Source: Herpetosiphon geysericola (lineage in GTDB: Bacteria; Chloroflexota; Chloroflexia; Chloroflexales; Herpetosiphonaceae). From it: a stretch of DNA of 64,000 nucleotides. The stretch lies in assembly GCF_001306135.1 (NCBI RefSeq), contig NZ_LGKP01000018.1, positions 1-64,000 on the forward strand, read 5' to 3'. The position numbers and the translations under genes are program-made. Below, piece by piece: positions 1 through 64,000 of this stretch (positions within the stretch are counted from its first letter, which is position 1; each line of letters begins with the position of its first letter). Under the pieces are notes generated by a model. The model made no database searches, was not told where the DNA came from, and saw only the letters and a list, made by a program, of their open reading frames with translations.

Positions 1-52
1 GCTCGGCGGTGCTCAAGGTTGGTCGGTCAATTGGGTGGGTCATGTCGTCCAT
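1..52 (-). CDS. Partial CDS, N-terminus only
   Basis: An ATG at 50-52 on the minus strand opens a frame (MDDMTHPIDRPTLSTAE) that runs off the left edge. An AGGAAC ribosome-binding-like sequence lies about 6 nt upstream. Seventeen codons are too few to name a function. It would be the gene downstream of the 105-599 ORF on the same strand. Confidence 0.4.
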   Translation of the reverse strand, partial: MDDMTHPIDRPTLSTAE

Positions 53-104
53 GGAAAGTTCCTCGCGCCCTGATCAGAACGGATCTCAGCCAATGGAATC
101 TGTC

Positions 105-599
105 TCATCTGATATTAGCACACAGGGAAGCGGCATGTTCGCAACGTGGTGCGCGATCCATGCGCCATGCATGGATCCAGCGTAGCGTTGAGGGCTGACA
201 GGTGTTTTCCATCGAACATGTTGGACAGTTATGGAAGGTTATCAAAGTCTGATGACCACATGCCCAGCAGGTATAGCCAGGACATGCTTGACGGGTTGTT
301 TGTTTCAGGAGATATCCAGGAGCAGCGGTGCGATCAACCATCCACAGCAGGTGTGATTGGGCATTCATCACGGTAGCCGTTTGAATCTGCGGGTCAGCCA
401 TGACCATCGTATCGATGCGCGCAATAAGGTGGTCAACTGATTCACCCACCTCAGGAATCCAGTAGGTAACGGTTTCGATGCCATGATACTGAATACACGC
501 ATAAGGCTTTCCTTCTTTGGCGGTATTGAGCGCATTCCGAACGGTGGTCATTGCCCAATCAGAGAAATCGCCCGCGTGGGTAATATCGAATGCTTGCAT
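105..599 (-). CDS. Hypothetical protein with a late Cys-rich segment
   Basis: I chose the ATG at 599 (MQAFDITHAG) because AAAGGCGAG lies just upstream; an earlier TTG at 641 is possible. The first 85 residues look like an ordinary small globular protein (WAMTTVRNALNTAKEG, YHGIETVTYWIPEVG). The second half has CxGYTCWACGH and CPTC pairs that could form a zinc ribbon. The final 35 residues (RWIHAWRMDRAPRCEHAAS) look less natural, so the 3' end may be frame-shifted. Family not recognised. Confidence 0.5.
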   Translation of the reverse strand: MQAFDITHAGDFSDWAMTTVRNALNTAKEGKPYACIQYHGIETVTYWIPEVGESVDHLIARIDTMVMADPQIQTATVMNAQSHLLWMVDRTAAPGYLLKQTTRQACPGYTCWACGHQTLITFHNCPTCSMENTCQPSTLRWIHAWRMDRAPRCEHAASLCANIR

Positions 600-988
600 A
601 CTCGCCTTTCCGCCAACCGATTGCGATTCCTCAACCGACAAGCGCAGTGTTCATTAACGCGTGGTGTCATGGCGTGCTCTAAGGTTTTTTGCTGGCAAAA
701 GCACCATCATGATCCACACCTCCTAAGAATACGTGCTCCTCCACGTGGGAATGTGATCGTTCTTTCACGCACGGTTAAGCGGTGGCAACCAACGAGAACA
801 AGGTCGGTGCGCGCAACGCGCTGCGGTGTGGTGGCGAATCGATCACGCATCATTGGGGACGGAGACACCCATCGCAGGTGGTCTGGACCAAAACACTGCT
901 TCGGTTTGGGCGGGCGTTAACGCAACGCATCTCATCCTCTCTCGTTGTATGCCATGTCTGCGCTAACCGTGCTATACTAAATGCACAT

Positions 989-1017
989 GTTGTAGTCTAT
1001 TGCGAAGGGACTACAAC
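989..1017. repeat. 9-bp inverted repeat
   Basis: GTTGTAGTC (989-997) and GACTACAAC (1009-1017) are perfect inverted arms around an 11-nt loop. A TATACT box lies just upstream at 973-978, without a good -35 match. It could be an operator or a leader hairpin. Confidence 0.45.
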
Positions 1018-1024
1018 GATACGA

Positions 1025-1087
1025 CACAAAAAGTTCCTGTCTGAGCGTACTGAAGCCTATCATCTGCTCAGACAGGAATTTTTTGTG
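1025..1087. terminator. Long stem-loop, terminator-like
   Basis: Arms 1025-1046 and 1066-1087 are 22 nt each and complementary at 21 positions, with a 19-nt loop. The arms contain TTCCTGTCTGAGC and GCTCAGACAGGAA and end in A/T runs (CACAAAAA...TTTTTTGTG), as in a bidirectional terminator. The length also fits a small palindromic repeat. No flanking gene clearly ends here. Confidence 0.55.
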
Positions 1088-1265
1088 CCCCTCCATGGCT
1101 GAGAGGACGTTGTTGGCTCCATTGACCCGCGTAGACGATCCTTCGCATGGCATCCGTGCTTGATGAATCTTAAGCAGCCGATGTCGTGTTTGCGCTTCCC
1201 CATTCCCCATGTCGTGCCATGATCGAAAGATTAAGCCCACGGGATACACGAAGGACAGAGCATCG

Positions 1266-1697
1266 ATGCATACCCGCATCCTTGTCGTTGATGATGAACC
1301 AATCATTCGGGACTTGTTCGAAGACATGCTTGGCGATGAAGGCTCTATCGTGCATACGGTTGCCACCGGACAGCAAGCCTTAGCCGCCTATCATGCAATG
1401 CCACTCGACCTCATCTTTATCGATAGTATGATGCCTGAGATGGATGGGATAACCCTGTGTCGACTCATTACAACCGTTCCGGAGATCACCACGCCGCCCA
1501 TCATTCTTATGAGTGGGGGGACAACGGTTGCCACGATCGATGGCCTCTATCAGGCCTTTCTTGCGAAACCGTTTGACCTTACGAATTTGCTTCAGCTCAT
1601 TCCAGACACTCCTCCACCCTGCCGCATAATGATCATCATTGGCGTGCTGGACCGGTATAGGAGCAGCACGCCACCTCCTTTTCCTTGGAATGGATGA
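1266..1697 (+). CDS. Single-domain response regulator (CheY-like receiver)
   Basis: A receiver domain of a two-component system, expected to be phosphorylated on Asp by a partner histidine kinase. The start at 1266 (MHTRILVVDDEP) is preceded by AAGGAC at a 9-nt distance. The acidic pair is VVDDEP near residue 7-12, the phospho-acceptor is in LIFIDSMMPEMDG near residue 50, the Ser/Thr switch is ILMSGG near residue 83 and the conserved Lys is in FLAKPFD near residue 103. There is no output domain. The last 25 residues (RYRSSTPPPFPWNG) look like an unstructured tail. No histidine kinase is adjacent, so the partner is elsewhere. Confidence 0.85.
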   Translation: MHTRILVVDDEPIIRDLFEDMLGDEGSIVHTVATGQQALAAYHAMPLDLIFIDSMMPEMDGITLCRLITTVPEITTPPIILMSGGTTVATIDGLYQAFLAKPFDLTNLLQLIPDTPPPCRIMIIIGVLDRYRSSTPPPFPWNG

Positions 1698-1812
1698 CCG
1701 TCTGCATGCTGACGGATCTGCATCGTGTGTCGCTGGTCACACCCTGCTTCAGGATTCTACTGGAGACCATCAATAACTTCGTGATAGCACCGAGCGAACG
1801 CACGACGGTATC

Positions 1813-2352
1813 CTATTCGTCGCTCGTGTCTTGTTCAATCCGCATCCGTAATTGACCAAGCGATCGGCGTATGATCGTTTTAACCGTCCCTAAAGGCATC
1901 TGGCAATGCTCCGCAATCTGTTGATGGGTCATTCCCAAGAAAAAGGCGGCATGGATGATCCGCTGTGCCGGGGGTGGAAGATGTGAAACGAGGGTGGTGA
2001 TGAATTGATGTTGTTCTGCTTCGATCAGGGCTGTCAATGCGGTACAGTCCGTTGCCATCGGTATGGCACTATGCCTAGCTGGGGATGCATGGCGATACAT
2101 GCGGCGTAAGAAATCCAAGACGGTATGTCGGGTAATCCCTGCAATCCATGCACCCAATTCACCCTTGCTGGGGTCAAAGCGGGCGGCATGTTTCCAGACA
2201 GTCACCAAGACCTGCTGGACAAGATCATCAACATCGGTCGGGTTCTGAATCGCGGCGGCAACATGGGCACGAATCTGGTGCTGATACTGGGTGTAACACA
2301 CGGCAAGCACGGTATCAGGGTGATCGACTGCTAAAGAGTGGTCAGCGAGCAT
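1813..2352 (-). CDS. ECF-type RNA polymerase sigma factor
   Basis: A group IV (ECF) sigma factor. Region 2 holds DVDDLVQQVLVTVWKHAARF and GELGAWIAGITRHTVLDFLRR, the core-binding and -10 recognition helices. Region 4 holds LPPPAQRIIHAAFFLGMTHQ and IAEHCQMPLGTVKTIIRRSL, the HTH that reads -35. I start at the second ATG (2352, MLADHS) because AAGGAT lies 6 nt upstream; the first ATG at 2367 overlaps that site. At 179 residues it has normal ECF length. No anti-sigma gene is adjacent, and the opposite-strand response regulator is not obviously linked. Confidence 0.9.
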   Translation of the reverse strand: MLADHSLAVDHPDTVLAVCYTQYQHQIRAHVAAAIQNPTDVDDLVQQVLVTVWKHAARFDPSKGELGAWIAGITRHTVLDFLRRMYRHASPARHSAIPMATDCTALTALIEAEQHQFITTLVSHLPPPAQRIIHAAFFLGMTHQQIAEHCQMPLGTVKTIIRRSLGQLRMRIEQDTSDE

Positions 2353-2850
2353 CGGACATCCTTCCATACATCATAATGGTCGGCAATGCAAGCAATGATG
2401 GGGTGAGCCATAAGACACCAACGGAAGCGTGTGTGACGGTCCCAGAGAACGGCGTATGGTGGAATGTTTGGTGACAATGCACGGATCAATGGAGTCACGA
2501 GAGACCGATAGTCGTGCTGGTTGGACTAATCATGGGGTGTGATGATGTGATGCGGTGGTGTGTTTCAGTATACCGCAGGCAGGATGCGATTGCGAGGCTT
2601 TTTGTCCGGATTCAAACGGTCGCATGCCACGCACCGGATGACGATGACCAAGGATGTGCGAGGAAGGCCGGACTATCGACACAAATTGATGCTAGTAGTC
2701 TGTATGACTGCTGCATCCAGTGTCTCCAAAGACCGCTAATGCTCCGTTACAGCAGTGATTTATCGAGGACGGTATGACCACATCCTGCACGTCGCCGCTA
2801 TGCTATTGCCAGGTCGCTGAGGACTCGACGGAATGCGCAGAAACCGTTAA
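2353..2850. other. Intergenic stretch, no supported gene
   Basis: About 500 bp between the sigma-factor start and the terminator at 2851. A plus-strand frame at 2514-2777 is open, but it lacks a ribosome-binding site and has unnatural Cys/Arg-rich composition. The sigma-factor promoter should lie here, but I found no clear box pair. Confidence 0.4.
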
Positions 2851-2890
2851 AATAAAAAGCCCCACCCTATCTCGACCATAGGGTGGGGGT
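2851..2890 (-). terminator. Rho-independent terminator of the 2964-3254 gene
   Basis: CCCCACCCTAT (2860-2870) and ATAGGGTGGGG (2878-2888) form a perfect 11-bp stem with a 7-nt loop. On the minus strand the stem is followed by CTTTTTATTTT, a classic U-tract. It lies about 75 nt after the minus-strand HTH gene. Confidence 0.85.
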
Positions 2891-2895
2891 AGCAT

Positions 2896-2925
2896 GAAGG
2901 AATGGCCGCTCAATTCCATTCCTTC
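2896..2925. repeat. 10-bp inverted repeat beside the terminator
   Basis: GAAGGAATGG (2896-2905) and CCATTCCTTC (2916-2925) are perfect inverted arms with a 10-nt loop. They sit between the HTH gene and its terminator and would form a second hairpin in the same 3' untranslated region. Confidence 0.6.
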
Positions 2926-2963
2926 GTGCGTCCTCTGCTAGTATACCATATTAATTAGTATGG

Positions 2964-3254
2964 TCAAACAGACGGCGGTTTTGGTCGCCGACCTCGTTTT
3001 CGACTTTGCATGTAGGTCTGCATCTGTTCATGGGTTGTGACCCAGATGCCGCCTTTCTTGGTGGCATTCGCTTGGGCATAGGCATCCATGCGCTCCCAGA
3101 TCAGCGTGGGAATGGACTCGCGTTCGATCCACGTGGCCTGGAGCCGTCCGACAAAGACATATTTATAGAGCGCATTATACTTAAACCCATAGTGACTTGC
3201 CGCCTCGGTTAAGGTCATGTACGCATGGGGTGACGAGTGAGCGTTGTCCGTCAC
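2964..3254 (-). CDS. Small helix-turn-helix DNA-binding protein
   Basis: A 96-residue protein. YMTLTEAASHYGFKYNALYK (about residues 12-31) reads as an excisionase/MerR-type winged HTH, and the next segment (YVFVGRLQATWIERESIPTL) matches the usual wing. The C-terminus is basic (SRKRGRRPKPP). The start is GTG at 3252-3254, supported by GGAGGATC about 8 nt upstream. The gene stands alone with its own terminator. It could be an excisionase-like accessory factor or a local regulator; no integrase is adjacent. Confidence 0.65.
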   Translation of the reverse strand: MTDNAHSSPHAYMTLTEAASHYGFKYNALYKYVFVGRLQATWIERESIPTLIWERMDAYAQANATKKGGIWVTTHEQMQTYMQSRKRGRRPKPPSV

Positions 3255-3423
3255 GCCGAGATCCTCCGTGCTAGCGTGTGCTGGTATCCCTCTATTGTAG
3301 CAAGCTGCGCGGATTGCGTTGTTCCTGTGGGCTCGTACCGTCGTGCGACCTCATTCCGTTGCTGGTTCATCCACCGCAAAACCACTCCCCTTTGGTGCGC
3401 CCATGGATGGTCTCCTACAGGTT

Positions 3424-4296
3424 TCACGCAGCGGATTGGCTCTCTGGTCGGATATGCACGAGCATCGGCGTTTGACCAGGGGCGACAGCCCGCATGGCAT
3501 CAATCAACATCTGTGGCTCGCGTGGCCCTGCCGCCCCCATCGTGCGCATGAACGTGAATCGGCTGAGTACCCAGAGGAGCAGGGTGATGATCGGTGCTGG
3601 CACACGACTGAGCAGGGCGATTGGGGCTGGGGTCAGCGTGTTGCCAAGCTGCCGCACCATGCCAAACCCTTCCCGCATGGCTTCTGCTGCACGGCGGGCC
3701 TGTGACCACGACACCCCTGCCTGACGTGCATGGGCCTGAACACTGATGACCATAATGGGGACTACCAAGGCCGCATGCGTCCGGAGCCAGCTTTCCATGG
3801 CTGGTTCGACGGTCGCAGGAATACCCGCCTTGGTGAACACCGTTGCCCACCGCGCATCCGTTACGGGAGTCCGTTGGCCCCGCGTCACAATCGTTGCGCG
3901 CAGTTTGCCATCCTCAAGGCTTGCCAAAATCGATGGAAACCCAAAGGCAAAGCGCTCTTGCCCGACAGCATCACGTAGCCGATCCAGCGACGCAACCGTA
4001 TTAAACATAAACATGATGGTTTTGGCGTTGCTGCCCGCAAGGGTTGGAAGCAGCACGTCGACCTGGCCGACTAGTACGGTCACGAGAACGAGATCCCACG
4101 GTGTTGTCAGGTCAAGGGTTGTGGCTACCGATACCGGAGCGCGTTGACCCGTGACGCTGATGATGGCCTGGTCATGCTGGAGTTGCGCGAGTCGTTTGCC
4201 ACGGGCAACGACGGTAACCGTATGCCCTGCTTGCGCAAGGTGAAAGGCAAAGGTGCTCCCAATGGCACCGACTCCAAGAATCGCGATCGTCATCAT
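3424..4296 (-). CDS. Ketopantoate reductase-like (PanE/ApbA family) enzyme
   Basis: An NADPH-dependent 2-dehydropantoate 2-reductase fold. The N-terminal Rossmann motif is IAILGVGAIGSTFAFHLAQA (residues 4-23), followed by VTVVARG at the end of strand 2, as in ApbA proteins. The C-terminal helical domain covers about residues 165-290. Length (290) is normal for the family. The usual catalytic Lys/Glu region is weakly conserved by eye, so it may be a paralogue rather than the pantothenate enzyme. It is not in an operon with other coenzyme A genes. Confidence 0.75.
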   Translation of the reverse strand: MMTIAILGVGAIGSTFAFHLAQAGHTVTVVARGKRLAQLQHDQAIISVTGQRAPVSVATTLDLTTPWDLVLVTVLVGQVDVLLPTLAGSNAKTIMFMFNTVASLDRLRDAVGQERFAFGFPSILASLEDGKLRATIVTRGQRTPVTDARWATVFTKAGIPATVEPAMESWLRTHAALVVPIMVISVQAHARQAGVSWSQARRAAEAMREGFGMVRQLGNTLTPAPIALLSRVPAPIITLLLWVLSRFTFMRTMGAAGPREPQMLIDAMRAVAPGQTPMLVHIRPESQSAA

Positions 4297-4755
4297 GGCA
4301 CTACCATCCTTGTCTCAAGAGCGGAACTGCATCCACACTATGGGCGAATCCTTCATGGTGGATCGCCACACCCATGAAAATCATAGCACGGTCTTCTGCT
4401 GATTTGCGTTTTAATGCAAACCCCTAATCGGCGATGCCTCGTGATTAAGCACGGGCATGGGCGACACGCCGTTGAGCATCGACTATCACGATGGACGCAG
4501 TTTCCCAATGTGCGCAAGCAAGCATCCTGGAATAATCGCGTTTTTTGGCAATGCCTGTGACTGCTGACGAGCATCATGGTCATGCCTTCACGTCGCCCAG
4601 ATCCCCAAGAAAACACCCAGCGTCGTATCACGCACCATTGTTGGTCGCTGTTGTTCCAACTTCAGCTGCGCACTCCCGATGGATTCATCACGCATTCCTC
4701 CTGATCGGGGTGCTTCCCATCATCGTGCTCCAGCATTCCGTCAACAAAGCACGAC
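4297..4755. other. Intergenic stretch before the partition site
   Basis: Nearly 460 bp without a gene I can support. Short ORFs on both strands (for example minus 4353-4631) have poor composition and no ribosome-binding site. AT content rises towards the iteron region. Confidence 0.4.
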
Positions 4756-5025
4756 GGTTTGTTGTTGGTTTATTGTCGAAACTGTGAAAGTACCAGCGGT
4801 AATTAAGAAATAAAAAAGCGCTTTATTGTTGTTTTATTCTTGCTTTGTTGTCGTTTTATTATCGGTGCATCGATACATTATGGAATATAATCGCGTTTTA
4901 TTGTTGCTTCATTACTGCTTCGTTCGCGCTTCATTGTTGCTTCGTTAACATCCTTCTGTTATACTAGCGCGCAGCAACCATCAAATGTTATCGTTTTATT
5001 GTTGGTTTATTGTCGTTTTGGCAAG
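4756..5025. repeat. parC: parC-like centromere: 13 iterons of 11 bp in four clusters
   Basis: Tandem 11-bp units of the form G[GCT]TT[TC][AG]TT-N3 occur as two copies (4756-4777), four (4820-4863), five (4895-4949) and two plus a degenerate third (4993-5025). Examples are GTTTTATTGTT, GCTTCATTGTT and GGTTTATTGTC. The last two clusters flank a promoter directly upstream of parM. Plasmid R1 parC has the same plan, with two arrays of 11-bp direct repeats around the parMR promoter that are bound by ParR. I infer that this is the DNA site of the partition system and the operator for its autoregulation. Confidence 0.85.
4937..4965 (+). promoter_or_regulatory. Probable parMR promoter inside the iterons
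   Basis: TATACT at 4960-4965 is a good -10. Seventeen bp upstream, TTGCTT at 4937-4942 is a weak -35 that lies within the iteron cluster 4895-4949. ParR bound to the iterons would occlude this promoter, as in ParMRC autoregulation. Confidence 0.6.
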
Positions 5026-5047
5026 CGCCGCATGAAGGAGACCTCCG

Positions 5048-6232
5048 ATGACCCTCTTAGAACGTAAACGTGCAACCGTCTATGACCATGTACGGGTAAG
5101 CCAACCACTCCGCGATACCCATTATCAATTGCCCGCCTGGATTACGATTGGGGATCAACCCTATCTTGCGGTGGGTGATGACAATGGCAATGGGGCCAAA
5201 AAGATCGCTGTCCTTGATGAAAAATCGCGTCTCATTACAACCCGTACTCCCACAGCCTATAAATTAGCAAAAGCGATTCGGGCAGGCCAAGGGGTGGTGA
5301 CCTACCGCGTCAACGGGGGCGATAGCTTTTGGATTGGTGATGATGCCTTGCGCTTTGATGGTGATGCTTTGCCCATTGGTGGCACCAGCCAACGCCTCTC
5401 GGATACCCGCCAGCGCTCGTTTAACGCCGCCTGTACAGTCGAAACGCTGATTAAAGCCCGCTATAAACCAGGGGTGTATCCCCTAGCGGTGGGCTTCGCT
5501 ATCCCGAACGAGGAAATTGAGGCCCGCGACAATGACAAAATGGGCGTGAATCCTGAAACGCGGAATGCGCTGAAAACCCACCTGAATGGCCAAACGTTTG
5601 TGGTTGAGCGCACTGATTCCCAAGGCATTGTGACGAACTGGACACTGCGCTATGAGAAGATCATTCCCCAAGCCCAGTCGATTGGTACCTTGTATGCGTG
5701 GTCACGGACGGTTGATGGCTCGTTAGAAGCTGATGGGATTCGCCGCGTTTCGATTGTCGACATTGGCGGTGGTGACACCCAATTGACCGAAGTGGAACTG
5801 AATCCCTACCGGATGAGTGCTGAGCGGCTCGGCGCAGGCACGATTAGTATTGCCCGTGAATTAGCCGCGAAATTCCATCGGTTACGGCTCAGTGATGCCC
5901 AAGCCCAATATGCCTTAGAAACCCAATTGCTTGAGGAATCAGGCCGTGAATTCCCGATTGAAGGCGAGGTCAATGCAGCGATTCAAAGTGCCGGGCAAGA
6001 CTTGGTTGGTCGGATGCTCAAGGTGCTCCAGCAGCCGAGTGCGTATGTGATCATTACGGGTGGTGGGGTGAAACTTCAAGGGTTGCGGCGCTTGATTGAA
6101 GAACGCGCGGAAGCCTCTGGCAAGACGGCTCCCCGCAACTATACCATCATTGATCCGAGTGTGGCGGATATTCTGAATGCAACTGGTGCCCTCTTGGCCG
6201 TGGTGTATGCAGCGGCTGGGAAAGGAGCCTAA
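5048..6232 (+). CDS. parM: ParM-like actin ATPase for plasmid segregation
   Basis: A bacterial actin homologue expected to polymerise with nucleotide and push apart DNA copies bound by the adaptor protein. Actin-fold motifs are visible: phosphate-1 loop VGDDNGNGAKKIAV (about residues 38-51), phosphate-2 loop IVDIGGGDTQL (about 235-245) and adenosine motif VIITGGGVKLQG (about 333-344). Length (394) is slightly above R1 ParM. AAGGAGA lies 6 nt before the ATG. The gene directly follows the iterons and its stop lies 3 nt from the parR start. The first 30 residues have no counterpart I can name. Confidence 0.9.
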   Translation: MTLLERKRATVYDHVRVSQPLRDTHYQLPAWITIGDQPYLAVGDDNGNGAKKIAVLDEKSRLITTRTPTAYKLAKAIRAGQGVVTYRVNGGDSFWIGDDALRFDGDALPIGGTSQRLSDTRQRSFNAACTVETLIKARYKPGVYPLAVGFAIPNEEIEARDNDKMGVNPETRNALKTHLNGQTFVVERTDSQGIVTNWTLRYEKIIPQAQSIGTLYAWSRTVDGSLEADGIRRVSIVDIGGGDTQLTEVELNPYRMSAERLGAGTISIARELAAKFHRLRLSDAQAQYALETQLLEESGREFPIEGEVNAAIQSAGQDLVGRMLKVLQQPSAYVIITGGGVKLQGLRRLIEERAEASGKTAPRNYTIIDPSVADILNATGALLAVVYAAAGKGA

Positions 6233-6234
6233 GC

Positions 6235-6642
6235 ATGACCGTGCGTGTGAAAGGAATTCGCTGTACCGAGGATGATCTGGAGCGCAATCGGTTGTTGCGT
6301 GTGCATCGTGATAATGATGAGAGTGAATCCGAGTTAATGCTGAAGGCCATGCGCCTTGGCATGCGGTTGTTATCTGCCGAAGCGTGGGCAGGGGGTACTG
6401 GTCAATACGGCGGCTATGATCCACAAACCTTGGCCCAACGATTACAGGCTGATTTGTTGCCGGTCTTGGAGTTCTTAATTCGTCACGATGCCCTGCCAGC
6501 CTTACTTCAAGGCTACACAGCTCATGCTGGTTCTCCGCTTCCTGCGCCAGTTGCGCCCGTGCCACCGCCTGCTGGCATTCACCGGGAAGCCAGTGGTGCG
6601 GTCTTAGCCTTTAGTGGGGGGTTTTTAGATGATGATGACTAG
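6235..6642 (+). CDS. parR: ParR-like adaptor (DNA-binding) candidate
   Basis: A 135-residue protein encoded directly after parM, with AAAGGAG over the parM stop codon. The N-terminus (VRVKGIRCTEDDLERNRLLR, then SESELMLKAMRLGMRLLS) fits a beta strand and helices of a ribbon-helix-helix protein. The middle is Pro/Ala-rich and the C-terminus is short and acidic (GGFLDDDD). In known ParR proteins the RHH domain binds the iterons and the C-terminal tail binds ParM. The assignment rests on gene order, size and iterons more than on sequence identity. Confidence 0.75.
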   Translation: MTVRVKGIRCTEDDLERNRLLRVHRDNDESESELMLKAMRLGMRLLSAEAWAGGTGQYGGYDPQTLAQRLQADLLPVLEFLIRHDALPALLQGYTAHAGSPLPAPVAPVPPPAGIHREASGAVLAFSGGFLDDDD

Positions 6643-6719
6643 CATCGTGTGGAGAAATCCCTGTTTGTGCCGCTGTCAAACCATATTTACAAGGATGGTA
6701 TACTAGGGGCAGATTGGGT

Positions 6720-6783
6720 GGCAGCTTGGTGTACTAGACCAAGCTGCCATAACTGCCAATCTCGATTAAGCCAACTTGGCAGT
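6720..6783. promoter_or_regulatory. Paired inverted repeats between parR and the membrane gene
   Basis: GGCAGCTTGG (6720-6729) pairs perfectly with CCAAGCTGCC (6739-6748). ACTGCCAA (6752-6759) pairs with TTGGCAGT (6776-6783). All four arms contain a GGCAG/TTGG core in changing order, like tandem operator half-sites. A TATACT box at 6699-6704 lies just upstream, so this may control the next two genes separately from parMR; an attenuator is the alternative. Confidence 0.5.
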
Positions 6784-6829
6784 ACATGCCAGTATAGCAT
6801 GGCTGCCTCAGCGAAGGATAGCAGCACAT

Positions 6830-7471
6830 ATGAACCAAGATCAGCTTCTCAAGCAACAAGCAACCCGCACGCTTCTTGAGGAACTCCTGAATGCGATTCC
6901 TGCCACTCCTGCCCCTGCGCCAACACCCAGCATTGCCCTTCCTGCGCCGACGGTCGTGGTGGAAAGTGTGAGCCAGCCGGTTGAAACGCGGACGGCAACC
7001 CAAAAAATCGTCAAGCCAGCTGTTCAAAAACAAGGTCCCACCCTCTATGATAAGCTCATGGTTAGCCTCGTGGATGCAGGCCTGCTGCTGTTTGGCTTTG
7101 GCATGTGGTGGATTGGGGCGCAGTTTACCTTGGCTTTTGCCGCCTCGATTGGGATTCCGGTAGCCAAACTTGGGGTGGCACAATGGTTGCTTCCGGCGAT
7201 TATCACGGCGATTGAAATCAAGTGTTGGCCTAATAAGACGCTTGATTGGCATCACTTGAGCATTTTTGGCATTATCGCAATCGTTGACTTGTTTACGTCG
7301 ACAGTCGGGGGCAAAGCCTGGTTAGCCGGTCGGATGATTGCCGAGTGGCGCTTACCGTCGGATGGAACCGTGATTTGGCTCATTGCGCTGGTTGCGTCCA
7401 TTGCCTTTGCCTTTTGGCCAGAACGTCTGACCCGCTCCGCGGTGCGCAGTTTACTCAAGACCTGGCGTTAG
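6830..7471 (+). CDS. Multi-pass membrane protein of the par-FtsK module
   Basis: The start at 6830 (MNQDQLLKQQ) has AAGGAT about 10 nt upstream. Residues 1-75 form a cytosolic helix and a Pro/Ala linker. Hydrophobic segments follow: VDAGLLLFGFGMWWIGAQFT, LAFAASIGIPVAKLGVAQWL running into LLPAIITAIEI, ISIFGIIAIVDLFTSTVGG-like, and VIWLIALVASIAFAFW near the C-terminus. This gives about four transmembrane helices. The stop lies 10 nt from the FtsK-like start, so the two are probably made together and may form a membrane complex. Family not recognised. Confidence 0.75.
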   Translation: MNQDQLLKQQATRTLLEELLNAIPATPAPAPTPSIALPAPTVVVESVSQPVETRTATQKIVKPAVQKQGPTLYDKLMVSLVDAGLLLFGFGMWWIGAQFTLAFAASIGIPVAKLGVAQWLLPAIITAIEIKCWPNKTLDWHHLSIFGIIAIVDLFTSTVGGKAWLAGRMIAEWRLPSDGTVIWLIALVASIAFAFWPERLTRSAVRSLLKTWR

Positions 7472-7481
7472 GAGGATGAGT

Positions 7482-9026
7482 ATGGGTTGGATGTACGGTT
7501 TTCTCTGTGGAGCCATTGTGCTCACCATCCTCCGCTATGGCCCAGGGTTATGGCGCGATTGGCGTGCCTTTCAAGCCTGGCGGCTCCAGCATGAGACCCT
7601 TGTCCCGGCGGTTGCCCTCGCGACGGCGGCTCCTGCCCCTGTTCCTACGCCCGAGCCACCGCTCACCTCCTACGAATTGCCCGCCTATGATCCGACGATC
7701 TTGGCGGGTGCAGGCCTTGCGCTGAAGAACCCACCGAGCAATATCGCCTATATTGTTAAGGCTAAATTGCACGATCCCGAGCCGTATTGGTTTCCCTTAG
7801 GCTGGAGTTATGGGGTGACTGATGTTGCCCTCAACAGCGCTAAATTCGTCGGCGATGTCAATCACGTGGCTTTGACGGGCTTTACCGACTCAGGGAAAGA
7901 CTCCTGGGCCGTGCAAGCCTTGCTCTATCTGGCCCTGATGAACACGCCGGACAAGTTACAACTGGCCATTGTGGACGGCAAAGGCGGCTTAAGTTGGCTT
8001 GGCTGGGGCGATAAGGCTCATACCTGGCTCTTGGCCAAGCGCATCGACGATATTCGTCCCGCCATGGAGAAGCTGAAGCAGGAGCGTGAGCGCCGGATTG
8101 AAGTCTTGGAAGCCGCAAATTGTGAAAAATGGGAAGAATACGACAAGGGCGATATGCCACTGCTCGTCGTCTTCGTTTCAGAATTGATGTTGTTGCAAGA
8201 TGCAACGAGTAAAACCGAGCTTGCCGATTGGCTCAATACCGAATTGACCAGCTCGCGCGCCGCCGGCATTCGCTACATCGTCAGTGGGCAAACGTTCACA
8301 CGGATGGATACCCGCTGGCGCAGCCAAATTAGCTTGTATATTGCCGGCTATCAGCCTCGTGGCGATGCCGATGAACCCAATACGACCTTCACCACCGCCG
8401 AACTCAAGAAGTTGGGAATTCGCCGTGATGGGGCCGTGATTGGGGTTCCTCCCTCGGAATTACCGGTTCCGCCGGATGGGGCTGGGGTCTTTACCTGCGT
8501 CCAAGGCCGGATGGTCGTGACCATGCGTGCCCCCTATTACGATAAGGCGCACCGCCAAATGATCTTGTCCAAGTTGCCGGATAAGCCGAAAAAGGCTTTA
8601 CACCGCAATGCGGATCAGGCCCTGCATGACAGCCTGCTACGCAACCTAATTGGCCTCGATACGACGCTTCCGAGTACTGCTTCCAGTGTGCTTCCGAGCG
8701 GTGATCTGCTTCCTGTACGTGAAGCAGCTGCTTTATCCCTTGGGAAAGGGATGGAAGCGGATTTGAGTGCTTCCGAGAAACGTGGCAAAATGGCCGGATT
8801 TGAGCCGCATCCATTGACCGTAAATGGGGTAGCACTGCCGGTGGTAGCACTCGATGAAGTGCCTCTCGATGAGCAACGACGGATTGTTGAAACCGCCGCA
8901 ACCGTGTCGAGTCGTGGTCAATTGTGTCAAGCGTTATACGAGACACGCGGTGGCCGAAAATACACGATTGTCCAAATCGTGTGCGATGCCGCTGGGCTCT
9001 TGATGCCGCAAGCAAAGGCAGCATAA
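7482..9026 (+). CDS. FtsK/SpoIIIE-like membrane-anchored DNA-pumping ATPase
   Basis: AGGAGG directly abuts the first ATG (7476), so I prefer the second (7482). An N-terminal hydrophobic helix (YGFLCGAIVLTIL) is followed by a Pro/Ala linker. The ATPase domain has a Walker A-like GFTDSGKDSW (about residues 131-140), the FtsK-typical IVDGKGG (about 165) and a Walker B region LLVVFVSELMLL (about 225-236) where the usual Asp-Glu reads Ser-Glu. HVALTGFT and RYIVSGQTFTRMD also fit FtsK/TraD-like ATPases. The C-terminal 60 residues may form an HTH-like domain. Role inferred: moving or anchoring the ParM-segregated DNA, or conjugation. Confidence 0.8.
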   Translation: MGWMYGFLCGAIVLTILRYGPGLWRDWRAFQAWRLQHETLVPAVALATAAPAPVPTPEPPLTSYELPAYDPTILAGAGLALKNPPSNIAYIVKAKLHDPEPYWFPLGWSYGVTDVALNSAKFVGDVNHVALTGFTDSGKDSWAVQALLYLALMNTPDKLQLAIVDGKGGLSWLGWGDKAHTWLLAKRIDDIRPAMEKLKQERERRIEVLEAANCEKWEEYDKGDMPLLVVFVSELMLLQDATSKTELADWLNTELTSSRAAGIRYIVSGQTFTRMDTRWRSQISLYIAGYQPRGDADEPNTTFTTAELKKLGIRRDGAVIGVPPSELPVPPDGAGVFTCVQGRMVVTMRAPYYDKAHRQMILSKLPDKPKKALHRNADQALHDSLLRNLIGLDTTLPSTASSVLPSGDLLPVREAAALSLGKGMEADLSASEKRGKMAGFEPHPLTVNGVALPVVALDEVPLDEQRRIVETAATVSSRGQLCQALYETRGGRKYTIVQIVCDAAGLLMPQAKAA

Positions 9027-9047
9027 CCCCACAAGCGCCCCTGGATG

Positions 9048-9089
9048 GACAAGGCCCGCGATCACACGTGTGATCGCGGGCCTTGTCCG
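9048..9089 (+). terminator. Perfect 42-bp palindrome at the end of the par-FtsK operon
   Basis: The 21-nt arms 9048-9068 and 9069-9089 are exactly complementary with no spacer; the centre reads GATCACACGTGTGATC. It lies 21 bp after the FtsK-like stop. It would form a very strong cruciform or RNA hairpin. There is no long T-tract, so termination is probable rather than certain. Confidence 0.7.
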
Positions 9090-9454
9090 TTCATGCTGTC
9101 GTTATTGATGGCGGCAGTCACGCATGGCGAACCTAGTGGTGCGTGCTGCTCAGCGGATGCCCAGTGCCAGTGCTTGAACGCGCAAGCACACGGCATACCA
9201 TGCCGCAGTGGCACGTTAGGCATCTGCACAGATTTGTGCGCGACTTCCTGAGCACCTGCCTAATGGCGTGTCGGATCGGTGTTGGTAGACTTGTTAAGGG
9301 TGTGCGCATTCTGGGAATAGTGGCAGATGGACGATGCGCTGTGTTTGTCGGCATGGCGGTTTTTCGATGCGTCTGTCCATTCCTTGATTCGGCACATAGA
9401 TTGTTGTGTGTTGTTCTCATGGCGTGCCATGCAGAATCGTTGGTTGGAGACTCT
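9090..9454. other. Leader region of treZ, no gene seen
   Basis: The treZ reading frame stays open upstream to 9143, but that segment has low-quality composition (many Cys, Arg, Val), and enzyme homology begins only after 9455. I see no separate gene here. Confidence 0.45.
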
Positions 9455-11350
9455 ATGCATCATGATCCCTTTTGGCATCCGCCGCTTGGCCCAATTCCGG
9501 CTGAGCATGGTTGCTATCGCTTTCGCGTCTGGGCACCCCATGCTGATTCCATGACCGTGGTACTTGAAACGGTTCCGCCGCGCCGGATTCCCATGGACGC
9601 GGTTGGTGATGGCTACTATGAGGCGCTGGTCGCCGATGTTGGCCCCGGAACCCTGTATCGCTATGGCTTAACGGAAACGCTCATACGTCCTGACCCGGCT
9701 TCTCAAGCCCAGCCCCAGGGCGTGCATGGGCCATCAATGCTTGTTGATCGGGCGTTTGCCTGGCATGATGCGGATTGGGATGGCCTCGCGCTCCACGACT
9801 ATGTGATCTATGAACTGCATGTCGGAACGTTCACGCGTGCTGGGACGTTTGATGCCATCATTCCTCATTTGGACGGCTTGAAAGACCTTGGCATTACCGC
9901 GATTGAATTAATGCCGCTTGGTCAGTTTCCCGGCACGCGCAATTGGGGCTACGATGGGGTCTATCCGTTTGCGGTTCAGGATTCCTACGGTGGGCCGCTT
10001 GGCCTCAAGCGCTTGGTTGATGCGTGTCACGCGCGTGGCCTCGCGGTGGTTGTGGATGTGGTCTACAATCACCTCGGGCCGGAAGGCAACTATCTTGCCG
10101 ACTATGGCCCATATTTTACCGACCGCTATTCGACCCCATGGGGGACCGCCATCAATTTTGATGGGCCAGGCAGTGATGCCGTCCGCGACTTTTTTATCGC
10201 CAATGCCTGCTTCTGGTTCAGCGAGTTTCATATTGATGCGCTGCGCCTGGATGCCGTGCATGCCTACCTCGACTTTGCGGCGGTCACGTTTCTTGAACGC
10301 TTGACGGCGGCGGTGGCCGATCTGGCGACCGTCCTTAGTCGTCGCTGCTTGCTGTTTGCTGAAAGCAATCGTAATGATGCTCGCACCATTACGCCTCGTG
10401 ACCAGCATGGGTTTGGGTGTGATGCGCAGTGGAATGACGATTTTCATCATGCCTTGCGTACCGTCCTTACGGGTGACCGAACGGGCTACTATCAGGATTT
10501 TGGTGCCGTGGCCGATGTGGCGACGGCTTACCGTGATGGGTTTGTCTATACGGGGCAGTATTCCCCCTTCCGTGACTGCCGCCATGGATCACCAGCTAGC
10601 CATCTGCCTGCGGCGCGCTTCATTGTCTTTGCCCAAAACCATGATCATGTTGGGAATCGCATGTATGGGGAACGACTGGGCGCGTTGGTCTCCTTTGAGC
10701 GGCTGAAAATCGCCGCTGGGCTGGTGCTGCTTGCCCCCGCAATTCCCTTGCTGTTTATGGGCGAAGAGTATGCGGAGTCCGCACCATTTCTCTACTTTGT
10801 TGATCATGGTGATCCTGATCTGCTGGCGGCGATTCGCGAGGGGCGGCGGACGGAATTTGCTGCGTTTGCCTGGGATGGAGAGCCTCCGGATCCGGCTGAC
10901 CCCGCAACATTTCAGCACTCCATCCTACAACCGGAGTTGCAGATCCAGGGCCAGCATGCGGTCTTACGGGCATGGTATCGCACGCTGCTCCAGTTGCGCC
11001 GATCCATCCCCGCGCTTGCGACGCTTGACCGCACCCAGATGACCGTCACCTGCGATGCGCTCCAAGGGGTGCTCAGCATTGAACGGTGGGCCGGGTCAAG
11101 TAGGGTGATGCTGATGGTCAATTTCCATGATGTTGCACAAGCGGTACCGTTGCCTGCAGGACGCTGGCACGGTCACCTCGATTCTGCGGCGCTCGCATGG
11201 CAGCCTGATGGTCAGGCGCACGATGCGGGCCTCGCGCTGGATGATCAGGTGGTCGTTGGTGAGACGCTCATGACGCTCCCGCCAACGTCGTTTCGGGTGC
11301 TTGTGTGGGTGGCGGAGCACGTTCCTAGTAGCCATGAGGACACCGTATGA
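9455..11350 (+). CDS. treZ: Malto-oligosyltrehalose trehalohydrolase
   Basis: A GH13 enzyme that releases trehalose from maltooligosyl-trehalose, the second step of the TreY-TreZ pathway. The start at 9455 (MHHDPFWHPPLGPIP) has TTGGAGA just upstream and gives 631 residues, a normal length. An N-terminal carbohydrate-binding-like domain (CYRFRVWAPHADSMTVVLE) precedes the barrel. Barrel motifs are VVDVVYNHLG, the nucleophile Asp in DALRLDAVHA, the acid Glu in LLFAESNRND and NHDHVGNR. The stop overlaps the treY start by ATGA, indicating translational coupling. Confidence 0.93.
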   Translation: MHHDPFWHPPLGPIPAEHGCYRFRVWAPHADSMTVVLETVPPRRIPMDAVGDGYYEALVADVGPGTLYRYGLTETLIRPDPASQAQPQGVHGPSMLVDRAFAWHDADWDGLALHDYVIYELHVGTFTRAGTFDAIIPHLDGLKDLGITAIELMPLGQFPGTRNWGYDGVYPFAVQDSYGGPLGLKRLVDACHARGLAVVVDVVYNHLGPEGNYLADYGPYFTDRYSTPWGTAINFDGPGSDAVRDFFIANACFWFSEFHIDALRLDAVHAYLDFAAVTFLERLTAAVADLATVLSRRCLLFAESNRNDARTITPRDQHGFGCDAQWNDDFHHALRTVLTGDRTGYYQDFGAVADVATAYRDGFVYTGQYSPFRDCRHGSPASHLPAARFIVFAQNHDHVGNRMYGERLGALVSFERLKIAAGLVLLAPAIPLLFMGEEYAESAPFLYFVDHGDPDLLAAIREGRRTEFAAFAWDGEPPDPADPATFQHSILQPELQIQGQHAVLRAWYRTLLQLRRSIPALATLDRTQMTVTCDALQGVLSIERWAGSSRVMLMVNFHDVAQAVPLPAGRWHGHLDSAALAWQPDGQAHDAGLALDDQVVVGETLMTLPPTSFRVLVWVAEHVPSSHEDTV

Positions 11351-14300
11351 ACCAATCTCCGTTGTTCGATTCACGGGCGACATCAGCGCGCCTTCCGTTG
11401 GCAACCTATCGCTTCCAGCTGCATGCGGACTTTACGTTCTTTGATGCAGCGGCCCTAGTTCCCTATCTCCACCAGCTTGGAATCAGTGATTGTTATGTAT
11501 CGCCTATTTTTACGCCACGGGCGGAGAGTACGCATGGCTACGATATTTGTTCCTATGGAGAACTGACCCCGTGGCTTGGTGGCACTGATGGGTTTTGGAC
11601 GCTTGCCAACGCGCTCAACGCCCATGGCATGGGCCTCATTGTCGATATGGTTCCCAATCATATGGGCATCGGTGCGGCCAATGCGTGGTGGATGGATGTG
11701 CTCGAAAATGGCATTAGCTCGGTCTATGCCCCCTATTTCGATATTGATTGGCAGCCGAGTAAGCGGGAACTGGCGAATCAGGTCTTGTTGCCCATTTTAG
11801 GTGATCACTTTGGGGTGGTGATCGAACAGGGCGCGATTCAGCTGCACTATGACCAGGGTGCATTCTTTCTCCAGTACGCCGAGACACGCTTGCCGATCGC
11901 ACCACGCACGGCAGGGCTGGTGCTTGAGGATGCACGCCCGCTGCTCGAAGCACAGCTCCCTGCGGATGATCCAGGCCTCCAAGAGTTTTTGAGTATTCTG
12001 ACCACGGTGGGCTATTTACCACCGCGCGGTGCGGATGATCCGCTCAAATTGATGGAACGACGGCGGGAGAAGGAGATCATCAAGGGCCGCTTGGCAAGCC
12101 TGACGACCGCCAATGCGACGGTGCGCCGTGTCCTTGATCAGACGCTTGGTCGCTACAATGGCAATCCTGACGAGCCAGCAAGTTTTACGCACCTCACCCG
12201 TCTGCTCGATGGCCAAGCCTACCGCCTTGCCTTCTGGCAGGTCTCGTCGGAAGAAATCAACTATCGGCGCTTTTTTGATATTAACGAGCTTGCCGCAATT
12301 CGGGTGGAACACGACGCGGTGTTTCGGGATACCCATACCCTGCTTTTCGATCTCATCGCTGCGGGTGCGATTACGGGGTTGCGCATCGATCACCCGGATG
12401 GGTTGTGGATGCCGGCTGCCTACTTTGCACGGCTGCAAACAGAAGCGCTCACCCGACGTATTGCCCAGGATCAAGGCCTTGCGGATGCCCAGCTTGACGA
12501 CATTCGCGATCGCGCGGCGGCGTGGGTGCATGATCGTGCGCATCATGGCACCCCTGACACCTCGGCTACGCCAGCCACATGGCCCTTGTATGTGGTCGCC
12601 GAGAAAATCTTGGCCCATGGAGAGGCGTTGCCGCAGGACTGGGCGCTGCATGGAACCACGGGCTATGATTTTCTGAATGCAGTCAATGGTATCTTTGTTG
12701 ATAGCCGTCATGGTCGTAGCTTCGACACGATCTATAGCACGGTGTGTGGGACTGAGCAGGCGTTCTCTGAAGTGGTGCTGGCCAAAAAAATGCTGATCAT
12801 GCAGGAAGCCATGGCCAGTGAGATTGCATCGCTCAGCTATCAGTTGGAGCGGCTTACCGAGCGCACCCCACGCTATCGTGATTTTACCCTCGGTGGCTTG
12901 ACGACCGCGATTCGCGACCTCATTGCACACATGCCTATCTATCGGACCTATATCGACCCGATTGCCCGGCGCGTGAGCGACCATGATCGCCAGTGCCTTG
13001 AACAGGCGACCGATGCGGCACTGCGTCAGCGCTACCGCACCAGCGGTTCCGTCCTAATCTTTCTGCGGGATACGCTGCTCTTGCGCACGCTTGATACCTT
13101 CGCACCGGACGACCGTGATCGGCTGGCCCAGTGGATTTTGCGCTTTCAGCAGATGACCGGCCCCATTATGGCCAAAGGTGTCGAAGATACCGCGTTTTAT
13201 CTCTATAACCGCTTGATCTCGCTCAATGAGGTTGGCGGCGAGCCTGCCCTGTTTGGGCAATCGCTTGATGCCTTTCATCGGCAGAATCAAACACGCCACC
13301 AGGACTGGCCATCCAGCATGTTGACGCTCGCGACGCATGATACCAAGCGGGCAGGGGATGTCCGGGCGCGGATAAATGTGCTGTCAGAAATCCCGAAGCG
13401 CTGGTGGCTGCATGTCAATCGTTGGCGCAAACTCAATGCCACCCACAAAATCATGGTTGATGGCGTTCCTGCACCCGATGCGAACGATGAATATCTCCTG
13501 TATCAAACGCTGCTGGGTGCATGGCCCGCTGGGGAGTGTGATGCGGCCACGTTTGCGACCTTTCGGGACCGGATTATCAGCTTTATGCAGAAGGCCACGC
13601 GCGAAGCCAAAACCCATACCAGTTGGGTGAATCCCAACGCCGACTATGATGCGAGCTTAACCGCCTTTGTGACCGCATTGTTGCCGGACGACCGCACCAC
13701 CCACTTTCTTGCTGATTTTATCCCGTTCCAGCAGGAGATTGCCCGGGTGGGGGCGGTGAATAGTTTAAGCCAAACCCTGTTCACCTTGACGGCCCCTGGT
13801 GTACCCGATTGCTATCAAGGCAGCGAGCTGTGGGATTTCAGTCTCGTCGATCCCGATAATCGACGACCGATCGATTATGCGCTTCGCCAGTGGCTGCTTG
13901 GCGAGATCCAGCAGCGCGCGCAGACCGACCGACGGGGTGTGGCGCAGGATCTGCTCGAGCATTGGGCAGATGGCCGGATGAAACTCTTCGTCATAACCAC
14001 CCTGCTGACCTACCGCCGGGCCAATCCTGATCTGTTTTTAACGGGTCGGTATACGCCTCTCACCATCGTCGGCCCGCAGCGAACCATGGTCTGCGCCTAT
14101 ACCCGTCAGGTGGGCGATACCACGCTGCTCGTGGTTGGGCCGCGTTTGGTCGCAGCGCTGATGGCAGCGCATGATCGGTTTCCGCTTGGTGCGGAGGTGT
14201 GGCAGACCACCCGCGTCTGTTTGCCTGCCACGGACGCGGGTGTGCGGTATCGGAATCTGTTGACCTGTGCCATCATCGTTCCGGATGGGCCAGCCCATCG

Positions 14301-14388
14301 GCCAACGCTCGCGCTTGGCACGATTCTGTGTGATTTCCCCATCGCGGCGCTCGAAGCGATCACCAGCGATGAGGACAGCGTGGGATAA
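11347..14388 (+). CDS. treY: Maltooligosyl trehalose synthase
   Basis: A GH13 intramolecular transglucosylase that turns the reducing end of malto-oligosaccharides into an alpha,alpha-1,1 linkage. Motifs are LATYRFQLHADFTFFDAAAL at the N-terminus, IVDMVPNHMG, the nucleophile Asp in GLRIDHPDGL, the acid Glu in VVAEKIL and LATHDTKRAGDVRAR. The APGVPDCYQGSELWDFSLVD segment is typical of TreY. Length (1013) is at the long end for the family. The start overlaps the treZ stop. It is convergent with the GlgX fusion, with 9 bp between stops and no terminator visible. Confidence 0.93.
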   Translation: MNQSPLFDSRATSARLPLATYRFQLHADFTFFDAAALVPYLHQLGISDCYVSPIFTPRAESTHGYDICSYGELTPWLGGTDGFWTLANALNAHGMGLIVDMVPNHMGIGAANAWWMDVLENGISSVYAPYFDIDWQPSKRELANQVLLPILGDHFGVVIEQGAIQLHYDQGAFFLQYAETRLPIAPRTAGLVLEDARPLLEAQLPADDPGLQEFLSILTTVGYLPPRGADDPLKLMERRREKEIIKGRLASLTTANATVRRVLDQTLGRYNGNPDEPASFTHLTRLLDGQAYRLAFWQVSSEEINYRRFFDINELAAIRVEHDAVFRDTHTLLFDLIAAGAITGLRIDHPDGLWMPAAYFARLQTEALTRRIAQDQGLADAQLDDIRDRAAAWVHDRAHHGTPDTSATPATWPLYVVAEKILAHGEALPQDWALHGTTGYDFLNAVNGIFVDSRHGRSFDTIYSTVCGTEQAFSEVVLAKKMLIMQEAMASEIASLSYQLERLTERTPRYRDFTLGGLTTAIRDLIAHMPIYRTYIDPIARRVSDHDRQCLEQATDAALRQRYRTSGSVLIFLRDTLLLRTLDTFAPDDRDRLAQWILRFQQMTGPIMAKGVEDTAFYLYNRLISLNEVGGEPALFGQSLDAFHRQNQTRHQDWPSSMLTLATHDTKRAGDVRARINVLSEIPKRWWLHVNRWRKLNATHKIMVDGVPAPDANDEYLLYQTLLGAWPAGECDAATFATFRDRIISFMQKATREAKTHTSWVNPNADYDASLTAFVTALLPDDRTTHFLADFIPFQQEIARVGAVNSLSQTLFTLTAPGVPDCYQGSELWDFSLVDPDNRRPIDYALRQWLLGEIQQRAQTDRRGVAQDLLEHWADGRMKLFVITTLLTYRRANPDLFLTGRYTPLTIVGPQRTMVCAYTRQVGDTTLLVVGPRLVAALMAAHDRFPLGAEVWQTTRVCLPATDAGVRYRNLLTCAIIVPDGPAHRPTLALGTILCDFPIAALEAITSDEDSVG

Positions 14389-14397
14389 ACAGCATGA

Positions 14398-17364
14398 TCA
14401 GCGCGTGTGGAGGAATCGCTGGATGAGCGGGCCAACCCGCGTCCGCCATGTACCTTCATTGTGTTCGGCATCAGGCAGTTCGGCATACCAGAGATCACGA
14501 TTGCGCGTATAGCCTTTTGTTTCAAGCATGGCGCGGAGGGTTTGCACATCAGCAACGCAGCGTGTGCCCTCCGCCGCGCCAACCTCAAGCACGATCTGTC
14601 CGCCAACGAAGGGAGCCTGTTCCACCATGGCAAGGACGGCATGGTCCGCAAACCAGAGCGCCGGACTCAGCACCCCAACAAACCCAAAGATGCTCGAATG
14701 GGCAAAAAAACCATACAGGCTGATTAATCCCCCCATCGATGATCCCACGAGCGCGGTTGTCTGCCGTTCCGGACGCGTGCGAAATTGGCGATCAATCAGT
14801 GGTTTGAGGGTTTCCACGAGAAACGTGAGATAGGCATCACCGCGTCCGCCGCCATGATCCGGATCAGCAAGTGGACTATATTCATCATTGCGGATGGCTC
14901 CCATGTTGGGAATGCCCACAATGATGGCGCCACTTCCATCGTGGGCGAGGTGCTCCATCGTTTCGTCAACCGCCCACTCGGCACCAAAACTGGTCATCTG
15001 ATCAAACAGATTTTGCCCATCATGCATATATACAACCGGATAGCGCTGGTCTCCGTCATCATAGTCCGGTGGAAGATAGACCTGGATATCGCGAGCATTC
15101 CCCAGTTCGGGACTCCAGATATGGGCAAGGACGACCACCGTTCCCGTCAGCGTGTGCTGGTGGAGTTGACGCGCTGCTAAGATCGCCGCTGGTGTCTGCA
15201 GCGCGGTTGCATCCTGCGCATCCATGGACGGAATCGGATCGCCGCTCGGCTCTTGACAGAACAACGTCAGCGCATGCGCTGGCAGACGGTACGCATCACC
15301 AGGTTTCCAGCATGCATCTGGTGGCGATGGTCGGTGCGCGGTTTCGATGAGCACGGTCCATGGGGTGCCGTTGGGATCGCCAGGGAGGTGCCATGGAACG
15401 TCTTCGTCGCTCGTATTGAGGAGCAACAGTAACAGATCGTCTTCCACGAGATCACCGGTTGCGTCATGCTCATCGAGCGCTCGTCCGTTGAGCAGCATCC
15501 CAATCGTTAACACCGTGCCATCCTGCCATTCATCCGTTGTCATCTCCTGCCCATCAGGTCGATACCATTCAATATCATTGATATCTTGGCCATAGATCCG
15601 GCGACCCTGAAAAAACGTTCGTCGATGCAGGAGTGGGTGATCATGGCGCACACGCACTAAACGGCGGGTAAAGTCCAACAGCTGTTGGCGCTCGGCAGTG
15701 AGCGTCCAATCGACCCAGGTTAAGGGGCTATCGTGGCAGTAGGCATTGTTATTGCCGTCCTGCGTTCGTCCGCGTTCATCGCCTGCAAGTACCATCGGCA
15801 CCCCCTGCGAGAGCAACAGTGTTGCGAGCAGATTCCGTTGTTGTTGGGCACGAAGCGCGTTAATCGCTGGGTCTGCGGTTGGGCCTTCCACGCCACAGTT
15901 CCAGCCGTTATTTTCATCGTCGCCATCAGTATTGTTGTCGCCATTGGCGTGGTTGCGTTTGCATTCGTAGGTGACTAGGTCGTGGAGGGTAAACCCATCG
16001 TGCGCCGTAATAAAATTGATGCTCGCGTAGGGTCGTCGCCCGGTATCCTGATAGAGATCACTCGATCCACTCAGGCGATACCCCAGTTCGGCAATCTGCG
16101 CCTGATCCCCCCGCCAGAAGCGGCGGACGGTATCACGATAGCGCCCATTCCATTCAGCCCAGCCCACCGGGAAGTTGCCCACTTGATAGCCCCCAGGGCC
16201 GACATCCCATGGCTCGGCAATCAACTTAACCTGCGAAAGGATGGGATCTTGATGGATCGTATCGAAAAAGGCCGAAAGCCGATCGCCATCGTATAACCCA
16301 CGGGCGAGGGTTGCCGCCAGATCAAAGCGAAAGCCATCGACATGCATCTCGGTGACCCAGTAGCGCAGGCTGTCCATGACCAGCTGTAACGTCCGCGCAT
16401 GCAGCATATTGAGGGTATTGCCAGTGCCGGTGTAATCAAGATAATAGCGTGGTTCATCGGGCATTAACCGATAGTAGGTTGGATTATCACAGCCCTTCAT
16501 CGAAAGTGTTGGCCCCAGATGATTGCCTTCACAGGTGTGGTTATACACCACATCCAGAATGACCTCAATCCCTGCGGCATGCAAGGCTTTGACCATCTGC
16601 TTAAATTCAGTGACGTGGCCACCTGCATCGCCACACCGACTATACCGCGCGTCAGGCGCAAAAAAGCTGAGCGTATTGTACCCCCAATAATTCCGGAGTC
16701 CCCGTTCGATCAGATGCCGATCATCAAGGAAATGATGAATGGGCAATAACTCAACGGCCGTAACCCCTAAGGATTGGAGATAGGCGATCACCGGTGGCGA
16801 TGCCAGCCCTGCATACGTGCCACGCAGATCAGGTGCGAGGTCAGGATGCTGTGCGGTTAACCCTTTCACATGAACTTCGTAAATCAGAGATTCGTGGAGC
16901 GGGGTGGCTGGATGGCGATCATCGCCCCAGTCGAAACGCGGATCGATCACCACACACCGTGGCATATAGGGCGCACTATCACGATCATCGGCGATGCGGT
17001 CGTCGCCGCCAATCGGATAGCCAAAGACCGCATCATGCCAGGTAAGCTGACCGTGAATCGCCTTGGCATACGGATCAAGCAGCAGTTTCTGAGGATTGAA
17101 GCGCAGTCCAGCCTCAGGATCATAGGGCCCTGTCACCCGATACGCATAGCATTGTCCTGGCTGAAGTCCAGGCACCGACCCATGCCAGACAAAATCGGTC
17201 TGCTCGGTGAGGGGCAGGCGTATTGTTTCGCGGGGTGCGGTTGCTGAATCAAAAAGGCAGAGATCAACGGCTGTCGCATGTTCGGCAAAAAGAGCAAAGT
17301 TAACGGCATGACCGTCCCAGGTTGCGCCCAGCGGGTACGGCGTGCCAGCAGTGATAAATGACAT
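14398..17364 (-). CDS. glgX: Glycogen debranching enzyme (GlgX/TreX) fused to an esterase domain
   Basis: Residues 1 to about 690 form a GH13 isoamylase-type debranching enzyme: [32 protein letters not shown], the nucleophile Asp in [11 protein letters not shown], the acid Glu in [12 protein letters not shown] and [11 protein letters not shown]. It would supply linear chains to TreY. Residues about 715-988 are an alpha/beta-hydrolase of the Fes/putative-esterase type ([14 protein letters not shown], nucleophile Ser in [14 protein letters not shown], possible catalytic His in DAEHNEGTW). I start at the ATG at 17364 ([13 protein letters not shown]), where family similarity begins; an in-frame ATG at 17433 would add 23 residues. 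GlgX alone is normally about 650-710 residues, so the fusion is unusual. Confidence 0.9.
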
Positions 17365-17965
17365 AATAGCCGAGACCTTTCCGGTTAACTGAATAGAATG
17401 CGCTGGATGCAGCGGTCGCATGGGCATGGGCAATCGTGATTGTGGATAAGCCGATCCATGTCCGTGAATCTGTGACGATTCGATCCATGCCCATACTCAT
17501 GCGATGAGATCGAGTCTACCAGTCGCATGCTGCGGATCCATTAGGCAGATACCTCATGCTTCGCCGCTCATCGCGAGGGGCGCTTGGGCATTCGCCCAAA
17601 TGTGCGTTTGTGCAGGGTCAGTTGCCTATCAGGATTAAGCGAGGACTGGCTATGGAAATGCATGACGACTGATATGCAGCCATCCATGCGCCAGTCTTGG
17701 TTTACATAACCGTGCAACTGTTTGCACTCTACCCGTGGATCCGCGTCGTGCCCGCAGCGTTGCTTTGCGCATGGCGACGCGGAGGATAGCAATGGGCTCG
17801 ATGAATCGTGGCAGGAGTGGCCTTGGGTAGTGTGCTGCGGCACTCGTCCAAGGGTTGACGTATTATCACGATCCAGCAGTCAATCAGGGAGGGTTGATGA
17901 ATCCGATTTGTGGCGGGTATCGCGTTGCGGAGATTGGGAATGAGATTCTCTTTTCTATCTCGCTA
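17365..17965. other. Intergenic stretch upstream of glgX, no supported gene
   Basis: About 600 bp. A minus-strand frame at 17568-17843 is open but rich in His, Cys and Ser with no ribosome-binding site. It should contain the glgX promoter, which I could not define. Confidence 0.4.
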
Positions 17966-18015
17966 AAACGTCAACAGGGCCGTGATACATCCCTATCACA
18001 GGCCTGTTGACGTTT
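17966..18015 (-). terminator. Stem-loop at the end of the decayed operon copy
   Basis: AAACGTCAACAGG-GCCGTGAT (17966-17986) pairs with ATCAC-A-GGCCTGTTGACGTTT (17995-18015). It corresponds in position to the hairpin at 28708-28751 after the intact copy, but with a different sequence. The stop codon of the 17971-18525 ORF lies inside its arm. Confidence 0.65.
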
Positions 18016-18525
18016 ATAGAACGGCAGCATGGTTTGTTCCGCCTGTGGTATGGTGACCGTCGGCGGTTTGGTGATGGGCAGATGGCAGCGCGGACAGCGG
18101 TCGTGCCATTCGGCAAAGAGCGGATGGCTGTCGCGATGCTCACAGCGAGCCTGTGCCTCATGGAGGTGATAGGGGCGAAGGCGGGCAAACCAGAACTCAG
18201 CGGTATAGGCGCCTGCCTTGGGGATTTTTGCGCGCTGCTTGTCAAGGGTTGCCAACGTGGCCGGATCAACGACCTCCGCTACGAGGCTACGCAGCTCTAA
18301 TCCCTTGATTTCACGCAATTGATCGTTCGTTGCAACACGCGCCAGCATTGCGTCCTTCGACGCGATGATTGCTGCAAGATCCGTGGCTGCTTGCTGCTCC
18401 GTTACCAACCAATCCGCGAGTGCGCCGCCGGGTTGTAATTCGGCGGCAAAGAGTGGGTAGCGCTTGCGCAGGCGATTGTTTTTGCGCTTGACCCGTCGCT
18501 TTACCCGCTCGTCGAAGGTCAGCAT
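17971..18525 (-). CDS. Paralogue of the 28753-29262 protein (unknown family, Cys pair)
   Basis: 184 residues. The first 68 are nearly identical to the 28753-29262 product: a basic start (DERVKRRVKRKNNRLRKRYP), then AAELQPGGALADWLV and AAIIASKDAMLARVA. The middle diverges. The C-terminal third returns to near-identity, with a CEHR...WHDRCPRCHLP knuckle that could bind zinc. It is 15 residues longer because the stop after LPF is replaced by TAT and translation reads into the hairpin. AGGAGG precedes the start. It is part of a duplicated, decaying segment, and the upstream partner is a pseudogene. Confidence 0.65.
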   Translation of the reverse strand: MLTFDERVKRRVKRKNNRLRKRYPLFAAELQPGGALADWLVTEQQAATDLAAIIASKDAMLARVATNDQLREIKGLELRSLVAEVVDPATLATLDKQRAKIPKAGAYTAEFWFARLRPYHLHEAQARCEHRDSHPLFAEWHDRCPRCHLPITKPPTVTIPQAEQTMLPFYKRQQACDRDVSRPC

Positions 18526-19052
18526 GCGAGTGCCTCCTCTGAATCAAGCGCAATCAGCACAGCAGCCAAAACATGCTTACACAATTGCCCACCGCCATGA
18601 CTCCAGAATCCGCGACATTGGCAGGTAAAGCCCTCGGTATGGTCGATGCCATTGGCCAGCGTCACGGTGTAGGCTTTTGATCCCTGTACTGTAAATGTGG
18701 TCGCATCGCTGCGGGTCACCTGCTGGCTGAGGACAAGCACCACCGCATCATAGAGTTGGCGGCGCGAACAATCTCCGGCGATGAGCAGGGCTTGCTGCGC
18801 CCGAAAGCACCAACGGTCATCTGCCGTGGTGTTGCTCTAGAGCAAGCTCGCTAGCGGACTGCTGGGCGGAATCGGTTTGAGGGCCGTGGCGGTAATCGAG
18901 GTGTGTGCGCAGTGACTGGGCAGAATCTCATCACAGCGGACAAGGAGCAGCGCTGCCGAACGATGCATTGCTGGGGTGGGTGCCGCCATGGTGATGGCGG
19001 CAGTGGGTTAGCCAAAGTGGGTGAGGGTGGCGCGTTGGATGATGGTTTGCAT
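18519..19052 (-). pseudogene. SWIM-finger protein pseudogene (two nonsense codons)
   Basis: Same length (534 bp) and order as the intact gene at 29256-29789. From the ATG at 19052 it reads MQTIIQRATLTHFG and then hits TAA, where the intact copy has CAA. Further on, CTC-TAG-AGC replaces CTC-CAG-AGC near 18837-18842. Both are Gln-to-stop changes of the C-to-T type. The distal part (18519-18743) stays open and still holds CQCRGFWSHGGGQLCKH. A short truncated protein from internal codons is possible but unlikely. Confidence 0.85.
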
Positions 19053-19068
19053 GGTGATTCCTTTCTAC

Positions 19069-19130
19069 CCATGCCACGCAAGCCGTCGTTCGTGTATGTT
19101 GGTAGAGCTGCCTTTGCCGATGACGAGATG
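19069..19130 (-). pseudogene. radC 3' remnant
   Basis: Directly upstream of the SWIM pseudogene, the minus strand matches the last codons of the RadC gene at 29812-30420 (VIGKGS...ERRLAW in the same frame). The radC stop is displaced by a few codons. Similarity ends abruptly near 19130, where GATGCTGTCACT replaces GATGGTCAAGTAC. This marks the breakpoint of the duplicated segment. Confidence 0.75.
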
Positions 19131-19216
19131 CTGTCACTGCGCACGCTAGCAAGGCTGGTTATCATGATACGATCGCTCATCGTGACAGTTGCATCTTATT
19201 CTTGGTCAGACCGCGA

Positions 19217-22200
19217 CTATAATGATCCATGGTTATTTCCTTCATTCGGCATGCTAGATGTTGAGGCTCCTAACCATTCCAAACTGTTCCGTTGTGCCGC
19301 TGTTAATCCCGTGGTCGCCGTGATCGTTAATCCTGCATACGGTTGGTTGATCGCAAGCGTTTGGGCTTTAGTGCCTGTAGGGAGATGCCATACGCTGATT
19401 GTTGCATTACCGTTGCCACAGAAGAGGTATACCCCGTCGTGACTAAACCGTACACTGCGTACCCGTCCTACATGCCCGGATAAGCATTGCATCTGCTGTC
19501 CGGTTGTCGCATCCCACACATACACATTGGGACTCGAGCCACCCGTCGCAATCCATTGCCCATGGTGAGTCCAATCAACTGTCCAGACCTGACCTTCAGG
19601 ATTGGTGATGATCTGTTGGCATTCCTGCGTCGTAATATCCCAGATACGGATCGTGTGGTCATCACAGCCTGAGACGATGCGTTGCCCATCAGGGCTAAAT
19701 GTAATCGCCCAGATGGAGTTTGTATGTCCGGTTAGTATGGCAAGCGGCGTTGCTTGATCATGACGCCAAATACGAATGGTGTGATCGTCGCCGCCGCTTG
19801 CTAAGTAGCGGCCATCAGGACTCCACGCGAGTGACCAAACCCATCCATGATGACCACGATACGAGTGGGTTACATGACCCGTTGTTCGGTCCCAAATATA
19901 AAGAGTGTGATCTTCTCCACAGGCTGCGATGAATTGTCCATCGGGGCTAAAACTGATGGCGCGAACCCAGCCCCGAGCATCGGTGAGCCGCATGGTTGGT
20001 TGCTTGTCCTGAAGATGCCATAGGTGAATCGTCTGTTCTTTGGCGATTGCCAGCAGGTGCGCATGGGAGGTATAGGCAATCGCTTTACAATGCTGGGTTT
20101 CGTTGGATAACCCATACGCGCGTATCGGTTCTTCCCGAAGATTCCAGATGGTGACTGGTTGTTGTTCGCCACAACTCATAAGGTAGCCATCATCGGGACT
20201 GATGACTAAATTCCAAATGAGACCATCATGACCCTGAATCTGATGGCGCAAACGTCCACTGGTGGCCTCCCACACGCGCAGACTGCGATCACTACTGATA
20301 GAAATAAGATCATGGGTTGTATGGCTAAAGAGCAGACCCCGTACCCAGTGATGATGGGCGTTGATCGTATAGTGGGGATTGCCACTGGTCATATCCCACA
20401 GCCGAATGTGCCGATCAGCTCCTCCACTGGCAAGATATGCTCCATCTGAACTCAAGCACAGCGTTAATACCGCGTCGTGATGTCCCAGCAAGGTAGTTGT
20501 TAACCGCTGATGGACATAATCCCAGATATGAATCGTACAATCGCTCCCAGCACTGATTAAGATCGGTTCGTTTGGGCTAAAAACGAGTGACCAGACTGTC
20601 CCTTGATGACCATCCAGTGTTCCTTGGCGCTGGTAGTTTGTGCTATTCCAGAGGTGTATCCGATGATCTTTGCCTGCACTGGCAAGTGTTTGCCCATCAT
20701 GACTCAGGGCCACGCTACAAATCCAATCATCATGAGCGTGCACCCGCGCAATTAATCGGTTATCTTGCCAATCCCAGACGCGGAGATCGCCATCTTCCCC
20801 TCCACTGAACACGTACTGACCAGTCATATCGAAGGTAATACTGAGCACACGGCCAATATGATCGCTTAATGTCTGGATACACTGTCCGTCGGGAAGATTC
20901 CAAATCTTGATCGCGCCATCATCGCTCGCGCTGGCGAGGTGATGTCCGGTTGGACTAAATGCGAGGGCGCGAACCCAATCGTGATGCGCGGGAATCGACC
21001 AGCACAGCTTAAACTGGTGCGTATGCCAAATCAACAGCTCACCGTAGACACTTGCGCTTGCCAACAGGTTGCCATCGGGACTTTGTGCAAGCGCAATTAA
21101 TCCACCAAAACTTGGAATAAAATGCGTTTGTGACAGATCGCAGCCCGTTAAATCAAGGGTTGCAATCGCGCGATCCTGAAGATTAACCTGCCATATTGGT
21201 TTAAAGCGAAAATCAAACTGCTGCAGATCTGTTTGGAGTTCGAGACAGAGATTCAAAATATTGCCAGGGGCATAGCCCATTTCTGGCATGGGGCGTGGAT
21301 GAAAGGTTGCCAGCAATGCTTGGAGGGATCGGATTGTTTGGTCCCGCCCATCGATTAAGAGCAGGTGTTGGATCAGCGGTTGAATGATTGCTTGGCGTTG
21401 TTGTTCGCGAATGATTGTGATCGCGTCAGCCTTGAGCAGGGCATGCCGAATCAGGAGATGGGGGCGTTGGTGACGAATTTCCTGCACGAGTTGGTCAATC
21501 AAGCATACATTCAGATACTCTAAAATAACGCTATGTAAGCGAAAACCTGCGTTGTGCTGTTCAATCAACGAACGGCGTACCAGCGATTCAAGGGTCTCTA
21601 AAAGGACATGCTGCCATGGCGAGCGCACTAAGTTGGCCTTAAGCGTCGCAATGGTCGTGGGCTGGCGTTCGATGCTCAACCAATACATGACTTCTTGTTC
21701 ATGCTCCGATAAACGACTTAATTGTTGATGGAGTATCGTGCGAATATCACCGACCAACGGCTGTTGGTGGAGTAAAAACGCCGCAATATCCCCGGCACAT
21801 AACGCTTGAATACTTTGCGCCACTAACTTGAGCGTTAACGGATTGCCCGTGTACTGCGTGGTTAATTGCTGCCAACTGGGTTCATCTCCATGAAGGTGAT
21901 ACGGCTGAAGTAAGAGCTGGGTCTCATGCTCGGCAAGGCCAGTCAGCGTGAGGATACGGGTTGTGTCACTCTGGATGTGATTGAACCCGACTGGTTTTTC
22001 ACGACTGGTGATGATGATGCAGCTCTGATGCCGACGTTGACTGATCGCAGCGAGCAGCTCAGCATATTCACGATACTGCTGATGATATTGTCCAGCAGGG
22101 TAATCCGATCGCAGTAATGATTCGAAATTATCTAAAATCAGCAGGCAGCGATAGCGTGTGAGATACATGATGAAGCAATTCAGCCGTTGTTGAAAGTCGG

Positions 22201-22885
22201 TTGGATACGCATCTGGTGGATTTGGCTCAATCCGATAGAGGCAGTCTAAAAGATACTCATTGGCCGAGAGTGGGCGATTGAGGGAACGCCAGATAATGAC
22301 GGTGACGTCCGGTTTGAGCATCTGTGCCAGGGTAGTGATTAACGTTGTTTTGCCCATCCCCCCGAGTCCAAGTACCGCAATAACTCGACAGCGGTCGTGG
22401 GTCACCCAGGTGGTTAATTGGGTTAGTTCTGTGCTGCGGCCAACAAAATGCTGAATGTCCGGGGCTTCTCCCCAATCATAGACAGTATATGGTGCTGATT
22501 GTGCTGGTGATTGAATTCGGATGTTCGGTGGGGCTGGACGTTTCCCATAGTGAGATGCAAGATCCACCACCTCAGTCCATGTAGACAATGGTTTAAACCC
22601 AGAGTGTTGAAAAACGACGTTTAGTAACCTCAGGAGTTGTTGCTGTGCCTCGATCGGCTGATGGTTTGCAAGGTGTTCCCATATCAGCGTGGCCAAGGCG
22701 GCAATGTAGCTTGGTGGACAACGAATCTGATCCTGTTCATAGCGCATAATGGTGGTATGGGCAACACCAAAATACCGTGCTGCCTCTTTTTTTGAACGAA
22801 AGACCCATGATCGCAGATCACCCAGAAATGCACCGAGGCCATCATCGGGATCAAAGCTGGGAAGTGTAAGCGGTTGGTGGAACAT
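19217..22885 (-). CDS. HTH-NB-ARC-WD40 STAND regulator
   Basis: 1222 residues from the ATG at 22885 (MFHQPLTLPSF). N-terminal HTH: SKKEAARYFGVAHTTIMRYE (about residues 33-52). NB-ARC NTPase: Walker A VLGLGGMGKTTL (about 173-184), Walker B RCLLILDNFESLL (about 258-270) and the downstream GNPLTLKLVA motif. A linker leads to about 14 WD40 repeats (about residues 590-1215), seen as repeated GHxxxV-SPDG-LASGGxDxxIRIWD units. Such STAND proteins are held inactive by the propeller and switch on ligand binding; the HTH suggests transcription control. It is divergent from the secreted protein, with palindromes between them. It could also be a defence protein. Confidence 0.9.
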   Translation of the reverse strand: MFHQPLTLPSFDPDDGLGAFLGDLRSWVFRSKKEAARYFGVAHTTIMRYEQDQIRCPPSYIAALATLIWEHLANHQPIEAQQQLLRLLNVVFQHSGFKPLSTWTEVVDLASHYGKRPAPPNIRIQSPAQSAPYTVYDWGEAPDIQHFVGRSTELTQLTTWVTHDRCRVIAVLGLGGMGKTTLITTLAQMLKPDVTVIIWRSLNRPLSANEYLLDCLYRIEPNPPDAYPTDFQQRLNCFIMYLTRYRCLLILDNFESLLRSDYPAGQYHQQYREYAELLAAISQRRHQSCIIITSREKPVGFNHIQSDTTRILTLTGLAEHETQLLLQPYHLHGDEPSWQQLTTQYTGNPLTLKLVAQSIQALCAGDIAAFLLHQQPLVGDIRTILHQQLSRLSEHEQEVMYWLSIERQPTTIATLKANLVRSPWQHVLLETLESLVRRSLIEQHNAGFRLHSVILEYLNVCLIDQLVQEIRHQRPHLLIRHALLKADAITIIREQQRQAIIQPLIQHLLLIDGRDQTIRSLQALLATFHPRPMPEMGYAPGNILNLCLELQTDLQQFDFRFKPIWQVNLQDRAIATLDLTGCDLSQTHFIPSFGGLIALAQSPDGNLLASASVYGELLIWHTHQFKLCWSIPAHHDWVRALAFSPTGHHLASASDDGAIKIWNLPDGQCIQTLSDHIGRVLSITFDMTGQYVFSGGEDGDLRVWDWQDNRLIARVHAHDDWICSVALSHDGQTLASAGKDHRIHLWNSTNYQRQGTLDGHQGTVWSLVFSPNEPILISAGSDCTIHIWDYVHQRLTTTLLGHHDAVLTLCLSSDGAYLASGGADRHIRLWDMTSGNPHYTINAHHHWVRGLLFSHTTHDLISISSDRSLRVWEATSGRLRHQIQGHDGLIWNLVISPDDGYLMSCGEQQPVTIWNLREEPIRAYGLSNETQHCKAIAYTSHAHLLAIAKEQTIHLWHLQDKQPTMRLTDARGWVRAISFSPDGQFIAACGEDHTLYIWDRTTGHVTHSYRGHHGWVWSLAWSPDGRYLASGGDDHTIRIWRHDQATPLAILTGHTNSIWAITFSPDGQRIVSGCDDHTIRIWDITTQECQQIITNPEGQVWTVDWTHHGQWIATGGSSPNVYVWDATTGQQMQCLSGHVGRVRSVRFSHDGVYLFCGNGNATISVWHLPTGTKAQTLAINQPYAGLTITATTGLTAAQRNSLEWLGASTSSMPNEGNNHGSL

Positions 22886-22929
22886 CGCAACGCATCCAAT
22901 GCTACTAAATCGTCCAGATATCTGATCGA

Positions 22930-23010
22930 AAGGAGCTGTCAATCTTGCATAGACAGCTCCTTCTATAATACGCAATCTATTGCCAAAATGGTGCGCACAT
23001 CGTGCGCACC
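22930..23010. promoter_or_regulatory. Divergent control region with two palindromes
   Basis: AAGGAGCTGTC (22930-22940) and GACAGCTCCTT (22952-22962) are perfect inverted arms. TATAAT at 22964-22969 is a -10 candidate for the plus-strand gene. GGTGCGCAC (22990-22998) and GTGCGCACC (23002-23010) form a second perfect palindrome with a 3-nt centre. The GTGCGCAC core recurs in the RiPP control region at 26527-26534. Likely an operator zone for the STAND regulator or another factor. Confidence 0.6.
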
Positions 23011-23071
23011 GTGTCCAACTACCCAGCTATGCTCAATGCGTATCGATCAGTTAGGTTAGGAAGGAATTGCA

Positions 23072-25219
23072 ATGCGATTGTTTCATGCACGGATGCTGCC
23101 TGTGTGGTTGATTGGAATGCTTGTAAGCTTCGTTGGGTTTCATCAACCAAGTGCGGCCTCGCTTACAAGTAGCCAAACCATTCTTGGCTCGTGGGATACG
23201 ACGCTTGGTCGTCAGTTTGCGCGGCCTGGAACGCTGACAACCTTAACGCTTGATGCGCAAGGACATTTATATGTCCTTGGCGATTTTGCCTATACGAATA
23301 ATGTTGAGACGAATGGTCTTGCTCGTTGGAATGGTACAGAGTGGGAGCAGTTTGGTTTAACCCCCGCTGATCGCGGTCGTATTTCGGAGCTAACACCCTA
23401 CCACGATGGCTTTGTCGTTGGGGGAAACTTTTCACGGCTCCAGAATCAACCACGTAATCATGTTGCCCGATGGGATGGAACCAGTTTTCAAGGGCTTGGG
23501 AGTGGGCTGACCGATCGTTTAGATTATGCTGCTGGTGATGTGCAGGTTCATAGTTTCGCCGTGTTCAGTGATACGTTGATGATTGGAGGGAATTTTCGCC
23601 ATTTCAATCAAGGATTATCAACGGGGATTGCCCATTGGGATGGTGCAGCGCAACCACAAGGCCAGCTTTTTAATAAACCGGTGTTTAGTCTCGCAAGGAC
23701 TGATCAGGATGTCATTGCCGCAGGGTCATTTACTACGGTGTCGGGGCAATCGGCACGCTATCTCGCGCTTTGGGCGAATCAGCAATGGCAGCCAATTGTC
23801 AACAATTTTACAACCCATTATCTTAACCTGTATGAGGTTAATCAGACCATCTATTTGGTCGCGCAAGAACGTAACGTGGTGACGAGCCGCTTGTATCGCT
23901 GGGATGGCAGCGGATTTGTGGCGGAAAGTACTGCTGTGAGTGGAATCCTCCATGATGTTACTAGCTGGAACAATCAGATCTATGCTGTCCATAATAATCA
24001 ACTTGTACGGTTAAATGGTGGTGTTTGGCAATCAGTGACGTTACCCATGACAACGACCGCAGTTACGGCACTCGTTGGGAATGCGACCACGCTCTATATT
24101 GGGGGACGTTTTTCACTCAACGGTGTTGCGAGTGATCTTGTTGCATGGGATGGGACGACCCTTCAGTCGTTAGCCGTGTTTACAACCCCTGATTCAATGA
24201 CGCAGTTGGCGGGCGATGCTGGGTATCCCGTGGTGCTGCAAGAGCAATATGCCTTCGATCAAAGCTTTTTGAAACGCTGGAATGGTACGAGCTGGCAAAC
24301 CTTAGCTCACGGTCGCTATGAATTGCTTGGCGGCTTGATGTTCCACACCCTGAATCAACAGCTGTATCTCTTTTTACCCCAAACCCAAACGCTTGCTCCT
24401 GGAGAAGCATCAAGTGCCGTTTGGCGTTTAGACGGGGCTTCGCTGGAGAGTGCAGAAATTCCAACCAGCCAACACTTAACGTGGTATCCCTCAGGGCCAC
24501 GCATCTTCACGGTTCAACCCATGAGCCAGCCAACGATTCCGATGACGGGGATTATCGAATTCGATGCAATCCGTTTCAATCAAATTGCTGCCGAAGCGCG
24601 GATTAGTAGTGATGAAATGCTCTTTGTTGCTGGTTCAACGATCTTTAAGGTTTTTATTCATCTTGACCAATTTGAAGATTATCTTGATCTTACCCGTTGG
24701 GATGGGCAAGAATGGGAATACCTAGGCTCACGCTCAATTCCCAAAGGCTATCATCGTGGAACCGTATGGAATAATCAATTGTATTTGTTATTGGGCCATA
24801 CACTGTATCGAGTGAGTGACACTGGTGTATTTAGCCAAGTTGGAATATTTGATGGTCCTATCAATGCCGTAGCTGGGGTTGCGGGTGGTGGTTTGTATAT
24901 CGCTGGTGATTTCAGTCAAGTCAATAGTACCCATACCGGGCCTATTGTACGTTATAACGGGAGTACCTTTGACGGATTAAGTCAGCAACCCAATGGTGCG
25001 GTGACCCATCTTAGTGCTGACCACGAGCAATTGTATGTTGGTGGGAGTTTTACCCACGTTGGGTCAACCCCATCATTGGGGGTTGCGGTTTTCCGTTTTG
25101 CGCAAGCCGAGCCAACCGCAACTCCAAGCCTAAGCCCAACTCCAAGCCCCAGTCTTACCCCCACAGTTTCAGTGAATCCTTTACCGAAATGGGTCTATTT
25201 ACCCGCTATCACTCGTTAG
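23072..25219 (+). CDS. Secreted propeller-like surface protein with Chloroflexota C-terminal tail
   Basis: 715 residues. A signal peptide is evident: MRLFHARMLPVWLIGMLVSF with cleavage near HQPSAASL. The body consists of repeated units of about 45-60 residues around LARWNG, VARWDGTSF, IAHWDGA, LYRWDGSG and LVAWDGTTL, each followed by a GGNF/GGRF/AGSF turn, as in Kelch/galactose-oxidase-like propellers. The C-terminus is a TPTATPSLSPTPSPSLTPTV linker and a short WVYLPAITR tail. Such tails end many exported Chloroflexota proteins and are thought to be sorting signals. AGGAAGG lies about 9 nt before the ATG. Function unknown; binding at the cell surface is inferred. Confidence 0.85.
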   Translation: MRLFHARMLPVWLIGMLVSFVGFHQPSAASLTSSQTILGSWDTTLGRQFARPGTLTTLTLDAQGHLYVLGDFAYTNNVETNGLARWNGTEWEQFGLTPADRGRISELTPYHDGFVVGGNFSRLQNQPRNHVARWDGTSFQGLGSGLTDRLDYAAGDVQVHSFAVFSDTLMIGGNFRHFNQGLSTGIAHWDGAAQPQGQLFNKPVFSLARTDQDVIAAGSFTTVSGQSARYLALWANQQWQPIVNNFTTHYLNLYEVNQTIYLVAQERNVVTSRLYRWDGSGFVAESTAVSGILHDVTSWNNQIYAVHNNQLVRLNGGVWQSVTLPMTTTAVTALVGNATTLYIGGRFSLNGVASDLVAWDGTTLQSLAVFTTPDSMTQLAGDAGYPVVLQEQYAFDQSFLKRWNGTSWQTLAHGRYELLGGLMFHTLNQQLYLFLPQTQTLAPGEASSAVWRLDGASLESAEIPTSQHLTWYPSGPRIFTVQPMSQPTIPMTGIIEFDAIRFNQIAAEARISSDEMLFVAGSTIFKVFIHLDQFEDYLDLTRWDGQEWEYLGSRSIPKGYHRGTVWNNQLYLLLGHTLYRVSDTGVFSQVGIFDGPINAVAGVAGGGLYIAGDFSQVNSTHTGPIVRYNGSTFDGLSQQPNGAVTHLSADHEQLYVGGSFTHVGSTPSLGVAVFRFAQAEPTATPSLSPTPSPSLTPTVSVNPLPKWVYLPAITR

Positions 25220-25237
25220 TCATCATTCCACCCACGA

Positions 25238-25272
25238 TCAAGGCTGCGCCAAGGATTCTGGCGCAGCCTTGA
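25238..25272. terminator. Bidirectional terminator between convergent genes
   Basis: TCAAGGCTGCGCCA (25238-25251) and TGGCGCAGCCTTGA (25259-25272) are perfect 14-nt arms with a 7-nt loop. They lie exactly between the stops of the secreted protein (25219) and the minus-strand glycosyltransferase (25278). Confidence 0.8.
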
Positions 25273-25277
25273 TGTAC

Positions 25278-26435
25278 TTAATCGCCTAGATTGCTCGCAA
25301 CAAGCTGTTCAAGGAAAGGAACAGCAGTGCTGATAGGGGGATACGCTTCCATTGTCGCTTGCAAGGCTTGAGCCTTTGCCCGATAGCATGGATTCTGGAT
25401 TAACTCCCTGAGGGTTTGCTGGATCACCAAAGGAGTTAACTGCTGGCTATCAAGGGCAATCCCAACCCCTAACTCAGCACACCGTTGGGCATGGTCAGGC
25501 TGATCTGCCCCAAGTGGAATAATGATTACGGGAAGTCCATGGCTCAGTGCCCCGACAAGACTACTAAACCCTCCATGACAGATCACTGCATCACAGTGCG
25601 GTAAGATCTGCCATTGGGGAAGATAGCGAACAATCGTGATATGTGCTGGTTGCACCCCGAAAACCATTGGATCGTGTTGTTGACCAATGCTCATAACAAG
25701 GTGATAGGGTTCAGTTTGAAAGGCGTGAAGAATCGTTTCAAAAATATGGAGGTTATAGCCATAAATGGTGCCAAGTGTGACATAGATAGTGGGTCGATCG
25801 GATGGAAGGATAATTCGTTCGGAGGTGGAGCGTGTTTCGCGGTAGAGCGTTGGGCGAAATCGCAATGTTGTGGGTGGTAAGGCCACATGGGGCAATTGAT
25901 AGGGTTCTGCAAAACAGGAAAGATGGGCATAACGATAGAGCAGTGCATACCCTTCAGCACATTCAAGATTAAATTGTTGACATAATTTTTGAACTGCCAA
26001 GCCTAATAACGATGGATCACGATTGGCATTAGCGAAAAAACTTACTTCAAATGAAACATGGGGAATAGTGCATGCCTCGGCGGCGATACATCCACTATAC
26101 TCAAAAGAATTGCGCACAATTAAATCAGGCTGCCATTGATACCCAATCGCTAATAGATCGGGCAACATTGCGCTTGCAAGTTGGCCTGCATACATATTCG
26201 CCAAGATCCATGCTCGTTGATCTACCTCATGAACTGGGGGATTTACGGGTGGAACAGCATGTAAGCTCGGATAGCCTGCCTGGAACCATTGAAAACCCGC
26301 ATGTTCAACGGCTTGTTGCAGATCGCCCCCTGTTGCGAATGCAACCTGATGGCCTGCATCCACACATGCTTGGGCTAGTGGTACGAGCGGATGAAAATGA
26401 CCAATCACGGGATGGGTGGTAAACAGTATTCGCAT
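25278..26435 (-). CDS. Glycosyltransferase, GT1/MGT type
   Basis: A GT-B enzyme of the UGT/macrolide glycosyltransferase kind, which moves a sugar from a nucleotide sugar to a small-molecule acceptor. The N-terminus ILFTTHPVIGHFHPLVPLAQ and the donor-site motif CHGGFSSLVGALSHGLPVII followed by PLGADQPDHAQRCAELGVGI are diagnostic. Length (385) is typical. AGAGGA lies about 8 nt before the ATG. It is divergent from the 27-residue peptide and P450 genes across a 178-bp region with operator-like repeats. I infer that it glycosylates the P450-modified peptide, but an unrelated acceptor is possible. Confidence 0.85.
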   Translation of the reverse strand: MRILFTTHPVIGHFHPLVPLAQACVDAGHQVAFATGGDLQQAVEHAGFQWFQAGYPSLHAVPPVNPPVHEVDQRAWILANMYAGQLASAMLPDLLAIGYQWQPDLIVRNSFEYSGCIAAEACTIPHVSFEVSFFANANRDPSLLGLAVQKLCQQFNLECAEGYALLYRYAHLSCFAEPYQLPHVALPPTTLRFRPTLYRETRSTSERIILPSDRPTIYVTLGTIYGYNLHIFETILHAFQTEPYHLVMSIGQQHDPMVFGVQPAHITIVRYLPQWQILPHCDAVICHGGFSSLVGALSHGLPVIIIPLGADQPDHAQRCAELGVGIALDSQQLTPLVIQQTLRELIQNPCYRAKAQALQATMEAYPPISTAVPFLEQLVASNLGD

Positions 26436-26491
26436 CGAATGAATCCTCTGAGTTGAGCATATTCACCGAGCATACTCCTGATGGATTAATA

Positions 26492-26545
26492 GGTGCATGC
26501 ACCGGCTTTATGTGCGTCGATCGTGCGTGCGCACGCTTTATGCAC
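26492..26545. promoter_or_regulatory. Operator-like repeats between glycosyltransferase and RiPP precursor
   Basis: Two 23-nt direct repeats start at 26493 and 26523, 30 bp apart, and agree at about 18 positions. Each combines a palindrome with GCTTTATG: GGTGCATGCACC at 26492-26503 and CGTGCGCACG at 26526-26535. The three-helical-turn spacing fits cooperative binding of a dimeric regulator. GTGCGCAC is shared with the site at 22990-23010. Confidence 0.55.
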
Positions 26546-26613
26546 CCCCCATTAAAGTACGTATGTGGTTGATAACAACCGCATGGAACACTTTTATTAG
26601 GAGGAATGTCGTT

Positions 26614-26697
26614 ATGAAGAAGGTACTGCACAAAGTGGCAATTCGCTTAGGCTGGGTTAACCGTGTTGGCCCTGGTCCAGTGTATCGCTACTACTAA
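26614..26697 (+). CDS. RiPP precursor peptide, cittilin-like (27 residues, YRYY end)
   Basis: A 27-residue peptide with a strong AGGAGGA site 8 nt before its ATG. It begins MKKVLHKVAIRLGW, a basic amphipathic leader, and ends GPGPVYRYY. Cittilins of Myxococcus come from a 27-residue precursor whose last four residues, YIYY, are cross-linked by a P450 into a biaryl and aryl-ether bicycle. Length, aromatic spacing (Y-x-Y-Y), the Pro close to the core for prolyl endopeptidase cleavage and the adjacent P450 all match. The core here would be YRYY, possibly with the preceding Val. The link to cittilin is from memory of the published system, and the chemistry is inferred. Confidence 0.85.
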   Translation: MKKVLHKVAIRLGWVNRVGPGPVYRYY

Positions 26698-26712
26698 ACC
26701 GATGATGCCGTT

Positions 26713-26736
26713 GCTGGGCTATGCTTATAGCCCAGC
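26713..26736 (+). terminator. Stem-loop between precursor and P450 genes
   Basis: GCTGGGCTAT (26713-26722) and ATAGCCCAGC (26727-26736) form a perfect 10-bp stem with a GCTT loop; T26712/A26737 extends it by one pair. It lies 15 nt after the precursor stop. A partial terminator here would give more precursor than enzyme mRNA, as is common in RiPP operons. The following T-tract is short. Confidence 0.7.
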
Positions 26737-26760
26737 AGCCTTGTTGAAAATGTGTGTGCT

Positions 26761-28098
26761 ATGCCTTTTTCTATCCTGACGACTAATCAACCGCCTGGCT
26801 TGACGGGTGACTATGCTGACATTCTCATGCGCTTTAGCCATGATCCGCTGTCGTTTTTAACGACAGCCGCTCAAACCTATGGCGATATTGTCCAGATTGG
26901 ACCAAATCAATATTTGCTTGTTCATCCACGTGATATTGAAACTGTTTTCGTCCAGACCAATACACGCTTTGCCAAACTAGCGCTTGATTCCAAGGGACGG
27001 CTCGAACAATCTGCCTTTCCTTGGGCAACCATGAATACCGAGGGGCCTGTTTGGCTCCAAAAACGTCGCCATATCCAGCCTTTTTTTCAGCGTCAGCATG
27101 TGTTTCGCATGCTCCACACGATGCATAACGATATTCTTATGATGCTGGACACATGGTCAACCAATCAGCCAACGAATTTGCAGCATTGCTTAATGGAGCT
27201 TTCCTTAACCCTGATTTGTCGCTTTTTGTTTCATCGAACGGTGCCAGAGGCAGCGCAACGAATCCATACCGCCGTTGATGCGATTATGCAGATTACCCGT
27301 AGTCCGATTCGGATTCCTAGCTTTATTCCAACCCCTGCCAATCGACGGTTACGAAAGTCCATGCGACAGCTTGATCAATTAATTTATGAGATCATTGCCA
27401 CTCCTTCTGATGATGCTTCCGTCGAATCAATCCTCACCCTGTTGCAAAATCAACCATCGACTGCGCTTCATGATGAATGGGGGGAAACCTTTATTCGTGA
27501 TGAATTAGCGACCCTCTTGTTATCGGGCCATGAAACGATGGCGAATGCAATTGCTTGGGCCTGCGTCTTGATTGCCAACCATCCTGAAGTGGAGCAACGC
27601 ATTGTTGATGACGTTGCGTTAATAACCCATCATGGATGTTTGCAGCTTGACCAGTTTGGGGAATTGAAATATACCACGGCTGTGGTCAATGAAGCCCTGC
27701 GGTTATATCCGCCTGCATGGATTACCAGTCGTCGCGCGTTAGTTCCATGTCAGTTTGGAGATTATTCCTTTAAAGAGCAAACATCATTTACGATCAGCCC
27801 ATGGGTAACCCAACGTGATGAACGTTTTTTTGTTGAACCCACCGTGTTTAATCCGCAACGCTGGCTTGGAGATGATGCACGGTCAAGCCCGCGCTATGCA
27901 TTTATTCCCTTTGGAGCTGGCCCGCGTGTCTGTATTGGTGAAGATTTGGCACGCTTAGAAATGCTGTTAACGATAGCATTAGTGGTATCACGCTATCATA
28001 TTGAGGTCTTGCCAACGAGTGATTGCACACCGTTTCCTGCATTGGCATTACGACCAACCACGCTCAACGTGATATTTCGTCCACGAAAAAGCGATTAA
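26761..28098 (+). CDS. Cytochrome P450, probable peptide cross-linking enzyme
   Basis: 446 residues from the ATG at 26761 (MPFSILTTNQPPG); a GTG at 26752 is in frame but less likely. P450 signatures: I-helix LLSGHETMANAIAW (about residues 252-265), ExxR in NEALRLYPPAW (about 309-319) and the haem loop FIPFGAGPRVCIGEDLARLE (about 381-400) with the Cys ligand. The usual oxygen-activating A/G-G-x-E/D-T reads SGHET. The gene lies 63 nt after the precursor peptide on the same strand. By analogy with CitB it would form the Tyr-Tyr carbon-carbon and carbon-oxygen cross-links. Electron-transfer partners are not encoded nearby. Confidence 0.92.
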   Translation: MPFSILTTNQPPGLTGDYADILMRFSHDPLSFLTTAAQTYGDIVQIGPNQYLLVHPRDIETVFVQTNTRFAKLALDSKGRLEQSAFPWATMNTEGPVWLQKRRHIQPFFQRQHVFRMLHTMHNDILMMLDTWSTNQPTNLQHCLMELSLTLICRFLFHRTVPEAAQRIHTAVDAIMQITRSPIRIPSFIPTPANRRLRKSMRQLDQLIYEIIATPSDDASVESILTLLQNQPSTALHDEWGETFIRDELATLLLSGHETMANAIAWACVLIANHPEVEQRIVDDVALITHHGCLQLDQFGELKYTTAVVNEALRLYPPAWITSRRALVPCQFGDYSFKEQTSFTISPWVTQRDERFFVEPTVFNPQRWLGDDARSSPRYAFIPFGAGPRVCIGEDLARLEMLLTIALVVSRYHIEVLPTSDCTPFPALALRPTTLNVIFRPRKSD

Positions 28099-28118
28099 TA
28101 AAGATAAGACGAACCATA

Positions 28119-28673
28119 ATGGAGTTTATGATGCGGAATCATTGGAAAATAATCATTGGGGTGCTCCTGTTTGCTTGCTCTGGAGTTATGCTTTTTTTGG
28201 TATGGCAACGCAATCAAGCAAAACAACCGATACCGTTACCCGTTGTAGCCCAATCAACTATCGTTGAAGGTGCTGGCTATAGTCTCTATCGCTGGGAAGC
28301 AGGACTTCAACTTGTGGTGCTGTATGATGGAGCCTATACAACCAATGCTTGTACGATTGGATCGGTTGATACCGTGTCATCGACCGTCTATGGATGTAGG
28401 ATTCCATTTCACAATGGAACGATTACCACATGGTCTGTTCAGACCACTGATGGCAAAACTGGTATACTCAGTGTTGATGGCAGAACCTATCAACTGCCGC
28501 GCGAGGCAGGAGTTATTCGGGTACAGGCTGATGGAGGAGAAAATCGGATAACGGCTTTTCAACGAAACTTGCCGATGTTTCAGCATGATACGGCTGATCG
28601 TCAATTGTACCAGTGGCTAGTGCAAGATCCCGAGCTTTCGGTATTTGCTACACAGTTTGGGCTAGGAAACTAA
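28119..28673 (+). CDS. Membrane-anchored protein of the RiPP locus
   Basis: 184 residues from the ATG at 28119. GGAG at 28121-28124 would instead favour the ATG at 28131 (MRNHWKIIIGV). One N-terminal transmembrane helix, IIIGVLLFACSGVMLFLVW, precedes an extracytoplasmic domain of about 145 residues rich in beta-type sequence (YSLYRWEAGLQLVVLYDGAY, TTDGKTGILSVDGRTYQLP) with two Cys that could pair. The start lies 20 nt after the P450 stop, so the genes are probably cotranscribed. Family not recognised. Immunity or a receptor for the product are possible guesses. Confidence 0.7.
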   Translation: MEFMMRNHWKIIIGVLLFACSGVMLFLVWQRNQAKQPIPLPVVAQSTIVEGAGYSLYRWEAGLQLVVLYDGAYTTNACTIGSVDTVSSTVYGCRIPFHNGTITTWSVQTTDGKTGILSVDGRTYQLPREAGVIRVQADGGENRITAFQRNLPMFQHDTADRQLYQWLVQDPELSVFATQFGLGN

Positions 28674-28707
28674 AGTACTCACACTGGATACGGTATATCA
28701 AAAACAA

Positions 28708-28751
28708 CGCCAAGCGGCCCGTGATCAATCTCGATCACGGGCCGCTTGGTG
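28708..28751 (-). terminator. Strong stem-loop ending the long minus-strand operon
   Basis: CAAGCGGCCCGTGATC (28711-28726) pairs perfectly with GATCACGGGCCGCTTG (28733-28748), with further pairs outward. On the minus strand it directly follows the stop of the 28753-29262 gene. The plus-strand RiPP operon ends at 28673, so it probably serves both directions. Confidence 0.75.
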
Positions 28752-28752
28752 T

Positions 28753-29262
28753 TTAGAACGGCAGCATGGTTTGTTCCGCCTGCGGTATGGTAACCGTCGG
28801 CGGTTTGGTGAGGGGCAGATGGCAACGCGGACAGCGGTCGTGCCATTCGGCAAACTCGCCATGGTTTTTGCGGTGCTCACAGCGAGCCTGTGCCGCATGG
28901 AGACAATGCTCACGAAGTCGAGCAAACCAGAACGAGTGCGTATAGACCCCTGCGATCGGTATTTTTGCTCGTCGGGTATCAAGGGTTCCGATCGTGACCG
29001 CATCGACCACCGCTGCTGTGAGACTGCGGAGGATTAATCCACGTGCTTCGCAGCGGGCATCATGGGCGGCTACGCGCGCCAGCATTGCGTCCTTCGACGC
29101 GATGATTGCTGCAAGATCCGTGGCTGCTTGCTGCTCCGTTACCAGCCAATCCGCGAGTGCGCCGCCCGGTTGTAATTCGGCGGCAAAGAGTGGGTAGCGC
29201 TTGCGCAGGCGATTGTTTTTGCGCTTGACCCGTCGTCGGACACGCTCGTCGAAGGTCAGCAT
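28753..29262 (-). CDS. Unknown protein with CEHR/CPRC knuckle, last gene of operon
   Basis: 169 residues. The start is highly basic (DERVRRRVKRKNNRLRKRYP). The middle is helical, and CEHRKNHGEFAEWHDRCPRC near the C-terminus gives a CxH...CxxC zinc-knuckle pattern. The C-terminal TVTIPQAEQTMLPF is shared with the paralogue at 17971-18525. The ATG overlaps the end of the SWIM gene, and AGGAGG lies within that gene. Family not recognised; the coupling suggests it acts with the SWIM protein, perhaps on nucleic acid. Confidence 0.7.
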   Translation of the reverse strand: MLTFDERVRRRVKRKNNRLRKRYPLFAAELQPGGALADWLVTEQQAATDLAAIIASKDAMLARVAAHDARCEARGLILRSLTAAVVDAVTIGTLDTRRAKIPIAGVYTHSFWFARLREHCLHAAQARCEHRKNHGEFAEWHDRCPRCHLPLTKPPTVTIPQAEQTMLPF

Positions 29263-29789
29263 GCGAGTGCCTCCTCTGAATCAAGCGCAATCAGCGCGGC
29301 AGCCAAGACATGCTTGCAGAGTTGCCCGCCTCCATGGCTCCAAAAGCCTTTGCATTGGCAGGTAAAGCCCTCGATATGATCAATGCCATTGGCCAGTGTC
29401 ACGGTGTAGGCTTTTGACCCCTGCACCGTGAACGTGGTCGCATCGCTACGGGTCACTTGCTGGCTAAGGACGAGCACGACCGCATCATAGAGTTGGCGGC
29501 GCGAACAATCCCCGGCAATTAACAGGGCTTGCTGCACCCGAAAACACCAGCGGTCATCCGCCGTGGTTTTGCTCTGGAGCAACGTGGCCAAGGGGCTGCT
29601 CGGCGGAATCGGTTTGAGGGCCGTGGCCGTGATCGAGGTGGGTGCGCAGGAACTGGGCACAATCTCGTCACAGCGGGCAAGGAGCAGTGCTGCCGAGGTA
29701 TGCAGCGCTGGAATGGGTGCGGCCATGGTGATCGCCGCAGCGAGTTGGCCGAAGTGGGTGCGCATGGCGGTTTGGATGACGGTCTGCAT
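29256..29789 (-). CDS. SWIM zinc-finger protein
   Basis: 177 residues from the ATG at 29789 (MQTVIQTAMRTHFGQ), with GAAAGGAA upstream; the frame stays open further upstream by chance. The SWIM motif is CQCKGFWSHGGGQLCKH (CxC...CxH) near residues 149-165. Before it lies the usual YTVTL-x-GIDH-EGFTCQC strand pair. SWIM fingers bind DNA or protein and often accompany helicases and recombination proteins. Here it sits between RadC and the zinc-knuckle protein. A decayed copy lies at 18519-19052. Confidence 0.8.
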   Translation of the reverse strand: MQTVIQTAMRTHFGQLAAAITMAAPIPALHTSAALLLARCDEIVPSSCAPTSITATALKPIPPSSPLATLLQSKTTADDRWCFRVQQALLIAGDCSRRQLYDAVVLVLSQQVTRSDATTFTVQGSKAYTVTLANGIDHIEGFTCQCKGFWSHGGGQLCKHVLAAALIALDSEEALAC

Positions 29790-29811
29790 GGGTCGATTCC
29801 TTTCTGATTCA

Positions 29812-30420
29812 TTACCACGCAAGTCGTCGCTCGCGCATGCTGGTATAGCTGCCTTTGCCGATGATGAGATGGTCAAGTACATCGATCTCCAAGAGCTGGC
29901 CTGCCTGAATGACCTGCTTGGTGAGCAGGATGTCCTCTGGCGAAGCCCACACCATCCCCGAAGGGTGGTTGTGCGCGAGGATGATCGAGGCGGCATTGCG
30001 GCGCAGCGGTTCGCGAAACAGGTCGGCGATGCGGCAATGGGCGGTATTGAGGGTTCCGACCACAACGGTATGCATGCTGATGACGTGCGCTCGCGTTGAA
30101 AGGCTGATCACCCGCAGTTCTTCCTGCGGTAAGTGACTCATCTCGGCTTGGAGCAAGGCCACCACATCCATCGGACTGGTGATCGGCTCGCCCATGACGG
30201 CTTCCGCGAGTTTGGCGTGGCTGATCGCGAAGGCGGTGCGGAGTCGGATGGCATGAGCACGGCCAACGAGTGGGATCAACTCCTCCTCGGTCATCCGATA
30301 GAGGGTATTCCACGACTGGTCGGCGGCCTGCCAGAGGTCGGCAGCACACATCTGATCGCGGGCGGTTGGGCGGGTCGGATTGAACAGGTCAATCAAGGTA
30401 GGAATGGCATCAATCGCCAT
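29812..30420 (-). CDS. radC: RadC-like JAB/MPN-domain protein
   Basis: 202 residues. The JAMM metal-binding motif is SIILAHNHPSG (about residues 142-152) followed by ASPEDILLTKQV. RVISLSTRAHVI and VVVGTLNTAHCR are also typical of RadC, and the N-terminal third is the usual helical part (LVGRAHAIRLRTAFAISHAK). RadC proteins are common on plasmids and integrative elements, and their biochemical role is unsettled. AAGGAGTC lies before the ATG. The SWIM gene follows after 22 bp. Confidence 0.9.
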   Translation of the reverse strand: MAIDAIPTLIDLFNPTRPTARDQMCAADLWQAADQSWNTLYRMTEEELIPLVGRAHAIRLRTAFAISHAKLAEAVMGEPITSPMDVVALLQAEMSHLPQEELRVISLSTRAHVISMHTVVVGTLNTAHCRIADLFREPLRRNAASIILAHNHPSGMVWASPEDILLTKQVIQAGQLLEIDVLDHLIIGKGSYTSMRERRLAW

Positions 30421-30439
30421 GGGTAGACTCCTTCACCGC

Positions 30440-30466
30440 TGGGGAGCAGCGGTGCGCTACTCCCCA
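30440..30466 (-). promoter_or_regulatory. Nested hairpin upstream of radC
   Basis: Outer arms TGGGGAG (30440-30446) and CTCCCCA (30460-30466) enclose an inner stem AGCG/CGCT (30448-30451, 30455-30458). It is one of the spacer hairpins in this operon, about 20 nt before the radC ATG. Confidence 0.6.
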
Positions 30467-30491
30467 AACGGGGAAGAAGAATCAGGATTGG

Positions 30492-30716
30492 TTAGCGCTG
30501 TAACCAGCGCATGATCATGCCAAGACCGTCATAGACATAGTTGCCAATCACATCGGAGATGATCGGGGCCACAAGGATCTTGACGGCGACGAGGCTGGTG
30601 ATCATGCGCAGGGTCTGGATGCGCTGCTGGTTTTGCCGTCGTCGCGCGCGATCGCTTCGGCGGTTGGGCCAGTGCTGGCTACGGCTGCGGCGACGGTGGC
30701 GGGTATGGTGCTTCAT
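30492..30716 (-). CDS. Small basic protein with one membrane helix
   Basis: 74 residues. The first 35 are extremely basic (HHTRHRRRSRSQHWPNRRSD). A hydrophobic stretch, MITSLVAVKILVAPIISDVI, could span the membrane, and the end is amphipathic (GLGMIMRWLQR). It is collinear with the operon between the helicase and RadC. No family recognised. The ribosome-binding site (GGTGACC) is weak, so confidence is moderate. Confidence 0.5.
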   Translation of the reverse strand: MKHHTRHRRRSRSQHWPNRRSDRARRRQNQQRIQTLRMITSLVAVKILVAPIISDVIGNYVYDGLGMIMRWLQR

Positions 30717-30840
30717 CGGTCACCTGCCCGTAGGGTAGGGTGGTTCGTCATGGTGACGGCTCCCGTGCCATTCCGCCACGACGCGGAACAGCACACAGGG
30801 TGGTGTCCCGAATCGTCGTGGGGGCAGGACTAACGGATGC
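30717..30840 (-). promoter_or_regulatory. Structured spacer between helicase and small membrane gene
   Basis: On the minus strand, TTCCGC-GTCGTG-GCGGAA forms a perfect 6-bp hairpin. GTGC/GCAC and CCC/GGG pairs outside it extend the stem with interruptions. The spacer is 124 nt, the longest in the operon interior apart from the 5' leader. Confidence 0.5.
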
Positions 30841-33162
30841 TTACAGCACCATGGCGAACTGGTGGGCAACCTGCGTTGCTTTGCGGGTCGGGACATCGAC
30901 GACCGTGAACAAGTCGGCCCAACGGATGGGCTGCTCGGCAGGCTCGTCGATGGTTGACGGGGTTGCGGTCGCAGGAAACACCAGACTGGGGCGCTCGGCC
31001 TCCGCCTTGATGGCCTGTCCGACGTTGCGGAATTGATCACGGAGGGCATTCGCATCGTCCATGGGGTTAGCAGAGCGTAATTGCTTGGCCAACTCTTGGA
31101 GGAGACTCATGCCCGGATCAAATTCCAGCAAGCCGCCCTCGCTGTCGTCACCACTTAACATGGTTGCGGCAGCGGCTTTGCGGCCCACAATCCCTAAGGC
31201 GCGCTGACTCATGGTCTTGGTGTACCCAAGAAAGGTCACCTCGCAGCCCTGGGTTTGGGTGGGTCGAAAGGCACGACGCTTGGCCTGAAAGAGATCGTAG
31301 AGGCTGTAGAGCGGCTCGACGACCACAATGCTGGGCCATGCGATCAGATTGAGTCCGGTTTTGACTAGGCGTGGATTACAAATGACGACATTCGTTCCCT
31401 GCGCCACCTGTTCGGTAAACCACGCGTTGCGTTCGCCCGGAGCCACGGTCGTGGCACGGAGGATCGCAATCTTGAGCGTGGTTTGGTGCTGCTCGTGGGC
31501 AAGGGCAGTGACTTTTTCCGCCAGATCGACGGCAATGTCATCGTTGCCTGTATGCTCGGCAAACAGCAACACGCGTCGGCCTTGCTGGATCTGCGCAGCG
31601 CAATACTGGGCCAACCACGTATGGTGGGGCAAAATGCGTTCGGCAGGCAGTTCGGGCGTGGTCACCTTCTCATTCACTAGCTGTGAGCTGATGGTTTTGC
31701 GTCGCCATGGCTGATAGGGCCATGACAAGGTGGCTTGGAGGTAGGTGGACAGGGCATCGTAGCCGCCGTTGCCAATGATGGCTTTGCCGTCGTCCTCGAT
31801 GCGCCGATACTGCGGCTGCATGTCGGTGGGCAGATCGAGCAGCACGACATCCTCACGGTAGTCGGGCAACTGAAAGCCCATATCCTTCAAGAGCACCGTA
31901 TAGGTGCAGTTTTGGACGATGGTGATCAGGTCGGCGGTAATGCCTGCCCGTTCTTGTACCTCGGTGCTGGTGCGGGTTTGGCCATCGTAATGGCCAGCGG
32001 TTGCCGCGCGCGTAATTTCCTTGGTCATGACATCGACGACTCCGACATCGCGCACAAAGGCGCTGCGATTGTTCCAGCCCCAGCGATCCCGAATCACGGT
32101 ATTGCCAAGGCGGAGCAAGAGGTCGTAGAGCGTCGAGGCCATGCCGCCATAGGCAGTTCCGGTCATGCCAACCGTCGTGCGGCTGGCGGCGACCATCGCG
32201 CCAAAGGCTTGGCCGAGCGCGGTGCGTGCCCCTTTGCATTCATGCACTTCGTCATGGACGTAGAGATCGACGCGTTGGGGATAGCGGCGCTGGATGAAGG
32301 AGGCTAAGGCCATCCGAGGATTCGAGCGCGGACGCTGGCCCCACGGAATAGCGCGGCGACCGTTGGCATCGACGGCGTAGGTTTGCCAGTCATCGGACTG
32401 AAAGATCGGCAGGCTGCGATCCTGGACATTGTCACGCTCCCGGCACTGTTGGCCGAGGTGCTCGTGACAATGGGGACAGGTCACGGTGGCGAGGCCGCGT
32501 TGCTTGAGCTGTTTGGCATCGAGCACGGCCCCATCAGCTTTGCGTTGCAGCCAGCCACAGCGGGGGCAGGCAAGGCCACCCATACGCAGTAGCGGGATCG
32601 CGCGCCGAATGGGGCGATCCGTCGTGGTTGCATCGGCGGCAATGCTGCCTTCGGTGCTGGTTTTGGCTTTTTTGGCCAGTGCGATGCGGGTATCGGATTC
32701 ATGGGTGGCACTGCCCCACCGGGCATCGACCCAATCATCGCGGCGCATGAGCATGCCTTCAATCGTGGCCACCGAGCCAAAACGGGCATAGCGCTGTTGC
32801 ATGGCTTCCGGCAGGGACTGCCAGTAGTGGTGCAGGCGCTGGGCCGTGTGGTCGTAGTCGCGATCCTCCGCGCCAAGCACATAGCCCGACTCCAATTTGA
32901 GTTTGGAGTTCGAGATAAAGCCGACGCGCGGCAGGTCGGGATGGATTTCGGCTGCGCGCATAAAGCGACTGACATCACTGGGGGATTCCAGAATGTCCAT
33001 CGCCCAGCTGTCGCCTAAGAGTTGATCCCATTCCGCCCACCATGGTGGCAATTCGCCGGTGCCATGGGTGTAATAGGCCGCGACTTGGTCGGACGTGCCG
33101 ACGAGGTGAATCGGGCCAGCAACGATGGTGGTAAAAGCGGGTTTGGTGGTTGATGTGGTCAT
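30841..33162 (-). CDS. SF2/SNF2-like helicase lacking its own Walker A
   Basis: 773 residues from the ATG at 33162 (MTTSTTKPAFTTIVAGP), with AGGAG 9 nt upstream. Motif Ia-like TTIVAGPIHLV stands at the very N-terminus. A zinc ribbon CPRCGW...CPHCHEHLGQQC lies near residues 213-253. Motif II is YVHDEVHE (about 310), motif III is GMTGTAYGG, motif V is NPRLVKTGLNLI and motif VI is LFQAKRRAFRPTQT. No Walker A is present; it lies at the end of the upstream methyltransferase gene (AEMGSGKST). The two products presumably form one ATPase in trans. The methyltransferase/helicase pairing recalls phage DarB-like and plasmid anti-restriction proteins. Confidence 0.8.
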   Translation of the reverse strand: MTTSTTKPAFTTIVAGPIHLVGTSDQVAAYYTHGTGELPPWWAEWDQLLGDSWAMDILESPSDVSRFMRAAEIHPDLPRVGFISNSKLKLESGYVLGAEDRDYDHTAQRLHHYWQSLPEAMQQRYARFGSVATIEGMLMRRDDWVDARWGSATHESDTRIALAKKAKTSTEGSIAADATTTDRPIRRAIPLLRMGGLACPRCGWLQRKADGAVLDAKQLKQRGLATVTCPHCHEHLGQQCRERDNVQDRSLPIFQSDDWQTYAVDANGRRAIPWGQRPRSNPRMALASFIQRRYPQRVDLYVHDEVHECKGARTALGQAFGAMVAASRTTVGMTGTAYGGMASTLYDLLLRLGNTVIRDRWGWNNRSAFVRDVGVVDVMTKEITRAATAGHYDGQTRTSTEVQERAGITADLITIVQNCTYTVLLKDMGFQLPDYREDVVLLDLPTDMQPQYRRIEDDGKAIIGNGGYDALSTYLQATLSWPYQPWRRKTISSQLVNEKVTTPELPAERILPHHTWLAQYCAAQIQQGRRVLLFAEHTGNDDIAVDLAEKVTALAHEQHQTTLKIAILRATTVAPGERNAWFTEQVAQGTNVVICNPRLVKTGLNLIAWPSIVVVEPLYSLYDLFQAKRRAFRPTQTQGCEVTFLGYTKTMSQRALGIVGRKAAAATMLSGDDSEGGLLEFDPGMSLLQELAKQLRSANPMDDANALRDQFRNVGQAIKAEAERPSLVFPATATPSTIDEPAEQPIRWADLFTVVDVPTRKATQVAHQFAMVL

Positions 33163-33209
33163 CGCAGGGACTCCTGAACTAGCGAGAACGCCCTGCGCAG
33201 ACCATCCCC

Positions 33210-33241
33210 CACGGGATGGCCGCATGCGTGCGGTTCCCGTG
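33210..33241 (-). promoter_or_regulatory. Nested hairpin in the spacer that splits the helicase
   Basis: CACGGG (33210-33215) pairs with CCCGTG (33236-33241) around an inner CCGCA/TGCGG stem (33220-33224, 33229-33233). An alternative CCATCCC/GGGATGG hairpin shares bases with it, so two exclusive folds are possible. It lies in the 93-nt gap between the methyltransferase stop and the helicase ATG. Confidence 0.6.
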
Positions 33242-33255
33242 GCAGAATCATCAAT

Positions 33256-34671
33256 TTATTTGGTTAAGGATTGTTGGTGAAACCAGTGGGCAATCGCAAT
33301 GCCCATGGTGGACTTGCCACTTCCCATTTCGGCATTGAGCAGCGTGCCTTTCGGAAGCGTGCGCGTGCGCGGGTCGGGAGTGGTCAAGTAGCGGGTAATT
33401 CCGGCTACGACATGCTTTTGCATCGGCAGCAGGCCATTCTCGTAGCCCGGCAACGTGCGGCCATCCTTGCGTTTGAGCATGGCCAGCGTCGCGGCGGTCT
33501 GATCATCCATATCATAGGCATAGATGGGTGGGGCGACGGCGGTGATGGCGGCGAGCAATGCCTCAGCGGTGGCCGGATCAGCAAGAAGCTTCTGTAATCC
33601 GGCATCGCCTTCATAGCGGCACACACTGCCATCGGCCACATCGACCGTCATGACCACTGGCACCTGTCGCGTGACATGGTGGGTAATCAGGGTGGTCGTA
33701 TCGCCTTCTTCCTTGGTTTCGACCCAGACCGTTTGGTCTTCGCTGGTCGAGCCTTTGATGATCTGGGGCCGACCGTTAATGATGATGGTCGCGCCGTTAA
33801 TTTCCCCGGTCGCAATCCGTGCCGCCGCAGCGGTGGCGGACAGCGGGCCGAGGGGGCGCAGATGGGCGATGCGCAGGGCATCAATCGCACTCCGATAGGC
33901 GCGGGTATTGGTGGCTCCACCGGTTACCACCACATCGGTGGTGGCTTGGTCGGGTGTGCCAATCGTGGCATCCTCCCACACGATGGTGGAGTTAGTGGCC
34001 ACGGGAATGGTGTAGCGTGGCGCGGCTTGCATGGTTAATTCCGGCAAGGGCTGCGCGAGCTGGGTGGTGAGAGTGGTGATCAGGTCGCTCAGGGCTTGGC
34101 CACTGCGGGCACGGGCGCGCCGAACGCCGATCACGATGGCTTCCCGCCAGCGCCGCAGGGCGGCAGGCAGGGCCATGATGGTGAGGTTGTCATAATGGCG
34201 AGCGAGATGCTGGGTGACCGCAGGCTTGGCAAACACATCTTGGGGAGTCACGAGGATCGCGATCCCACCTGGCTGAAGCCAATTGCCTTCTTCAATCACG
34301 CGGCGAAAGAACTGGAGTTCACTCCGTTCGTCGCCAGCGGCTTGGGTGCCGAAGGGGGGATTGAGATAGACCAGTTGCAAGCCATGGTGGTTGGCGCGCA
34401 GCCAGCGCACGGTGTCACAACTGGTGGTGTTTGACGTCATCCCTCGGCAGGCCGCAGCCCGCTCCGTATGGAGTTCGTTGAGATAGAGCTGATCCGCTGG
34501 AATGCCCCATGCACGGGCCAACTGCCACGCAGCTGCGCCTTCGCCCGCACACGGATCAGCGATCCGACAGGCGGCAGGGTTGGCAGCGGTAACATAGGTG
34601 GCGAGCAGGGCAACGGCAGCGGGATCGAGCGCTTGAAAGCCATGATTGGCGGTATTGGCAAGACGGGCCAT
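33256..34671 (-). CDS. DNA methyltransferase with C-terminal helicase Walker A segment
   Basis: 471 residues. I use the ATG at 34671 (MARLANTANHG) because CAAGGAG lies just upstream; 34695 is an in-frame alternative. Class I methyltransferase motifs: DPCAGEGAAAWQLA (AdoMet binding, about residues 38-51) and catalytic VYLNPPFGTQ (about 100-109), an N6-adenine type arrangement. The organisation resembles DUF6094-like proteins of mobile elements. The last 55 residues are a helicase start: LLPMQKHVVAGITRYL (Q-motif-like) and GTLLNAEMGSGKSTMGIAIA (Walker A), ending just after it. So the helicase ATP-binding site is split over two genes. Confidence 0.82.
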   Translation of the reverse strand: MARLANTANHGFQALDPAAVALLATYVTAANPAACRIADPCAGEGAAAWQLARAWGIPADQLYLNELHTERAAACRGMTSNTTSCDTVRWLRANHHGLQLVYLNPPFGTQAAGDERSELQFFRRVIEEGNWLQPGGIAILVTPQDVFAKPAVTQHLARHYDNLTIMALPAALRRWREAIVIGVRRARARSGQALSDLITTLTTQLAQPLPELTMQAAPRYTIPVATNSTIVWEDATIGTPDQATTDVVVTGGATNTRAYRSAIDALRIAHLRPLGPLSATAAAARIATGEINGATIIINGRPQIIKGSTSEDQTVWVETKEEGDTTTLITHHVTRQVPVVMTVDVADGSVCRYEGDAGLQKLLADPATAEALLAAITAVAPPIYAYDMDDQTAATLAMLKRKDGRTLPGYENGLLPMQKHVVAGITRYLTTPDPRTRTLPKGTLLNAEMGSGKSTMGIAIAHWFHQQSLTK

Positions 34672-34709
34672 AACAACTCCTTGGATAGAAGGCATGACCC
34701 GACGACCCG

Positions 34710-34732
34710 TGGGGCCGCAGATGCATGCCCCA
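34710..34732 (-). promoter_or_regulatory. Hairpin upstream of the methyltransferase gene
   Basis: TGGGGC (34710-34715) pairs with GCCCCA (34727-34732) with an 11-nt loop. It lies about 40 nt before the ATG in a 74-nt spacer of the hairpin-punctuated operon. Confidence 0.55.
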
Positions 34733-34745
34733 GAGGGATGAAGAA

Positions 34746-35915
34746 TTAATGAGCGGCCTTTTCTGGGGCAGCACTCTTTTTGCCGATGGTCGTGATGGCC
34801 ACGCCAGCGGTCGAGACAGGCGATTTCGTGACAATGGCGCGGATGATCCGTGCCCAGCGCTCAATCGCCGATGTTTTGAGCCAATAGCTCCGACAGCCCC
34901 ATGAAGGGAGCGGAACAATCAGGCCGTGGGTCAGCCCCAACTGCCAGAGATCATCCAGCCAATGCGACTGGAGTGGCAGCGGGCAGGCCCGTTCAAGTTG
35001 CGCCCACAGAATCGCATGATTGGGAATCCCGTCCATGCCCGTGAGGTGCAGACAATCCTCGCCCGCGTGCGGGGTTAAGACCGAACGGTGGAGGATGGTG
35101 GTGGTGGCCAGTCGCGAGGACGGCAACGGCATTTCATTGCGCAGCGTGCGGTACTGTTGCGTCCCACTGGCTTTCTGGGCGAGTTGTTTCCCGACTTGGT
35201 AGTAGGGCATGGGTTCGCCGAGGGCCATGGTGGGGACGAGCGGCTGCTGCGGGAGGGTGATGGCGTGGCGCGACCCATCAAGGATCGAGGCCCACGCGGC
35301 AGCACATTTGGCGCTACTGCCAACAACGGTCAACGCCCCAATGGTGGGGATGTCGCTGCCCGTTGGCAAGAGATTCGGGGGAAGAACACACCACGCAACC
35401 ACGGGCACGGTTTCCTTGGAGGGAAGATCGAGCATGCGGTGGTGGAGGGTGTGCGGGCGACCCCGAAACGGATTGGTGGCGGCGAGTGTCCTCGTCACAT
35501 GGTCGTCAGCAACAACCCATGGGGCATCGGGACACGCGAGGCCGTGGAGCATGATCGCGGTCAGGATCTGGTCATGCGCGGTTGGTTCCGTGCTGAACAG
35601 GCCCGACCGTGATCGTTGGTGCATGGTGATCAGGGCCTGCTTCATCGCATCGGCGCTGAGCGTTTGGGTGATGGAATTGTCTTCATTGCGGTGGCTGGTG
35701 ATCGCGGCCTGCATGGCCTCGACCACCGGAAGCATGCCCACAAACACTGCTTGACTCATCAGGTGATGCGGGCTATGCGTAGATGTGGCAGCTGCGACGG
35801 CGGTGATGAATGGATCATCCCATTCCTCCTCAGAAAGCAGGGGGAATCGACGCAGGCGGGTGAAGGCGTGCCAGAAGCGGGCGGCTTCGGGCAGGAGGGC
35901 AAACAGGGACGACAT
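34746..35915 (-). CDS. Unknown operon protein (389 residues)
   Basis: The start at 35915 (MSSLFALLPEAARFW) has AAAGGATG about 9 nt upstream. The protein reads as an ordinary soluble alpha/beta protein with no signal peptide. Recognisable stretches are HLMSQAVFVGMLPVVEAMQA, DAPWVVADDHVTRTLAATNP and GIPNHAILWAQLERACPLPL. A Lys/Ala-rich tail ends it. I do not recognise a family. It lies between the 95-residue protein and the methyltransferase, so a role in DNA processing or protection of the element is an inference from neighbours only. Confidence 0.7.
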   Translation of the reverse strand: MSSLFALLPEAARFWHAFTRLRRFPLLSEEEWDDPFITAVAAATSTHSPHHLMSQAVFVGMLPVVEAMQAAITSHRNEDNSITQTLSADAMKQALITMHQRSRSGLFSTEPTAHDQILTAIMLHGLACPDAPWVVADDHVTRTLAATNPFRGRPHTLHHRMLDLPSKETVPVVAWCVLPPNLLPTGSDIPTIGALTVVGSSAKCAAAWASILDGSRHAITLPQQPLVPTMALGEPMPYYQVGKQLAQKASGTQQYRTLRNEMPLPSSRLATTTILHRSVLTPHAGEDCLHLTGMDGIPNHAILWAQLERACPLPLQSHWLDDLWQLGLTHGLIVPLPSWGCRSYWLKTSAIERWARIIRAIVTKSPVSTAGVAITTIGKKSAAPEKAAH

Positions 35916-35955
35916 GGTGACATCCTTTCGGATCACGAGGCCGTCCCCACGAGGA

Positions 35956-35982
35956 GCGGGCGCATCGTGATGATACGCCCGC
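35956..35982 (-). promoter_or_regulatory. Hairpin upstream of the 389-residue gene
   Basis: GCGGGCG (35956-35962) pairs with CGCCCGC (35976-35982). Outside it, the GTCCCC and GGGGG runs can extend the fold. The spacer is 86 nt, with the ribosome-binding site after the stem. Confidence 0.55.
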
Positions 35983-36001
35983 AGGGGGCAACAGAACAGA
36001 T

Positions 36002-36289
36002 TTAGGCAGCGGGTGCTTCGTCAGCGTCGCTGCTGGTGTTGGTGGCTGGCTCGTCGGCTTCTTGGGGCATAACGCCTTTCGTGAGTCGATCATAGACCAG
36101 CTGGTTTAAGCGCGTTTCGCCGTCGAAATAGCTTGGGCTGGAGCCGACGTATGCGCCGTCCAGGTACAAGCTGAAATCGCCCGTTGTGCGATCATAATTG
36201 ATGGTTTTCCCCACCGGATTGATCACGGGCATGAATGGGACAACGGGTTTGCGCGTGGTTTTTTTGGTGCGTTGTTTGGTCGCGGCCAT
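36002..36289 (-). CDS. Small unknown operon protein (95 residues)
   Basis: The start at 36289 (MAATKQRTKKTTRKP) is preceded by GGAGGAC at about 8 nt; the frame extends further upstream by chance. The basic N-terminus is followed by VINPVGKTINYDRTTGDFSL and YLDGAYVGSSPSYFDGETRL, then LNQLVYDRLTKG and an acidic tail. The middle may be a small beta domain. Not recognised. Similar small basic proteins occur among plasmid transfer and single-strand DNA genes, but I cannot support that here. Confidence 0.65.
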   Translation of the reverse strand: MAATKQRTKKTTRKPVVPFMPVINPVGKTINYDRTTGDFSLYLDGAYVGSSPSYFDGETRLNQLVYDRLTKGVMPQEADEPATNTSSDADEAPAA

Positions 36290-36333
36290 GATGATGTCCT
36301 CCGTATGAGCGGTGGAAACTCCATGGCCACCCG

Positions 36334-36361
36334 CGTTGGGTCGCCAGTGGCGTTCCCAACG
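36334..36361 (-). promoter_or_regulatory. Nested hairpin upstream of the 95-residue gene
   Basis: CGTTGGG (36334-36340) pairs with CCCAACG (36355-36361) around an inner CGCC/GGCG stem (36342-36345, 36349-36352). This matches the two-level design of the hairpins at 33210 and 30440. Confidence 0.65.
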
Positions 36362-36383
36362 GGGATTTGACATACAACAACGA

Positions 36384-36950
36384 TTAGGCGGCATCCGTGT
36401 CGGCAGCTCGTTGCGCATGGCGCTCGCGCTGCTCCCGAATGCGGTGGTATTCATAGGTTCCCTGACGGTGGGCTAAATGGGCCTGAAGTTCCAAGGCCAG
36501 CATGGTCATGTCATCGATGCTCAGGCGAATATCGGCAACGCTCGTTGGTTTTCCAATCGGGCTAATGCCGCCCGTGTCCAGCAGTCTGCCTGGTCCAATC
36601 CCAATGACGATGCGCCATGGCATGGTGGCAAACTGGCCGTTTTGTCCCGCGTCGAAGACGAACTTCAGAATGCGAGACTCCACCACCCCGTCGCGGCTGC
36701 TGCCGCCGATGACTTCAAAACAGAAGCCGTCGCTTGGCGGTAAGACCGGATCAAGGATGCGGTGGATGAGCAGGCGTGCTTTTGGCACGGGGATATAGGC
36801 GCTGAGCATGGGGATGACCTTCTGGCCGTAACCACCGATGGCAATCTTGATCTTGCCAATCAGCAAGGCCGAGATGACATAACAATAGCGGCTTTTGGTC
36901 ACCATGGTCCAAATATCGTAGTCAGGGGTGTGGGTTTCTTGATTGGTCAT
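36384..36950 (-). CDS. Unknown operon protein (188 residues)
   Basis: The ATG at 36950 (MTNQETHTPDYD) has AAAGGAG at a good distance. The protein starts with a possible beta-rich domain (SRYCYVISALLIGKIKIAIG, YIPVPKARLLIHRILDP) and has a helical C-terminus (MTMLALELQAHLAHRQGTYE, then RIREQRERHAQRAADT). No motif I can assign. Its ribosome-binding site and operon position support a real gene. Confidence 0.65.
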   Translation of the reverse strand: MTNQETHTPDYDIWTMVTKSRYCYVISALLIGKIKIAIGGYGQKVIPMLSAYIPVPKARLLIHRILDPVLPPSDGFCFEVIGGSSRDGVVESRILKFVFDAGQNGQFATMPWRIVIGIGPGRLLDTGGISPIGKPTSVADIRLSIDDMTMLALELQAHLAHRQGTYEYHRIREQRERHAQRAADTDAA

Positions 36951-36973
36951 GGGGATGCTCCTTTAACAAAACA

Positions 36974-36998
36974 GCATCGCCCATGGGATGGCCGATGC
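36974..36998 (-). promoter_or_regulatory. Hairpin upstream of the 188-residue gene
   Basis: GCATCG (36974-36979) pairs with CGATGC (36993-36998), with CCATGG in the loop. A second small stem (CCACC/GGTGG) lies nearby on the 5' side of the transcript. Confidence 0.55.
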
Positions 36999-37030
36999 AG
37001 AAACAACGGCCACCGTGCTGGTGGAATGAC

Positions 37031-37444
37031 TTAATACTCAGTTTCCCGCCACATACGCAGGATAACCCGCACCGGAACGCGCCGTTCGCGTCGCCAATTC
37101 CGCCAGAGGCAGACCAGCAACGGCGTGCGCACCCAGTGGATGCGGATTGGAACCTGCAACTCAGCAGCAAGGCGTTCCCAGCGCTGTCGCCAGGCACGGC
37201 GGAGGTTGGTTGCATCGAGTACAACCCACTGACCGCTGAGCAAGGCAGCTTCCACGCGCATCTGGGCAATGGCCAAGACATCCGTGTTACGGGACTGGTC
37301 GTTGACATCGCCGAGTTCGGCGCGGATTGCGTCAAGGGAAACAATGATTGCGCCAAGGGCTTTAAGGCGGCGGGTGAGGGTACTCTTGCCACTCCCCGGA
37401 AGTCCGGCGAGCAGGGTGAGTGAGGGCGTTTCACAGAAAATCAT
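37031..37444 (-). CDS. P-loop kinase-like protein (AAA_33/Zeta-like fold)
   Basis: 137 residues from the ATG at 37444 (MIFCETPSLTLLAG), preferred because GAGGT lies 8 nt upstream; 37459 is an alternative. Walker A is LLAGLPGSGKSTLTRRL (about residues 11-27). IVSLDAIRAELGD follows as the usual second strand with a substrate Asp, and VVLDATNLRRAWRQRW matches the Asp-Ala-Thr-Asn element of polynucleotide-kinase-like AAA_33 proteins. Probably phosphorylates a small molecule or nucleic acid end. The protein is short and lacks an obvious lid. Confidence 0.75.
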   Translation of the reverse strand: MIFCETPSLTLLAGLPGSGKSTLTRRLKALGAIIVSLDAIRAELGDVNDQSRNTDVLAIAQMRVEAALLSGQWVVLDATNLRRAWRQRWERLAAELQVPIRIHWVRTPLLVCLWRNWRRERRVPVRVILRMWRETEY

Positions 37445-37461
37445 CGGGTGGTACCTCATTC

Positions 37462-37629
37462 CTACAAGGCTTTGACGACCGCACCCGTGTGGGCGCAGCG
37501 AATTTCAAAGCGGAAGCAGTTGCCGAGTTGGATTGCAGTTGCGTGGGCAGTTAAGGCTTCAACGGAAGATGAGGTAAACGATGAGACACGTTCGCGACCG
37601 TGACGGCCAATCAGGGCTAAAGCGTACAT
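37462..37629 (-). CDS. Small ORF (55 residues), first gene of the long operon
   Basis: Starts MYALALIGRHGRERV and ends RCAHTGAVVKAL, with TTAGGAG 6-7 nt before the ATG at 37629. Its stop lies 18 nt before the preferred kinase start. The composition is protein-like and the spacing to its neighbour is tight, so I believe it is translated. It was found by reading the strand directly. Function unknown; the 3' end overlaps a CGCCC/GGGTG hairpin. Confidence 0.6.
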   Translation of the reverse strand: MYALALIGRHGRERVSSFTSSSVEALTAHATAIQLGNCFRFEIRCAHTGAVVKAL

Positions 37630-38118
37630 CAGACACTCCTAAGAGATAACAGATGCCGCCAGCGAGAGACGGCAATCGAAAGATCGAAAGACCGTCCCCC
37701 TGAAGGGAGACACAGCAGCGGGCAAACCAAAACGGGCATGCAAAAACAGCCATCCGTGTCAAACACGCATGGAATGGCGCATGGCCAGTGGGTAAAAACG
37801 TCACAGGTGACGGAGAAAATGGACGGAATGTCCAGTGAAGCGCCGTGAGAGAGGATACGGCGATGTCCCCCACCACGCAGTTGCAGAAGCCTCTCGGCGT
37901 GGTGTTCGGTTTGCTATCCGTTCTGAAGGTGCGTGCAATGCTGAATTGGAATCGGCTGATTGGTCAATCGTCGCTTCGGGCGACTGGGCGGTGGTGGCGG
38001 CTGGCGGTTGGGATTGAATGTCAGAACGACATCCCAACGGCGGGCGGCGACCATGGCGCAGCGGCGCGATCCTTCGATTGAAAATCAGCGAGGCCGTTGT
38101 CGGCATCACATAGGGATG
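37630..38118 (-). promoter_or_regulatory. Long 5' leader of the minus-strand operon
   Basis: About 480 nt between the promoter at 38119-38147 and the first supported gene. It contains GTCCCCC (37694-37700) pairing with GGGAGAC (37705-37711) and further short stems. A minus-strand frame at 37801-38163 crosses it, but that frame starts upstream of the transcription start and lacks a ribosome-binding site. It may hold a regulatory RNA. Confidence 0.5.
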
Positions 38119-38147
38119 AGTATAGCAAGCGGGCATGGGCTTGTCAA
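38119..38147 (-). promoter_or_regulatory. Near-consensus sigma-70 promoter of the long operon
   Basis: On the minus strand, TTGACA (38142-38147) and TATACT (38119-38124) are separated by exactly 17 bp. The -35 matches the consensus perfectly and the -10 at five of six positions. Transcription would run left through the genes down to about 28.75 kb. Confidence 0.85.
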
Positions 38148-38202
38148 CTCGATCTTGACGCATGGGCTAGGATAGAACCAGTGTTGAACGGAAGGATAAC
38201 GC

Positions 38203-39129
38203 ATGGAACGCGAACCGATTCACTGGCAACCGATCACGATGCTGCCCACACTGGTGATGATGGCCGATGAAGCCTTGGCCGAGGCTGAGGAGCAGCTGGA
38301 GAATATGCAGGTCGCGGTGCAACGACCGGGCCTGCTCGATGCGGCCACCATTGCCCGCGCCGTCCAGATCTACGAGGAGCAACGCCACTTTTTGACGATC
38401 TACGCGGAGCAAGGTCGGCGCTGGCAGCAGCTCAATCCCACCGGAGCCACACTCCGCCAGCTTGAAACCCTGTTGGCCACGACCGCCAAAGCGACCACGG
38501 TCAATGCCGAATTGCTGGCGGTATTGGCGCAGCTGCAAGCCCAGCCAACGAGTCCGCAGGATGAAGACTGGTACACGGCGGTTGGCGAGATTGCCATGGC
38601 GTTAGCCGATGGGCGGGTCGTCGAGGCTATGGCGTGGGCGGATGAGGCGCTAGAAACGGTAGGGTGGACGGCGCGGCAGCGGGCCGAGTTGTTGGGCTTA
38701 CGCGGCTTAGCATGGGTAGATTACGGCGAGTTCGGGGAAGCCGTGCGGGATTATCGGGCGGCGCTCGCGCTATGGGCGATGCTGCCAGAGGATGCTGATC
38801 GGGTGAAACACATCCAAACGTGGGATTTGCTGATTCAGGCGCTTTTACATCAGGAAGATTTCCCGCAGGCAACCGAGGCGGTAACAACCCTCGTGCAGCT
38901 CGTGGACACACACAAGGATGGCCTGTTTAAGCAGCCAGATGGGCCACGGTTGTGGATGGCGACGGCCTATCATCGCGCCTTGGTGGCTGAATTCGCCTTG
39001 GATTATCCGACGGCTGCGACGTGGTACGCAGAAGCGCAGCAGCGCGCACAAACGATTGCCCTTGCACCCGATCATCCGCTGGCCCGCTTGATTGCTGAAG
39101 GGATTGAGCGCAACGAGCAAGGATCTTGA
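38203..39129 (+). CDS. TPR-type helical repeat protein
   Basis: 308 residues, with GGAAGGAT 6 nt before the ATG. The N-terminal half is long helices (LADEALAEAEEQLENMQVAV-like, LLAVLAQLQAQP). From about residue 125, TPR-like helix pairs appear: ALADGRVVEAMAWADEALET, LRGLAWVDYGEFGEAVRDYR, LIQALLHQEDFPQATEAVTT and FALDYPTAATWYAEAQQRAQ. Probably a cytosolic interaction scaffold. It is divergent from the long operon and immediately upstream of the first CRISPR leader. No enzymatic motif. Confidence 0.75.
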   Translation: MEREPIHWQPITMLPTLVMMADEALAEAEEQLENMQVAVQRPGLLDAATIARAVQIYEEQRHFLTIYAEQGRRWQQLNPTGATLRQLETLLATTAKATTVNAELLAVLAQLQAQPTSPQDEDWYTAVGEIAMALADGRVVEAMAWADEALETVGWTARQRAELLGLRGLAWVDYGEFGEAVRDYRAALALWAMLPEDADRVKHIQTWDLLIQALLHQEDFPQATEAVTTLVQLVDTHKDGLFKQPDGPRLWMATAYHRALVAEFALDYPTAATWYAEAQQRAQTIALAPDHPLARLIAEGIERNEQGS

Positions 39130-39143
39130 CGGTACTGGTATAC

Positions 39144-39282
39144 TGGACACAAGAAACCAAACAATCTCGTATTGAATTGACATAATAGAGAAGGATGTTC
39201 GCGCGATGGATGGGTCTGGTCAGCAAGCGGTGGTGCAGCGCACACAGCGAGCGGCTCCCATCCAAAAAGTGGACACAGCGGA
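39144..39282 (+). promoter_or_regulatory. Leader of CRISPR array 1
   Basis: Contains TTGACATAAT at 39177-39186 and AGTGGACACAGCGGA immediately before the first repeat. The same two elements occur before array 2 at the same distance (106 bp from TTGACATAAT to the first repeat). A further TGGACACA lies at 39144-39151. This conservation between unrelated flanks marks it as the functional leader and fixes the direction as plus. Confidence 0.75.
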
Positions 39283-39690
39283 GTTCAACAAGCCATAATC
39301 CTTGCGAAGGGATTGAAACTCTGTAACAACTAAATCACGGCCACTCGATTTATTAGTTCAACAAGCCATAATCCTTGCGAAGGGATTGAAACGTCATTGC
39401 CACGCATTGATTAATTTCTGAATCCTTCAGCGTTCAACAAGCCATAATCCTTGCGAAGGGATTGAAACTCGATCAACCCCGTGCTGGGGATCATCGCAGT
39501 TGCCTTGTTCAACAAGCCATAATCCTTGCGAAGGGATTGAAACATCAAGTGTCTGGCGGCTGGCGGTGGTGTTGGTGTTCGTTCAACAAGCCATAATCCT
39601 TGCGAAGGGATTGAAACTTTGTGCCATTGCCGCCGGTGAATTCGCCGTCTCGGGTTCAACAAGCCATAATCCTTGCGAAGGGATTGAAAC
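39283..39690 (+). CRISPR. CRISPR array 1: six repeats, five spacers
   Basis: Six identical 37-bp repeats start at 39283, 39356, 39432, 39507, 39581 and 39654. They begin GTTCAACAAGCCATAATCCT and end GCGAAGGGATTGAAAC. The inner AATCC...GGGATT arms form a short stem. Spacers are 36, 39, 38, 37 and 36 bp and are all different. The GATTGAAAC end is typical of many type I and III repeats. No cas gene is in the window, so processing enzymes must be encoded elsewhere. The last repeat is not degenerate, which is compatible with a young or truncated trailer end. Confidence 0.97.
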
Positions 39691-39769
39691 TCTAAACAAC
39701 CTCAAACTGTGACAATTTGGGCTAAAATGCATAACGCCCTCCATCAAAATCAGGTCTTTTTTATCTTCG

Positions 39770-39797
39770 ATTCCACTATCTTGCACGATATTGGAAT
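39770..39797. promoter_or_regulatory. Operator-like repeat, copy 1
   Basis: A 28-bp element starting ATTCCACTATCTTG and ending TTGGAAT, with ATTCCA/TGGAAT as inverted ends. A near copy lies 112 bp downstream at 39882-39909. Confidence 0.6.
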
Positions 39798-39855
39798 AAC
39801 CCGATTAATCCGTGCATTGCTCTATCAAAAATCCTCCAAAACTCCCAACAAATCA

Positions 39856-39883
39856 TTGACATTCACGCACAATCATCTACAAT
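39856..39883 (+). promoter_or_regulatory. Promoter of the 39918-42282 unit
   Basis: TTGACA (39856-39861) and TACAAT (39878-39883) are separated by 16 bp. They lie 35 bp upstream of the next gene's ATG, between the two operator-like repeats. Confidence 0.75.
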
Positions 39884-39909
39884 TCCACTATCTTGAATGA
39901 TTCTGGAAT
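39882..39909. promoter_or_regulatory. Operator-like repeat, copy 2
   Basis: ATTCCACTATCTTG...CTGGAAT, matching the 39770 copy at 23 of 28 positions. It overlaps the end of the -10 box and the predicted transcription start, so a bound protein would repress the unit. Confidence 0.65.
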
Positions 39910-39917
39910 AGGAGCCT

Positions 39918-40253
39918 ATGATGCGACGAATTACCGCCGAAACCTATGATGCCTGCGCGACTGAATGGGAAAGCCATCTTCGTGATCGCTTTTCTCATTG
40001 CCGCTGGAACCTTGCCCGCTACGCCGATCTCGAGGCCAATCATCAGGTTTCCCAGGATACCGATGGCAATGACATTACCGTTGGATTCATCGTCGTTGGA
40101 GCCAATCCAAGGGGTGAGGAATACAGCCTGATGGTGGCCAATCACGATGCGGCGGCGGGGTTGCTTCCGCTGACCGCCGTGCTTGCAACACTCGACGATG
40201 TTGGGGCGACGATTGAACGGATGGTGGGCATTGACCTGCTCCGCGCCGCATAA
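39918..40253 (+). CDS. Unknown small protein, first gene of a three-gene unit
   Basis: 111 residues starting MMRRITAETYDACATEW, with ATAGGAG before the ATG. It contains CRWNLARYADLEANHQVSQD and DITVGFIVVGANPRGEEYSL, suggesting an alpha/beta fold. No family recognised. It is followed after 14 bp by the zinc-finger protein and is under the promoter and operator at 39856-39909. Position between a CRISPR array and a restriction gene suggests a defence-linked unit, an inference from neighbours only. Confidence 0.65.
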   Translation: MMRRITAETYDACATEWESHLRDRFSHCRWNLARYADLEANHQVSQDTDGNDITVGFIVVGANPRGEEYSLMVANHDAAAGLLPLTAVLATLDDVGATIERMVGIDLLRAA

Positions 40254-40267
40254 CGAAGGAGCAGCCC

Positions 40268-41032
40268 ATGTCGCATCGCCGTGTGACCGTCAACAGCCAT
40301 ACGCGGGTCATGCCGCTCAAAACCTTTGCTATCGTCTGTCGCTGGTGTGGGCAGACGGCAACGGTCGAAACCTATCCCGGTCGGAAACCAACCCTGTGTA
40401 GCGCGGAATGTGCAATCGAGGCTCGCAAAGATCACGACCGACGGCGCAAGGCTGCCAAAAAGGCGGGTCAGCCAGCGCCGCGTGCTGCTGCTGTGGTTGC
40501 GCCAATAGAGTTACCTACACGCTTCGTGCTCTGGCCATCGCAGGTTGACCGGACGCTGGATCGGTCATTGATGGGGCCATTTGGAACAGGTTTGTTGGGG
40601 ACACTGAAAACCAAGGCAGATGGGCGGCAAATTCTGGCGATCCTCGACGCACTGCTCATCGAGCTGTGGGCCGTGACGGTGCGTTGGTTGGTCCTGGACT
40701 GTGTTCGGCGTGAACCGGAAGCCTTGACGGCGCGGCTGGCGGTGGCGCTCACACCTGATCCGCTGCGCAAGGATGTTCAATGGCAGCGTGAGGTTACTGA
40801 TCTGTGCAGCCAGATGCAGGGCCAAGGTCGATTAAATGCAGCCCAACGCGCGCAGCTGCGATCGGTTGGCGCAACCGTATCAAATGATTTCGTTGGGAGA
40901 CAGATGCGCGGTCTTGGGGAAGAAGAAGCCTTGGATGCTACACAGCGTGCAGTGGCCGAGCGCGAATTGGCAGTAGCATTGATACAGCTGGAAGCAGTTA
41001 TGAGAACGGATGGCGACTTACTCCGAGCATAG
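40268..41032 (+). CDS. Unknown protein with N-terminal zinc finger
   Basis: 254 residues, with AAGGAG before the ATG. Residues 24-50 carry CRWCGQTATVETYPGRKPTL and CSAEC, a treble-clef-like CxxC...CxxxC finger, followed by a basic linker (RKDHDRRRKAAKKAGQPAP). The rest is helical (ILDALLIELWAVTVRWLVLD, AVAERELAVALIQLEAVMRT). The finger and basic linker suggest nucleic-acid binding. It could be the regulator of the unit, but it has no standard HTH. Family not recognised. Confidence 0.65.
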   Translation: MSHRRVTVNSHTRVMPLKTFAIVCRWCGQTATVETYPGRKPTLCSAECAIEARKDHDRRRKAAKKAGQPAPRAAAVVAPIELPTRFVLWPSQVDRTLDRSLMGPFGTGLLGTLKTKADGRQILAILDALLIELWAVTVRWLVLDCVRREPEALTARLAVALTPDPLRKDVQWQREVTDLCSQMQGQGRLNAAQRAQLRSVGATVSNDFVGRQMRGLGEEEALDATQRAVAERELAVALIQLEAVMRTDGDLLRA

Positions 41033-41049
41033 CAGAATGGGAGCGGACG

Positions 41050-42282
41050 ATGATAGATTTTTCCGAAGGCGAGCTTCAGCGGATTCAGGATGAGTTGTAC
41101 CGATCAGGCTATCCTTTAGAACATCGCGTAGCGGCCATCTGTCGGGCCGCTATTCGTGGGCCAGAACTGGGGAGCGGTAGTTTTCAGCATCGTGACGATG
41201 GGTATTATCGTCGTTTGCCTGATGATACATGGGAGCATGTCCCAACGCCATTCCTTTCATACCCTGCTTGGCCGCATGCGGATTCCATGTGGTCTGCGCA
41301 GCGGGTTGTGTATCGCGATACCCGCCAACCGACCGGTCATCCGGCGGTCTGGCGTGAGGTTGATCGTGAGGCCACGTTTCAATGTTTTGCCCATGTGGGT
41401 TTCGATGACACTGATGACGCAACGATCAGCCTTGAGACGCAGATGCTGATTGAGTGTAAGCATCGCGAGCAGGTGATGCTGGTGGGGTTTATCGACGATG
41501 ATCGACCGCAAACGGTGTTCCCCATCCTCTCGCCGTTGGCCCATACGCGGCTCATCAAGTCGATTGCACGGCAGATTCCACAGCCCTTTGCCCATATTCC
41601 GCGTGTGATCCCCAGTGCGCTGGAGAAGAAGGATAAGACAGGCTGGCATAGTTATAAAGAAAATTTGGTGTACAACGCAGCGGGAAGTCTCTATGACTAT
41701 CTTACCCATCGCTGGAGTGGCTGGGCTGGTCATGAGATTCACCCGTTTTTACATGAACAGGGCTTGTGGCAACAGGTTGAATCGCAGCTGGACTCGCCCT
41801 ATTTTTCGCTCGGAAGCTGGATGTATCATCATGTGACGGAGGAGCAGTATCGCGCCTTTAATGCCACGCATGCCCAATGGAACAGCATTCCGCCAGTGGT
41901 GCTAACCGTGCCTATTGTCTGTGTGGATATGCCCTTATACCAAGTCAGTGTAGCCCACGATGGGACACTGGGGGAGCTTATGCCAACACAGGCGATGATC
42001 GTGGAAGAACGGGTCCAGGCATGGCCAACCCCGTGTCTCTCGGCACTCGTTCCTGATCAGGTTGGCTATCGGCCAACGACGGCAGCGCCCGTCTTGATCG
42101 TGCATCGGGATGGATTAATGGATATCTTCTGTCGGGTTGCGACGTGGGTTACGGCATGGCATGAGGCGCTTGATGAAGGAAGGGCTGATCCAAGCTTGGT
42201 CGCCGCGTGGCCGCTGGAGGAAGCGCTGTGGAATGCCTATTATTTGCATCGAGCTGGAATTCACGATCTCGATGATGCATAA
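41050..42282 (+). CDS. Possible PD-(D/E)XK nuclease-like protein
   Basis: 410 residues, with GGGAGCG before the ATG. The central segment ISLETQMLIECKHREQVMLV (about residues 126-145) resembles the E...(D/E)xK strand pair of restriction-type nucleases: Glu-129, then ECK about seven residues later. Upstream, QCFAHVGFDDTDD could supply the missing Asp. The rest is not recognised. It is the last gene of the unit starting at 39918 and lies immediately before the MmeI-like restriction gene. The nuclease call rests on a short motif and is tentative. Confidence 0.55.
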   Translation: MIDFSEGELQRIQDELYRSGYPLEHRVAAICRAAIRGPELGSGSFQHRDDGYYRRLPDDTWEHVPTPFLSYPAWPHADSMWSAQRVVYRDTRQPTGHPAVWREVDREATFQCFAHVGFDDTDDATISLETQMLIECKHREQVMLVGFIDDDRPQTVFPILSPLAHTRLIKSIARQIPQPFAHIPRVIPSALEKKDKTGWHSYKENLVYNAAGSLYDYLTHRWSGWAGHEIHPFLHEQGLWQQVESQLDSPYFSLGSWMYHHVTEEQYRAFNATHAQWNSIPPVVLTVPIVCVDMPLYQVSVAHDGTLGELMPTQAMIVEERVQAWPTPCLSALVPDQVGYRPTTAAPVLIVHRDGLMDIFCRVATWVTAWHEALDEGRADPSLVAAWPLEEALWNAYYLHRAGIHDLDDA

Positions 42283-42293
42283 CAAATCTACTT

Positions 42294-42348
42294 TTGGAGT
42301 TGCTAGGGACTATGCTATGATGCTCCACATCCAATCCAGTGTGGAGCA
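42294..42348 (+). promoter_or_regulatory. Promoter and inverted repeat before the restriction gene
   Basis: TTGGAG (42294-42299) and TATGAT (42316-42321), 16 bp apart, form a promoter candidate. TGCTCCACA (42321-42329) and TGTGGAGCA (42340-42348) are perfect inverted arms over the expected start of transcription and next to the ATG at 42356. It may be an operator or a translational hairpin, since the right arm contains the GGAG ribosome-binding site. Confidence 0.6.
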
Positions 42349-42355
42349 ACGCATC

Positions 42356-43216
42356 ATGCAACCGCAAGAATTTGTTCAGAAATGGCGGGCAGTCCAAGTC
42401 AAAGAAAAATCAGGCTATCAAGAGCATTTTTTCGATCTCTGCGCGTTGCTTGGCGCAAAGACCCCCATTCAGGAAGATCCCAAGGGAACCTTTTATTTAT
42501 TTGAGGCAGGCGCGAGGAAGCAGCAGGGCGGTCAAGGCTGGGCGGATGTGTGGCGCAAGGGAAGCTTTGCCATCGAATACAAAGGCAAACGGGCCAACCT
42601 CGACAAAGCCTATGAACAACTCCTTCAATACCGAGAATCTTTAGAGAATCCCCCGCTGTTGATGGTGAGCGATATGGATCGCATCGTGATTCATACCAAC
42701 TTCACGAATACGGTGAAGCAGGTCTTTGAATTTACCCTTGATGATTTGCTCGATGCGAAAAAGCTCAGCCTGCTCAAAAATATTTTTGACAACCCTGAAG
42801 CCTTTAAAGCCAAAACCACGACCGAGCAGGTGACGAAAGAGGCTGCTGCTGAGTTTGCCAAGTTAGCTCAGTTGCTGGCTCGCTATGAAAAAGACAAAAC
42901 GCCTCATGAAATTGCCCACTTTCTGATTCGCGTGTTGTTCTGTTTGTTTGCGGAAGATGTGGAACTGCTGCCCAAGGGGATGTTCTCGCGCCTGGTGAAA
43001 CAGGTCGGCCATAATGCCACGGCGTTCTCAGCGCAACTGCGGGTACTGTTTCAAGCGATGGCCGCGGGCGGCTATTTTGGCAGCGATGCGATTCGCCACT
43101 TTAATGGCTCGCTGTTTGATAATGACACGGTGATCCCACTGGGCAGCGATGCACTAGCGATTCTCCAGAAGGTTTCCAAGCTCGATTGGTCGTCAATTGA
43201 GCCTGCGATTCTTTAA
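42356..43216 (+). pseudogene. MmeI-like type IIL restriction-modification gene, 5' part
   Basis: 286 residues (MQPQEFVQKWRAVQVKEKSG to SIEPAIL). It has the MmeI-family N-terminal nuclease: FYLFEAGARKQQGGQGWADV and WRKGSFAIEYKGKRANLDKA, a D...ExK type site. A helical connector follows (HEIAHFLIRVLFCLFAEDVE). In intact family members the text ...SIEPAIF continues directly into GTLFERSLDP; here it stops after SIEPAI, and GTLFERSLDP appears 8.3 kb downstream at 51541. The gene was therefore broken by insertion. The fragment could still be made as a separate nuclease-connector protein. Confidence 0.85.
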
Positions 43217-43318
43217 GTTAAGTGGAATTTTAACTTTTTTTCGTGTAATCTAGGTGTCGCCAAGGGTTTTATCTGCAAATGTAATCTTACTGGAGTTGCT
43301 GTTAGACGCAGGTTAGAT

Positions 43319-44437
43319 ATGGCTAAAGGATCGTCACGAAATTATAGCGACCGAACACTTAAGATCTTATGGGGGCGTGCCGCTGGTCGCTGTGCTGTCC
43401 CAACGTGTCGCATCGAGTTGATTGTTGATGCAACTAATTATGACCCTATGGTGATAATTGGTCAGATAGCCCATATTGAAGCCTCAAGTGATATTGGCCC
43501 ACGCGCTAACCCAACGAAGTCAGCAAAAGATCGTGATGAGTACGACAATTTAATTCTTCTCTGCCAGAATTGCCATGCGCGATTGGATGGTCAGAAGAAT
43601 ACTAATACTGTTGAATATATACGGCAACTTCGGGATGACCATGAGGTCTGGGTGCGGAATAGCTTGCCTGAAAGAGGTAAGAGTACTACCGGCTGGTTCG
43701 TAATACTTCTTCAAGGTATACATCCATTCGATTTGGAACCAACAATTTCAGCTCTAATACCCGATTTTCCTGCTGGAAATCCAAAAATAATTAAGGTGAA
43801 TCCTGATAAGGAAAATTGGACTAGTTTACATGACACGTTAAGAGAAGAGGTTGAATTATCCTTTGCGCTTAGTGATCCCTTTGAGTCAAGAATTGCTGTT
43901 TTTCCTTTAGCACCGATTTCAGCTTGCATTACTCTGGGGTATCATCTTACTAATCGCCCAAGAGTTCGCCTATTTCAATATCACCGGGATAATCAATCAT
44001 GGCGGTGGCCTGATATACCTACACCAGAGGATAGTCTTTCAATCATAAATCTGCCAGCCGAAGTAGATAATAATAGTGGAGAATTGGCCATATGCTTTAA
44101 CCTGAGTTCATATATCACCGAGGATTGTATTTCTGAACTTGGGCAAAGTTTTATCAACAGAATAAATGTAACTCTAGATGACCCTTCAACTGGCTGGCTT
44201 CAACATCCTGATCAGCTTATAGAACTTGCCAGTAAAGCTAGGCATACATTTGAGAAGTGTGTATCTAAATATCCTAAGTCTTATAAGTGGCATATCTTTT
44301 ATGCTGGACCTGCCCCTGGTGCAGTTGCAGTGGGGCAGCAAATCAATCCTACTATGTGTCCTCCTGTTCAACTCTATGAATATGTTCATGGGCGGAAACC
44401 TCGTTATCAGCCCAGTATTCTTTTATTCAAGGAGTAG
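43319..44437 (+). CDS. cap5: CBASS effector Cap5 (HNH-SAVED nuclease)
   Basis: 372 residues. The N-terminal HNH domain reads LWGRAAGRCAVPTCRIELIV, IIGQIAHIEASS (about residues 46-57) and LILLCQNCHARLDGQ (about 78-92), with paired Cys for zinc. From about residue 125 a SAVED domain follows: VFPLAPISACITLGYHLTNR, VRLFQYHRDNQSWRWP and, near the end, IFYAGPAPGAVAVGQQINPT with VQLYEYV. In CBASS, SAVED binds the cyclic nucleotide made by the cyclase and activates HNH cleavage of DNA, killing the infected cell. The stop lies 2 nt from the cyclase start. The family call is strong. Confidence 0.88.
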   Translation: MAKGSSRNYSDRTLKILWGRAAGRCAVPTCRIELIVDATNYDPMVIIGQIAHIEASSDIGPRANPTKSAKDRDEYDNLILLCQNCHARLDGQKNTNTVEYIRQLRDDHEVWVRNSLPERGKSTTGWFVILLQGIHPFDLEPTISALIPDFPAGNPKIIKVNPDKENWTSLHDTLREEVELSFALSDPFESRIAVFPLAPISACITLGYHLTNRPRVRLFQYHRDNQSWRWPDIPTPEDSLSIINLPAEVDNNSGELAICFNLSSYITEDCISELGQSFINRINVTLDDPSTGWLQHPDQLIELASKARHTFEKCVSKYPKSYKWHIFYAGPAPGAVAVGQQINPTMCPPVQLYEYVHGRKPRYQPSILLFKE

Positions 44438-44439
44438 AT

Positions 44440-45195
44440 ATGACGAACGATGAGTATTTTCAGGGCTTGCTAAAACAACAAGACCTAACTACCGCCGAGT
44501 ATAATGTCCTTCGAGGTATCCGCGATAAGGTAGAAAAACTCTTGGCCGTATTGGAAGGCAGGCCTCGGTTTTATTATGGTGGATCATATGGTAAGAATAC
44601 CATTATCCGCCAAAAATATGACTTAGATATTGTTGTGTACTGGCCAAAAGATACATCTTATACCATAAAAGGTATATACGAAGGTGTTGGCAAGCAACTT
44701 AAGAAGGAATGGGGAAGTGTTAATTCTAAGACTGTAGCCTGGGAAATACCTTTTCAGAGCGGCTTTCATGTTGATGTTGTTCCTGGAAGAGCATTGGACG
44801 ATGGCTATGTAGAAGCAAATCTGTATCGAACTGATACTGGAACTACACTCAAGACGAGTATAAAGACTCATATTGGTGTTGTGCGAAATAGCAACCGGAG
44901 AGATGCTATAAGGTTAATGAAGTTGTGGAGAGAGAGAAAGCGTGTCCCATTCAAGAAATCCTTTCTTTTGGAGATAATGACTATAGAAGGCTCGAAAGGT
45001 CAGAATAGCTTAGAAAATCAATTAATCTACGCATTCCGTTATATACGCGATAAAATTGAAACCACTAAGATCCAAGATCCTGCAAATAGCAATAACTCCC
45101 TGTCAGACGATATTTCATATACGGACAAAGTGTTAATTAAATTAGCCGCTCAGGCGGCACTTGATGCGAAGTCCTGGGGGGAGGTTTTTTCTTGA
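44440..45195 (+). CDS. CD-NTase (CBASS nucleotide cyclase)
   Basis: 251 residues, with AAGGAG overlapping the end of cap5. The nucleotidyltransferase signature is FYYGGSYGKNTIIRQKYDLD (about residues 44-63), giving GS and the first two metal-binding Asp in DLDIVVYW. The third Asp is in FHVDVVPGR (about 109-117). The C-terminal part (IQDPANSNNSLSDDISYTDK, then AAQAALDAKSWGEVF) is typical of SMODS cyclases. It would make a cyclic di- or trinucleotide on phage infection for Cap5. It is at the short end for the family but looks complete. No Cap2/Cap3 or other ancillary gene is present, as in minimal type I systems. Confidence 0.88.
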   Translation: MTNDEYFQGLLKQQDLTTAEYNVLRGIRDKVEKLLAVLEGRPRFYYGGSYGKNTIIRQKYDLDIVVYWPKDTSYTIKGIYEGVGKQLKKEWGSVNSKTVAWEIPFQSGFHVDVVPGRALDDGYVEANLYRTDTGTTLKTSIKTHIGVVRNSNRRDAIRLMKLWRERKRVPFKKSFLLEIMTIEGSKGQNSLENQLIYAFRYIRDKIETTKIQDPANSNNSLSDDISYTDKVLIKLAAQAALDAKSWGEVFS

Positions 45196-45234
45196 TACAG
45201 AGTTATATTTGATACTGTCTGCATAGAGGTGGAT

Positions 45235-46263
45235 ATGGCTGGAATATTTTGGGAACGATTTCCGAGCATGGCAGCCTCCCCGCAAGTACGAAGTTGGATT
45301 AGTATTCAAATTAATCTTGGCCTTTCTCCAAACACCGTTGATGCATATGGGCGAGCACTTGAGGATTTTCTTTTGTTTAGCCAAAATGAGAATCAAGACT
45401 TACTGAGTTTCAAACGAGAACATATATCACGTTATGTTAGTTATCTTGCAACGTGCCCTAATCAAAGGACACGCTCAAGAGTAGGTCTTGCAAATGCCAC
45501 GATGCAGCAACGCCTTACAGCAGTTCGGCTCTTTTACGACTACCTGATCGAAGAAGGAATCCGACCAGATAACCCAGTCGGTAGGGGACGATACACGCCA
45601 GGTAAGTCTTTTGGTGGGCAGCGGGATCGAGGACTGATTCCGAAATATGAAAAGCTCCCGTGGGTACCGACCGAGGAGCAGTGGCAGGTCATTGTTGGCA
45701 TTGTTCGGCAGGAGGGAGTACGCAATAGGATTATGTTTGCGCTAGCCTATGAAGCGGCTCTACGCCGAGAGGAGTTGTGTTCCTTAGAGACTGGCGACAT
45801 CGATCCTGCTCACCGTCTGCTTCGCATCCGTGCCGAGACAACCAAGAACCGACGCGAGCGTATTGTGCCCTATTCTGAAGCTACAGGCATGCTCTACAAG
45901 GCATACCTGGATCATCGGCGCACGATCAGTCGTGAACAAGGCTTGCTCTTTCTCTCAGAGTCTCCGAGGAATCATGGCAAGCCCCTCACCATCTGGACTT
46001 GGTCGAAGGTGGTCAAGGATCTGGCAAACCGATCAGGAATAGATCAGCTGACGACACACACAACGCGCCACCTTCGGATTACCGATCTTGCTCGGGCTGA
46101 CTGGGATATTCATGATATTGCTGCGTTTGCTGGTCATCGTAGCATTGAATCGACCTTACGCTATATTCATCTCAGCGGAAGAGACTTGGCTGCAAAGCTA
46201 GAACGTAGCATGCGTGACATCCATACACGTCGTCTCCAACATATAACTGGGAATATGGAATGA
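45235..46263 (+). CDS. Tyrosine recombinase A (TnpA-like)
   Basis: 342 residues from the ATG at 45235, with GAGGTGG just upstream; a GTG at 45229 is an alternative. A SAM-like N-terminal core-binding domain (LSPNTVDAYGRALEDFLLFS) is followed by the catalytic domain: first Arg in ALRREELCSL, HxxR in TTHTTRHLRITDLARAD, GHRS and the nucleophile Tyr in STLRYIHLSG. Its ATGA overlap with the next recombinase shows they are translated together. Probably catalyses integration and excision of the surrounding element. Confidence 0.9.
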   Translation: MAGIFWERFPSMAASPQVRSWISIQINLGLSPNTVDAYGRALEDFLLFSQNENQDLLSFKREHISRYVSYLATCPNQRTRSRVGLANATMQQRLTAVRLFYDYLIEEGIRPDNPVGRGRYTPGKSFGGQRDRGLIPKYEKLPWVPTEEQWQVIVGIVRQEGVRNRIMFALAYEAALRREELCSLETGDIDPAHRLLRIRAETTKNRRERIVPYSEATGMLYKAYLDHRRTISREQGLLFLSESPRNHGKPLTIWTWSKVVKDLANRSGIDQLTTHTTRHLRITDLARADWDIHDIAAFAGHRSIESTLRYIHLSGRDLAAKLERSMRDIHTRRLQHITGNME

Positions 46264-48578
46264 GTAATCAGACTTCAGGAAGATGGATATGGCCTATTGA
46301 TCTCTCACGCTACGACTGTTGTGGGGATTTGAGCGTTGAAGAGCAGAATGAGTTGCATGATCTTAACTGCCGATCGGTAACCGATCGCAAGAACTGGTCG
46401 CCTCGCAGCCAAAGAGTATTAGGACGACTCATTTCTCCAATAGATGATGTTCTTGATAGTACAGGTTGCACACGGCAGCTTGCGCGTCAAGATGTCTATG
46501 GCTTTTTTGTTCGAGAAATGTACCTTCGAGGTAGAGCTTTTTGGGTGTGGGAATCCACAGAATGGCCTGAGATATTAGATACTTCAAGAGCTGATACACG
46601 GCAAAGAGACAAGCTATGGAACGTTCGTCAGTATACTGTTGCCGTTGCTTATCTACTCTGTAGCTTTTCCGAATTCCGGGCAATAGGGCCATTCCTCCAT
46701 CGATCCTTCGCTGAGAAGATTTTTGGCACAGAGCTATTACATCAGTCTACTCGCTCAGTAATTGATGTATTGGTGGGCTGGGGATATTCTGAAAAGCGCC
46801 TTTCCTCTTCGGTGCAGGAAGCGATGGCTGAGTTGCTACTTCGCAATAGAAGCCCTTATATCGCTGATTTGAAGTATGAAACGCTTACGAGTGCTTTAAA
46901 TATCGCCCGGTCAAAAGTCTCACGGCAAGGAATCCTGCTTATTTCTCGTGTCCTACATGGACTTAAGATTACGTCTCGCGAAGTGGCTATCCGAGCAAAA
47001 CAGGATGAGCGATTTCAGGAGGAATCGCTCCTGTCTGGTATTGATTCAATATGGGTAGAGTGGTGTCGGCGCTGGAGAAATACTTCAACGTTAGCTAATA
47101 ATACACGGCTAGCAAATTACACTCGGCTGCTTCGCATGGGGCGATGGCTGACCCAATATCATCCTACTATTACTGCTCCTGATCAGTGGACACGAGAACT
47201 AGCGGCTGAATTTGTTGCGGCTGTTGATCGCTGGTCTGTGGGAGATTTAGTCCGAACAGAGCGTCTGAACCAACAGAAAGTCGGTAAACCTCTGTCACCA
47301 GGTGCGAAAACAGCGCTCCTCGGCGCAGCTAGGGTGTTCTTCCGTGACTGTCAGGAATGGGGCTGGATCCCTCGCCGTCTCGATCCCTCCCGATCTTTTG
47401 GTACGCCTCGCTCCATACGCTCACTTATCGGGCCAGCACCTCGTGTTATTGCAGACGATGTTTGGGCTAAACTACTCTGGGCTGGCCTTAATCTTCAGGC
47501 AGACGATTTGCCTGGAGCTATGTGGAAAAGAGGTCCGCACGATTATACGGATCGCTCCCTTTGGTATCCCATTGAGATGGTTCGAGCACTGGTGATTGTC
47601 TGGCTATTTGCTGGTCTAAGGCGAGATGAGATCATCCGCCTTCGCATTGGTTGTATTCGTTGGAGCCAAGGAGATACCTCTATATCGAGTGAGGAATCAG
47701 CTACAGCGAAAGATGTAACTTGTTGGTTAGACGTGCCAGTCAATAAGACTACAACAGCATTTACGAAGCCTATTGACCGTCTTGTTGGTGAGGCCATTGA
47801 GGCATGGCAACGGGTACGCCCTGAGCAACCATCTAATGTCGATCAGAAAACTGGAGAGGTCGTAGATTATCTTTTCTCATATCGTGGACAACGAGTGGGG
47901 AAAGGTTTCCTGAATGACACCCTTATCCCGATTTTATGCCGAAAGGCTGGTGTCCCAGAACACGATGCGCGTGGAAATATTACGAGCCACCGGGCTCGCT
48001 CAACAATAGCAAGTCAGCTAGCTAATTCAAAAGAGCCAATGAGCCTGTTTGAACTACAGACATGGCTTGGCCACGCATCCCCTGAATCTACGCTCTCCTA
48101 CGTGCGCGTAACGCCAACTAAGCTTGGGCAGTCGTACACAAGCGCTAGCTACTTTGAGCGCAACATACGCACGATTGAGGTACTCATCGACCAGGATGCT
48201 GTACGCAGCGGAGCTGCGGCGGCGGGAGAACCTTGGCGGTTCTATGATCTGGGACATGGCTACTGTACATATGACTTCTTTAACCAGTGTCCTCACCGAA
48301 TGGCGTGTGCTAAGTGTTCATTTTATGTCTCAAAAGCATCAAGCCAATCACAATTATTAGAGGCAAAAGCAAACCTCTTACGGATGAGCCAAGAAATTCA
48401 TCTGACGGAGGATGAACGATTAGCAGTTGAAGATGGTGCTGCTGCAATAGAGCAACTACTATCCAAACTTGTAAACGTTTCTGCTCCAGATGGATTTATT
48501 CCTCGAGAATATTCTGCAAGTAAACAGGATATTATGCTATTAGAGGCCTACAACAAAAACCTTTTGAATAATCGATAA
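46260..48578 (+). CDS. Tyrosine recombinase B (TnpB-like, large)
   Basis: 772 residues overlapping the end of recombinase A. The catalytic domain lies in the second half: Arg in FAGLRRDEIIRLRIG, HRAR in ITSHRARSTIASQL and LGHASPESTLSYVRV with the Tyr nucleophile. After it comes a Cys cluster (YCTYDFFNQCPHRMACAKCS, then FYVSK) and a helical tail, as in Tn554 TnpB-like proteins. The long N-terminal half (about 430 residues) includes a core-binding domain near LANYTRLLRMGRWLTQY. It works with recombinase A, I infer. Confidence 0.88.
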   Translation: MSNQTSGRWIWPIDLSRYDCCGDLSVEEQNELHDLNCRSVTDRKNWSPRSQRVLGRLISPIDDVLDSTGCTRQLARQDVYGFFVREMYLRGRAFWVWESTEWPEILDTSRADTRQRDKLWNVRQYTVAVAYLLCSFSEFRAIGPFLHRSFAEKIFGTELLHQSTRSVIDVLVGWGYSEKRLSSSVQEAMAELLLRNRSPYIADLKYETLTSALNIARSKVSRQGILLISRVLHGLKITSREVAIRAKQDERFQEESLLSGIDSIWVEWCRRWRNTSTLANNTRLANYTRLLRMGRWLTQYHPTITAPDQWTRELAAEFVAAVDRWSVGDLVRTERLNQQKVGKPLSPGAKTALLGAARVFFRDCQEWGWIPRRLDPSRSFGTPRSIRSLIGPAPRVIADDVWAKLLWAGLNLQADDLPGAMWKRGPHDYTDRSLWYPIEMVRALVIVWLFAGLRRDEIIRLRIGCIRWSQGDTSISSEESATAKDVTCWLDVPVNKTTTAFTKPIDRLVGEAIEAWQRVRPEQPSNVDQKTGEVVDYLFSYRGQRVGKGFLNDTLIPILCRKAGVPEHDARGNITSHRARSTIASQLANSKEPMSLFELQTWLGHASPESTLSYVRVTPTKLGQSYTSASYFERNIRTIEVLIDQDAVRSGAAAAGEPWRFYDLGHGYCTYDFFNQCPHRMACAKCSFYVSKASSQSQLLEAKANLLRMSQEIHLTEDERLAVEDGAAAIEQLLSKLVNVSAPDGFIPREYSASKQDIMLLEAYNKNLLNNR

Positions 48579-48657
48579 GTAATATTGTAACCAAATCGAA
48601 TTATTTGCTAAAACATCTTTGCTTAGCAAATGACATAAACCTATAGGCGAGGATTGC

Positions 48658-51459
48658 ATGCATATTGAAGTCGCAGTACATGATGGTGTTTCTTCAACAG
48701 TTAGAGGCAGTCTTTTAGAGCAACTAGTAGAAGAATTTCTTGAAGCTCAAAACTATGAAGTTTTTACACAGATTCGCAAAATTGGGTCAGAATTGGATAT
48801 AGTATGTAGACATAAAGTTAATCGCAAAGAAATATATGTAGAATGTAAAGCATATCGGGAAACTCTATCTGCTGTAGAACTTCGTAAACTCTTGGGAACC
48901 ATTGAATTTGAACATTATGAAGAAGGATGGCTAATATCAACAGGACCATTAGGAAAAGATGCTAAAGGATGGCAAAATGATTGGGAAAATAGACCAACTA
49001 GGGAATCTCAAAAATTAAGTATTTATACTCCTGAACGTATCATTGGTTCACTTATAGCATCAAAGGTTATAAAACCATTTCCTAATATTATAGCCCTAGA
49101 TATAGTAAAAGATGAGAATCTACTTGGTGAAGGTATGTTACTGGTTACCGAAGCTGGTACTTACTGGGTTATGTCTTGCTTATCAGGCGGTGTACCGTCG
49201 GGTGTACTAGTTTTTTCCTCAAAAACCGGCTTACTTATTGAAGATTCTCCTTTATTGAAAAATCTATCTAAGACTGACAATAGTCTAAGTACACTTGATT
49301 TTGAATATTATCTTAAATTTAATGAACAAACATCTGTTTCGAACGATATAAGTGGATTGAGGAAGGTTATTGAGGTGCAAATTGGTGATACCTGGTCAGA
49401 CTATAGACCTTCCAAACCAGAACATTTTGTAGGTCGTATGGATGCTCAAACGAATATAATGCGTTTTCTTGACACAGTAATTAGTAAAGAGAGCAATACT
49501 AGAATATTCGCCATTCGAGGTGATTCTGGTATGGGAAAAAGCTCTCTAATAGCAAAGATTCGCTCAAAAGTTAAAAATAAGATGTATAGAAAGAAATTTT
49601 TTATATATGCGGTTGATGTACGTGCTGCAACAGGAGGAACATATATACATTGGTCTCTTCTTTCATGTTTCAGAAAGGCAGCTAGTCATGGATTTGGTTA
49701 CACTAATTCAGATGATATTCGTATCAGCAATGCAACATCACCTTTAGAGAGTGATAGTATACAATTATTCTTATCGGAACTTGAGAAGAAAGAAGAGGTA
49801 GTATGCCTTGTATTCGACCAGTTTGAGGAGTTATATTCAAAACCAGACTTATTTGATGTATTTGATGTTGCTAAACGATTATTTTTAGATACCGCAGCAT
49901 TAAAATCCAATTTTGTACTTGGCTTTGCGTGGAAAAATGATAGTACTGTTCAGCAAGATAATTCTGCTTATTTCTTTTGGCAAAGTCTTGCAGATCATCG
50001 GCGAGAGATATATCTAGCCCCTTTTAATCATACAGATGTATCCGCAGCAATTACAATTTTTGAGAAAGAATTAGGTGAGAAAATTCATCCCGACTTACGA
50101 AGACAGTTAATAGAGAATAGTCAAGGATATCCTTGGTTATTAAAGAAACTATGTATTCATGTGTATGATCAAGTTAGATCAGGAGTTAGCCAAATTGAGT
50201 TGATCAATAAAGCTCTTGATGTTAAATCGTTATTTGATAGAGATTTACAAAACCTTACACAAGCAGAGAATACCTGCTTAAAGATCATAGCTGAAACTGC
50301 ACCTGCAGATTGGTATGAAATATTAGAGTCATCAGGTCAAGAAATACTAAGGAATCTCTTAGATAAGAGACTTGTGGTTAGAAGCGGCGATAGAGTTAAT
50401 TTATACTGGGATATTTTCAAGGAATATGTATTAACTCAAACTATTCCTTTTATACCCTTGACGTATCTTCCATCATCACCGTCCATTCAAAAAATGTTAC
50501 AGGTTGCACTTTATTTAGATCACGATCAAATTTATAACTATACATATCTTGGAAACGTTACTAAAGCTAGTGAAAAAACTGTAGGCAATATTATACGTGA
50601 TCTAATAATGTTTGGTGCAGCAAAAGGAAGCCAATCACAAGTTCTTTTAGATCAATCAGTTCCTAGTTCTAGCCCAATAGATATCTTACGCAGACTCAGA
50701 CATGTCTTTAAGCGACATGCTTTAACTATCGAGCTGTCTAAAAATAAGCAAGATGCGTATATAACTCTACAAGATATTATTACTATACTGAAACAAATAA
50801 ATCCAGCAGCCCAACATAATGAAAATACATGGAAGGTATATGCTGAGCGAATGTTACATTGGTTATTAGCAACAGGATATGTAGTAGAAAATGATAATGA
50901 TTGGATATTTAAAGATAAAGGAGATGTAGTTATTACAAGTTTTAGAAAAGTATTAAGACGAGTTACAAAAAACGCATTTTTATCAGCATCTTCTCCTGCT
51001 AAAACGTTAGAAGCTTTTCAATGGTTAAATAAAAATCAACCTCAATCTCGGCTAGATATTAAGATAGCCGGATATAGAAATGCTATTATGATATTAAGAA
51101 GTTTAAAGTTAGTTAAGAATGAAAAGAAATTATTTACTACTATTTTTGAAAGAAATTCGCCTGATGAAGATCTATTAAAATTATTATGGCAATCTATAAA
51201 TGAAGATCGTAGTATTCAAAATGTTTTGAGATTTATGCAAAATAATCCTTATGCAACAGGATCTGATATAGGTCGGTTTATTAATCAAGAATACAAAAAA
51301 AATTGGACTACCTCATCTGAGCAAAGAAATGGTAATGTTTTACGGAAATGGGGTATTTGGTTATTAGAGGGAAGTAAAAGTGATAATATCATTAATCCTA
51401 TATCTAAAAGCGATAAAGAAAAATTTAGTAATTTGCAAATTCGTATAGATATAATTTAG
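48658..51459 (+). CDS. Restriction-nuclease-STAND NTPase (candidate antiphage sensor)
   Basis: 933 residues. The N-terminus is a PD-(D/E)XK domain of Mrr/REase type: LLEQLVEEFLEAQNYEVFTQ, GSELDIVCRHKV (Asp near 45) and IYVECKAYRETLS (ExK near 59-61). A P-loop NTPase follows: FAIRGDSGMGKSSLIAKI (about 283-300) and Walker B VVCLVFDQFEELYSK (about 379-393), then a winged-helix-like region. The C-terminal 400 residues are helical with no family I can name and may sense phage proteins. The layout matches Avs-like STAND defence proteins with nuclease effectors but is shorter than most. Very AT-rich coding differs from its neighbours. Confidence 0.8.
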   Translation: MHIEVAVHDGVSSTVRGSLLEQLVEEFLEAQNYEVFTQIRKIGSELDIVCRHKVNRKEIYVECKAYRETLSAVELRKLLGTIEFEHYEEGWLISTGPLGKDAKGWQNDWENRPTRESQKLSIYTPERIIGSLIASKVIKPFPNIIALDIVKDENLLGEGMLLVTEAGTYWVMSCLSGGVPSGVLVFSSKTGLLIEDSPLLKNLSKTDNSLSTLDFEYYLKFNEQTSVSNDISGLRKVIEVQIGDTWSDYRPSKPEHFVGRMDAQTNIMRFLDTVISKESNTRIFAIRGDSGMGKSSLIAKIRSKVKNKMYRKKFFIYAVDVRAATGGTYIHWSLLSCFRKAASHGFGYTNSDDIRISNATSPLESDSIQLFLSELEKKEEVVCLVFDQFEELYSKPDLFDVFDVAKRLFLDTAALKSNFVLGFAWKNDSTVQQDNSAYFFWQSLADHRREIYLAPFNHTDVSAAITIFEKELGEKIHPDLRRQLIENSQGYPWLLKKLCIHVYDQVRSGVSQIELINKALDVKSLFDRDLQNLTQAENTCLKIIAETAPADWYEILESSGQEILRNLLDKRLVVRSGDRVNLYWDIFKEYVLTQTIPFIPLTYLPSSPSIQKMLQVALYLDHDQIYNYTYLGNVTKASEKTVGNIIRDLIMFGAAKGSQSQVLLDQSVPSSSPIDILRRLRHVFKRHALTIELSKNKQDAYITLQDIITILKQINPAAQHNENTWKVYAERMLHWLLATGYVVENDNDWIFKDKGDVVITSFRKVLRRVTKNAFLSASSPAKTLEAFQWLNKNQPQSRLDIKIAGYRNAIMILRSLKLVKNEKKLFTTIFERNSPDEDLLKLLWQSINEDRSIQNVLRFMQNNPYATGSDIGRFINQEYKKNWTTSSEQRNGNVLRKWGIWLLEGSKSDNIINPISKSDKEKFSNLQIRIDII

Positions 51460-51540
51460 AAAGATTTAACAAAAAGCTAGATATTTTTTTAGAACAAATA
51501 TTCTTTATTGGGTTTTGTTCTAAAATTCAAATTCCACATA

Positions 51541-53451
51541 ATGGGAACGCTGTTTGAGCGATCGCTGGACCCGAATAAGCGCTCACAGCTTGGCGCACAC
51601 TACACGAGCAAAGATGATATTTTGCTGGTGGTGGAGCCGGTGGTGATGCAGCCACTGCGGCGTGAATGGGTAGAACTCCAAGGGGTCATCAATACGCTGG
51701 ATGTGCAACGCGTGGCCGCCAGTCCTGCGCAACAGGCAACAATCACAACCAAGATGCGAACGCTTATTGATACGTTTATCTATCGCTTGCACACTCTCAA
51801 GGTTCTTGATCCGGCCTGTGGGAGTGGGAATTTTCTGTATGTAGCCTTGAAGTCGGTGCTGGACTTGGAAAAGGAAGTGATTACGTTTGGGGCCGACGTG
51901 GGGCTGGGTTATCGCTTTCCCATGGTCAGTCCAGAACAATTCTTGGGGATTGAAGTCAATGAGTATGCCCACGAGCTGGCCCAAATCACGGTCTGGATTG
52001 GCTACATTCAATGGTTGCGCGATAACGGCTTTGGCGATCCGTCCGATCCAATCCTCAAAACGTTGGCCACGATTACCAATATGGATGCGATTCTGGCATT
52101 TGATGCCCATGGGAATCCGATTAAGCCCAAATGGCCACAGGCTGATTACATTATTGGGAATCCACCATTTTTGGGAAATAAGAAGATGCGGGCTGAATTA
52201 GGGGATATGTATGTAGACTCACTTCGGGAACTCTACCAAGAACACGATCTCGGTGGCATCGATTTTGTTGCTTATTGGTTTGAACAGGCGCGAAATATGA
52301 TTGCTAGTGATTTGTCGCAACGTGCAGGACTTATTGCGACGAACTCAATTCGTGGCGGGGCAAATCGTAAAGTTTTAGAGCGTATCAAAACATCCGGTGA
52401 TATTTTTATAGCGTGGTCAGATCGTGAATGGGTTTTGGATGGCGCAGCGGTTCGTGTCTCTATTGTTGGATTTGATAAGGGTGTAGAGCACACGTATGTG
52501 CTTGATGGCAAGAATGTCCTTTCGATTAACCCAGATCTTTCTACGAATACAAATGTTTCAAAAGCTTATGGATTAGCCGAAAATAAAAATATTGCGTTCT
52601 TAGGTATTTTTAAAGTTGGACCTTTTGACATTGATTCCACTCTTGCCCAAAAGTTTCTTCGGCAACCAATAAATCTTAACGGAAAATATAATCATGATGT
52701 TGTTTTGCCTTGGGTAAATGCATTGGATATTGTCCGTAGACCACGAAATATGTGGATTATTGATTTTGGAGATTTATCACAAGACGAGGCATCACTCTAC
52801 GAGGCTCCATTTGAATATATACGGGAGGTCGTTAAGCCTATCCGAGATACCAATAGAAGAGAAAGGCGCAAGAATTACTGGTGGCAACATGGTGAGACTT
52901 CGCCCGGAATGCATAGAGCGATAGATCGATTAGATCGATTTATTGCAACACCATGTATATCAAAGTACAGGCTTTTTGTCTGGATAAAACATCCAGTTTC
53001 ACCTGACCATGCTCTTACCGTATTTGCCCGTGACGATGACTATTTCATGGGCGTATTGCATTCACGAATCCACGAACTATGGGCCTTGCGCCAAGGAACT
53101 TCATTAGAAGATCGTCCACGTTATACCCCAACCTCAACCTTCGAAACCTTTCCCTTCCCATGGCCGCCAGCGAAGGAACCCATAGACTCCCCACTGGTCA
53201 CGGCCATTGCCGAGGCAGCAAAAGAGTTAGTTGAGAAGCGGGATCGCTGGCTGAATCCAGCGGGAGCCAGCGAGGCTGAGTTGAAAAAGCGCACGTTGAC
53301 CAATCTCTATAACGAGCGCCCCACGTGGCTGGACTTGGCGCACACGAAGCTCGATAAAGCCGTGTTTGCCGCCTATGGCTGGCCTGATACGTTGACGGAT
53401 GATGATATTCTTGGCCGCTTACTGGCGCTTAATCATGAACGTGCAAAGTAA
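51541..53451 (+). pseudogene. MmeI-like restriction-modification gene, 3' part (methyltransferase and specificity)
   Basis: 636 residues beginning MGTLFERSLDPNKRSQLGAH; in the intact gene this would follow ...SIEPAI directly. Adenine methyltransferase motifs: KVLDPACGSGNFLYVALKSV (motif I) and DYIIGNPPFLGNKKM (motif IV NPPF). The target-recognition region (about 52340-53000) is richer in A+T than the rest. The end is the usual SALDHERAK-like tail (LLALNHERAK). An ATG at 51541 is created at the junction, so this part could still be translated as a stand-alone methyltransferase. No good ribosome-binding site precedes it. Confidence 0.85.
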
Positions 53452-53465
53452 TTTGGGAGGATTAT

Positions 53466-54764
53466 ATGGAACCTTTAACTATCTTTTATTCGTGGCAATC
53501 TGACTTACCAAATAGTACAAACCGTGGTCTCATTCAACAGGCATTAAAAAATGCGGTGCAAGATTTAAATAGGGGTGATGCGGTTTCCATGGAGTTGGCT
53601 GTTGATCGCGATACACAGAATGTACAAGGCGCAAGACATATTGCAGAGACTATTTTAGAAAAGATTCGGCGCGCAGCCATCTTTGTGTGCGATGTTTCAT
53701 TTATTAATAGTCAATCTATTAATCCCGAAGATCAAGATCGTCCACGGTTAACTCCAAACCCAAATGTGTTAATAGAACTAGGATATGCATTCCATGCCTT
53801 GGGGGATGATCGTATTCTTCTCGTATTTAATAATGCCTTTGGCAAGGTAGAGGATCTTCCTTTTGATATTCGCTTTCGTAAGGTACTTCAATATACCTCG
53901 TATGAAACCGATCATGATCGGGCAACAGTCAGAAATCCGTTAATTGGTCAGCTTAAAAGCATTCTTCCAGCAATGATTAAGAGCGTCGAAACTACACGCC
54001 ATATAAATATGCAGGAATTGATAAACAAAGCCACAGAATTTCATAGACAGCGAATAGAATTCGTGAATAAAGATGAAGAATGCCTACAAGTTAATTCAAT
54101 CAAGCCGTTCTTATTGTTCCACGTCATTCCTTTATATCAGCATGGAGGAGAAAGTATTATTGATCTTGGGCGCGAGGAAGTCCGAGAACAATGCGAGATG
54201 GTTCATCCATTCATGAGGTTTCCCGACTCCTCACGAATATCTAGGGGTAGTTTTAAGAACAAGATAGAACCAAAATATATGGATGAAAAGGATGGTGATT
54301 ATAGACGCTCTTATAGTCAGATATTTGTTGATGGAACAATAGAGTTCGCAGATGTTTACCTCCTTTCAGATGCGGCTTGGAACATTGGAACTCTGAAAAA
54401 AGGTTTTCGCATTCCAGCAATAGATATTGCTACTATTAAGGCTACACGACGAGCGCTGAGATTTTATCAAAGTCAGAACATTACAGCACCAGTTGCTTTT
54501 TTTCTTACACTTTGCAACGCTGAGGGATTATCAATTCTTATGGATGAACGAGGTGACTTATTAGGACGACCACTGGTTGGCAATGAACCTCTAACATTTA
54601 GAGGAGCAATTATGAACAATATCGCAGATTTGAATGCAGTTGAAATTGCTCTTAAACCAATATTGGCTGAAATATGCCAATGTTTTGGTTTACCTAGCTC
54701 ACTTAGTTATTTAGATGATGGTAGCCTTCATCCTCTGGTAGCAAGAAAAAGTAAACTGGATTAA
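53466..54764 (+). CDS. TIR-like domain protein, candidate defence effector
   Basis: 432 residues, starting 14 bp after the restriction gene with GGGAGGAT before the ATG. The N-terminal domain begins LTIFYSWQSDLPNSTNRGLI, a form seen in TIR-like nucleotide-binding proteins. It continues with a helix, AAIFVCDVSFIN, and PNPNVLIELGYAFHALGDDR, whose ELGYA is typical of TIR/CAP12-type NAD-consuming folds. The C-terminal 260 residues are not recognised and may sense a signal. It lies inside the defence island and may act with the restriction system or alone. Confidence 0.75.
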   Translation: MEPLTIFYSWQSDLPNSTNRGLIQQALKNAVQDLNRGDAVSMELAVDRDTQNVQGARHIAETILEKIRRAAIFVCDVSFINSQSINPEDQDRPRLTPNPNVLIELGYAFHALGDDRILLVFNNAFGKVEDLPFDIRFRKVLQYTSYETDHDRATVRNPLIGQLKSILPAMIKSVETTRHINMQELINKATEFHRQRIEFVNKDEECLQVNSIKPFLLFHVIPLYQHGGESIIDLGREEVREQCEMVHPFMRFPDSSRISRGSFKNKIEPKYMDEKDGDYRRSYSQIFVDGTIEFADVYLLSDAAWNIGTLKKGFRIPAIDIATIKATRRALRFYQSQNITAPVAFFLTLCNAEGLSILMDERGDLLGRPLVGNEPLTFRGAIMNNIADLNAVEIALKPILAEICQCFGLPSSLSYLDDGSLHPLVARKSKLD

Positions 54765-54806
54765 CATCTCTCAAAAAAGATACGCATTCACCTTCAAAAG
54801 ATTAAC

Positions 54807-54891
54807 CCCCTTTTCGTGATACACTTTGAGGACAACTTTAGGGCGACAAAACAACCCAAAAACGCGAAAAATGTTGTATCACGAAAAGGGG
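54807..54891. promoter_or_regulatory. 17-bp perfect inverted repeat upstream of the GIY-YIG gene
   Basis: CCCCTTTTCGTGATACA (54807-54823) and TGTATCACGAAAAGGGG (54875-54891) are perfect arms separated by 51 bp. The right arm ends 6 bp before the ATG and supplies the only ribosome-binding-like AAGGGG. Folding would hide it in mRNA; binding would give an operator loop. Confidence 0.75.
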
Positions 54892-54897
54892 TAGGGT

Positions 54898-56112
54898 ATG
54901 TGGCTCAATTATGGCATTTCTGATGAGCGGGGCTTAGTGCATATTAGCGACACGCCGCGTGGGCGATCCGATCTGCACTGCCCCTATTGCCATACGATCC
55001 TGATTGCGAAGAAAGGCCACATGCTCGCGCATCATTTTGCGCATGATGGGCCAACCTGCAATCCTGCAAATCGTACCACTGAGTTGCCCATATTGCCTTT
55101 CTTTCACTCATTTACCCTCCATTTGACCCCCAAACTCCTTGACCAACTCGAAGCATTTAAGGATGGCCGCCGCAGTGCGACCCACTGGCTGCAACAAGAA
55201 CACTTGATTCGCTACAACGAGTTTACCCAACGCCATGAACTAACCAAGCTTGGCCAAATTCCCTTCGGCATGCTGTCCGTTAATTTATTTAGCCAGGTCC
55301 ATGATGCGCGTTTGGCCGACCATCACGACCAGATGGATTGGTGGTTGCACAAAGCATGGAAGGAAGGGAATCCAGTCGCGATAGCGGATGCCAAGACGGA
55401 TTTAATGTTGTACCGCGCCCAGTGGCAGCGGGTGTTGCAGTGCGCGTTGTATGTGGTGGAGATTCAGACTGACACCGATAGGTTTTATAAGGTTGGGATG
55501 ACGAGCCGTCCAATCGAGGAGCGGATTGTAGAGATTCAGGCCACCATCAAGCCCCATATCGGCGCGGCCACCATCAAGCCTTTAGGGGTATTTCCCCAGC
55601 GCGGCCACGTGGAGCCATACGTGAAGTTTAAGTATGCAGGCCAGCGCCGCGCGATCGGCAATTTCACGGAATATTTCGATTTTGCTGACCTGAAAGCGAC
55701 GCTGCGAGATCTGCGCCGGATGCCTACGAAGGTGTTGAGCGATCTTGAACAGAGCATCGTTGATGGCATGCCCTCATTAACGATGCAGGCGATGGTTCAG
55801 GCGCAGCTGGAGCAGGAACTCGCTGCGCAGCGGGCAGCACAGATAGCGTATCACCGCGAACAAACGAAGGCAGGCATGGAGGCGGCGCGGCAGGCAGGCG
55901 TGCATGTTGGCCGACCAAAAGGCTCACGCCAGGTGAACGCGGTGTTGCTGGCCAAGCCCAGCAGTCAGGCGATTATCCAGTTCCTACATGCAGGTATGTC
56001 GCTGCGGGCAACAGCGGCAGCAGCTGGCGCGGCGGTCAATACCGTGCGCAAGGTGAAAGCGGCCTTGGAGGAGATTGACAGGCTTGATAAAATGGACACA
56101 GCAACGGAATGA
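54898..56112 (+). CDS. CoiA-like zinc finger / GIY-YIG / HTH fusion protein
   Basis: 404 residues. Residues 25-55 (LHCPYCHTILIAKKGHMLAH, then HFAHDG) form a CxxC...H...H finger as in CoiA-like proteins. The middle domain LYVVEIQTDTDRFYKVGMTS followed by RPIEERIVEIQAT (about 180-215) is a GIY-YIG-fold nuclease of T5orf172/MUG113 type. A coiled segment leads to VGRPKGSRQ and AIIQFLHAGMSLRATAAAAG with AVNTVRKVKAAL, the HTH of serine resolvases. So it joins a zinc finger, a nuclease and a DNA-binding end. The second CRISPR array follows. Possibly a defence or element-borne nuclease. Confidence 0.75.
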   Translation: MWLNYGISDERGLVHISDTPRGRSDLHCPYCHTILIAKKGHMLAHHFAHDGPTCNPANRTTELPILPFFHSFTLHLTPKLLDQLEAFKDGRRSATHWLQQEHLIRYNEFTQRHELTKLGQIPFGMLSVNLFSQVHDARLADHHDQMDWWLHKAWKEGNPVAIADAKTDLMLYRAQWQRVLQCALYVVEIQTDTDRFYKVGMTSRPIEERIVEIQATIKPHIGAATIKPLGVFPQRGHVEPYVKFKYAGQRRAIGNFTEYFDFADLKATLRDLRRMPTKVLSDLEQSIVDGMPSLTMQAMVQAQLEQELAAQRAAQIAYHREQTKAGMEAARQAGVHVGRPKGSRQVNAVLLAKPSSQAIIQFLHAGMSLRATAAAAGAAVNTVRKVKAALEEIDRLDKMDTATE

Positions 56113-56230
56113 ATCACTCGTCATTTGACATAATTTTATTGGTTAGCATCATGATGCAAACACGTGGCCACTTGATCGGGCTGCATGCTACTTAGCGAGC
56201 TGGTTTGTTTGCGAAAGTGGACACAGAGGA
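56093..56230 (+). promoter_or_regulatory. Leader of CRISPR array 2
   Basis: TTGACATAAT at 56125-56134 and AAAGTGGACACAGAGGA just before the first repeat match the array 1 leader. The distance from TTGACATAAT to the first repeat is 106 bp in both. TGGACACA also occurs at 56093-56100, inside the end of the preceding gene. The rest of the leader differs, so these short elements are probably the ones recognised during adaptation or transcription. Confidence 0.7.
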
Positions 56231-56416
56231 CTTGGAATGGACACAATCCTCTGGCGGGGATTAAAACCCAATTGGCGCAGTGACAACAGTGACCGTCTTT
56301 TGAGCCTTGGAATGGACACAATCCTCTGGCGGGGATTAAAACGAGGTTTCCGTCTGCGGTTCTGCGGTACGTATTGATTGATAGAATAGGCCCAATCCTC
56401 CGGCGGGGATTGCCTA
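56231..56416 (+). CRISPR. CRISPR array 2: two intact repeats plus a degenerate terminal repeat
   Basis: Two identical 37-bp repeats at 56231-56267 and 56306-56342 begin CTTGGAATGGACACAATCCT and end TGGCGGGGATTAAAAC. A third, degenerate copy at about 56380-56416 keeps CCAATCCTCCGGCGGGGATT but has lost both ends. Spacers are 38 and 37 bp. The repeat differs from array 1 in its 5' half but shares the AATCC...GGGATT stem and AAAC end. The degenerate copy marks the trailer end, agreeing with a leader on the left. No cas genes are present in the window. Confidence 0.85.
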
Positions 56417-56424
56417 CACCTTAA

Positions 56425-56654
56425 GGCCTAAACCCAAGTTTCTCGCAGCCGGGCGCAATAGCATTAAAAAAAGTTTATTTGTTAGATAATTCCGCTATTT
56501 TGCCTCAAAAAATCGCCAAAATAGCGTGGGATAGCGTCACTTTTTTATGAATATTGGAAGATAATCGCAAAGATGGCAATCATTGTTTTAGGCTATTCTA
56601 ATGGCCTAAAACACGCCATGTTGCGGCTGGATGTAAAAATCTTGGGTTTGGGCC
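56425..56654. repeat. Small inverted-repeat-bounded segment
   Basis: GGCCTAAACCCAAG (56425-56438) and CTTGGGTTTGGGCC (56641-56654) are inverted with one mismatch and enclose about 200 bp of AT-rich DNA. Inside are two perfect stems: CGCTATTTTG/CAAAATAGCG (56493-56502, 56517-56526) and GTTTTAGGC/GCCTAAAAC (56585-56593, 56604-56612). It has no coding frame. It may be a MITE-like element or a structured RNA next to the CRISPR trailer. Confidence 0.6.
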
Positions 56655-56779
56655 TAATAGGTGGGTGCTAGGGGAGGGCTCTCTCCCCCAGTTTCACACA
56701 GTGGCTGCCACGACTCGTGCGAGGTGCAATCAGATACATGTGGCTAACAATGGTCAAGTGTTCTTTTTAGAGGAAGCAT

Positions 56780-56917
56780 ATGTTCGGCACTCGTTCTCGG
56801 AAACGGCACCTACTCATCATGGGTATGATGATCGGCACGTTCGTCTTGGTGCCTAATCCATCACGTGCCTTCGCGTCACGCGGCCGCACCAAGAGTGCAA
56901 AACTATTTGGAAATTAA
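56780..56917 (+). CDS. Tiny secreted peptide candidate (45 residues)
   Basis: Begins MFGTRSRKRHLLIMGMMIGT and continues FVLVPNPSRAFA, a clear signal-peptide pattern with a basic start, hydrophobic core and AFA cleavage site. The mature part would be about 13 basic residues. AGAGGAAG lies 4-8 nt before the ATG. Its end overlaps the end of a minus-strand ORF at 56853-57146, so only one of the two 3' ends may be real. Confidence 0.5.
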   Translation: MFGTRSRKRHLLIMGMMIGTFVLVPNPSRAFASRGRTKSAKLFGN

Positions 56918-57146
56918 ATGTTAGTTTGCTCCCATCCGAATAAAACTCTTTCATAATTTGAAGTGTAATTAACCCAATCGGCGCTCCATGAAGAATTATT
57001 TCAAGATAGCCATTAATACCAAGATCAGTGTTAAGGGTTTCACACCAAATCATCCCCATTTGATTTGCTACCAGCCATATATAGTGCACGCCTTGACGTT
57101 CGGTAACCGCTGCGAAAAAGTTATTTTGTTGGAATGACCTTTTCAT
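56853..57146 (-). CDS. Small unknown protein downstream of the FHA gene
   Basis: 97 residues from the ATG at 57146 (MKRSFQQNNFFAAVTERQGV). Segments such as HYIWLVANQMGMIWCETLNT and YLEIILHGAPIGLITLQIMK look like a small alpha/beta domain. Its start overlaps the last codons of the FHA gene, suggesting coupling. The C-terminal end (LHSWCGRVTRRHVMD) overlaps the opposite-strand peptide gene. Family not recognised. Confidence 0.5.
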   Translation of the reverse strand: MKRSFQQNNFFAAVTERQGVHYIWLVANQMGMIWCETLNTDLGINGYLEIILHGAPIGLITLQIMKEFYSDGSKLTFNFQIVLHSWCGRVTRRHVMD

Positions 57147-57687
57147 ACTGGTGAAATAAAAAAACCGCTGACTCAGTATTTTGGTTCGGCCCCAAGGTGA
57201 TTTGATCACCAACCTTCAATTGATGGCGATCTTGTATTTTATCATCGTTGAGATATGTTCCCCTCCGACTTTCAAGATCTTGAATAAACATACGTCGGCC
57301 TTGCCTGATTATTGCGCAGTGAAGATTACTCACCATACCGTACGTTTGCGCAATGATAATGGCACATTGAGATCGCCCCATTGTCACATAATCAAACGCA
57401 AGTCCGTGGGTACTTAAGCGTTGATTATCCTTCATCAAGGACAAGTAGGCATATGGAGCGTTGGCATTAATTTCAGCCATCGCTATAGGTTCTGCTTGGC
57501 GAAACTCGAACTCAGCCATAATTGATTCAATCGCTTGCTGTTCGCGATAAATACTATTATTTAATTCCGTGGAGATGTGAATCCCAACTTGAGAGGCTTG
57601 AATTTCAAGTATACCTAGATTTCTCCGATGGATGTTCAGGATTTCCCGGAGGTCTTTAGTCAAAATTTGTGCATACGACTTAGCCAT
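57121..57687 (-). CDS. FHA-domain protein with STAND-type N-terminal helices
   Basis: 188 residues from the ATG at 57687 (MAKSYAQILTKDLRE), with GGAGGG upstream. The N-terminal pattern HRRNLGILEIQASQVGIHIS with ELNNSIYREQQAIESI resembles short effector-associated helical modules common in Chloroflexota STAND proteins. The C-terminal 95 residues are an FHA fold: VTMGRSQ, MVSNLHCAIIRQGRRMFIQD and SRRGTYLNDDKI, with the phosphothreonine-binding Arg and Ser-x-x-His. It may read phosphorylation by the Ser/Thr kinase encoded divergently at 58299. Confidence 0.8.
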   Translation of the reverse strand: MAKSYAQILTKDLREILNIHRRNLGILEIQASQVGIHISTELNNSIYREQQAIESIMAEFEFRQAEPIAMAEINANAPYAYLSLMKDNQRLSTHGLAFDYVTMGRSQCAIIIAQTYGMVSNLHCAIIRQGRRMFIQDLESRRGTYLNDDKIQDRHQLKVGDQITLGPNQNTESAVFLFHQYEKVIPTK

Positions 57688-57725
57688 AAATCCCTCCTTA
57701 CAGAGCAACCTGTCGTTACAGTGTT

Positions 57726-58101
57726 GGGCTTAAACGCGCGGCCCCCGAAACATGGCAGCAAACGTATGTGCGTATACGAACGATGGCGAACCCGTTGATT
57801 AACCGTGTTGTTTCGTTCGCCGCCACAGCCGATCGGCATCATTAATGGCACCAGCGTACTCCGGAGATGACAGCAGCATCGGATCTTCGCGTGACGAATG
57901 CCCAGGACAGCTTCGTGGCCTCGAGACCCGTTGGATATGGCTGGTGGTATTGGTTGTTCCGCCGATTCCTGTGATAACGATCAATGTTCATCGATAGAGA
58001 CGATCTGTTTTATGCTCAGCGTATTTGTCAGGCTCTATCGCACGGGTAAAAGCGAACATATGTTCGATTCCATGTTTCGGGGGGGCCGTGCGTTTAAGCC
58101 C
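57726..58101. mobile_element. MITE-like segment bounded by 30-bp inverted repeats
   Basis: The left end 57726-57755 contains GGGCTTAAACGCGCGG and CCCCCGAAACATGG. The right end 58070-58101, read on the other strand, carries GGGCTTAAACGCACGG and the same CCCCCGAAACATGG with two extra bases. Weak similarity continues inward (AAACGTATGTGCG against GAACATATGTTCG). The 376-bp interior has no convincing gene. This is the structure of a MITE or insertion-sequence remnant in the kinase/FHA intergenic region. Confidence 0.7.
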
Positions 58102-58298
58102 TGTTGGTTAATTGCATCTTTGTCACAAACGAAAATCGCGAACGACTGCAACGACTCTCATCATATCGTACGTTCTGTTGTCTAGCCTCGTCCGTTTGCA
58201 AGTGATATATTACCTCAATAGGTAGCGTTGCTATCAATCCATCCTCACTAAAAATTCCATCCATTCTCTGGCAGAACGAGTTTGCGAAGGGAGCAGTC

Positions 58299-61200
58299 AT
58301 GATCGAATATCAGGTCGGCGATATCATTGTAGGAGAATATCATGTTTTTCAGGTTTTGAAAGGCGGACAGGGGATTGTCTACCTCTGCAACATCGGTCTG
58401 GGAACCGTAGCACTCAAAACCTTCAATAATACAGTGGCGTGGGATACCAATAGGCGCAATATGTTTCGCAAGGAAGCTCTGGTTTGGTTAAGATTAGGCT
58501 TCCATCCCTACATTGTCGCGGCTTTAGGGTTTCTGATGGTAGGCGAACAACCGTACATTTTGTCCGAGGCCATAGTCGATTCCGATCAACGGTCTTTTAG
58601 TCTAGACACACTTCTGCAAGAGCGTGGTCAACTTACCAACAAAGAGGCCGTCGTGGCTTGTTGGCAAATAATCACTGCTATGCTATTCGTCACGCGCCAA
58701 ATGCCAGATCTCGTGCACTGCGACTTAAAACCAAGCAATATTCTCGTTGATTCAAGTGGTACCATGCGTATATCCGATTTTGGCCTTGTCCAAGCGCTCT
58801 CCAATCCGCAAGCAGGCTCCATCCCTTATATGTCCCCGGAGCAGGTGCGTGGCACCCCGCTCGATGCCCGCAGCGATATCTTCGCCTTAGGCGCTATCAC
58901 CTACGAGCTACTGACAGGCCGCCTAGCCTTTCCTGTCGTGCGTCCAGGGCAAGAGTCGAGTCCACAAGCCATCTCACAAGCGCTTGCGGATTTGGCCAAG
59001 CTTCATAGCGCAGGGTATATCCCCGCCGATATCGACTGGCGTGTACCCTCGGATTTGAGAGCATGGATCAAACGGTGCTTAGCCAGCAATCCGGAGGATC
59101 GGTATCGAGGGTGGGACGAAGCGCAAGCAGCGCTGGCATATCTGGCACGAACCCGATCAATTGTCCTTGCGCAACCCGCTGCATACGAAGTCCCGCCTCA
59201 ACTTCTTTTTCTAAAGGCGTTTTCATTCCTCACACTCGGCTATGGGAGTGATGCATGGGAGCTTTGCAACGCCCTGTTGGATGCCCATCCGCATTACAAA
59301 GAAGGCCAGTATTTGAAGGTCGCGATATTGTTTGAAGCAGATGGTGAAGAGGCGCAACAAGTTAGAAACACATACATCGATCAACTACTGGCCACTGATC
59401 CGCACGACGCGCGATTTTGGGTGTTCAAGGCACTGGTAACCGATGCGGAGGATGATTCGAATTACGCTTATGCCCTTGAATGTGTTAATCGGGCGCTCGC
59501 ACTTGACAGTCAGTTAGCTGATGCTTGGGCTGGACGGGCGACCATCATGGCGATCCACCACGGCACGCTGAATCTTGCCAGTGATACGCCACCGCCGCCC
59601 GATGAGATGATCGAGCGAATCATTAGCGATATTCAGCGTGCTGTCACACTTAATCCGGCGATTTTTGATTTCAATCCAGCCCTCATGCCGATTTTCATCC
59701 GATGCTGGCGTTGGCGCTCTTCTCCAGAATACGCTCTACAATTGGTCAGCGAGGGATTGAGTCGCTATCCCATGTCAACCGGGCTGCTCTTGCAACGAGC
59801 TGATATCTTGCTTGATCTAGAACGATTTGAGGATGCCCAGGAAGATCTTGATCGTATTTTCTCACTTGACGAGAATTCCTTCCAATACGCGGCCATTCAG
59901 CGAAGAGCCAACCAGCAACGCTGGCCAACGCGTTACGGGCTAAGCACTGACAACTCTACGGGATGGATTGCTTGGTGGGAACAGGCCTCGCAACGCGAAC
60001 GCGAGCTTGATGCACGCACTAGTGCCGGTTACGATCCGCTGACCTTTGGGCGCAATGTGGACGACTATGTTTGGCGGGCGAAGTATTATGAAACCCGAAA
60101 ACAGCTCGATCAGGCAATTCAAGAAGCGCATCAGGCGCTTATGCTTGACCCTTGGAACACCAACCTGCTTTGGCTCAAGAGCACATTGCTCGCTACGATT
60201 GATTACAACGAGGAGGTTATAAAGCTTCTTGAGCGCGCCCGTACCCTGGAACGAAGCGATTTCAATATCCATCGCCTCTATCTAATCATCCTGATTAAAC
60301 ACACCCGCTTTGCCGAGGCTATCACCGAATGCCTGTCGCTCAGTCAGGAATTTACCGATAGCCAAGAGGATCTCATGCGCATTCAGCATCTTGCCTATCA
60401 ACAGCGCGGCTTTTTGCATGATCACGGCAGCCAAATAGGATTAGAAGCAGCACTGCAGGACGCAAACAGCGCTCTGCATTTAGACCCCCGATCTGGTCTA
60501 TCCTACGAATTGAGAGGAATGGTCAACCGCGATCTCGGGCAATATGAAGCCGCGCTTGAGGATTTTACCCACGCGATTGCCTACAACGAAGCGCCCTCCA
60601 ATGCATATGCGTATCGATCAAACCTTTACCTCTTACTTAACGACCTCCCGAAGGCGCTGGCTGATGCCGAATCGGCGATCCAAGCGAATCCAGAGTCGGG
60701 GTACGCCTATAGCATTCGGGCTGACTGTGCCATGCTGGAGCGGCGTATAGTCGCCGCACAAGAGGATTATGACCTAGCTATCCGACTCGAGTCCGATCTC
60801 ATACCTGCCTATGTTGGTCGCGGTTCCATCGCTTTGTTGCAAGGAAACACCGAGGCCGCCCTAGCCGATTGCAATACTGCTATCGCGCAGATGCCCCTCT
60901 TTGCCCCAGCCTACATCGGTCGCGCCGGCGTCCAAATCGCGCTGGGCCGATTAGAAGAAGCAACCGCTGACCTTGACACATTCATGGAGCTTATGCCAAA
61001 CCCACAGCCGATCTTCGCTGTACAGTTGGCTTATAACCGCGCCGTTTGCTACGTACAGGAGCAGCGCTACGGTGAGGCCTTTCAACAAATCAATCAGGGA
61101 CTTCAACATATCGACGGAATCATACCAATAGCGCAGGGGCCTTACTCGATACTCTTGCTCTCGCAACGGGCTCTCTTATATGGCGGCGTATACCAACGCC

Positions 61201-61826
61201 CACATGAAGCGCTGCGCGATACCGAACGTGCGCTGTCAATAGACTCCCAGATCCCTGATCTCCTTGTGCTACACGCCACATTGCTGATGCAGTGCGATGA
61301 TTTTGACGGAGCCTTTCAAGCCGTCATTCAAGCTCTTCAGATCGAACCACGGCATGCTCCTGCGCTTGCGCTTCGCGGTAGTATATGGACGTTCGTTGAC
61401 GAACTTGATAAAGCCCATGAGGACTTAACGTTGGCTTTAGACCTTGATGATCAAATTCCTCAGGCCCACTTGGGCATGGGTGTCTTACTGACAAAACGAG
61501 GAGAACTCCAAACCGCTTTGATACACCTCGAACAGGCAGCCGCCGCTGGTTTGCTACCAGCCCATGCTCTGATCGGCGAGATTAAGCAGGCAATCAACCC
61601 AACAATGAACGAACATTCTATCGATAAACTACTTGAGACTGCCTTCGAGGCGTTTCAAGTGGCTAAATCCTTTGAGGAAATCCAGCATATCGTCGCCATG
61701 TGCCCACTTATCGCAGATCATCAAATTATGGCACTGCTCGAAGAAGGCATTCAACAAGAGATTGCTACTGAGGAGCGACCGTTATTTCTTCAGCGCTTGC
61801 AATGGCTTCGGCAAGCCAGCCTCTGA
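58299..61826 (+). CDS. Ser/Thr protein kinase with TPR repeats
   Basis: 1175 residues, with GAAGGGAG before the ATG. The kinase domain (about 10-285) has the Gly loop LKGGQGIVYL, VALKTF with the ATP-binding Lys, catalytic HCDLKPSNILVD (about 140), DFGL (about 160) and SPEQVRG. It is the Hanks-type Asp but with HCD instead of HRD, so kinase activity is likely but not certain. The remaining 880 residues are mostly TPRs (SYELRGMVNRDLGQYEAALE, AYVGRGSIALLQGNTEAALA, AYIGRAGVQIALGRLEEATA). No transmembrane helix is seen, so it is probably cytosolic. It is divergent from the FHA protein. Confidence 0.9.
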   Translation: MIEYQVGDIIVGEYHVFQVLKGGQGIVYLCNIGLGTVALKTFNNTVAWDTNRRNMFRKEALVWLRLGFHPYIVAALGFLMVGEQPYILSEAIVDSDQRSFSLDTLLQERGQLTNKEAVVACWQIITAMLFVTRQMPDLVHCDLKPSNILVDSSGTMRISDFGLVQALSNPQAGSIPYMSPEQVRGTPLDARSDIFALGAITYELLTGRLAFPVVRPGQESSPQAISQALADLAKLHSAGYIPADIDWRVPSDLRAWIKRCLASNPEDRYRGWDEAQAALAYLARTRSIVLAQPAAYEVPPQLLFLKAFSFLTLGYGSDAWELCNALLDAHPHYKEGQYLKVAILFEADGEEAQQVRNTYIDQLLATDPHDARFWVFKALVTDAEDDSNYAYALECVNRALALDSQLADAWAGRATIMAIHHGTLNLASDTPPPPDEMIERIISDIQRAVTLNPAIFDFNPALMPIFIRCWRWRSSPEYALQLVSEGLSRYPMSTGLLLQRADILLDLERFEDAQEDLDRIFSLDENSFQYAAIQRRANQQRWPTRYGLSTDNSTGWIAWWEQASQRERELDARTSAGYDPLTFGRNVDDYVWRAKYYETRKQLDQAIQEAHQALMLDPWNTNLLWLKSTLLATIDYNEEVIKLLERARTLERSDFNIHRLYLIILIKHTRFAEAITECLSLSQEFTDSQEDLMRIQHLAYQQRGFLHDHGSQIGLEAALQDANSALHLDPRSGLSYELRGMVNRDLGQYEAALEDFTHAIAYNEAPSNAYAYRSNLYLLLNDLPKALADAESAIQANPESGYAYSIRADCAMLERRIVAAQEDYDLAIRLESDLIPAYVGRGSIALLQGNTEAALADCNTAIAQMPLFAPAYIGRAGVQIALGRLEEATADLDTFMELMPNPQPIFAVQLAYNRAVCYVQEQRYGEAFQQINQGLQHIDGIIPIAQGPYSILLLSQRALLYGGVYQRPHEALRDTERALSIDSQIPDLLVLHATLLMQCDDFDGAFQAVIQALQIEPRHAPALALRGSIWTFVDELDKAHEDLTLALDLDDQIPQAHLGMGVLLTKRGELQTALIHLEQAAAAGLLPAHALIGEIKQAINPTMNEHSIDKLLETAFEAFQVAKSFEEIQHIVAMCPLIADHQIMALLEEGIQQEIATEERPLFLQRLQWLRQASL

Positions 61827-62391
61827 GTGCCTAGGCAAACCAGCGGCTGGTTAGATTGCGTTTATGCTATGCAAATGGCTCAGGACTAACATTGCTATCA
61901 CTATTCGCCATTTGTCATAATGATAAACCACCAGTGTTGCTCCATGAATAGATCACTAGTGGCAATTCCTTTTAACTGCTGCTAATAGGAGTAATAATAA
62001 GATTCGTGTCACGAGACGATACACCAGCAAAAATTCAATAGCTATAGAATGATCCATCCGCTGATTCCTGTGATACTTGTGAAAGATCGTATCAGCAAGC
62101 GGTGTCCATAATACACCGATTCAGACAGCGCTGGACAAAAATTTTTGATACTGGTGGTATCACAGAATTTGGATAGGTGTTGTCAGTAAACCTTTGATGT
62201 CCTGGCCATTCATTCATAGATCAGGCGGATACGATGAACGCATAGTATGCACATCAAGAGCGGTTTACCAGCAAAACTCACACAAATGTACCATTAATTA
62301 ATGTATTTTGATGGCGTTTCATGACATGAATATTGTATTCAACCCTCTATAAGATATTCTACTTAATTAGTCAGGGAGAGTTGGAAACTCA
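61827..62391. other. Intergenic region, no gene seen
   Basis: About 560 bp of AT-rich sequence between convergent genes. I found no ORF with a ribosome-binding site, no RNA gene and no strong palindrome. Confidence 0.5.
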
Positions 62392-63234
62392 TTACAATAG
62401 CCCAACAATAGATATCTTATGGCCATATACTTTTTCAATAGTATTTTTTAATCGCTGTGCATATTCTTGGATACTTTTTTCGGCGTCTTCGAGTTCGCTA
62501 CGTTTTATAGGAGGAGCCTGAAAAATATTTCCGAATTGCTGGATAGCAGCTTCCGCGTAGCGTTGATTTTTTCGATACCGCTCAATCATATTAATACAGT
62601 GTTTTATTTCCTCGTTAATATCATTGAGCCTCACTTCTTTCGGTTTTAGGTTGAGCACTTCCTCGGCTGTTTGGAGTCCCGTACTGAGAATCGGCGTATC
62701 ATCAGGCTCTTTACGGTCAGCACGCGATTTGCGCCGCTCCGCTAAAATTTCCTTAACTTCGTTGAAAAGAAACGCGACACCTTGCATCAAAATCGGATTG
62801 GCAAGCCCCTCAAGCTCATTCATAACATCACTCCCTTGTATTAAGCTGTTGATCTCTAAAACTATGAGACCATCCAAAAAATTCAAAATCTTGTTTTTTG
62901 GATGGTCAATTCGCTGATGATTTGTTCTTTGTTCACTTGCTGTCGCCTTATCATTTAACGCATCAAAAGCGAGGGATACATCATTCTTAAATGTGCTCCG
63001 TAATCCTCCAACGCGGGGTAATCCAAGTCTTGGTGGGGCAACGGCAATACGTTGAAAATATACCAAATCATGAGGATAATAGCGTTGAATTATGGGCGTT
63101 GCCTTCGCAATCCAAGCAGCTACCTCATGCCAGCTACCGGATTGAGTTGACTCAAGTTCTTGTTTCAATTGAACTAAAAGCCTATTATTACTCACGTTAA
63201 GAATACTCCCTAGTAGAGTATGAATAGTATACAT
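62392..63234 (-). CDS. Unknown helical protein (about 280 residues)
   Basis: The ATG at 63234 overlaps a possible TATACT box, so a GTG at 63195 (VSNNRLLVQLKQE) with AGGGAG upstream may be the true start. The sequence has a helical first third (LKQELESTQSGSWHEVAAWI, AKATPIIQRYYPHDL), a hydrophobic region (ILNFLDGLIVLEINSL), a basic linker (ERRKSRADRKEPDDTP) and a charged coiled-coil-like end (SELEDAEKSIQEYAQRLKNT). No family recognised. It lies 92 bp after the partial gene on the same strand. Confidence 0.65.
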   Translation of the reverse strand: MYTIHTLLGSILNVSNNRLLVQLKQELESTQSGSWHEVAAWIAKATPIIQRYYPHDLVYFQRIAVAPPRLGLPRVGGLRSTFKNDVSLAFDALNDKATASEQRTNHQRIDHPKNKILNFLDGLIVLEINSLIQGSDVMNELEGLANPILMQGVAFLFNEVKEILAERRKSRADRKEPDDTPILSTGLQTAEEVLNLKPKEVRLNDINEEIKHCINMIERYRKNQRYAEAAIQQFGNIFQAPPIKRSELEDAEKSIQEYAQRLKNTIEKVYGHKISIVGLL

Positions 63235-63326
63235 TATTGGTGATGCTATTTAAGGTATTTCATAAATTGCTTTATTTAAGATTTCGATGGATATACCATA
63301 GATCTATTCAATCAGGTAGTCTATGA

Positions 63327-64000
63327 TCATTGTTCATTCCAGAAAGGATTCATTTCTTGTTTTATCTCGCTCCCATCTAATGGGATGTACCATGTTTTTT
63401 CAAGTCCTCTTCGAGTTCCAGTTACACAAAATAAGGCACTATCGTTATTAACAAATCGGATATTTAAGAAATTTCTTGCCTCAGCCCATTTTGCATAACC
63501 ATTCTCACACGTCTCTGTACAAAGGATCTTTGTCGTCTGTGAATAAATATCAAAAATTGCAATACTCTCTTTCCAATCCACCGTATTTATTACATTATGG
63601 TCTGGCTCTTTGCCTTCATTATCAATGATATACGTACTTGGAAGAGAAGATGAGGAGAAATCATATGCGAAACTATAGGCAATAAACCTATTATTTAATG
63701 AAAATATCGGTTTTTCATAGATAATTTGATTATCTGGTGATGAAAAAAGAGGTGTTATACTTTTTATACTAAATAAGTAAAATTTTTTTTGGTCCCAATC
63801 ATTACTATTTTCATAAACTCGATTGGTAAAACTTCTTGTAAAATTATGAATATACAGTACCATATGCATGATATCGAGCGAGTTTTCTAATTCAACCTCA
63901 AATCTTCTTTCAGTTTGAATTAAATCTTTATAAAAATAAGTAGTATTATCTCGCAGAATTATTTTCTCATCATCATAATGATACCATTGTTCACCCCAAG
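63327..64000 (-). CDS. Partial CDS running off the right edge, unknown
   Basis: The frame stays open past its first internal ATG (63869) to the window edge, adding about 43 codons (WGEQWYHYDDEKIILRDNTT...). So the true start lies outside. The visible part contains SLNNRFIAYSFAYDF, ESIAIFDIYSQTTKILCTET and RFVNNDSALFCVTGTRRGLE, a pattern of short beta strands as in propeller (WD/TolB-like) proteins. It is AT-rich relative to most of the window. Function not assigned. Confidence 0.65.
   Translation of the reverse strand, partial: WGEQWYHYDDEKIILRDNTTYFYKDLIQTERRFEVELENSLDIMHMVLYIHNFTRSFTNRVYENSNDWDQKKFYLFSIKSITPLFSSPDNQIIYEKPIFSLNNRFIAYSFAYDFSSSSLPSTYIIDNEGKEPDHNVINTVDWKESIAIFDIYSQTTKILCTETCENGYAKWAEARNFLNIRFVNNDSALFCVTGTRRGLEKTWYIPLDGSEIKQEMNPFWNEQ

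Follow-up and report, generated by a model that had tools for sequence, protein, structure and literature searches.

Cittilin-type peptides and related P450 systems

RiPPs of the cittilin type carry biaryl and aryl ether bridges between tyrosines, and the core of cittilin itself is YIYY. In Myxococcus xanthus, CitA/CitB supply a 27-aa precursor and an adjacent P450, and the outcome is a bridged tetrapeptide (PMC8708641; PMC12352619); shandoamide, the syrinamides and citreamide are of the same type (PMC12352619). Two other kinds of RiPP invite comparison. In the atropopeptides (tryptorubin type) a P450 likewise cross-links aromatic residues, and glycosyltransferases are reported to be frequent in their P450 clusters (PMC11450843); in the biarylitides a minimal peptide is cross-linked by a P450. 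Mining has brought together >1000 P450-RiPP clusters in 11 categories (PMC12299652). Elsewhere among RiPPs, cacaoidin carries an O-glycosylated tyrosine; it is a class V lanthipeptide with GT-2 and GT-4 enzymes (PMC8068269), as against the GT1 enzyme considered here.

The locus described below lies in a window of 64,000 nucleotides, part of a plasmid-like contig in a Herpetosiphon-type genome. Its core is a short gene for a 27-aa precursor (26614..26697, plus strand; MKKVLHKVAIRLGWVNRVGPGPVYRYY) with the C-terminal core YRYY, followed by a cytochrome P450 gene (26752..28098, plus strand; PF00067, 1.6e-63); a gene for a GT1 glycosyltransferase of 385 aa (25278..26435, minus strand), a candidate tailoring enzyme, diverges from the precursor. 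The likeness to the cittilins is in the architecture: a 27-aa precursor directly 5' of a P450, with YxYY at the very C-terminus. The differences are the core, YRYY; the setting, a Chloroflexota plasmid; the divergent GT1 gene alongside; and the cargo of the window, in which no methyltransferase was seen. Our main reading, to which we give a probability of about 0.8, is that the plasmid carries here, as cargo, a minimal RiPP cluster of the cittilin type, of which GT1 is an accessory and not a conserved part. Judged from sequence, precursor and P450 would then be a further example of an already known kind of RiPP, and only a glycosylated product would be new.

The two related kinds fit less well. 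The precursor has neither the KSLK leader motif of the atropopeptides nor their longer, tryptophan-rich core (PMC11450843): its leader is MKKVLHKVAIRLGWVNRVGPGPV and its core YRYY. A biarylitide precursor has five residues (MxYxH), as against 27 ending in YRYY. Both identities were rejected.

Precursor and P450

An AGGAGG sequence stands ~8 nt 5' of the precursor ATG, and the reading frame ends ...VYRYY*. It is the only precursor-like ORF in the window, and none was found in 100 random windows. Between precursor and P450 lies a 13-bp hairpin (26710..26739, plus strand; z -4.8, reached in 0/200 shuffles), which is likely an attenuator. The P450 starts with GTG, an ATG at 26761 being a possible alternative. 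Twenty nucleotides after the P450 begins a gene for a 184-aa protein (28119..28673, plus strand) with an N-terminal membrane segment and no Pfam match, which may belong to the same operon.

One way to understand so short a frame is to deny that it is a gene at all and to take the P450 as an ordinary oxygenase. The BLAST results lean that way: queries with the 27-aa precursor returned noise only, and no homologue, from 400 Chloroflexota genomes, 396 Actinomycetota genomes and plasmids. A search by pattern gave a different result. When 394 Actinomycetes genomes were scanned at the DNA level for GGAG, 4-11 nt, ATG, 57-84 nt and TAYNNNTAYTAYTRR, exactly three matches were obtained (L186 7253, L187 7455 and L188 7913), every one a 27-aa YxYY precursor with a P450 directly 3'. 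The L186 precursor, MRKVAYRIAARLGIVDSERLTRPYIYY, has the core YIYY, identical to that of cittilin; L187 and L188 share one precursor, MRKMILTGALFARLTRKDRLTLPYSYY, with the core YSYY. The precursor of the window is 41% identical to that of L186 in a gapless alignment that includes the leader. A hairpin similar to that between precursor and P450 recurs at the same place in L187 and L188. Against the pattern scan, the P450 clade described below, the kept length of 27 aa, this hairpin and the low chance of meeting such an ORF, the idea that the frame is no gene is very improbable. The comparison comprises three pairs, all from one class (Actinomycetes), two of them near-copies. Within the 394 genomes a pattern as short as this one (ribosome-binding site, 24-33 codons, YxYY, stop) gave no false match, and it recovered precursors that BLAST with the precursor had missed.

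Closer to home the searches gave nothing comparable. GT1, precursor and P450 had no orthologue in the five other Herpetosiphon genomes searched; no YxYY ORF stood beside the P450 at the Chloroflexota P450 loci examined; and the best P450 relatives from genus-wide and phylum-wide protein searches were 34-37% identical. A plasmid match to the YIYY precursor (H28) was rejected, as it lies inside another frame and lacks the YxYY end; it adjoins a weak P450 match.

Of all the P450s found, those of L186-L188 are the closest to that of the window, at 261-284 bits; the best one from the genus reaches 257 bits. A maximum-likelihood tree was built from 34 rows, these four proteins and 30 others, CitB not among them; in it the window P450 and its three counterparts form one clade with 100/99 bootstrap/SH-aLRT support, present in all 200 bootstrap trees; a wider, quickly made tree agrees (SH-aLRT 96). 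Residues common to the clade and nearly missing elsewhere among P450s include FP(x3)MN at 89-95 (F89, P90 and M94 among them), K104 and A432. It is the homologous pairs, the P450 clade, the common residues and the hairpin that lead us to file precursor and P450 as cittilin-type. Even these closest relatives share only 34-36% identity with the window P450, and the chemistry of the product therefore cannot be read from them.

Other Herpetosiphon plasmids also carry P450s (L177, L179 and L181); these fall outside the cittilin-type clade. Their operons are different, with an XRE-type regulator and a ~360-390-aa membrane protein encoded ahead of the P450.

The proposed pathway is short. The ribosome would make the 27-aa precursor, which on its reading frame ends Tyr-Arg-Tyr-Tyr; to judge from clade and architecture, the P450 would then, like CitB in the making of cittilin, bridge the side chains of the three tyrosines so that a bicyclic tetrapeptide results; and a protease encoded elsewhere would presumably cut off the 23-aa leader. 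The range of cittilin-type precursor-P450 pairs now takes in a predatory genus of Chloroflexota, on one of whose plasmids a deeply divergent P450 could act on an arginine-containing core.

The divergent spacer

An earlier note on this DNA held that GT1 and the precursor diverge from a common region of 178 bp with two operator-like repeats of 23 bp, 30 bp apart. The coordinates bear this out (spacer, 26436..26613), and the repeats are real, though imperfect: the copies, at 26493..26515 and 26523..26545 (both written on the plus strand), agree at 17/23 positions with a period of 30. They are missing from the list of a standard repeat finder because they differ too much. Among 500 Markov shuffles of the spacer the best 23-mer pair scored 13.9 +/- 0.9 on average, and ~1% reached 17. 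Both repeats are built on a perfect palindrome of 12 bp, GGTGCATGCACC (26492-26503) in the first and GCGTGCGCACGC (26525-26536) in the second; two such palindromes within 178 bp have P ~0.0016 (0.16% of shuffles). In a scan of six Herpetosiphon genomes, exact matches to the 20-bp motif were confined to this locus, and near-matches in its own genome were about as frequent as for a reversed control. The paired palindromes are probably the operator for a locus-specific regulator of one or both promoters. Two other identities were rejected: that of an RNA element, as the fold has a z of -1.6 and Rfam gave no match, and that of a site for a global regulator, as the scan of the genus gave no exact match elsewhere and near-matches at no more than about the control rate. 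A second hairpin, ATGTGGTTG-ATAA-CAACCGCAT (26562-26587), stands just 5' of the ribosome-binding site of the precursor.

At the other end of GT1, a perfect 12-bp inverted repeat (25240..25270) lies between GT1 and the convergent beta-propeller gene. The earlier note had given GT1 a terminator of its own. The hairpin has no U-tract and is common to both genes, so that claim was dropped; a bidirectional terminator serving the two is a possible reading. That GT1 has no other partner nearby holds good, the cargo on that side consisting of beta-propeller and NB/WD40 genes only.

The glycosyltransferase

GT1 matches the profiles PF06722 (5.6e-24), PF00201 and PF21036, and aligns with CalG1 at 3.2e-32, including the GH near the N-terminus and the HGG motif. 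Its score against TIGR01426, the macrolide family glycosyltransferase, is 167 bits, under the curated cut-off of 260 bits, which leaves it outside that family. The EryCIII-like and UDPGT domains, with the GH and HGG motifs, place it among natural-product glycosyltransferases, and by these marks it is a predicted GT-B enzyme of the EryCIII/MGT/CalG1 kind. It shares fold family and motifs with CalG1 and with GT1 enzymes of the MGT/YjiC type; their substrates are calicheamicin, macrolides or flavonoids, whereas GT1 of the window scores under all curated cut-offs. Its nearest relatives in genus and family are paralogues (36-39% identity) in NRPS/PKS-type clusters, with thioesterase, adenylation and methyltransferase genes, as read from ORF starts, for neighbours. 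This company marks GT1 as a glycosyltransferase of secondary metabolism, which fits a tailoring role.

Does it belong to the peptide? A first view makes GT1 a dedicated tailoring enzyme that acts on a tyrosine hydroxyl of YRYY, with the paired palindromes switching both arms. It draws on the divergent 178-bp spacer with its two locus-specific palindromic repeats, on the natural-product family of the enzyme, on the frequency of glycosyltransferases in atropopeptide P450 clusters (PMC11450843) and on the tyrosine O-glycoside of cacaoidin (PMC8068269). Comparison with the homologous pairs weighs on the other side: in 16-kb stretches around L186-L188 (~7-8 kb on each side), tblastn detected no homologue of GT1 at E<1. 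Searches of the genus and of Chloroflexota turned up no second genome with the trio of GT1, precursor and P450; moreover, with 8 places in the genome that match PF06722, a chance neighbour would not be extraordinary. We regard dedicated tailoring as a tentative and rather doubtful reading.

The expectation that the three genes would stay together across genomes, on which the earlier note had staked its proposal, thus failed on both sides: three homologous pairs lack GT1, and the relatives of GT1, paralogues at 35-39% identity, occur without a precursor-P450 pair. Of the glycosylated P450-type RiPP that it had proposed, the P450-type RiPP with a YxYY core is upheld by the pairs and the P450 tree; the sugar, for which the divergent arrangement speaks, finds no support beyond adjacency. 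As no homologue lies near the three pairs, the five other genomes of the genus have no orthologue and the relatives sit in NRPS/PKS-type clusters, GT1 is plausibly an optional, lineage-specific gene for tailoring or self-protection, not a conserved part of the cluster. Since those relatives are paralogues, GT1 may have been recruited in this lineage.

A second view supposes that the target of GT1 is within the cell, where the enzyme would disable either the mature peptide or some foreign compound, in the manner of macrolide-inactivating glycosyltransferases. The enzyme does resemble models of macrolide-inactivating and self-immunity glycosyltransferases (NF033129, NF000362) and YjiC-type enzymes, but it scores under every curated cut-off; in addition, those cittilins and biarylitides that have been tested are reported to lack antimicrobial activity (PMC8708641), so that self-protection may be needless. 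We consider inactivation unlikely.

If GT1 does act in the pathway, it would most likely put a sugar onto one of the tyrosine hydroxyls left free in the bicycle, as decoration or for self-protection, a step to which we would give somewhat less than an even chance. The fuller proposal, that GT1 and P450 together yield a bicyclic YRYY peptide bearing a sugar and that a single operator of paired palindromes governs both arms, is rather doubtful and is put forward tentatively. To our knowledge no sugar-bearing cittilin-type RiPP has been described before. Were GT1 to act on the peptide, a sugar step would be added to this type of RiPP, and the first sugar-bearing member known to us would come from a plasmid-borne cluster in Chloroflexota.

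The plasmid and its cargo

The backbone of the contig matches plasmid pHAU01 of Herpetosiphon aurantiacus (CP000876) at 82-91%, with radC, SWIM, helicase and methylase genes on one side and ParM/FtsK-like genes on the other. Between them the cargo at 19.2-28.7 kb has a G+C of 46-50% (48.0% for GT1, 47.1% for the P450) vs ~60% for the backbone. These 9.5 kb are bracketed by an imperfect direct duplication of 1.1 kb (18012-19130 and 28749-29871), which is the SWIM/radC module of the backbone, truncated in its left copy.

A third view of GT1, as unrelated cargo that diverges from the RiPP operon by chance, takes its strength from this setting. The plasmid gathers unrelated cargo (glycogen genes, NB/WD40 and beta-propeller genes), other Herpetosiphon plasmids carry different cargo in the slot, and the homologous clusters do without GT1. 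Yet the palindromic repeat in the spacer exceeds chance, and the relatives of GT1 are biosynthetic genes. Chance is a serious contender, if somewhat short of even odds. Against our main reading, the common spacer and the low G+C that sets both GT1 and the P450 apart from the backbone favour a joint arrival of the two.

In pHAU01 the corresponding slot holds a different cargo. A scar of ~50 bp there (L175 4495-4657) matches the 3' end of the 184-aa gene, plus its hairpin; the rest of the RiPP cluster is gone. The scar suggests that the 184-aa gene, and perhaps the whole cluster, was once present in pHAU01.

Three further stretches of the same plasmid may be recorded. The cargo opens on its left with a gene (19217-22975) for a 1252-aa protein whose N-terminus is HTH-like and whose middle part is NTPase-like; many WD40 repeats are also present in it. 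A separate glycogen/trehalose cargo occupies 9143-17433, with glgB-, treY- and glgX-like genes. Finally, a defence island at 43319-53451 contains a SAVED-domain protein and a SMODS cyclase (a CBASS-like pair), together with two tyrosine recombinases, an Mrr/STAND NTPase protein and an MmeI-type methylase.

Follow-up and report, generated by a model that had tools for sequence, protein, structure and literature searches.

The gene pair at positions 26614-28098 of the window, the whole 64,000-nucleotide stretch analysed from contig NZ_LGKP01000018.1 of Herpetosiphon geysericola, is very probably a real, divergent cittilin-type RiPP locus, judged from its sequence. Cittilin derives from a 27-residue precursor that is modified by the P450 CitB (PMC8708641). 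The window carries a short open reading frame of the same length, preceded by a strong ribosome-binding site and followed by a P450 gene, as an earlier sequence-only reading of this DNA had described. The main proposal of that reading, that a precursor and P450 of the cittilin kind exist outside the phylum of the known ones, holds: the P450 groups with CitB, and CitA can be aligned gaplessly with the peptide.

The precursor gene and the P450

The CitA-like precursor gene (26614..26697, forward strand) comprises 27 codons from ATG to TAA and encodes MKKVLHKVAIRLGWVNRVGPGPVYRYY (27 residues). The ribosome-binding site, read from the sequence as AGGAGG, lies 9 bases 5' of the ATG (26599..26604, forward strand), and 63 bp separate the precursor from the intact P450 gene downstream. 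The predicted leader spans residues 1-23 and the predicted core, YRYY, residues 24-27, with the arginine in place of isoleucine that had already been pointed out. The comparison with CitA that the sequence-only reading had called for gives a gapless alignment over all 27 residues, eight of them identical (M1, K2, K3, L5, A9, Y24, Y26 and Y27). The likeness of the leader to CitA exceeds that of all 5000 of 5000 shuffles when gaps are allowed, and only 87 of 20000 shuffles are not exceeded when they are not.

The DNA pattern GPGPxYxYY-stop has a single match in the window, whereas 100 shuffles gave none, and it is no chance match. The same pattern has no match in genome_contigs (own genome excluded) or in viral_contigs, and a peptide search across 60 relatives returned nothing above chance-level matches. 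CitA does not share the GPGP stretch. CitA is not retrieved by a sequence search with the window peptide alone, and therefore the position of the open reading frame and the identity of the P450 carry much of the argument.

The P450 gene (26761..28098, forward strand) encodes a 445-residue protein which is assigned as a divergent CitB from its 41% identity to Myxococcus CitB, its place in the tree and the rare residues described below. It contains the ExxR motif (E311-R314) and the heme motif FGAGPRVCIG, and matches the Pfam p450 model with an E-value of 1.5e-63. The mechanical start is a GTG at 26752; the ATG at 26761 is the likelier one, since the Myxococcus relatives also begin with MP. A strong stem-loop with a 13-bp stem (26710..26739, forward strand), overlooked in the sequence-only reading, is placed between the precursor and the P450, with a fold z-score of -3.6 against 200 dinucleotide shuffles. 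Most CitA loci, as well as those of the sister clade described below, have predicted stems at about the same position; no such stem is predicted in one sister locus (L162), and in a further relative (L150) the stem is not the minimum-energy fold. These stems may favour the precursor over the enzyme.

Relatives in myxobacteria

The P450 alignment was scanned against about 85,000 genomes. Among the matches listed, the best relatives are the P450s of a Myxococcus species (record NZ_VIFM01000064, locus L065) and of M. vastator (locus L066), both at 41% identity with E-values of about 1e-102, followed by P450s at 33-36% identity with E-values of 1e-80 or worse. Directly 5' of the two Myxococcus P450s lies a 27-residue peptide, MKKALYSLAVLMR[I/F]ARADKLSAPYIYY, and 3' of both a SAM methyltransferase. 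With a 27-residue precursor, a P450 and a methyltransferase, these loci correspond to the published cittilin architecture; the names CitA and CitB are given here by that architecture, in named Myxococcus genomes. The single-protein scan of viral_contigs found no relative of the P450, the alignment scans of the same collection found only P450s at 22-30% identity, and a plasmid search with the P450 gave no close match (best 32%).

Among 145 genomes of the myxobacterial order, ten P450s score at least 735 bits with the P450 profile and the next scores 444. All ten loci contain a CitA open reading frame, with the core YIYY in nine and YHYY in one, and all ten contain the methyltransferase CitC. 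In the locus with the natural core variant YHYY (L155, genome G162), the core is preceded by SVP. A search in 195 genomes of the myxobacterial phylum gave no additional CitB-type locus among the matches listed. Of 400 sampled Chloroflexota genomes the window's own is the only one to score, with 840 bits, a value inflated by inclusion of the window P450 in the profile; the next value is 428, and the locus is lacking from the other genomes. Short open reading frames with a ribosome-binding site were screened upstream of every P450 compared, and a recurrent precursor appears only at the window, at the CitB loci and in one further clade. The CitA-type peptide is found at none of the 154 other P450s compared, and neither a CitA-type nor a sister-type open reading frame is found at the P450s scoring just below the CitB type.

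The sequence-only reading had also proposed placing the P450 in a tree with CitB. In a tree of 42 P450s the two group together (support 96/87) and jointly join a sister myxobacterial clade (100/99), but the branch of the window P450 is long, and its placement outside CitB and the sister clade (p 0.11) or with the sister clade alone (p 0.12) is not rejected by AU tests. The grouping is thus recovered, whereas its exact branching is left with alternatives. The pattern of identities counts against the CitB assignment, since CitB is 48% identical to a non-CitB P450 (L100), above its 41% to the window P450.

A comparison of shared residues with the 154 other P450s does not depend on branch lengths. 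Nine residues (P87, A89, M91, N92, K101, F155, P232, S255 and A429) are common to the window P450 and CitB and occur in none of the 154 others; some are also present in the sister clade. At three of these positions 152 of the 154 carry glycine (87 and 89) or alanine (255). Several of the nine presumably fall in regions of the substrate pocket (the B'-C region and the I-helix). Rare positions in common with CitB number 15 for the window P450, 12-13 for the sister P450s and seven at most for any other P450.

The sister clade has a precursor of its own. In three myxobacterial genomes (L159, L160 and L162) the P450 is preceded, at a distance of no more than about 100 bp, by a conserved 32-residue open reading frame that has a strong ribosome-binding site and encodes MKA[FL]FY[IV]AVALGLSNPKKLTR[QP]YQAITPGGGY. 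The L162 peptide shares KL[ST]xPY with CitA and [VI]A[IV]xLG[WL]xN with the window peptide. These pairs resemble the window in their related P450 clade (100/99), about 35% identical to the window P450, in the short precursor directly 5' with a similar leader, and in that no CitC was found nearby; they differ in the length of the precursor and in its ending, YQAITPGGGY. They probably encode a P450 RiPP that is so far undescribed and has a core of ten residues; we know of no description of such a pair of 32-residue precursor and P450.

Plasmid setting and neighbouring genes

The contig that contains the window is 75 kb long, and the locus is part of the cargo of a pHAU01-like plasmid, a setting that, like the direct repeats flanking the cargo, the sequence-only reading had missed. 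Positions 28623-39285 are 84-88% identical to the H. aurantiacus plasmid pHAU01. The cargo segment around the locus (about 10 kb, 47-50% GC) is placed between direct repeats. The left repeat (17967..19130) is 1.17 kb of plasmid-core DNA, 84% identical to the right one (28706..29871), which is continuous with the pHAU01-like core and shares its 84-88% identity to pHAU01. The repeats contain plasmid-core genes, a SWIM zinc finger gene and its neighbour. The same cargo encodes, at 19217-22975, a 1252-residue protein whose N-terminal region is NTPase-like and which contains many WD40 repeats. Defence-type genes occupy 43319-53451 and encode a SAVED domain protein, two tyrosine recombinases, a STAND NTPase with a restriction-endonuclease-like domain and an MmeI-type methyltransferase.

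The search for precursor-P450 pairs in other Herpetosiphon genomes, which the sequence-only reading had suggested, found the pair in none of five congeners. Such an absence from related genomes was one of the outcomes named by that reading as speaking against its proposal, and within the genus it applies; the cittilin assignment survives it, as the pair is conserved in myxobacteria. Cittilin-type loci have, to our knowledge, previously been described from myxobacteria only, and a literature search covering few subscription papers found no paper linking Herpetosiphon or Chloroflexota with cittilin-like RiPPs.

Two flanking genes had been pointed out as present instead of a methyltransferase, and a role in the pathway is not supported for either. 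The gene for a GT1/MGT-type glycosyltransferase (25278..26435, reverse strand; NCBIfam MGT E-value 6e-49, below the cut-off) is transcribed divergently from the precursor. Its closest match in congeners is at 39% identity, with no orthologue among them, and no counterpart was found at the cit loci. Nothing ties the enzyme to the peptide, and it is at most a candidate member of the pathway. The gene for a membrane-anchored protein of 181 residues (about 28128..28673, forward strand) is separated from the P450 stop codon by about 30 bp and belongs to a multicopy family found only in Herpetosiphon. Paralogues (L235 6471-7022 and L236 3050-4963) occur as single or as three tandem copies, the latter in a congener on a contig of 99 kb, and are flanked by conjugation-type ATPase genes, one VirB4-like and the other coupling-protein-like. 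The protein is therefore probably a plasmid passenger, a bystander of the locus, and members of its family are possibly surface or entry-exclusion proteins of plasmids. Given these plasmid paralogues, a role as a pathway enzyme is unlikely.

Predicted product and known systems

By analogy with cittilin, once the precursor is expressed the P450 would couple the side chains of the three core tyrosines oxidatively, presumably through a C-C biaryl bond and a C-O-C aryl ether bond (together -4 H), so that Tyr-Arg-Tyr-Tyr becomes bicyclic. The leader would then be removed by a protease whose gene lies elsewhere, which would free the cationic bicycle. Since CitC is missing, no methyl group should be added. 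Cittilin maturation reportedly uses an unlinked prolyl endopeptidase, according to a 2020 paper on cittilin. The stretch before the window core is GPGPV, with proline at -2 and valine at -1, in contrast to the xxP of all CitA peptides, with proline at -1, and no S9A prolyl oligopeptidase (PF02897) was found in the genome. Cleavage thus probably differs from that of cittilin and may leave VYRYY. The calculated [M+H]+ values are 660.278 for YRYY-4H and 759.346 for VYRYY-4H.

The pair may be a genuine RiPP locus and still yield something other than the cittilin bicycle, such as a single crosslink (e.g., Tyr24-Tyr26), a different type of bond or one to a different position. The crosslink type of the aminopyruvatide P450 ApyO shifts with the residues of the substrate (PMC13192836), the sister clade with its ten-residue core must yield a different product, and the basic residue at -5 of the CitA and sister peptides is a glycine in the window peptide, where an arginine stands at -7. 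The conservation of all three core tyrosines with CitA and the pocket-region residues shared with CitB weigh in the opposite direction and make this outcome rather unlikely. Glycosylation of the product by the divergent GT1 enzyme, instead of methylation by CitC, is somewhat less likely still. The glycosyltransferase gene is only 178 bp from the precursor, in the same intergenic region, and lacks an orthologue in congeners; on the other hand, it is encoded on the opposite strand within a cargo of mixed genes, none of the cit loci contains a counterpart, and GT1 enzymes often use other small molecules as substrates.

A chance arrangement, in which the short open reading frame is no precursor and the P450 an ordinary small-molecule oxidase, would agree with the absence of the pair from the five congeners and with the preference of most P450s of comparable size for small molecules. 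Such an arrangement is nevertheless highly improbable, given a 27-residue MKK...YxYY frame with a strong ribosome-binding site exactly at the CitA position, a P450 whose best listed relatives are CitB, and no such frame at any of the 154 other P450 loci. The cittilin-type assignment is preferred. A wider proposal, to which we give a little less than even weight, is that CitB-like P450s form a broader class of precursor-P450 RiPPs in both Myxococcota and Chloroflexota, whose cores range from YxYY (x being Ile, His or Arg) to the ten-residue YQAITPGGGY, and that the Herpetosiphon product is a cationic bicyclic YRYY or VYRYY with a role unlike that of cittilin.

With a plasmid-borne member in Chloroflexota, a cittilin-type pathway would reach a second phylum and accept arginine in the ring-forming motif. 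A CitB enzyme at 41% identity is now at hand for structure-function work, in which the residues around 87-101 and S255 may distinguish peptide crosslinking from small-molecule oxidation. With its ten-residue core, the sister family opens the core range of CitB-like P450s to direct testing.

Compared with known systems, the window shares with the biarylitides (bytA-bytO) a minimal precursor-P450 RiPP locus and, by prediction, aromatic crosslinks. Biarylitides, however, have a five-residue precursor and a tripeptide product (PMC8708641), and the 27-residue precursor sets the window apart from them. ApyO acts, as is predicted for the window P450, on a ribosomal peptide, in which it crosslinks Y-x-Y close to the C-terminus, but its precursor has 66 residues and ends in YLYD, and its cluster includes an MNIO and other enzymes. 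The window P450 reaches an E-value of 5e-43 and 147 bits with the ApyO model (NCBIfam NF050147), far below the curated cut-off of 525 bits, and filing it under ApyO is rejected by this score. A second P450 of the same genome (contig C20, L238 5957-7369) scores 290 bits with this model, also below the cut-off, and is adjoined by a metalloprotease-like open reading frame and two membrane proteins.

The closest known system is the cittilin locus (citA-citB-citC) of Myxococcus. The sequence-only reading was right that no methyltransferase is adjacent: CitC, which is needed for cittilin A, is lacking from the window (tblastn E > 1), and a homologue at 37% identity is located on another contig of the same genome. 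The window locus is plasmid-borne in Chloroflexota, whereas the cittilin locus belongs to Myxococcota. Its core is YRYY and that of cittilin YIYY, although the YHYY of one myxobacterial locus indicates that isoleucine is not strictly required there. Both loci have a 27-residue precursor that starts with MKK and ends with Y-x-Y-Y, a stem-loop separating it from the P450 and, directly downstream, P450s with 41% identity and rare pocket-region residues in common.
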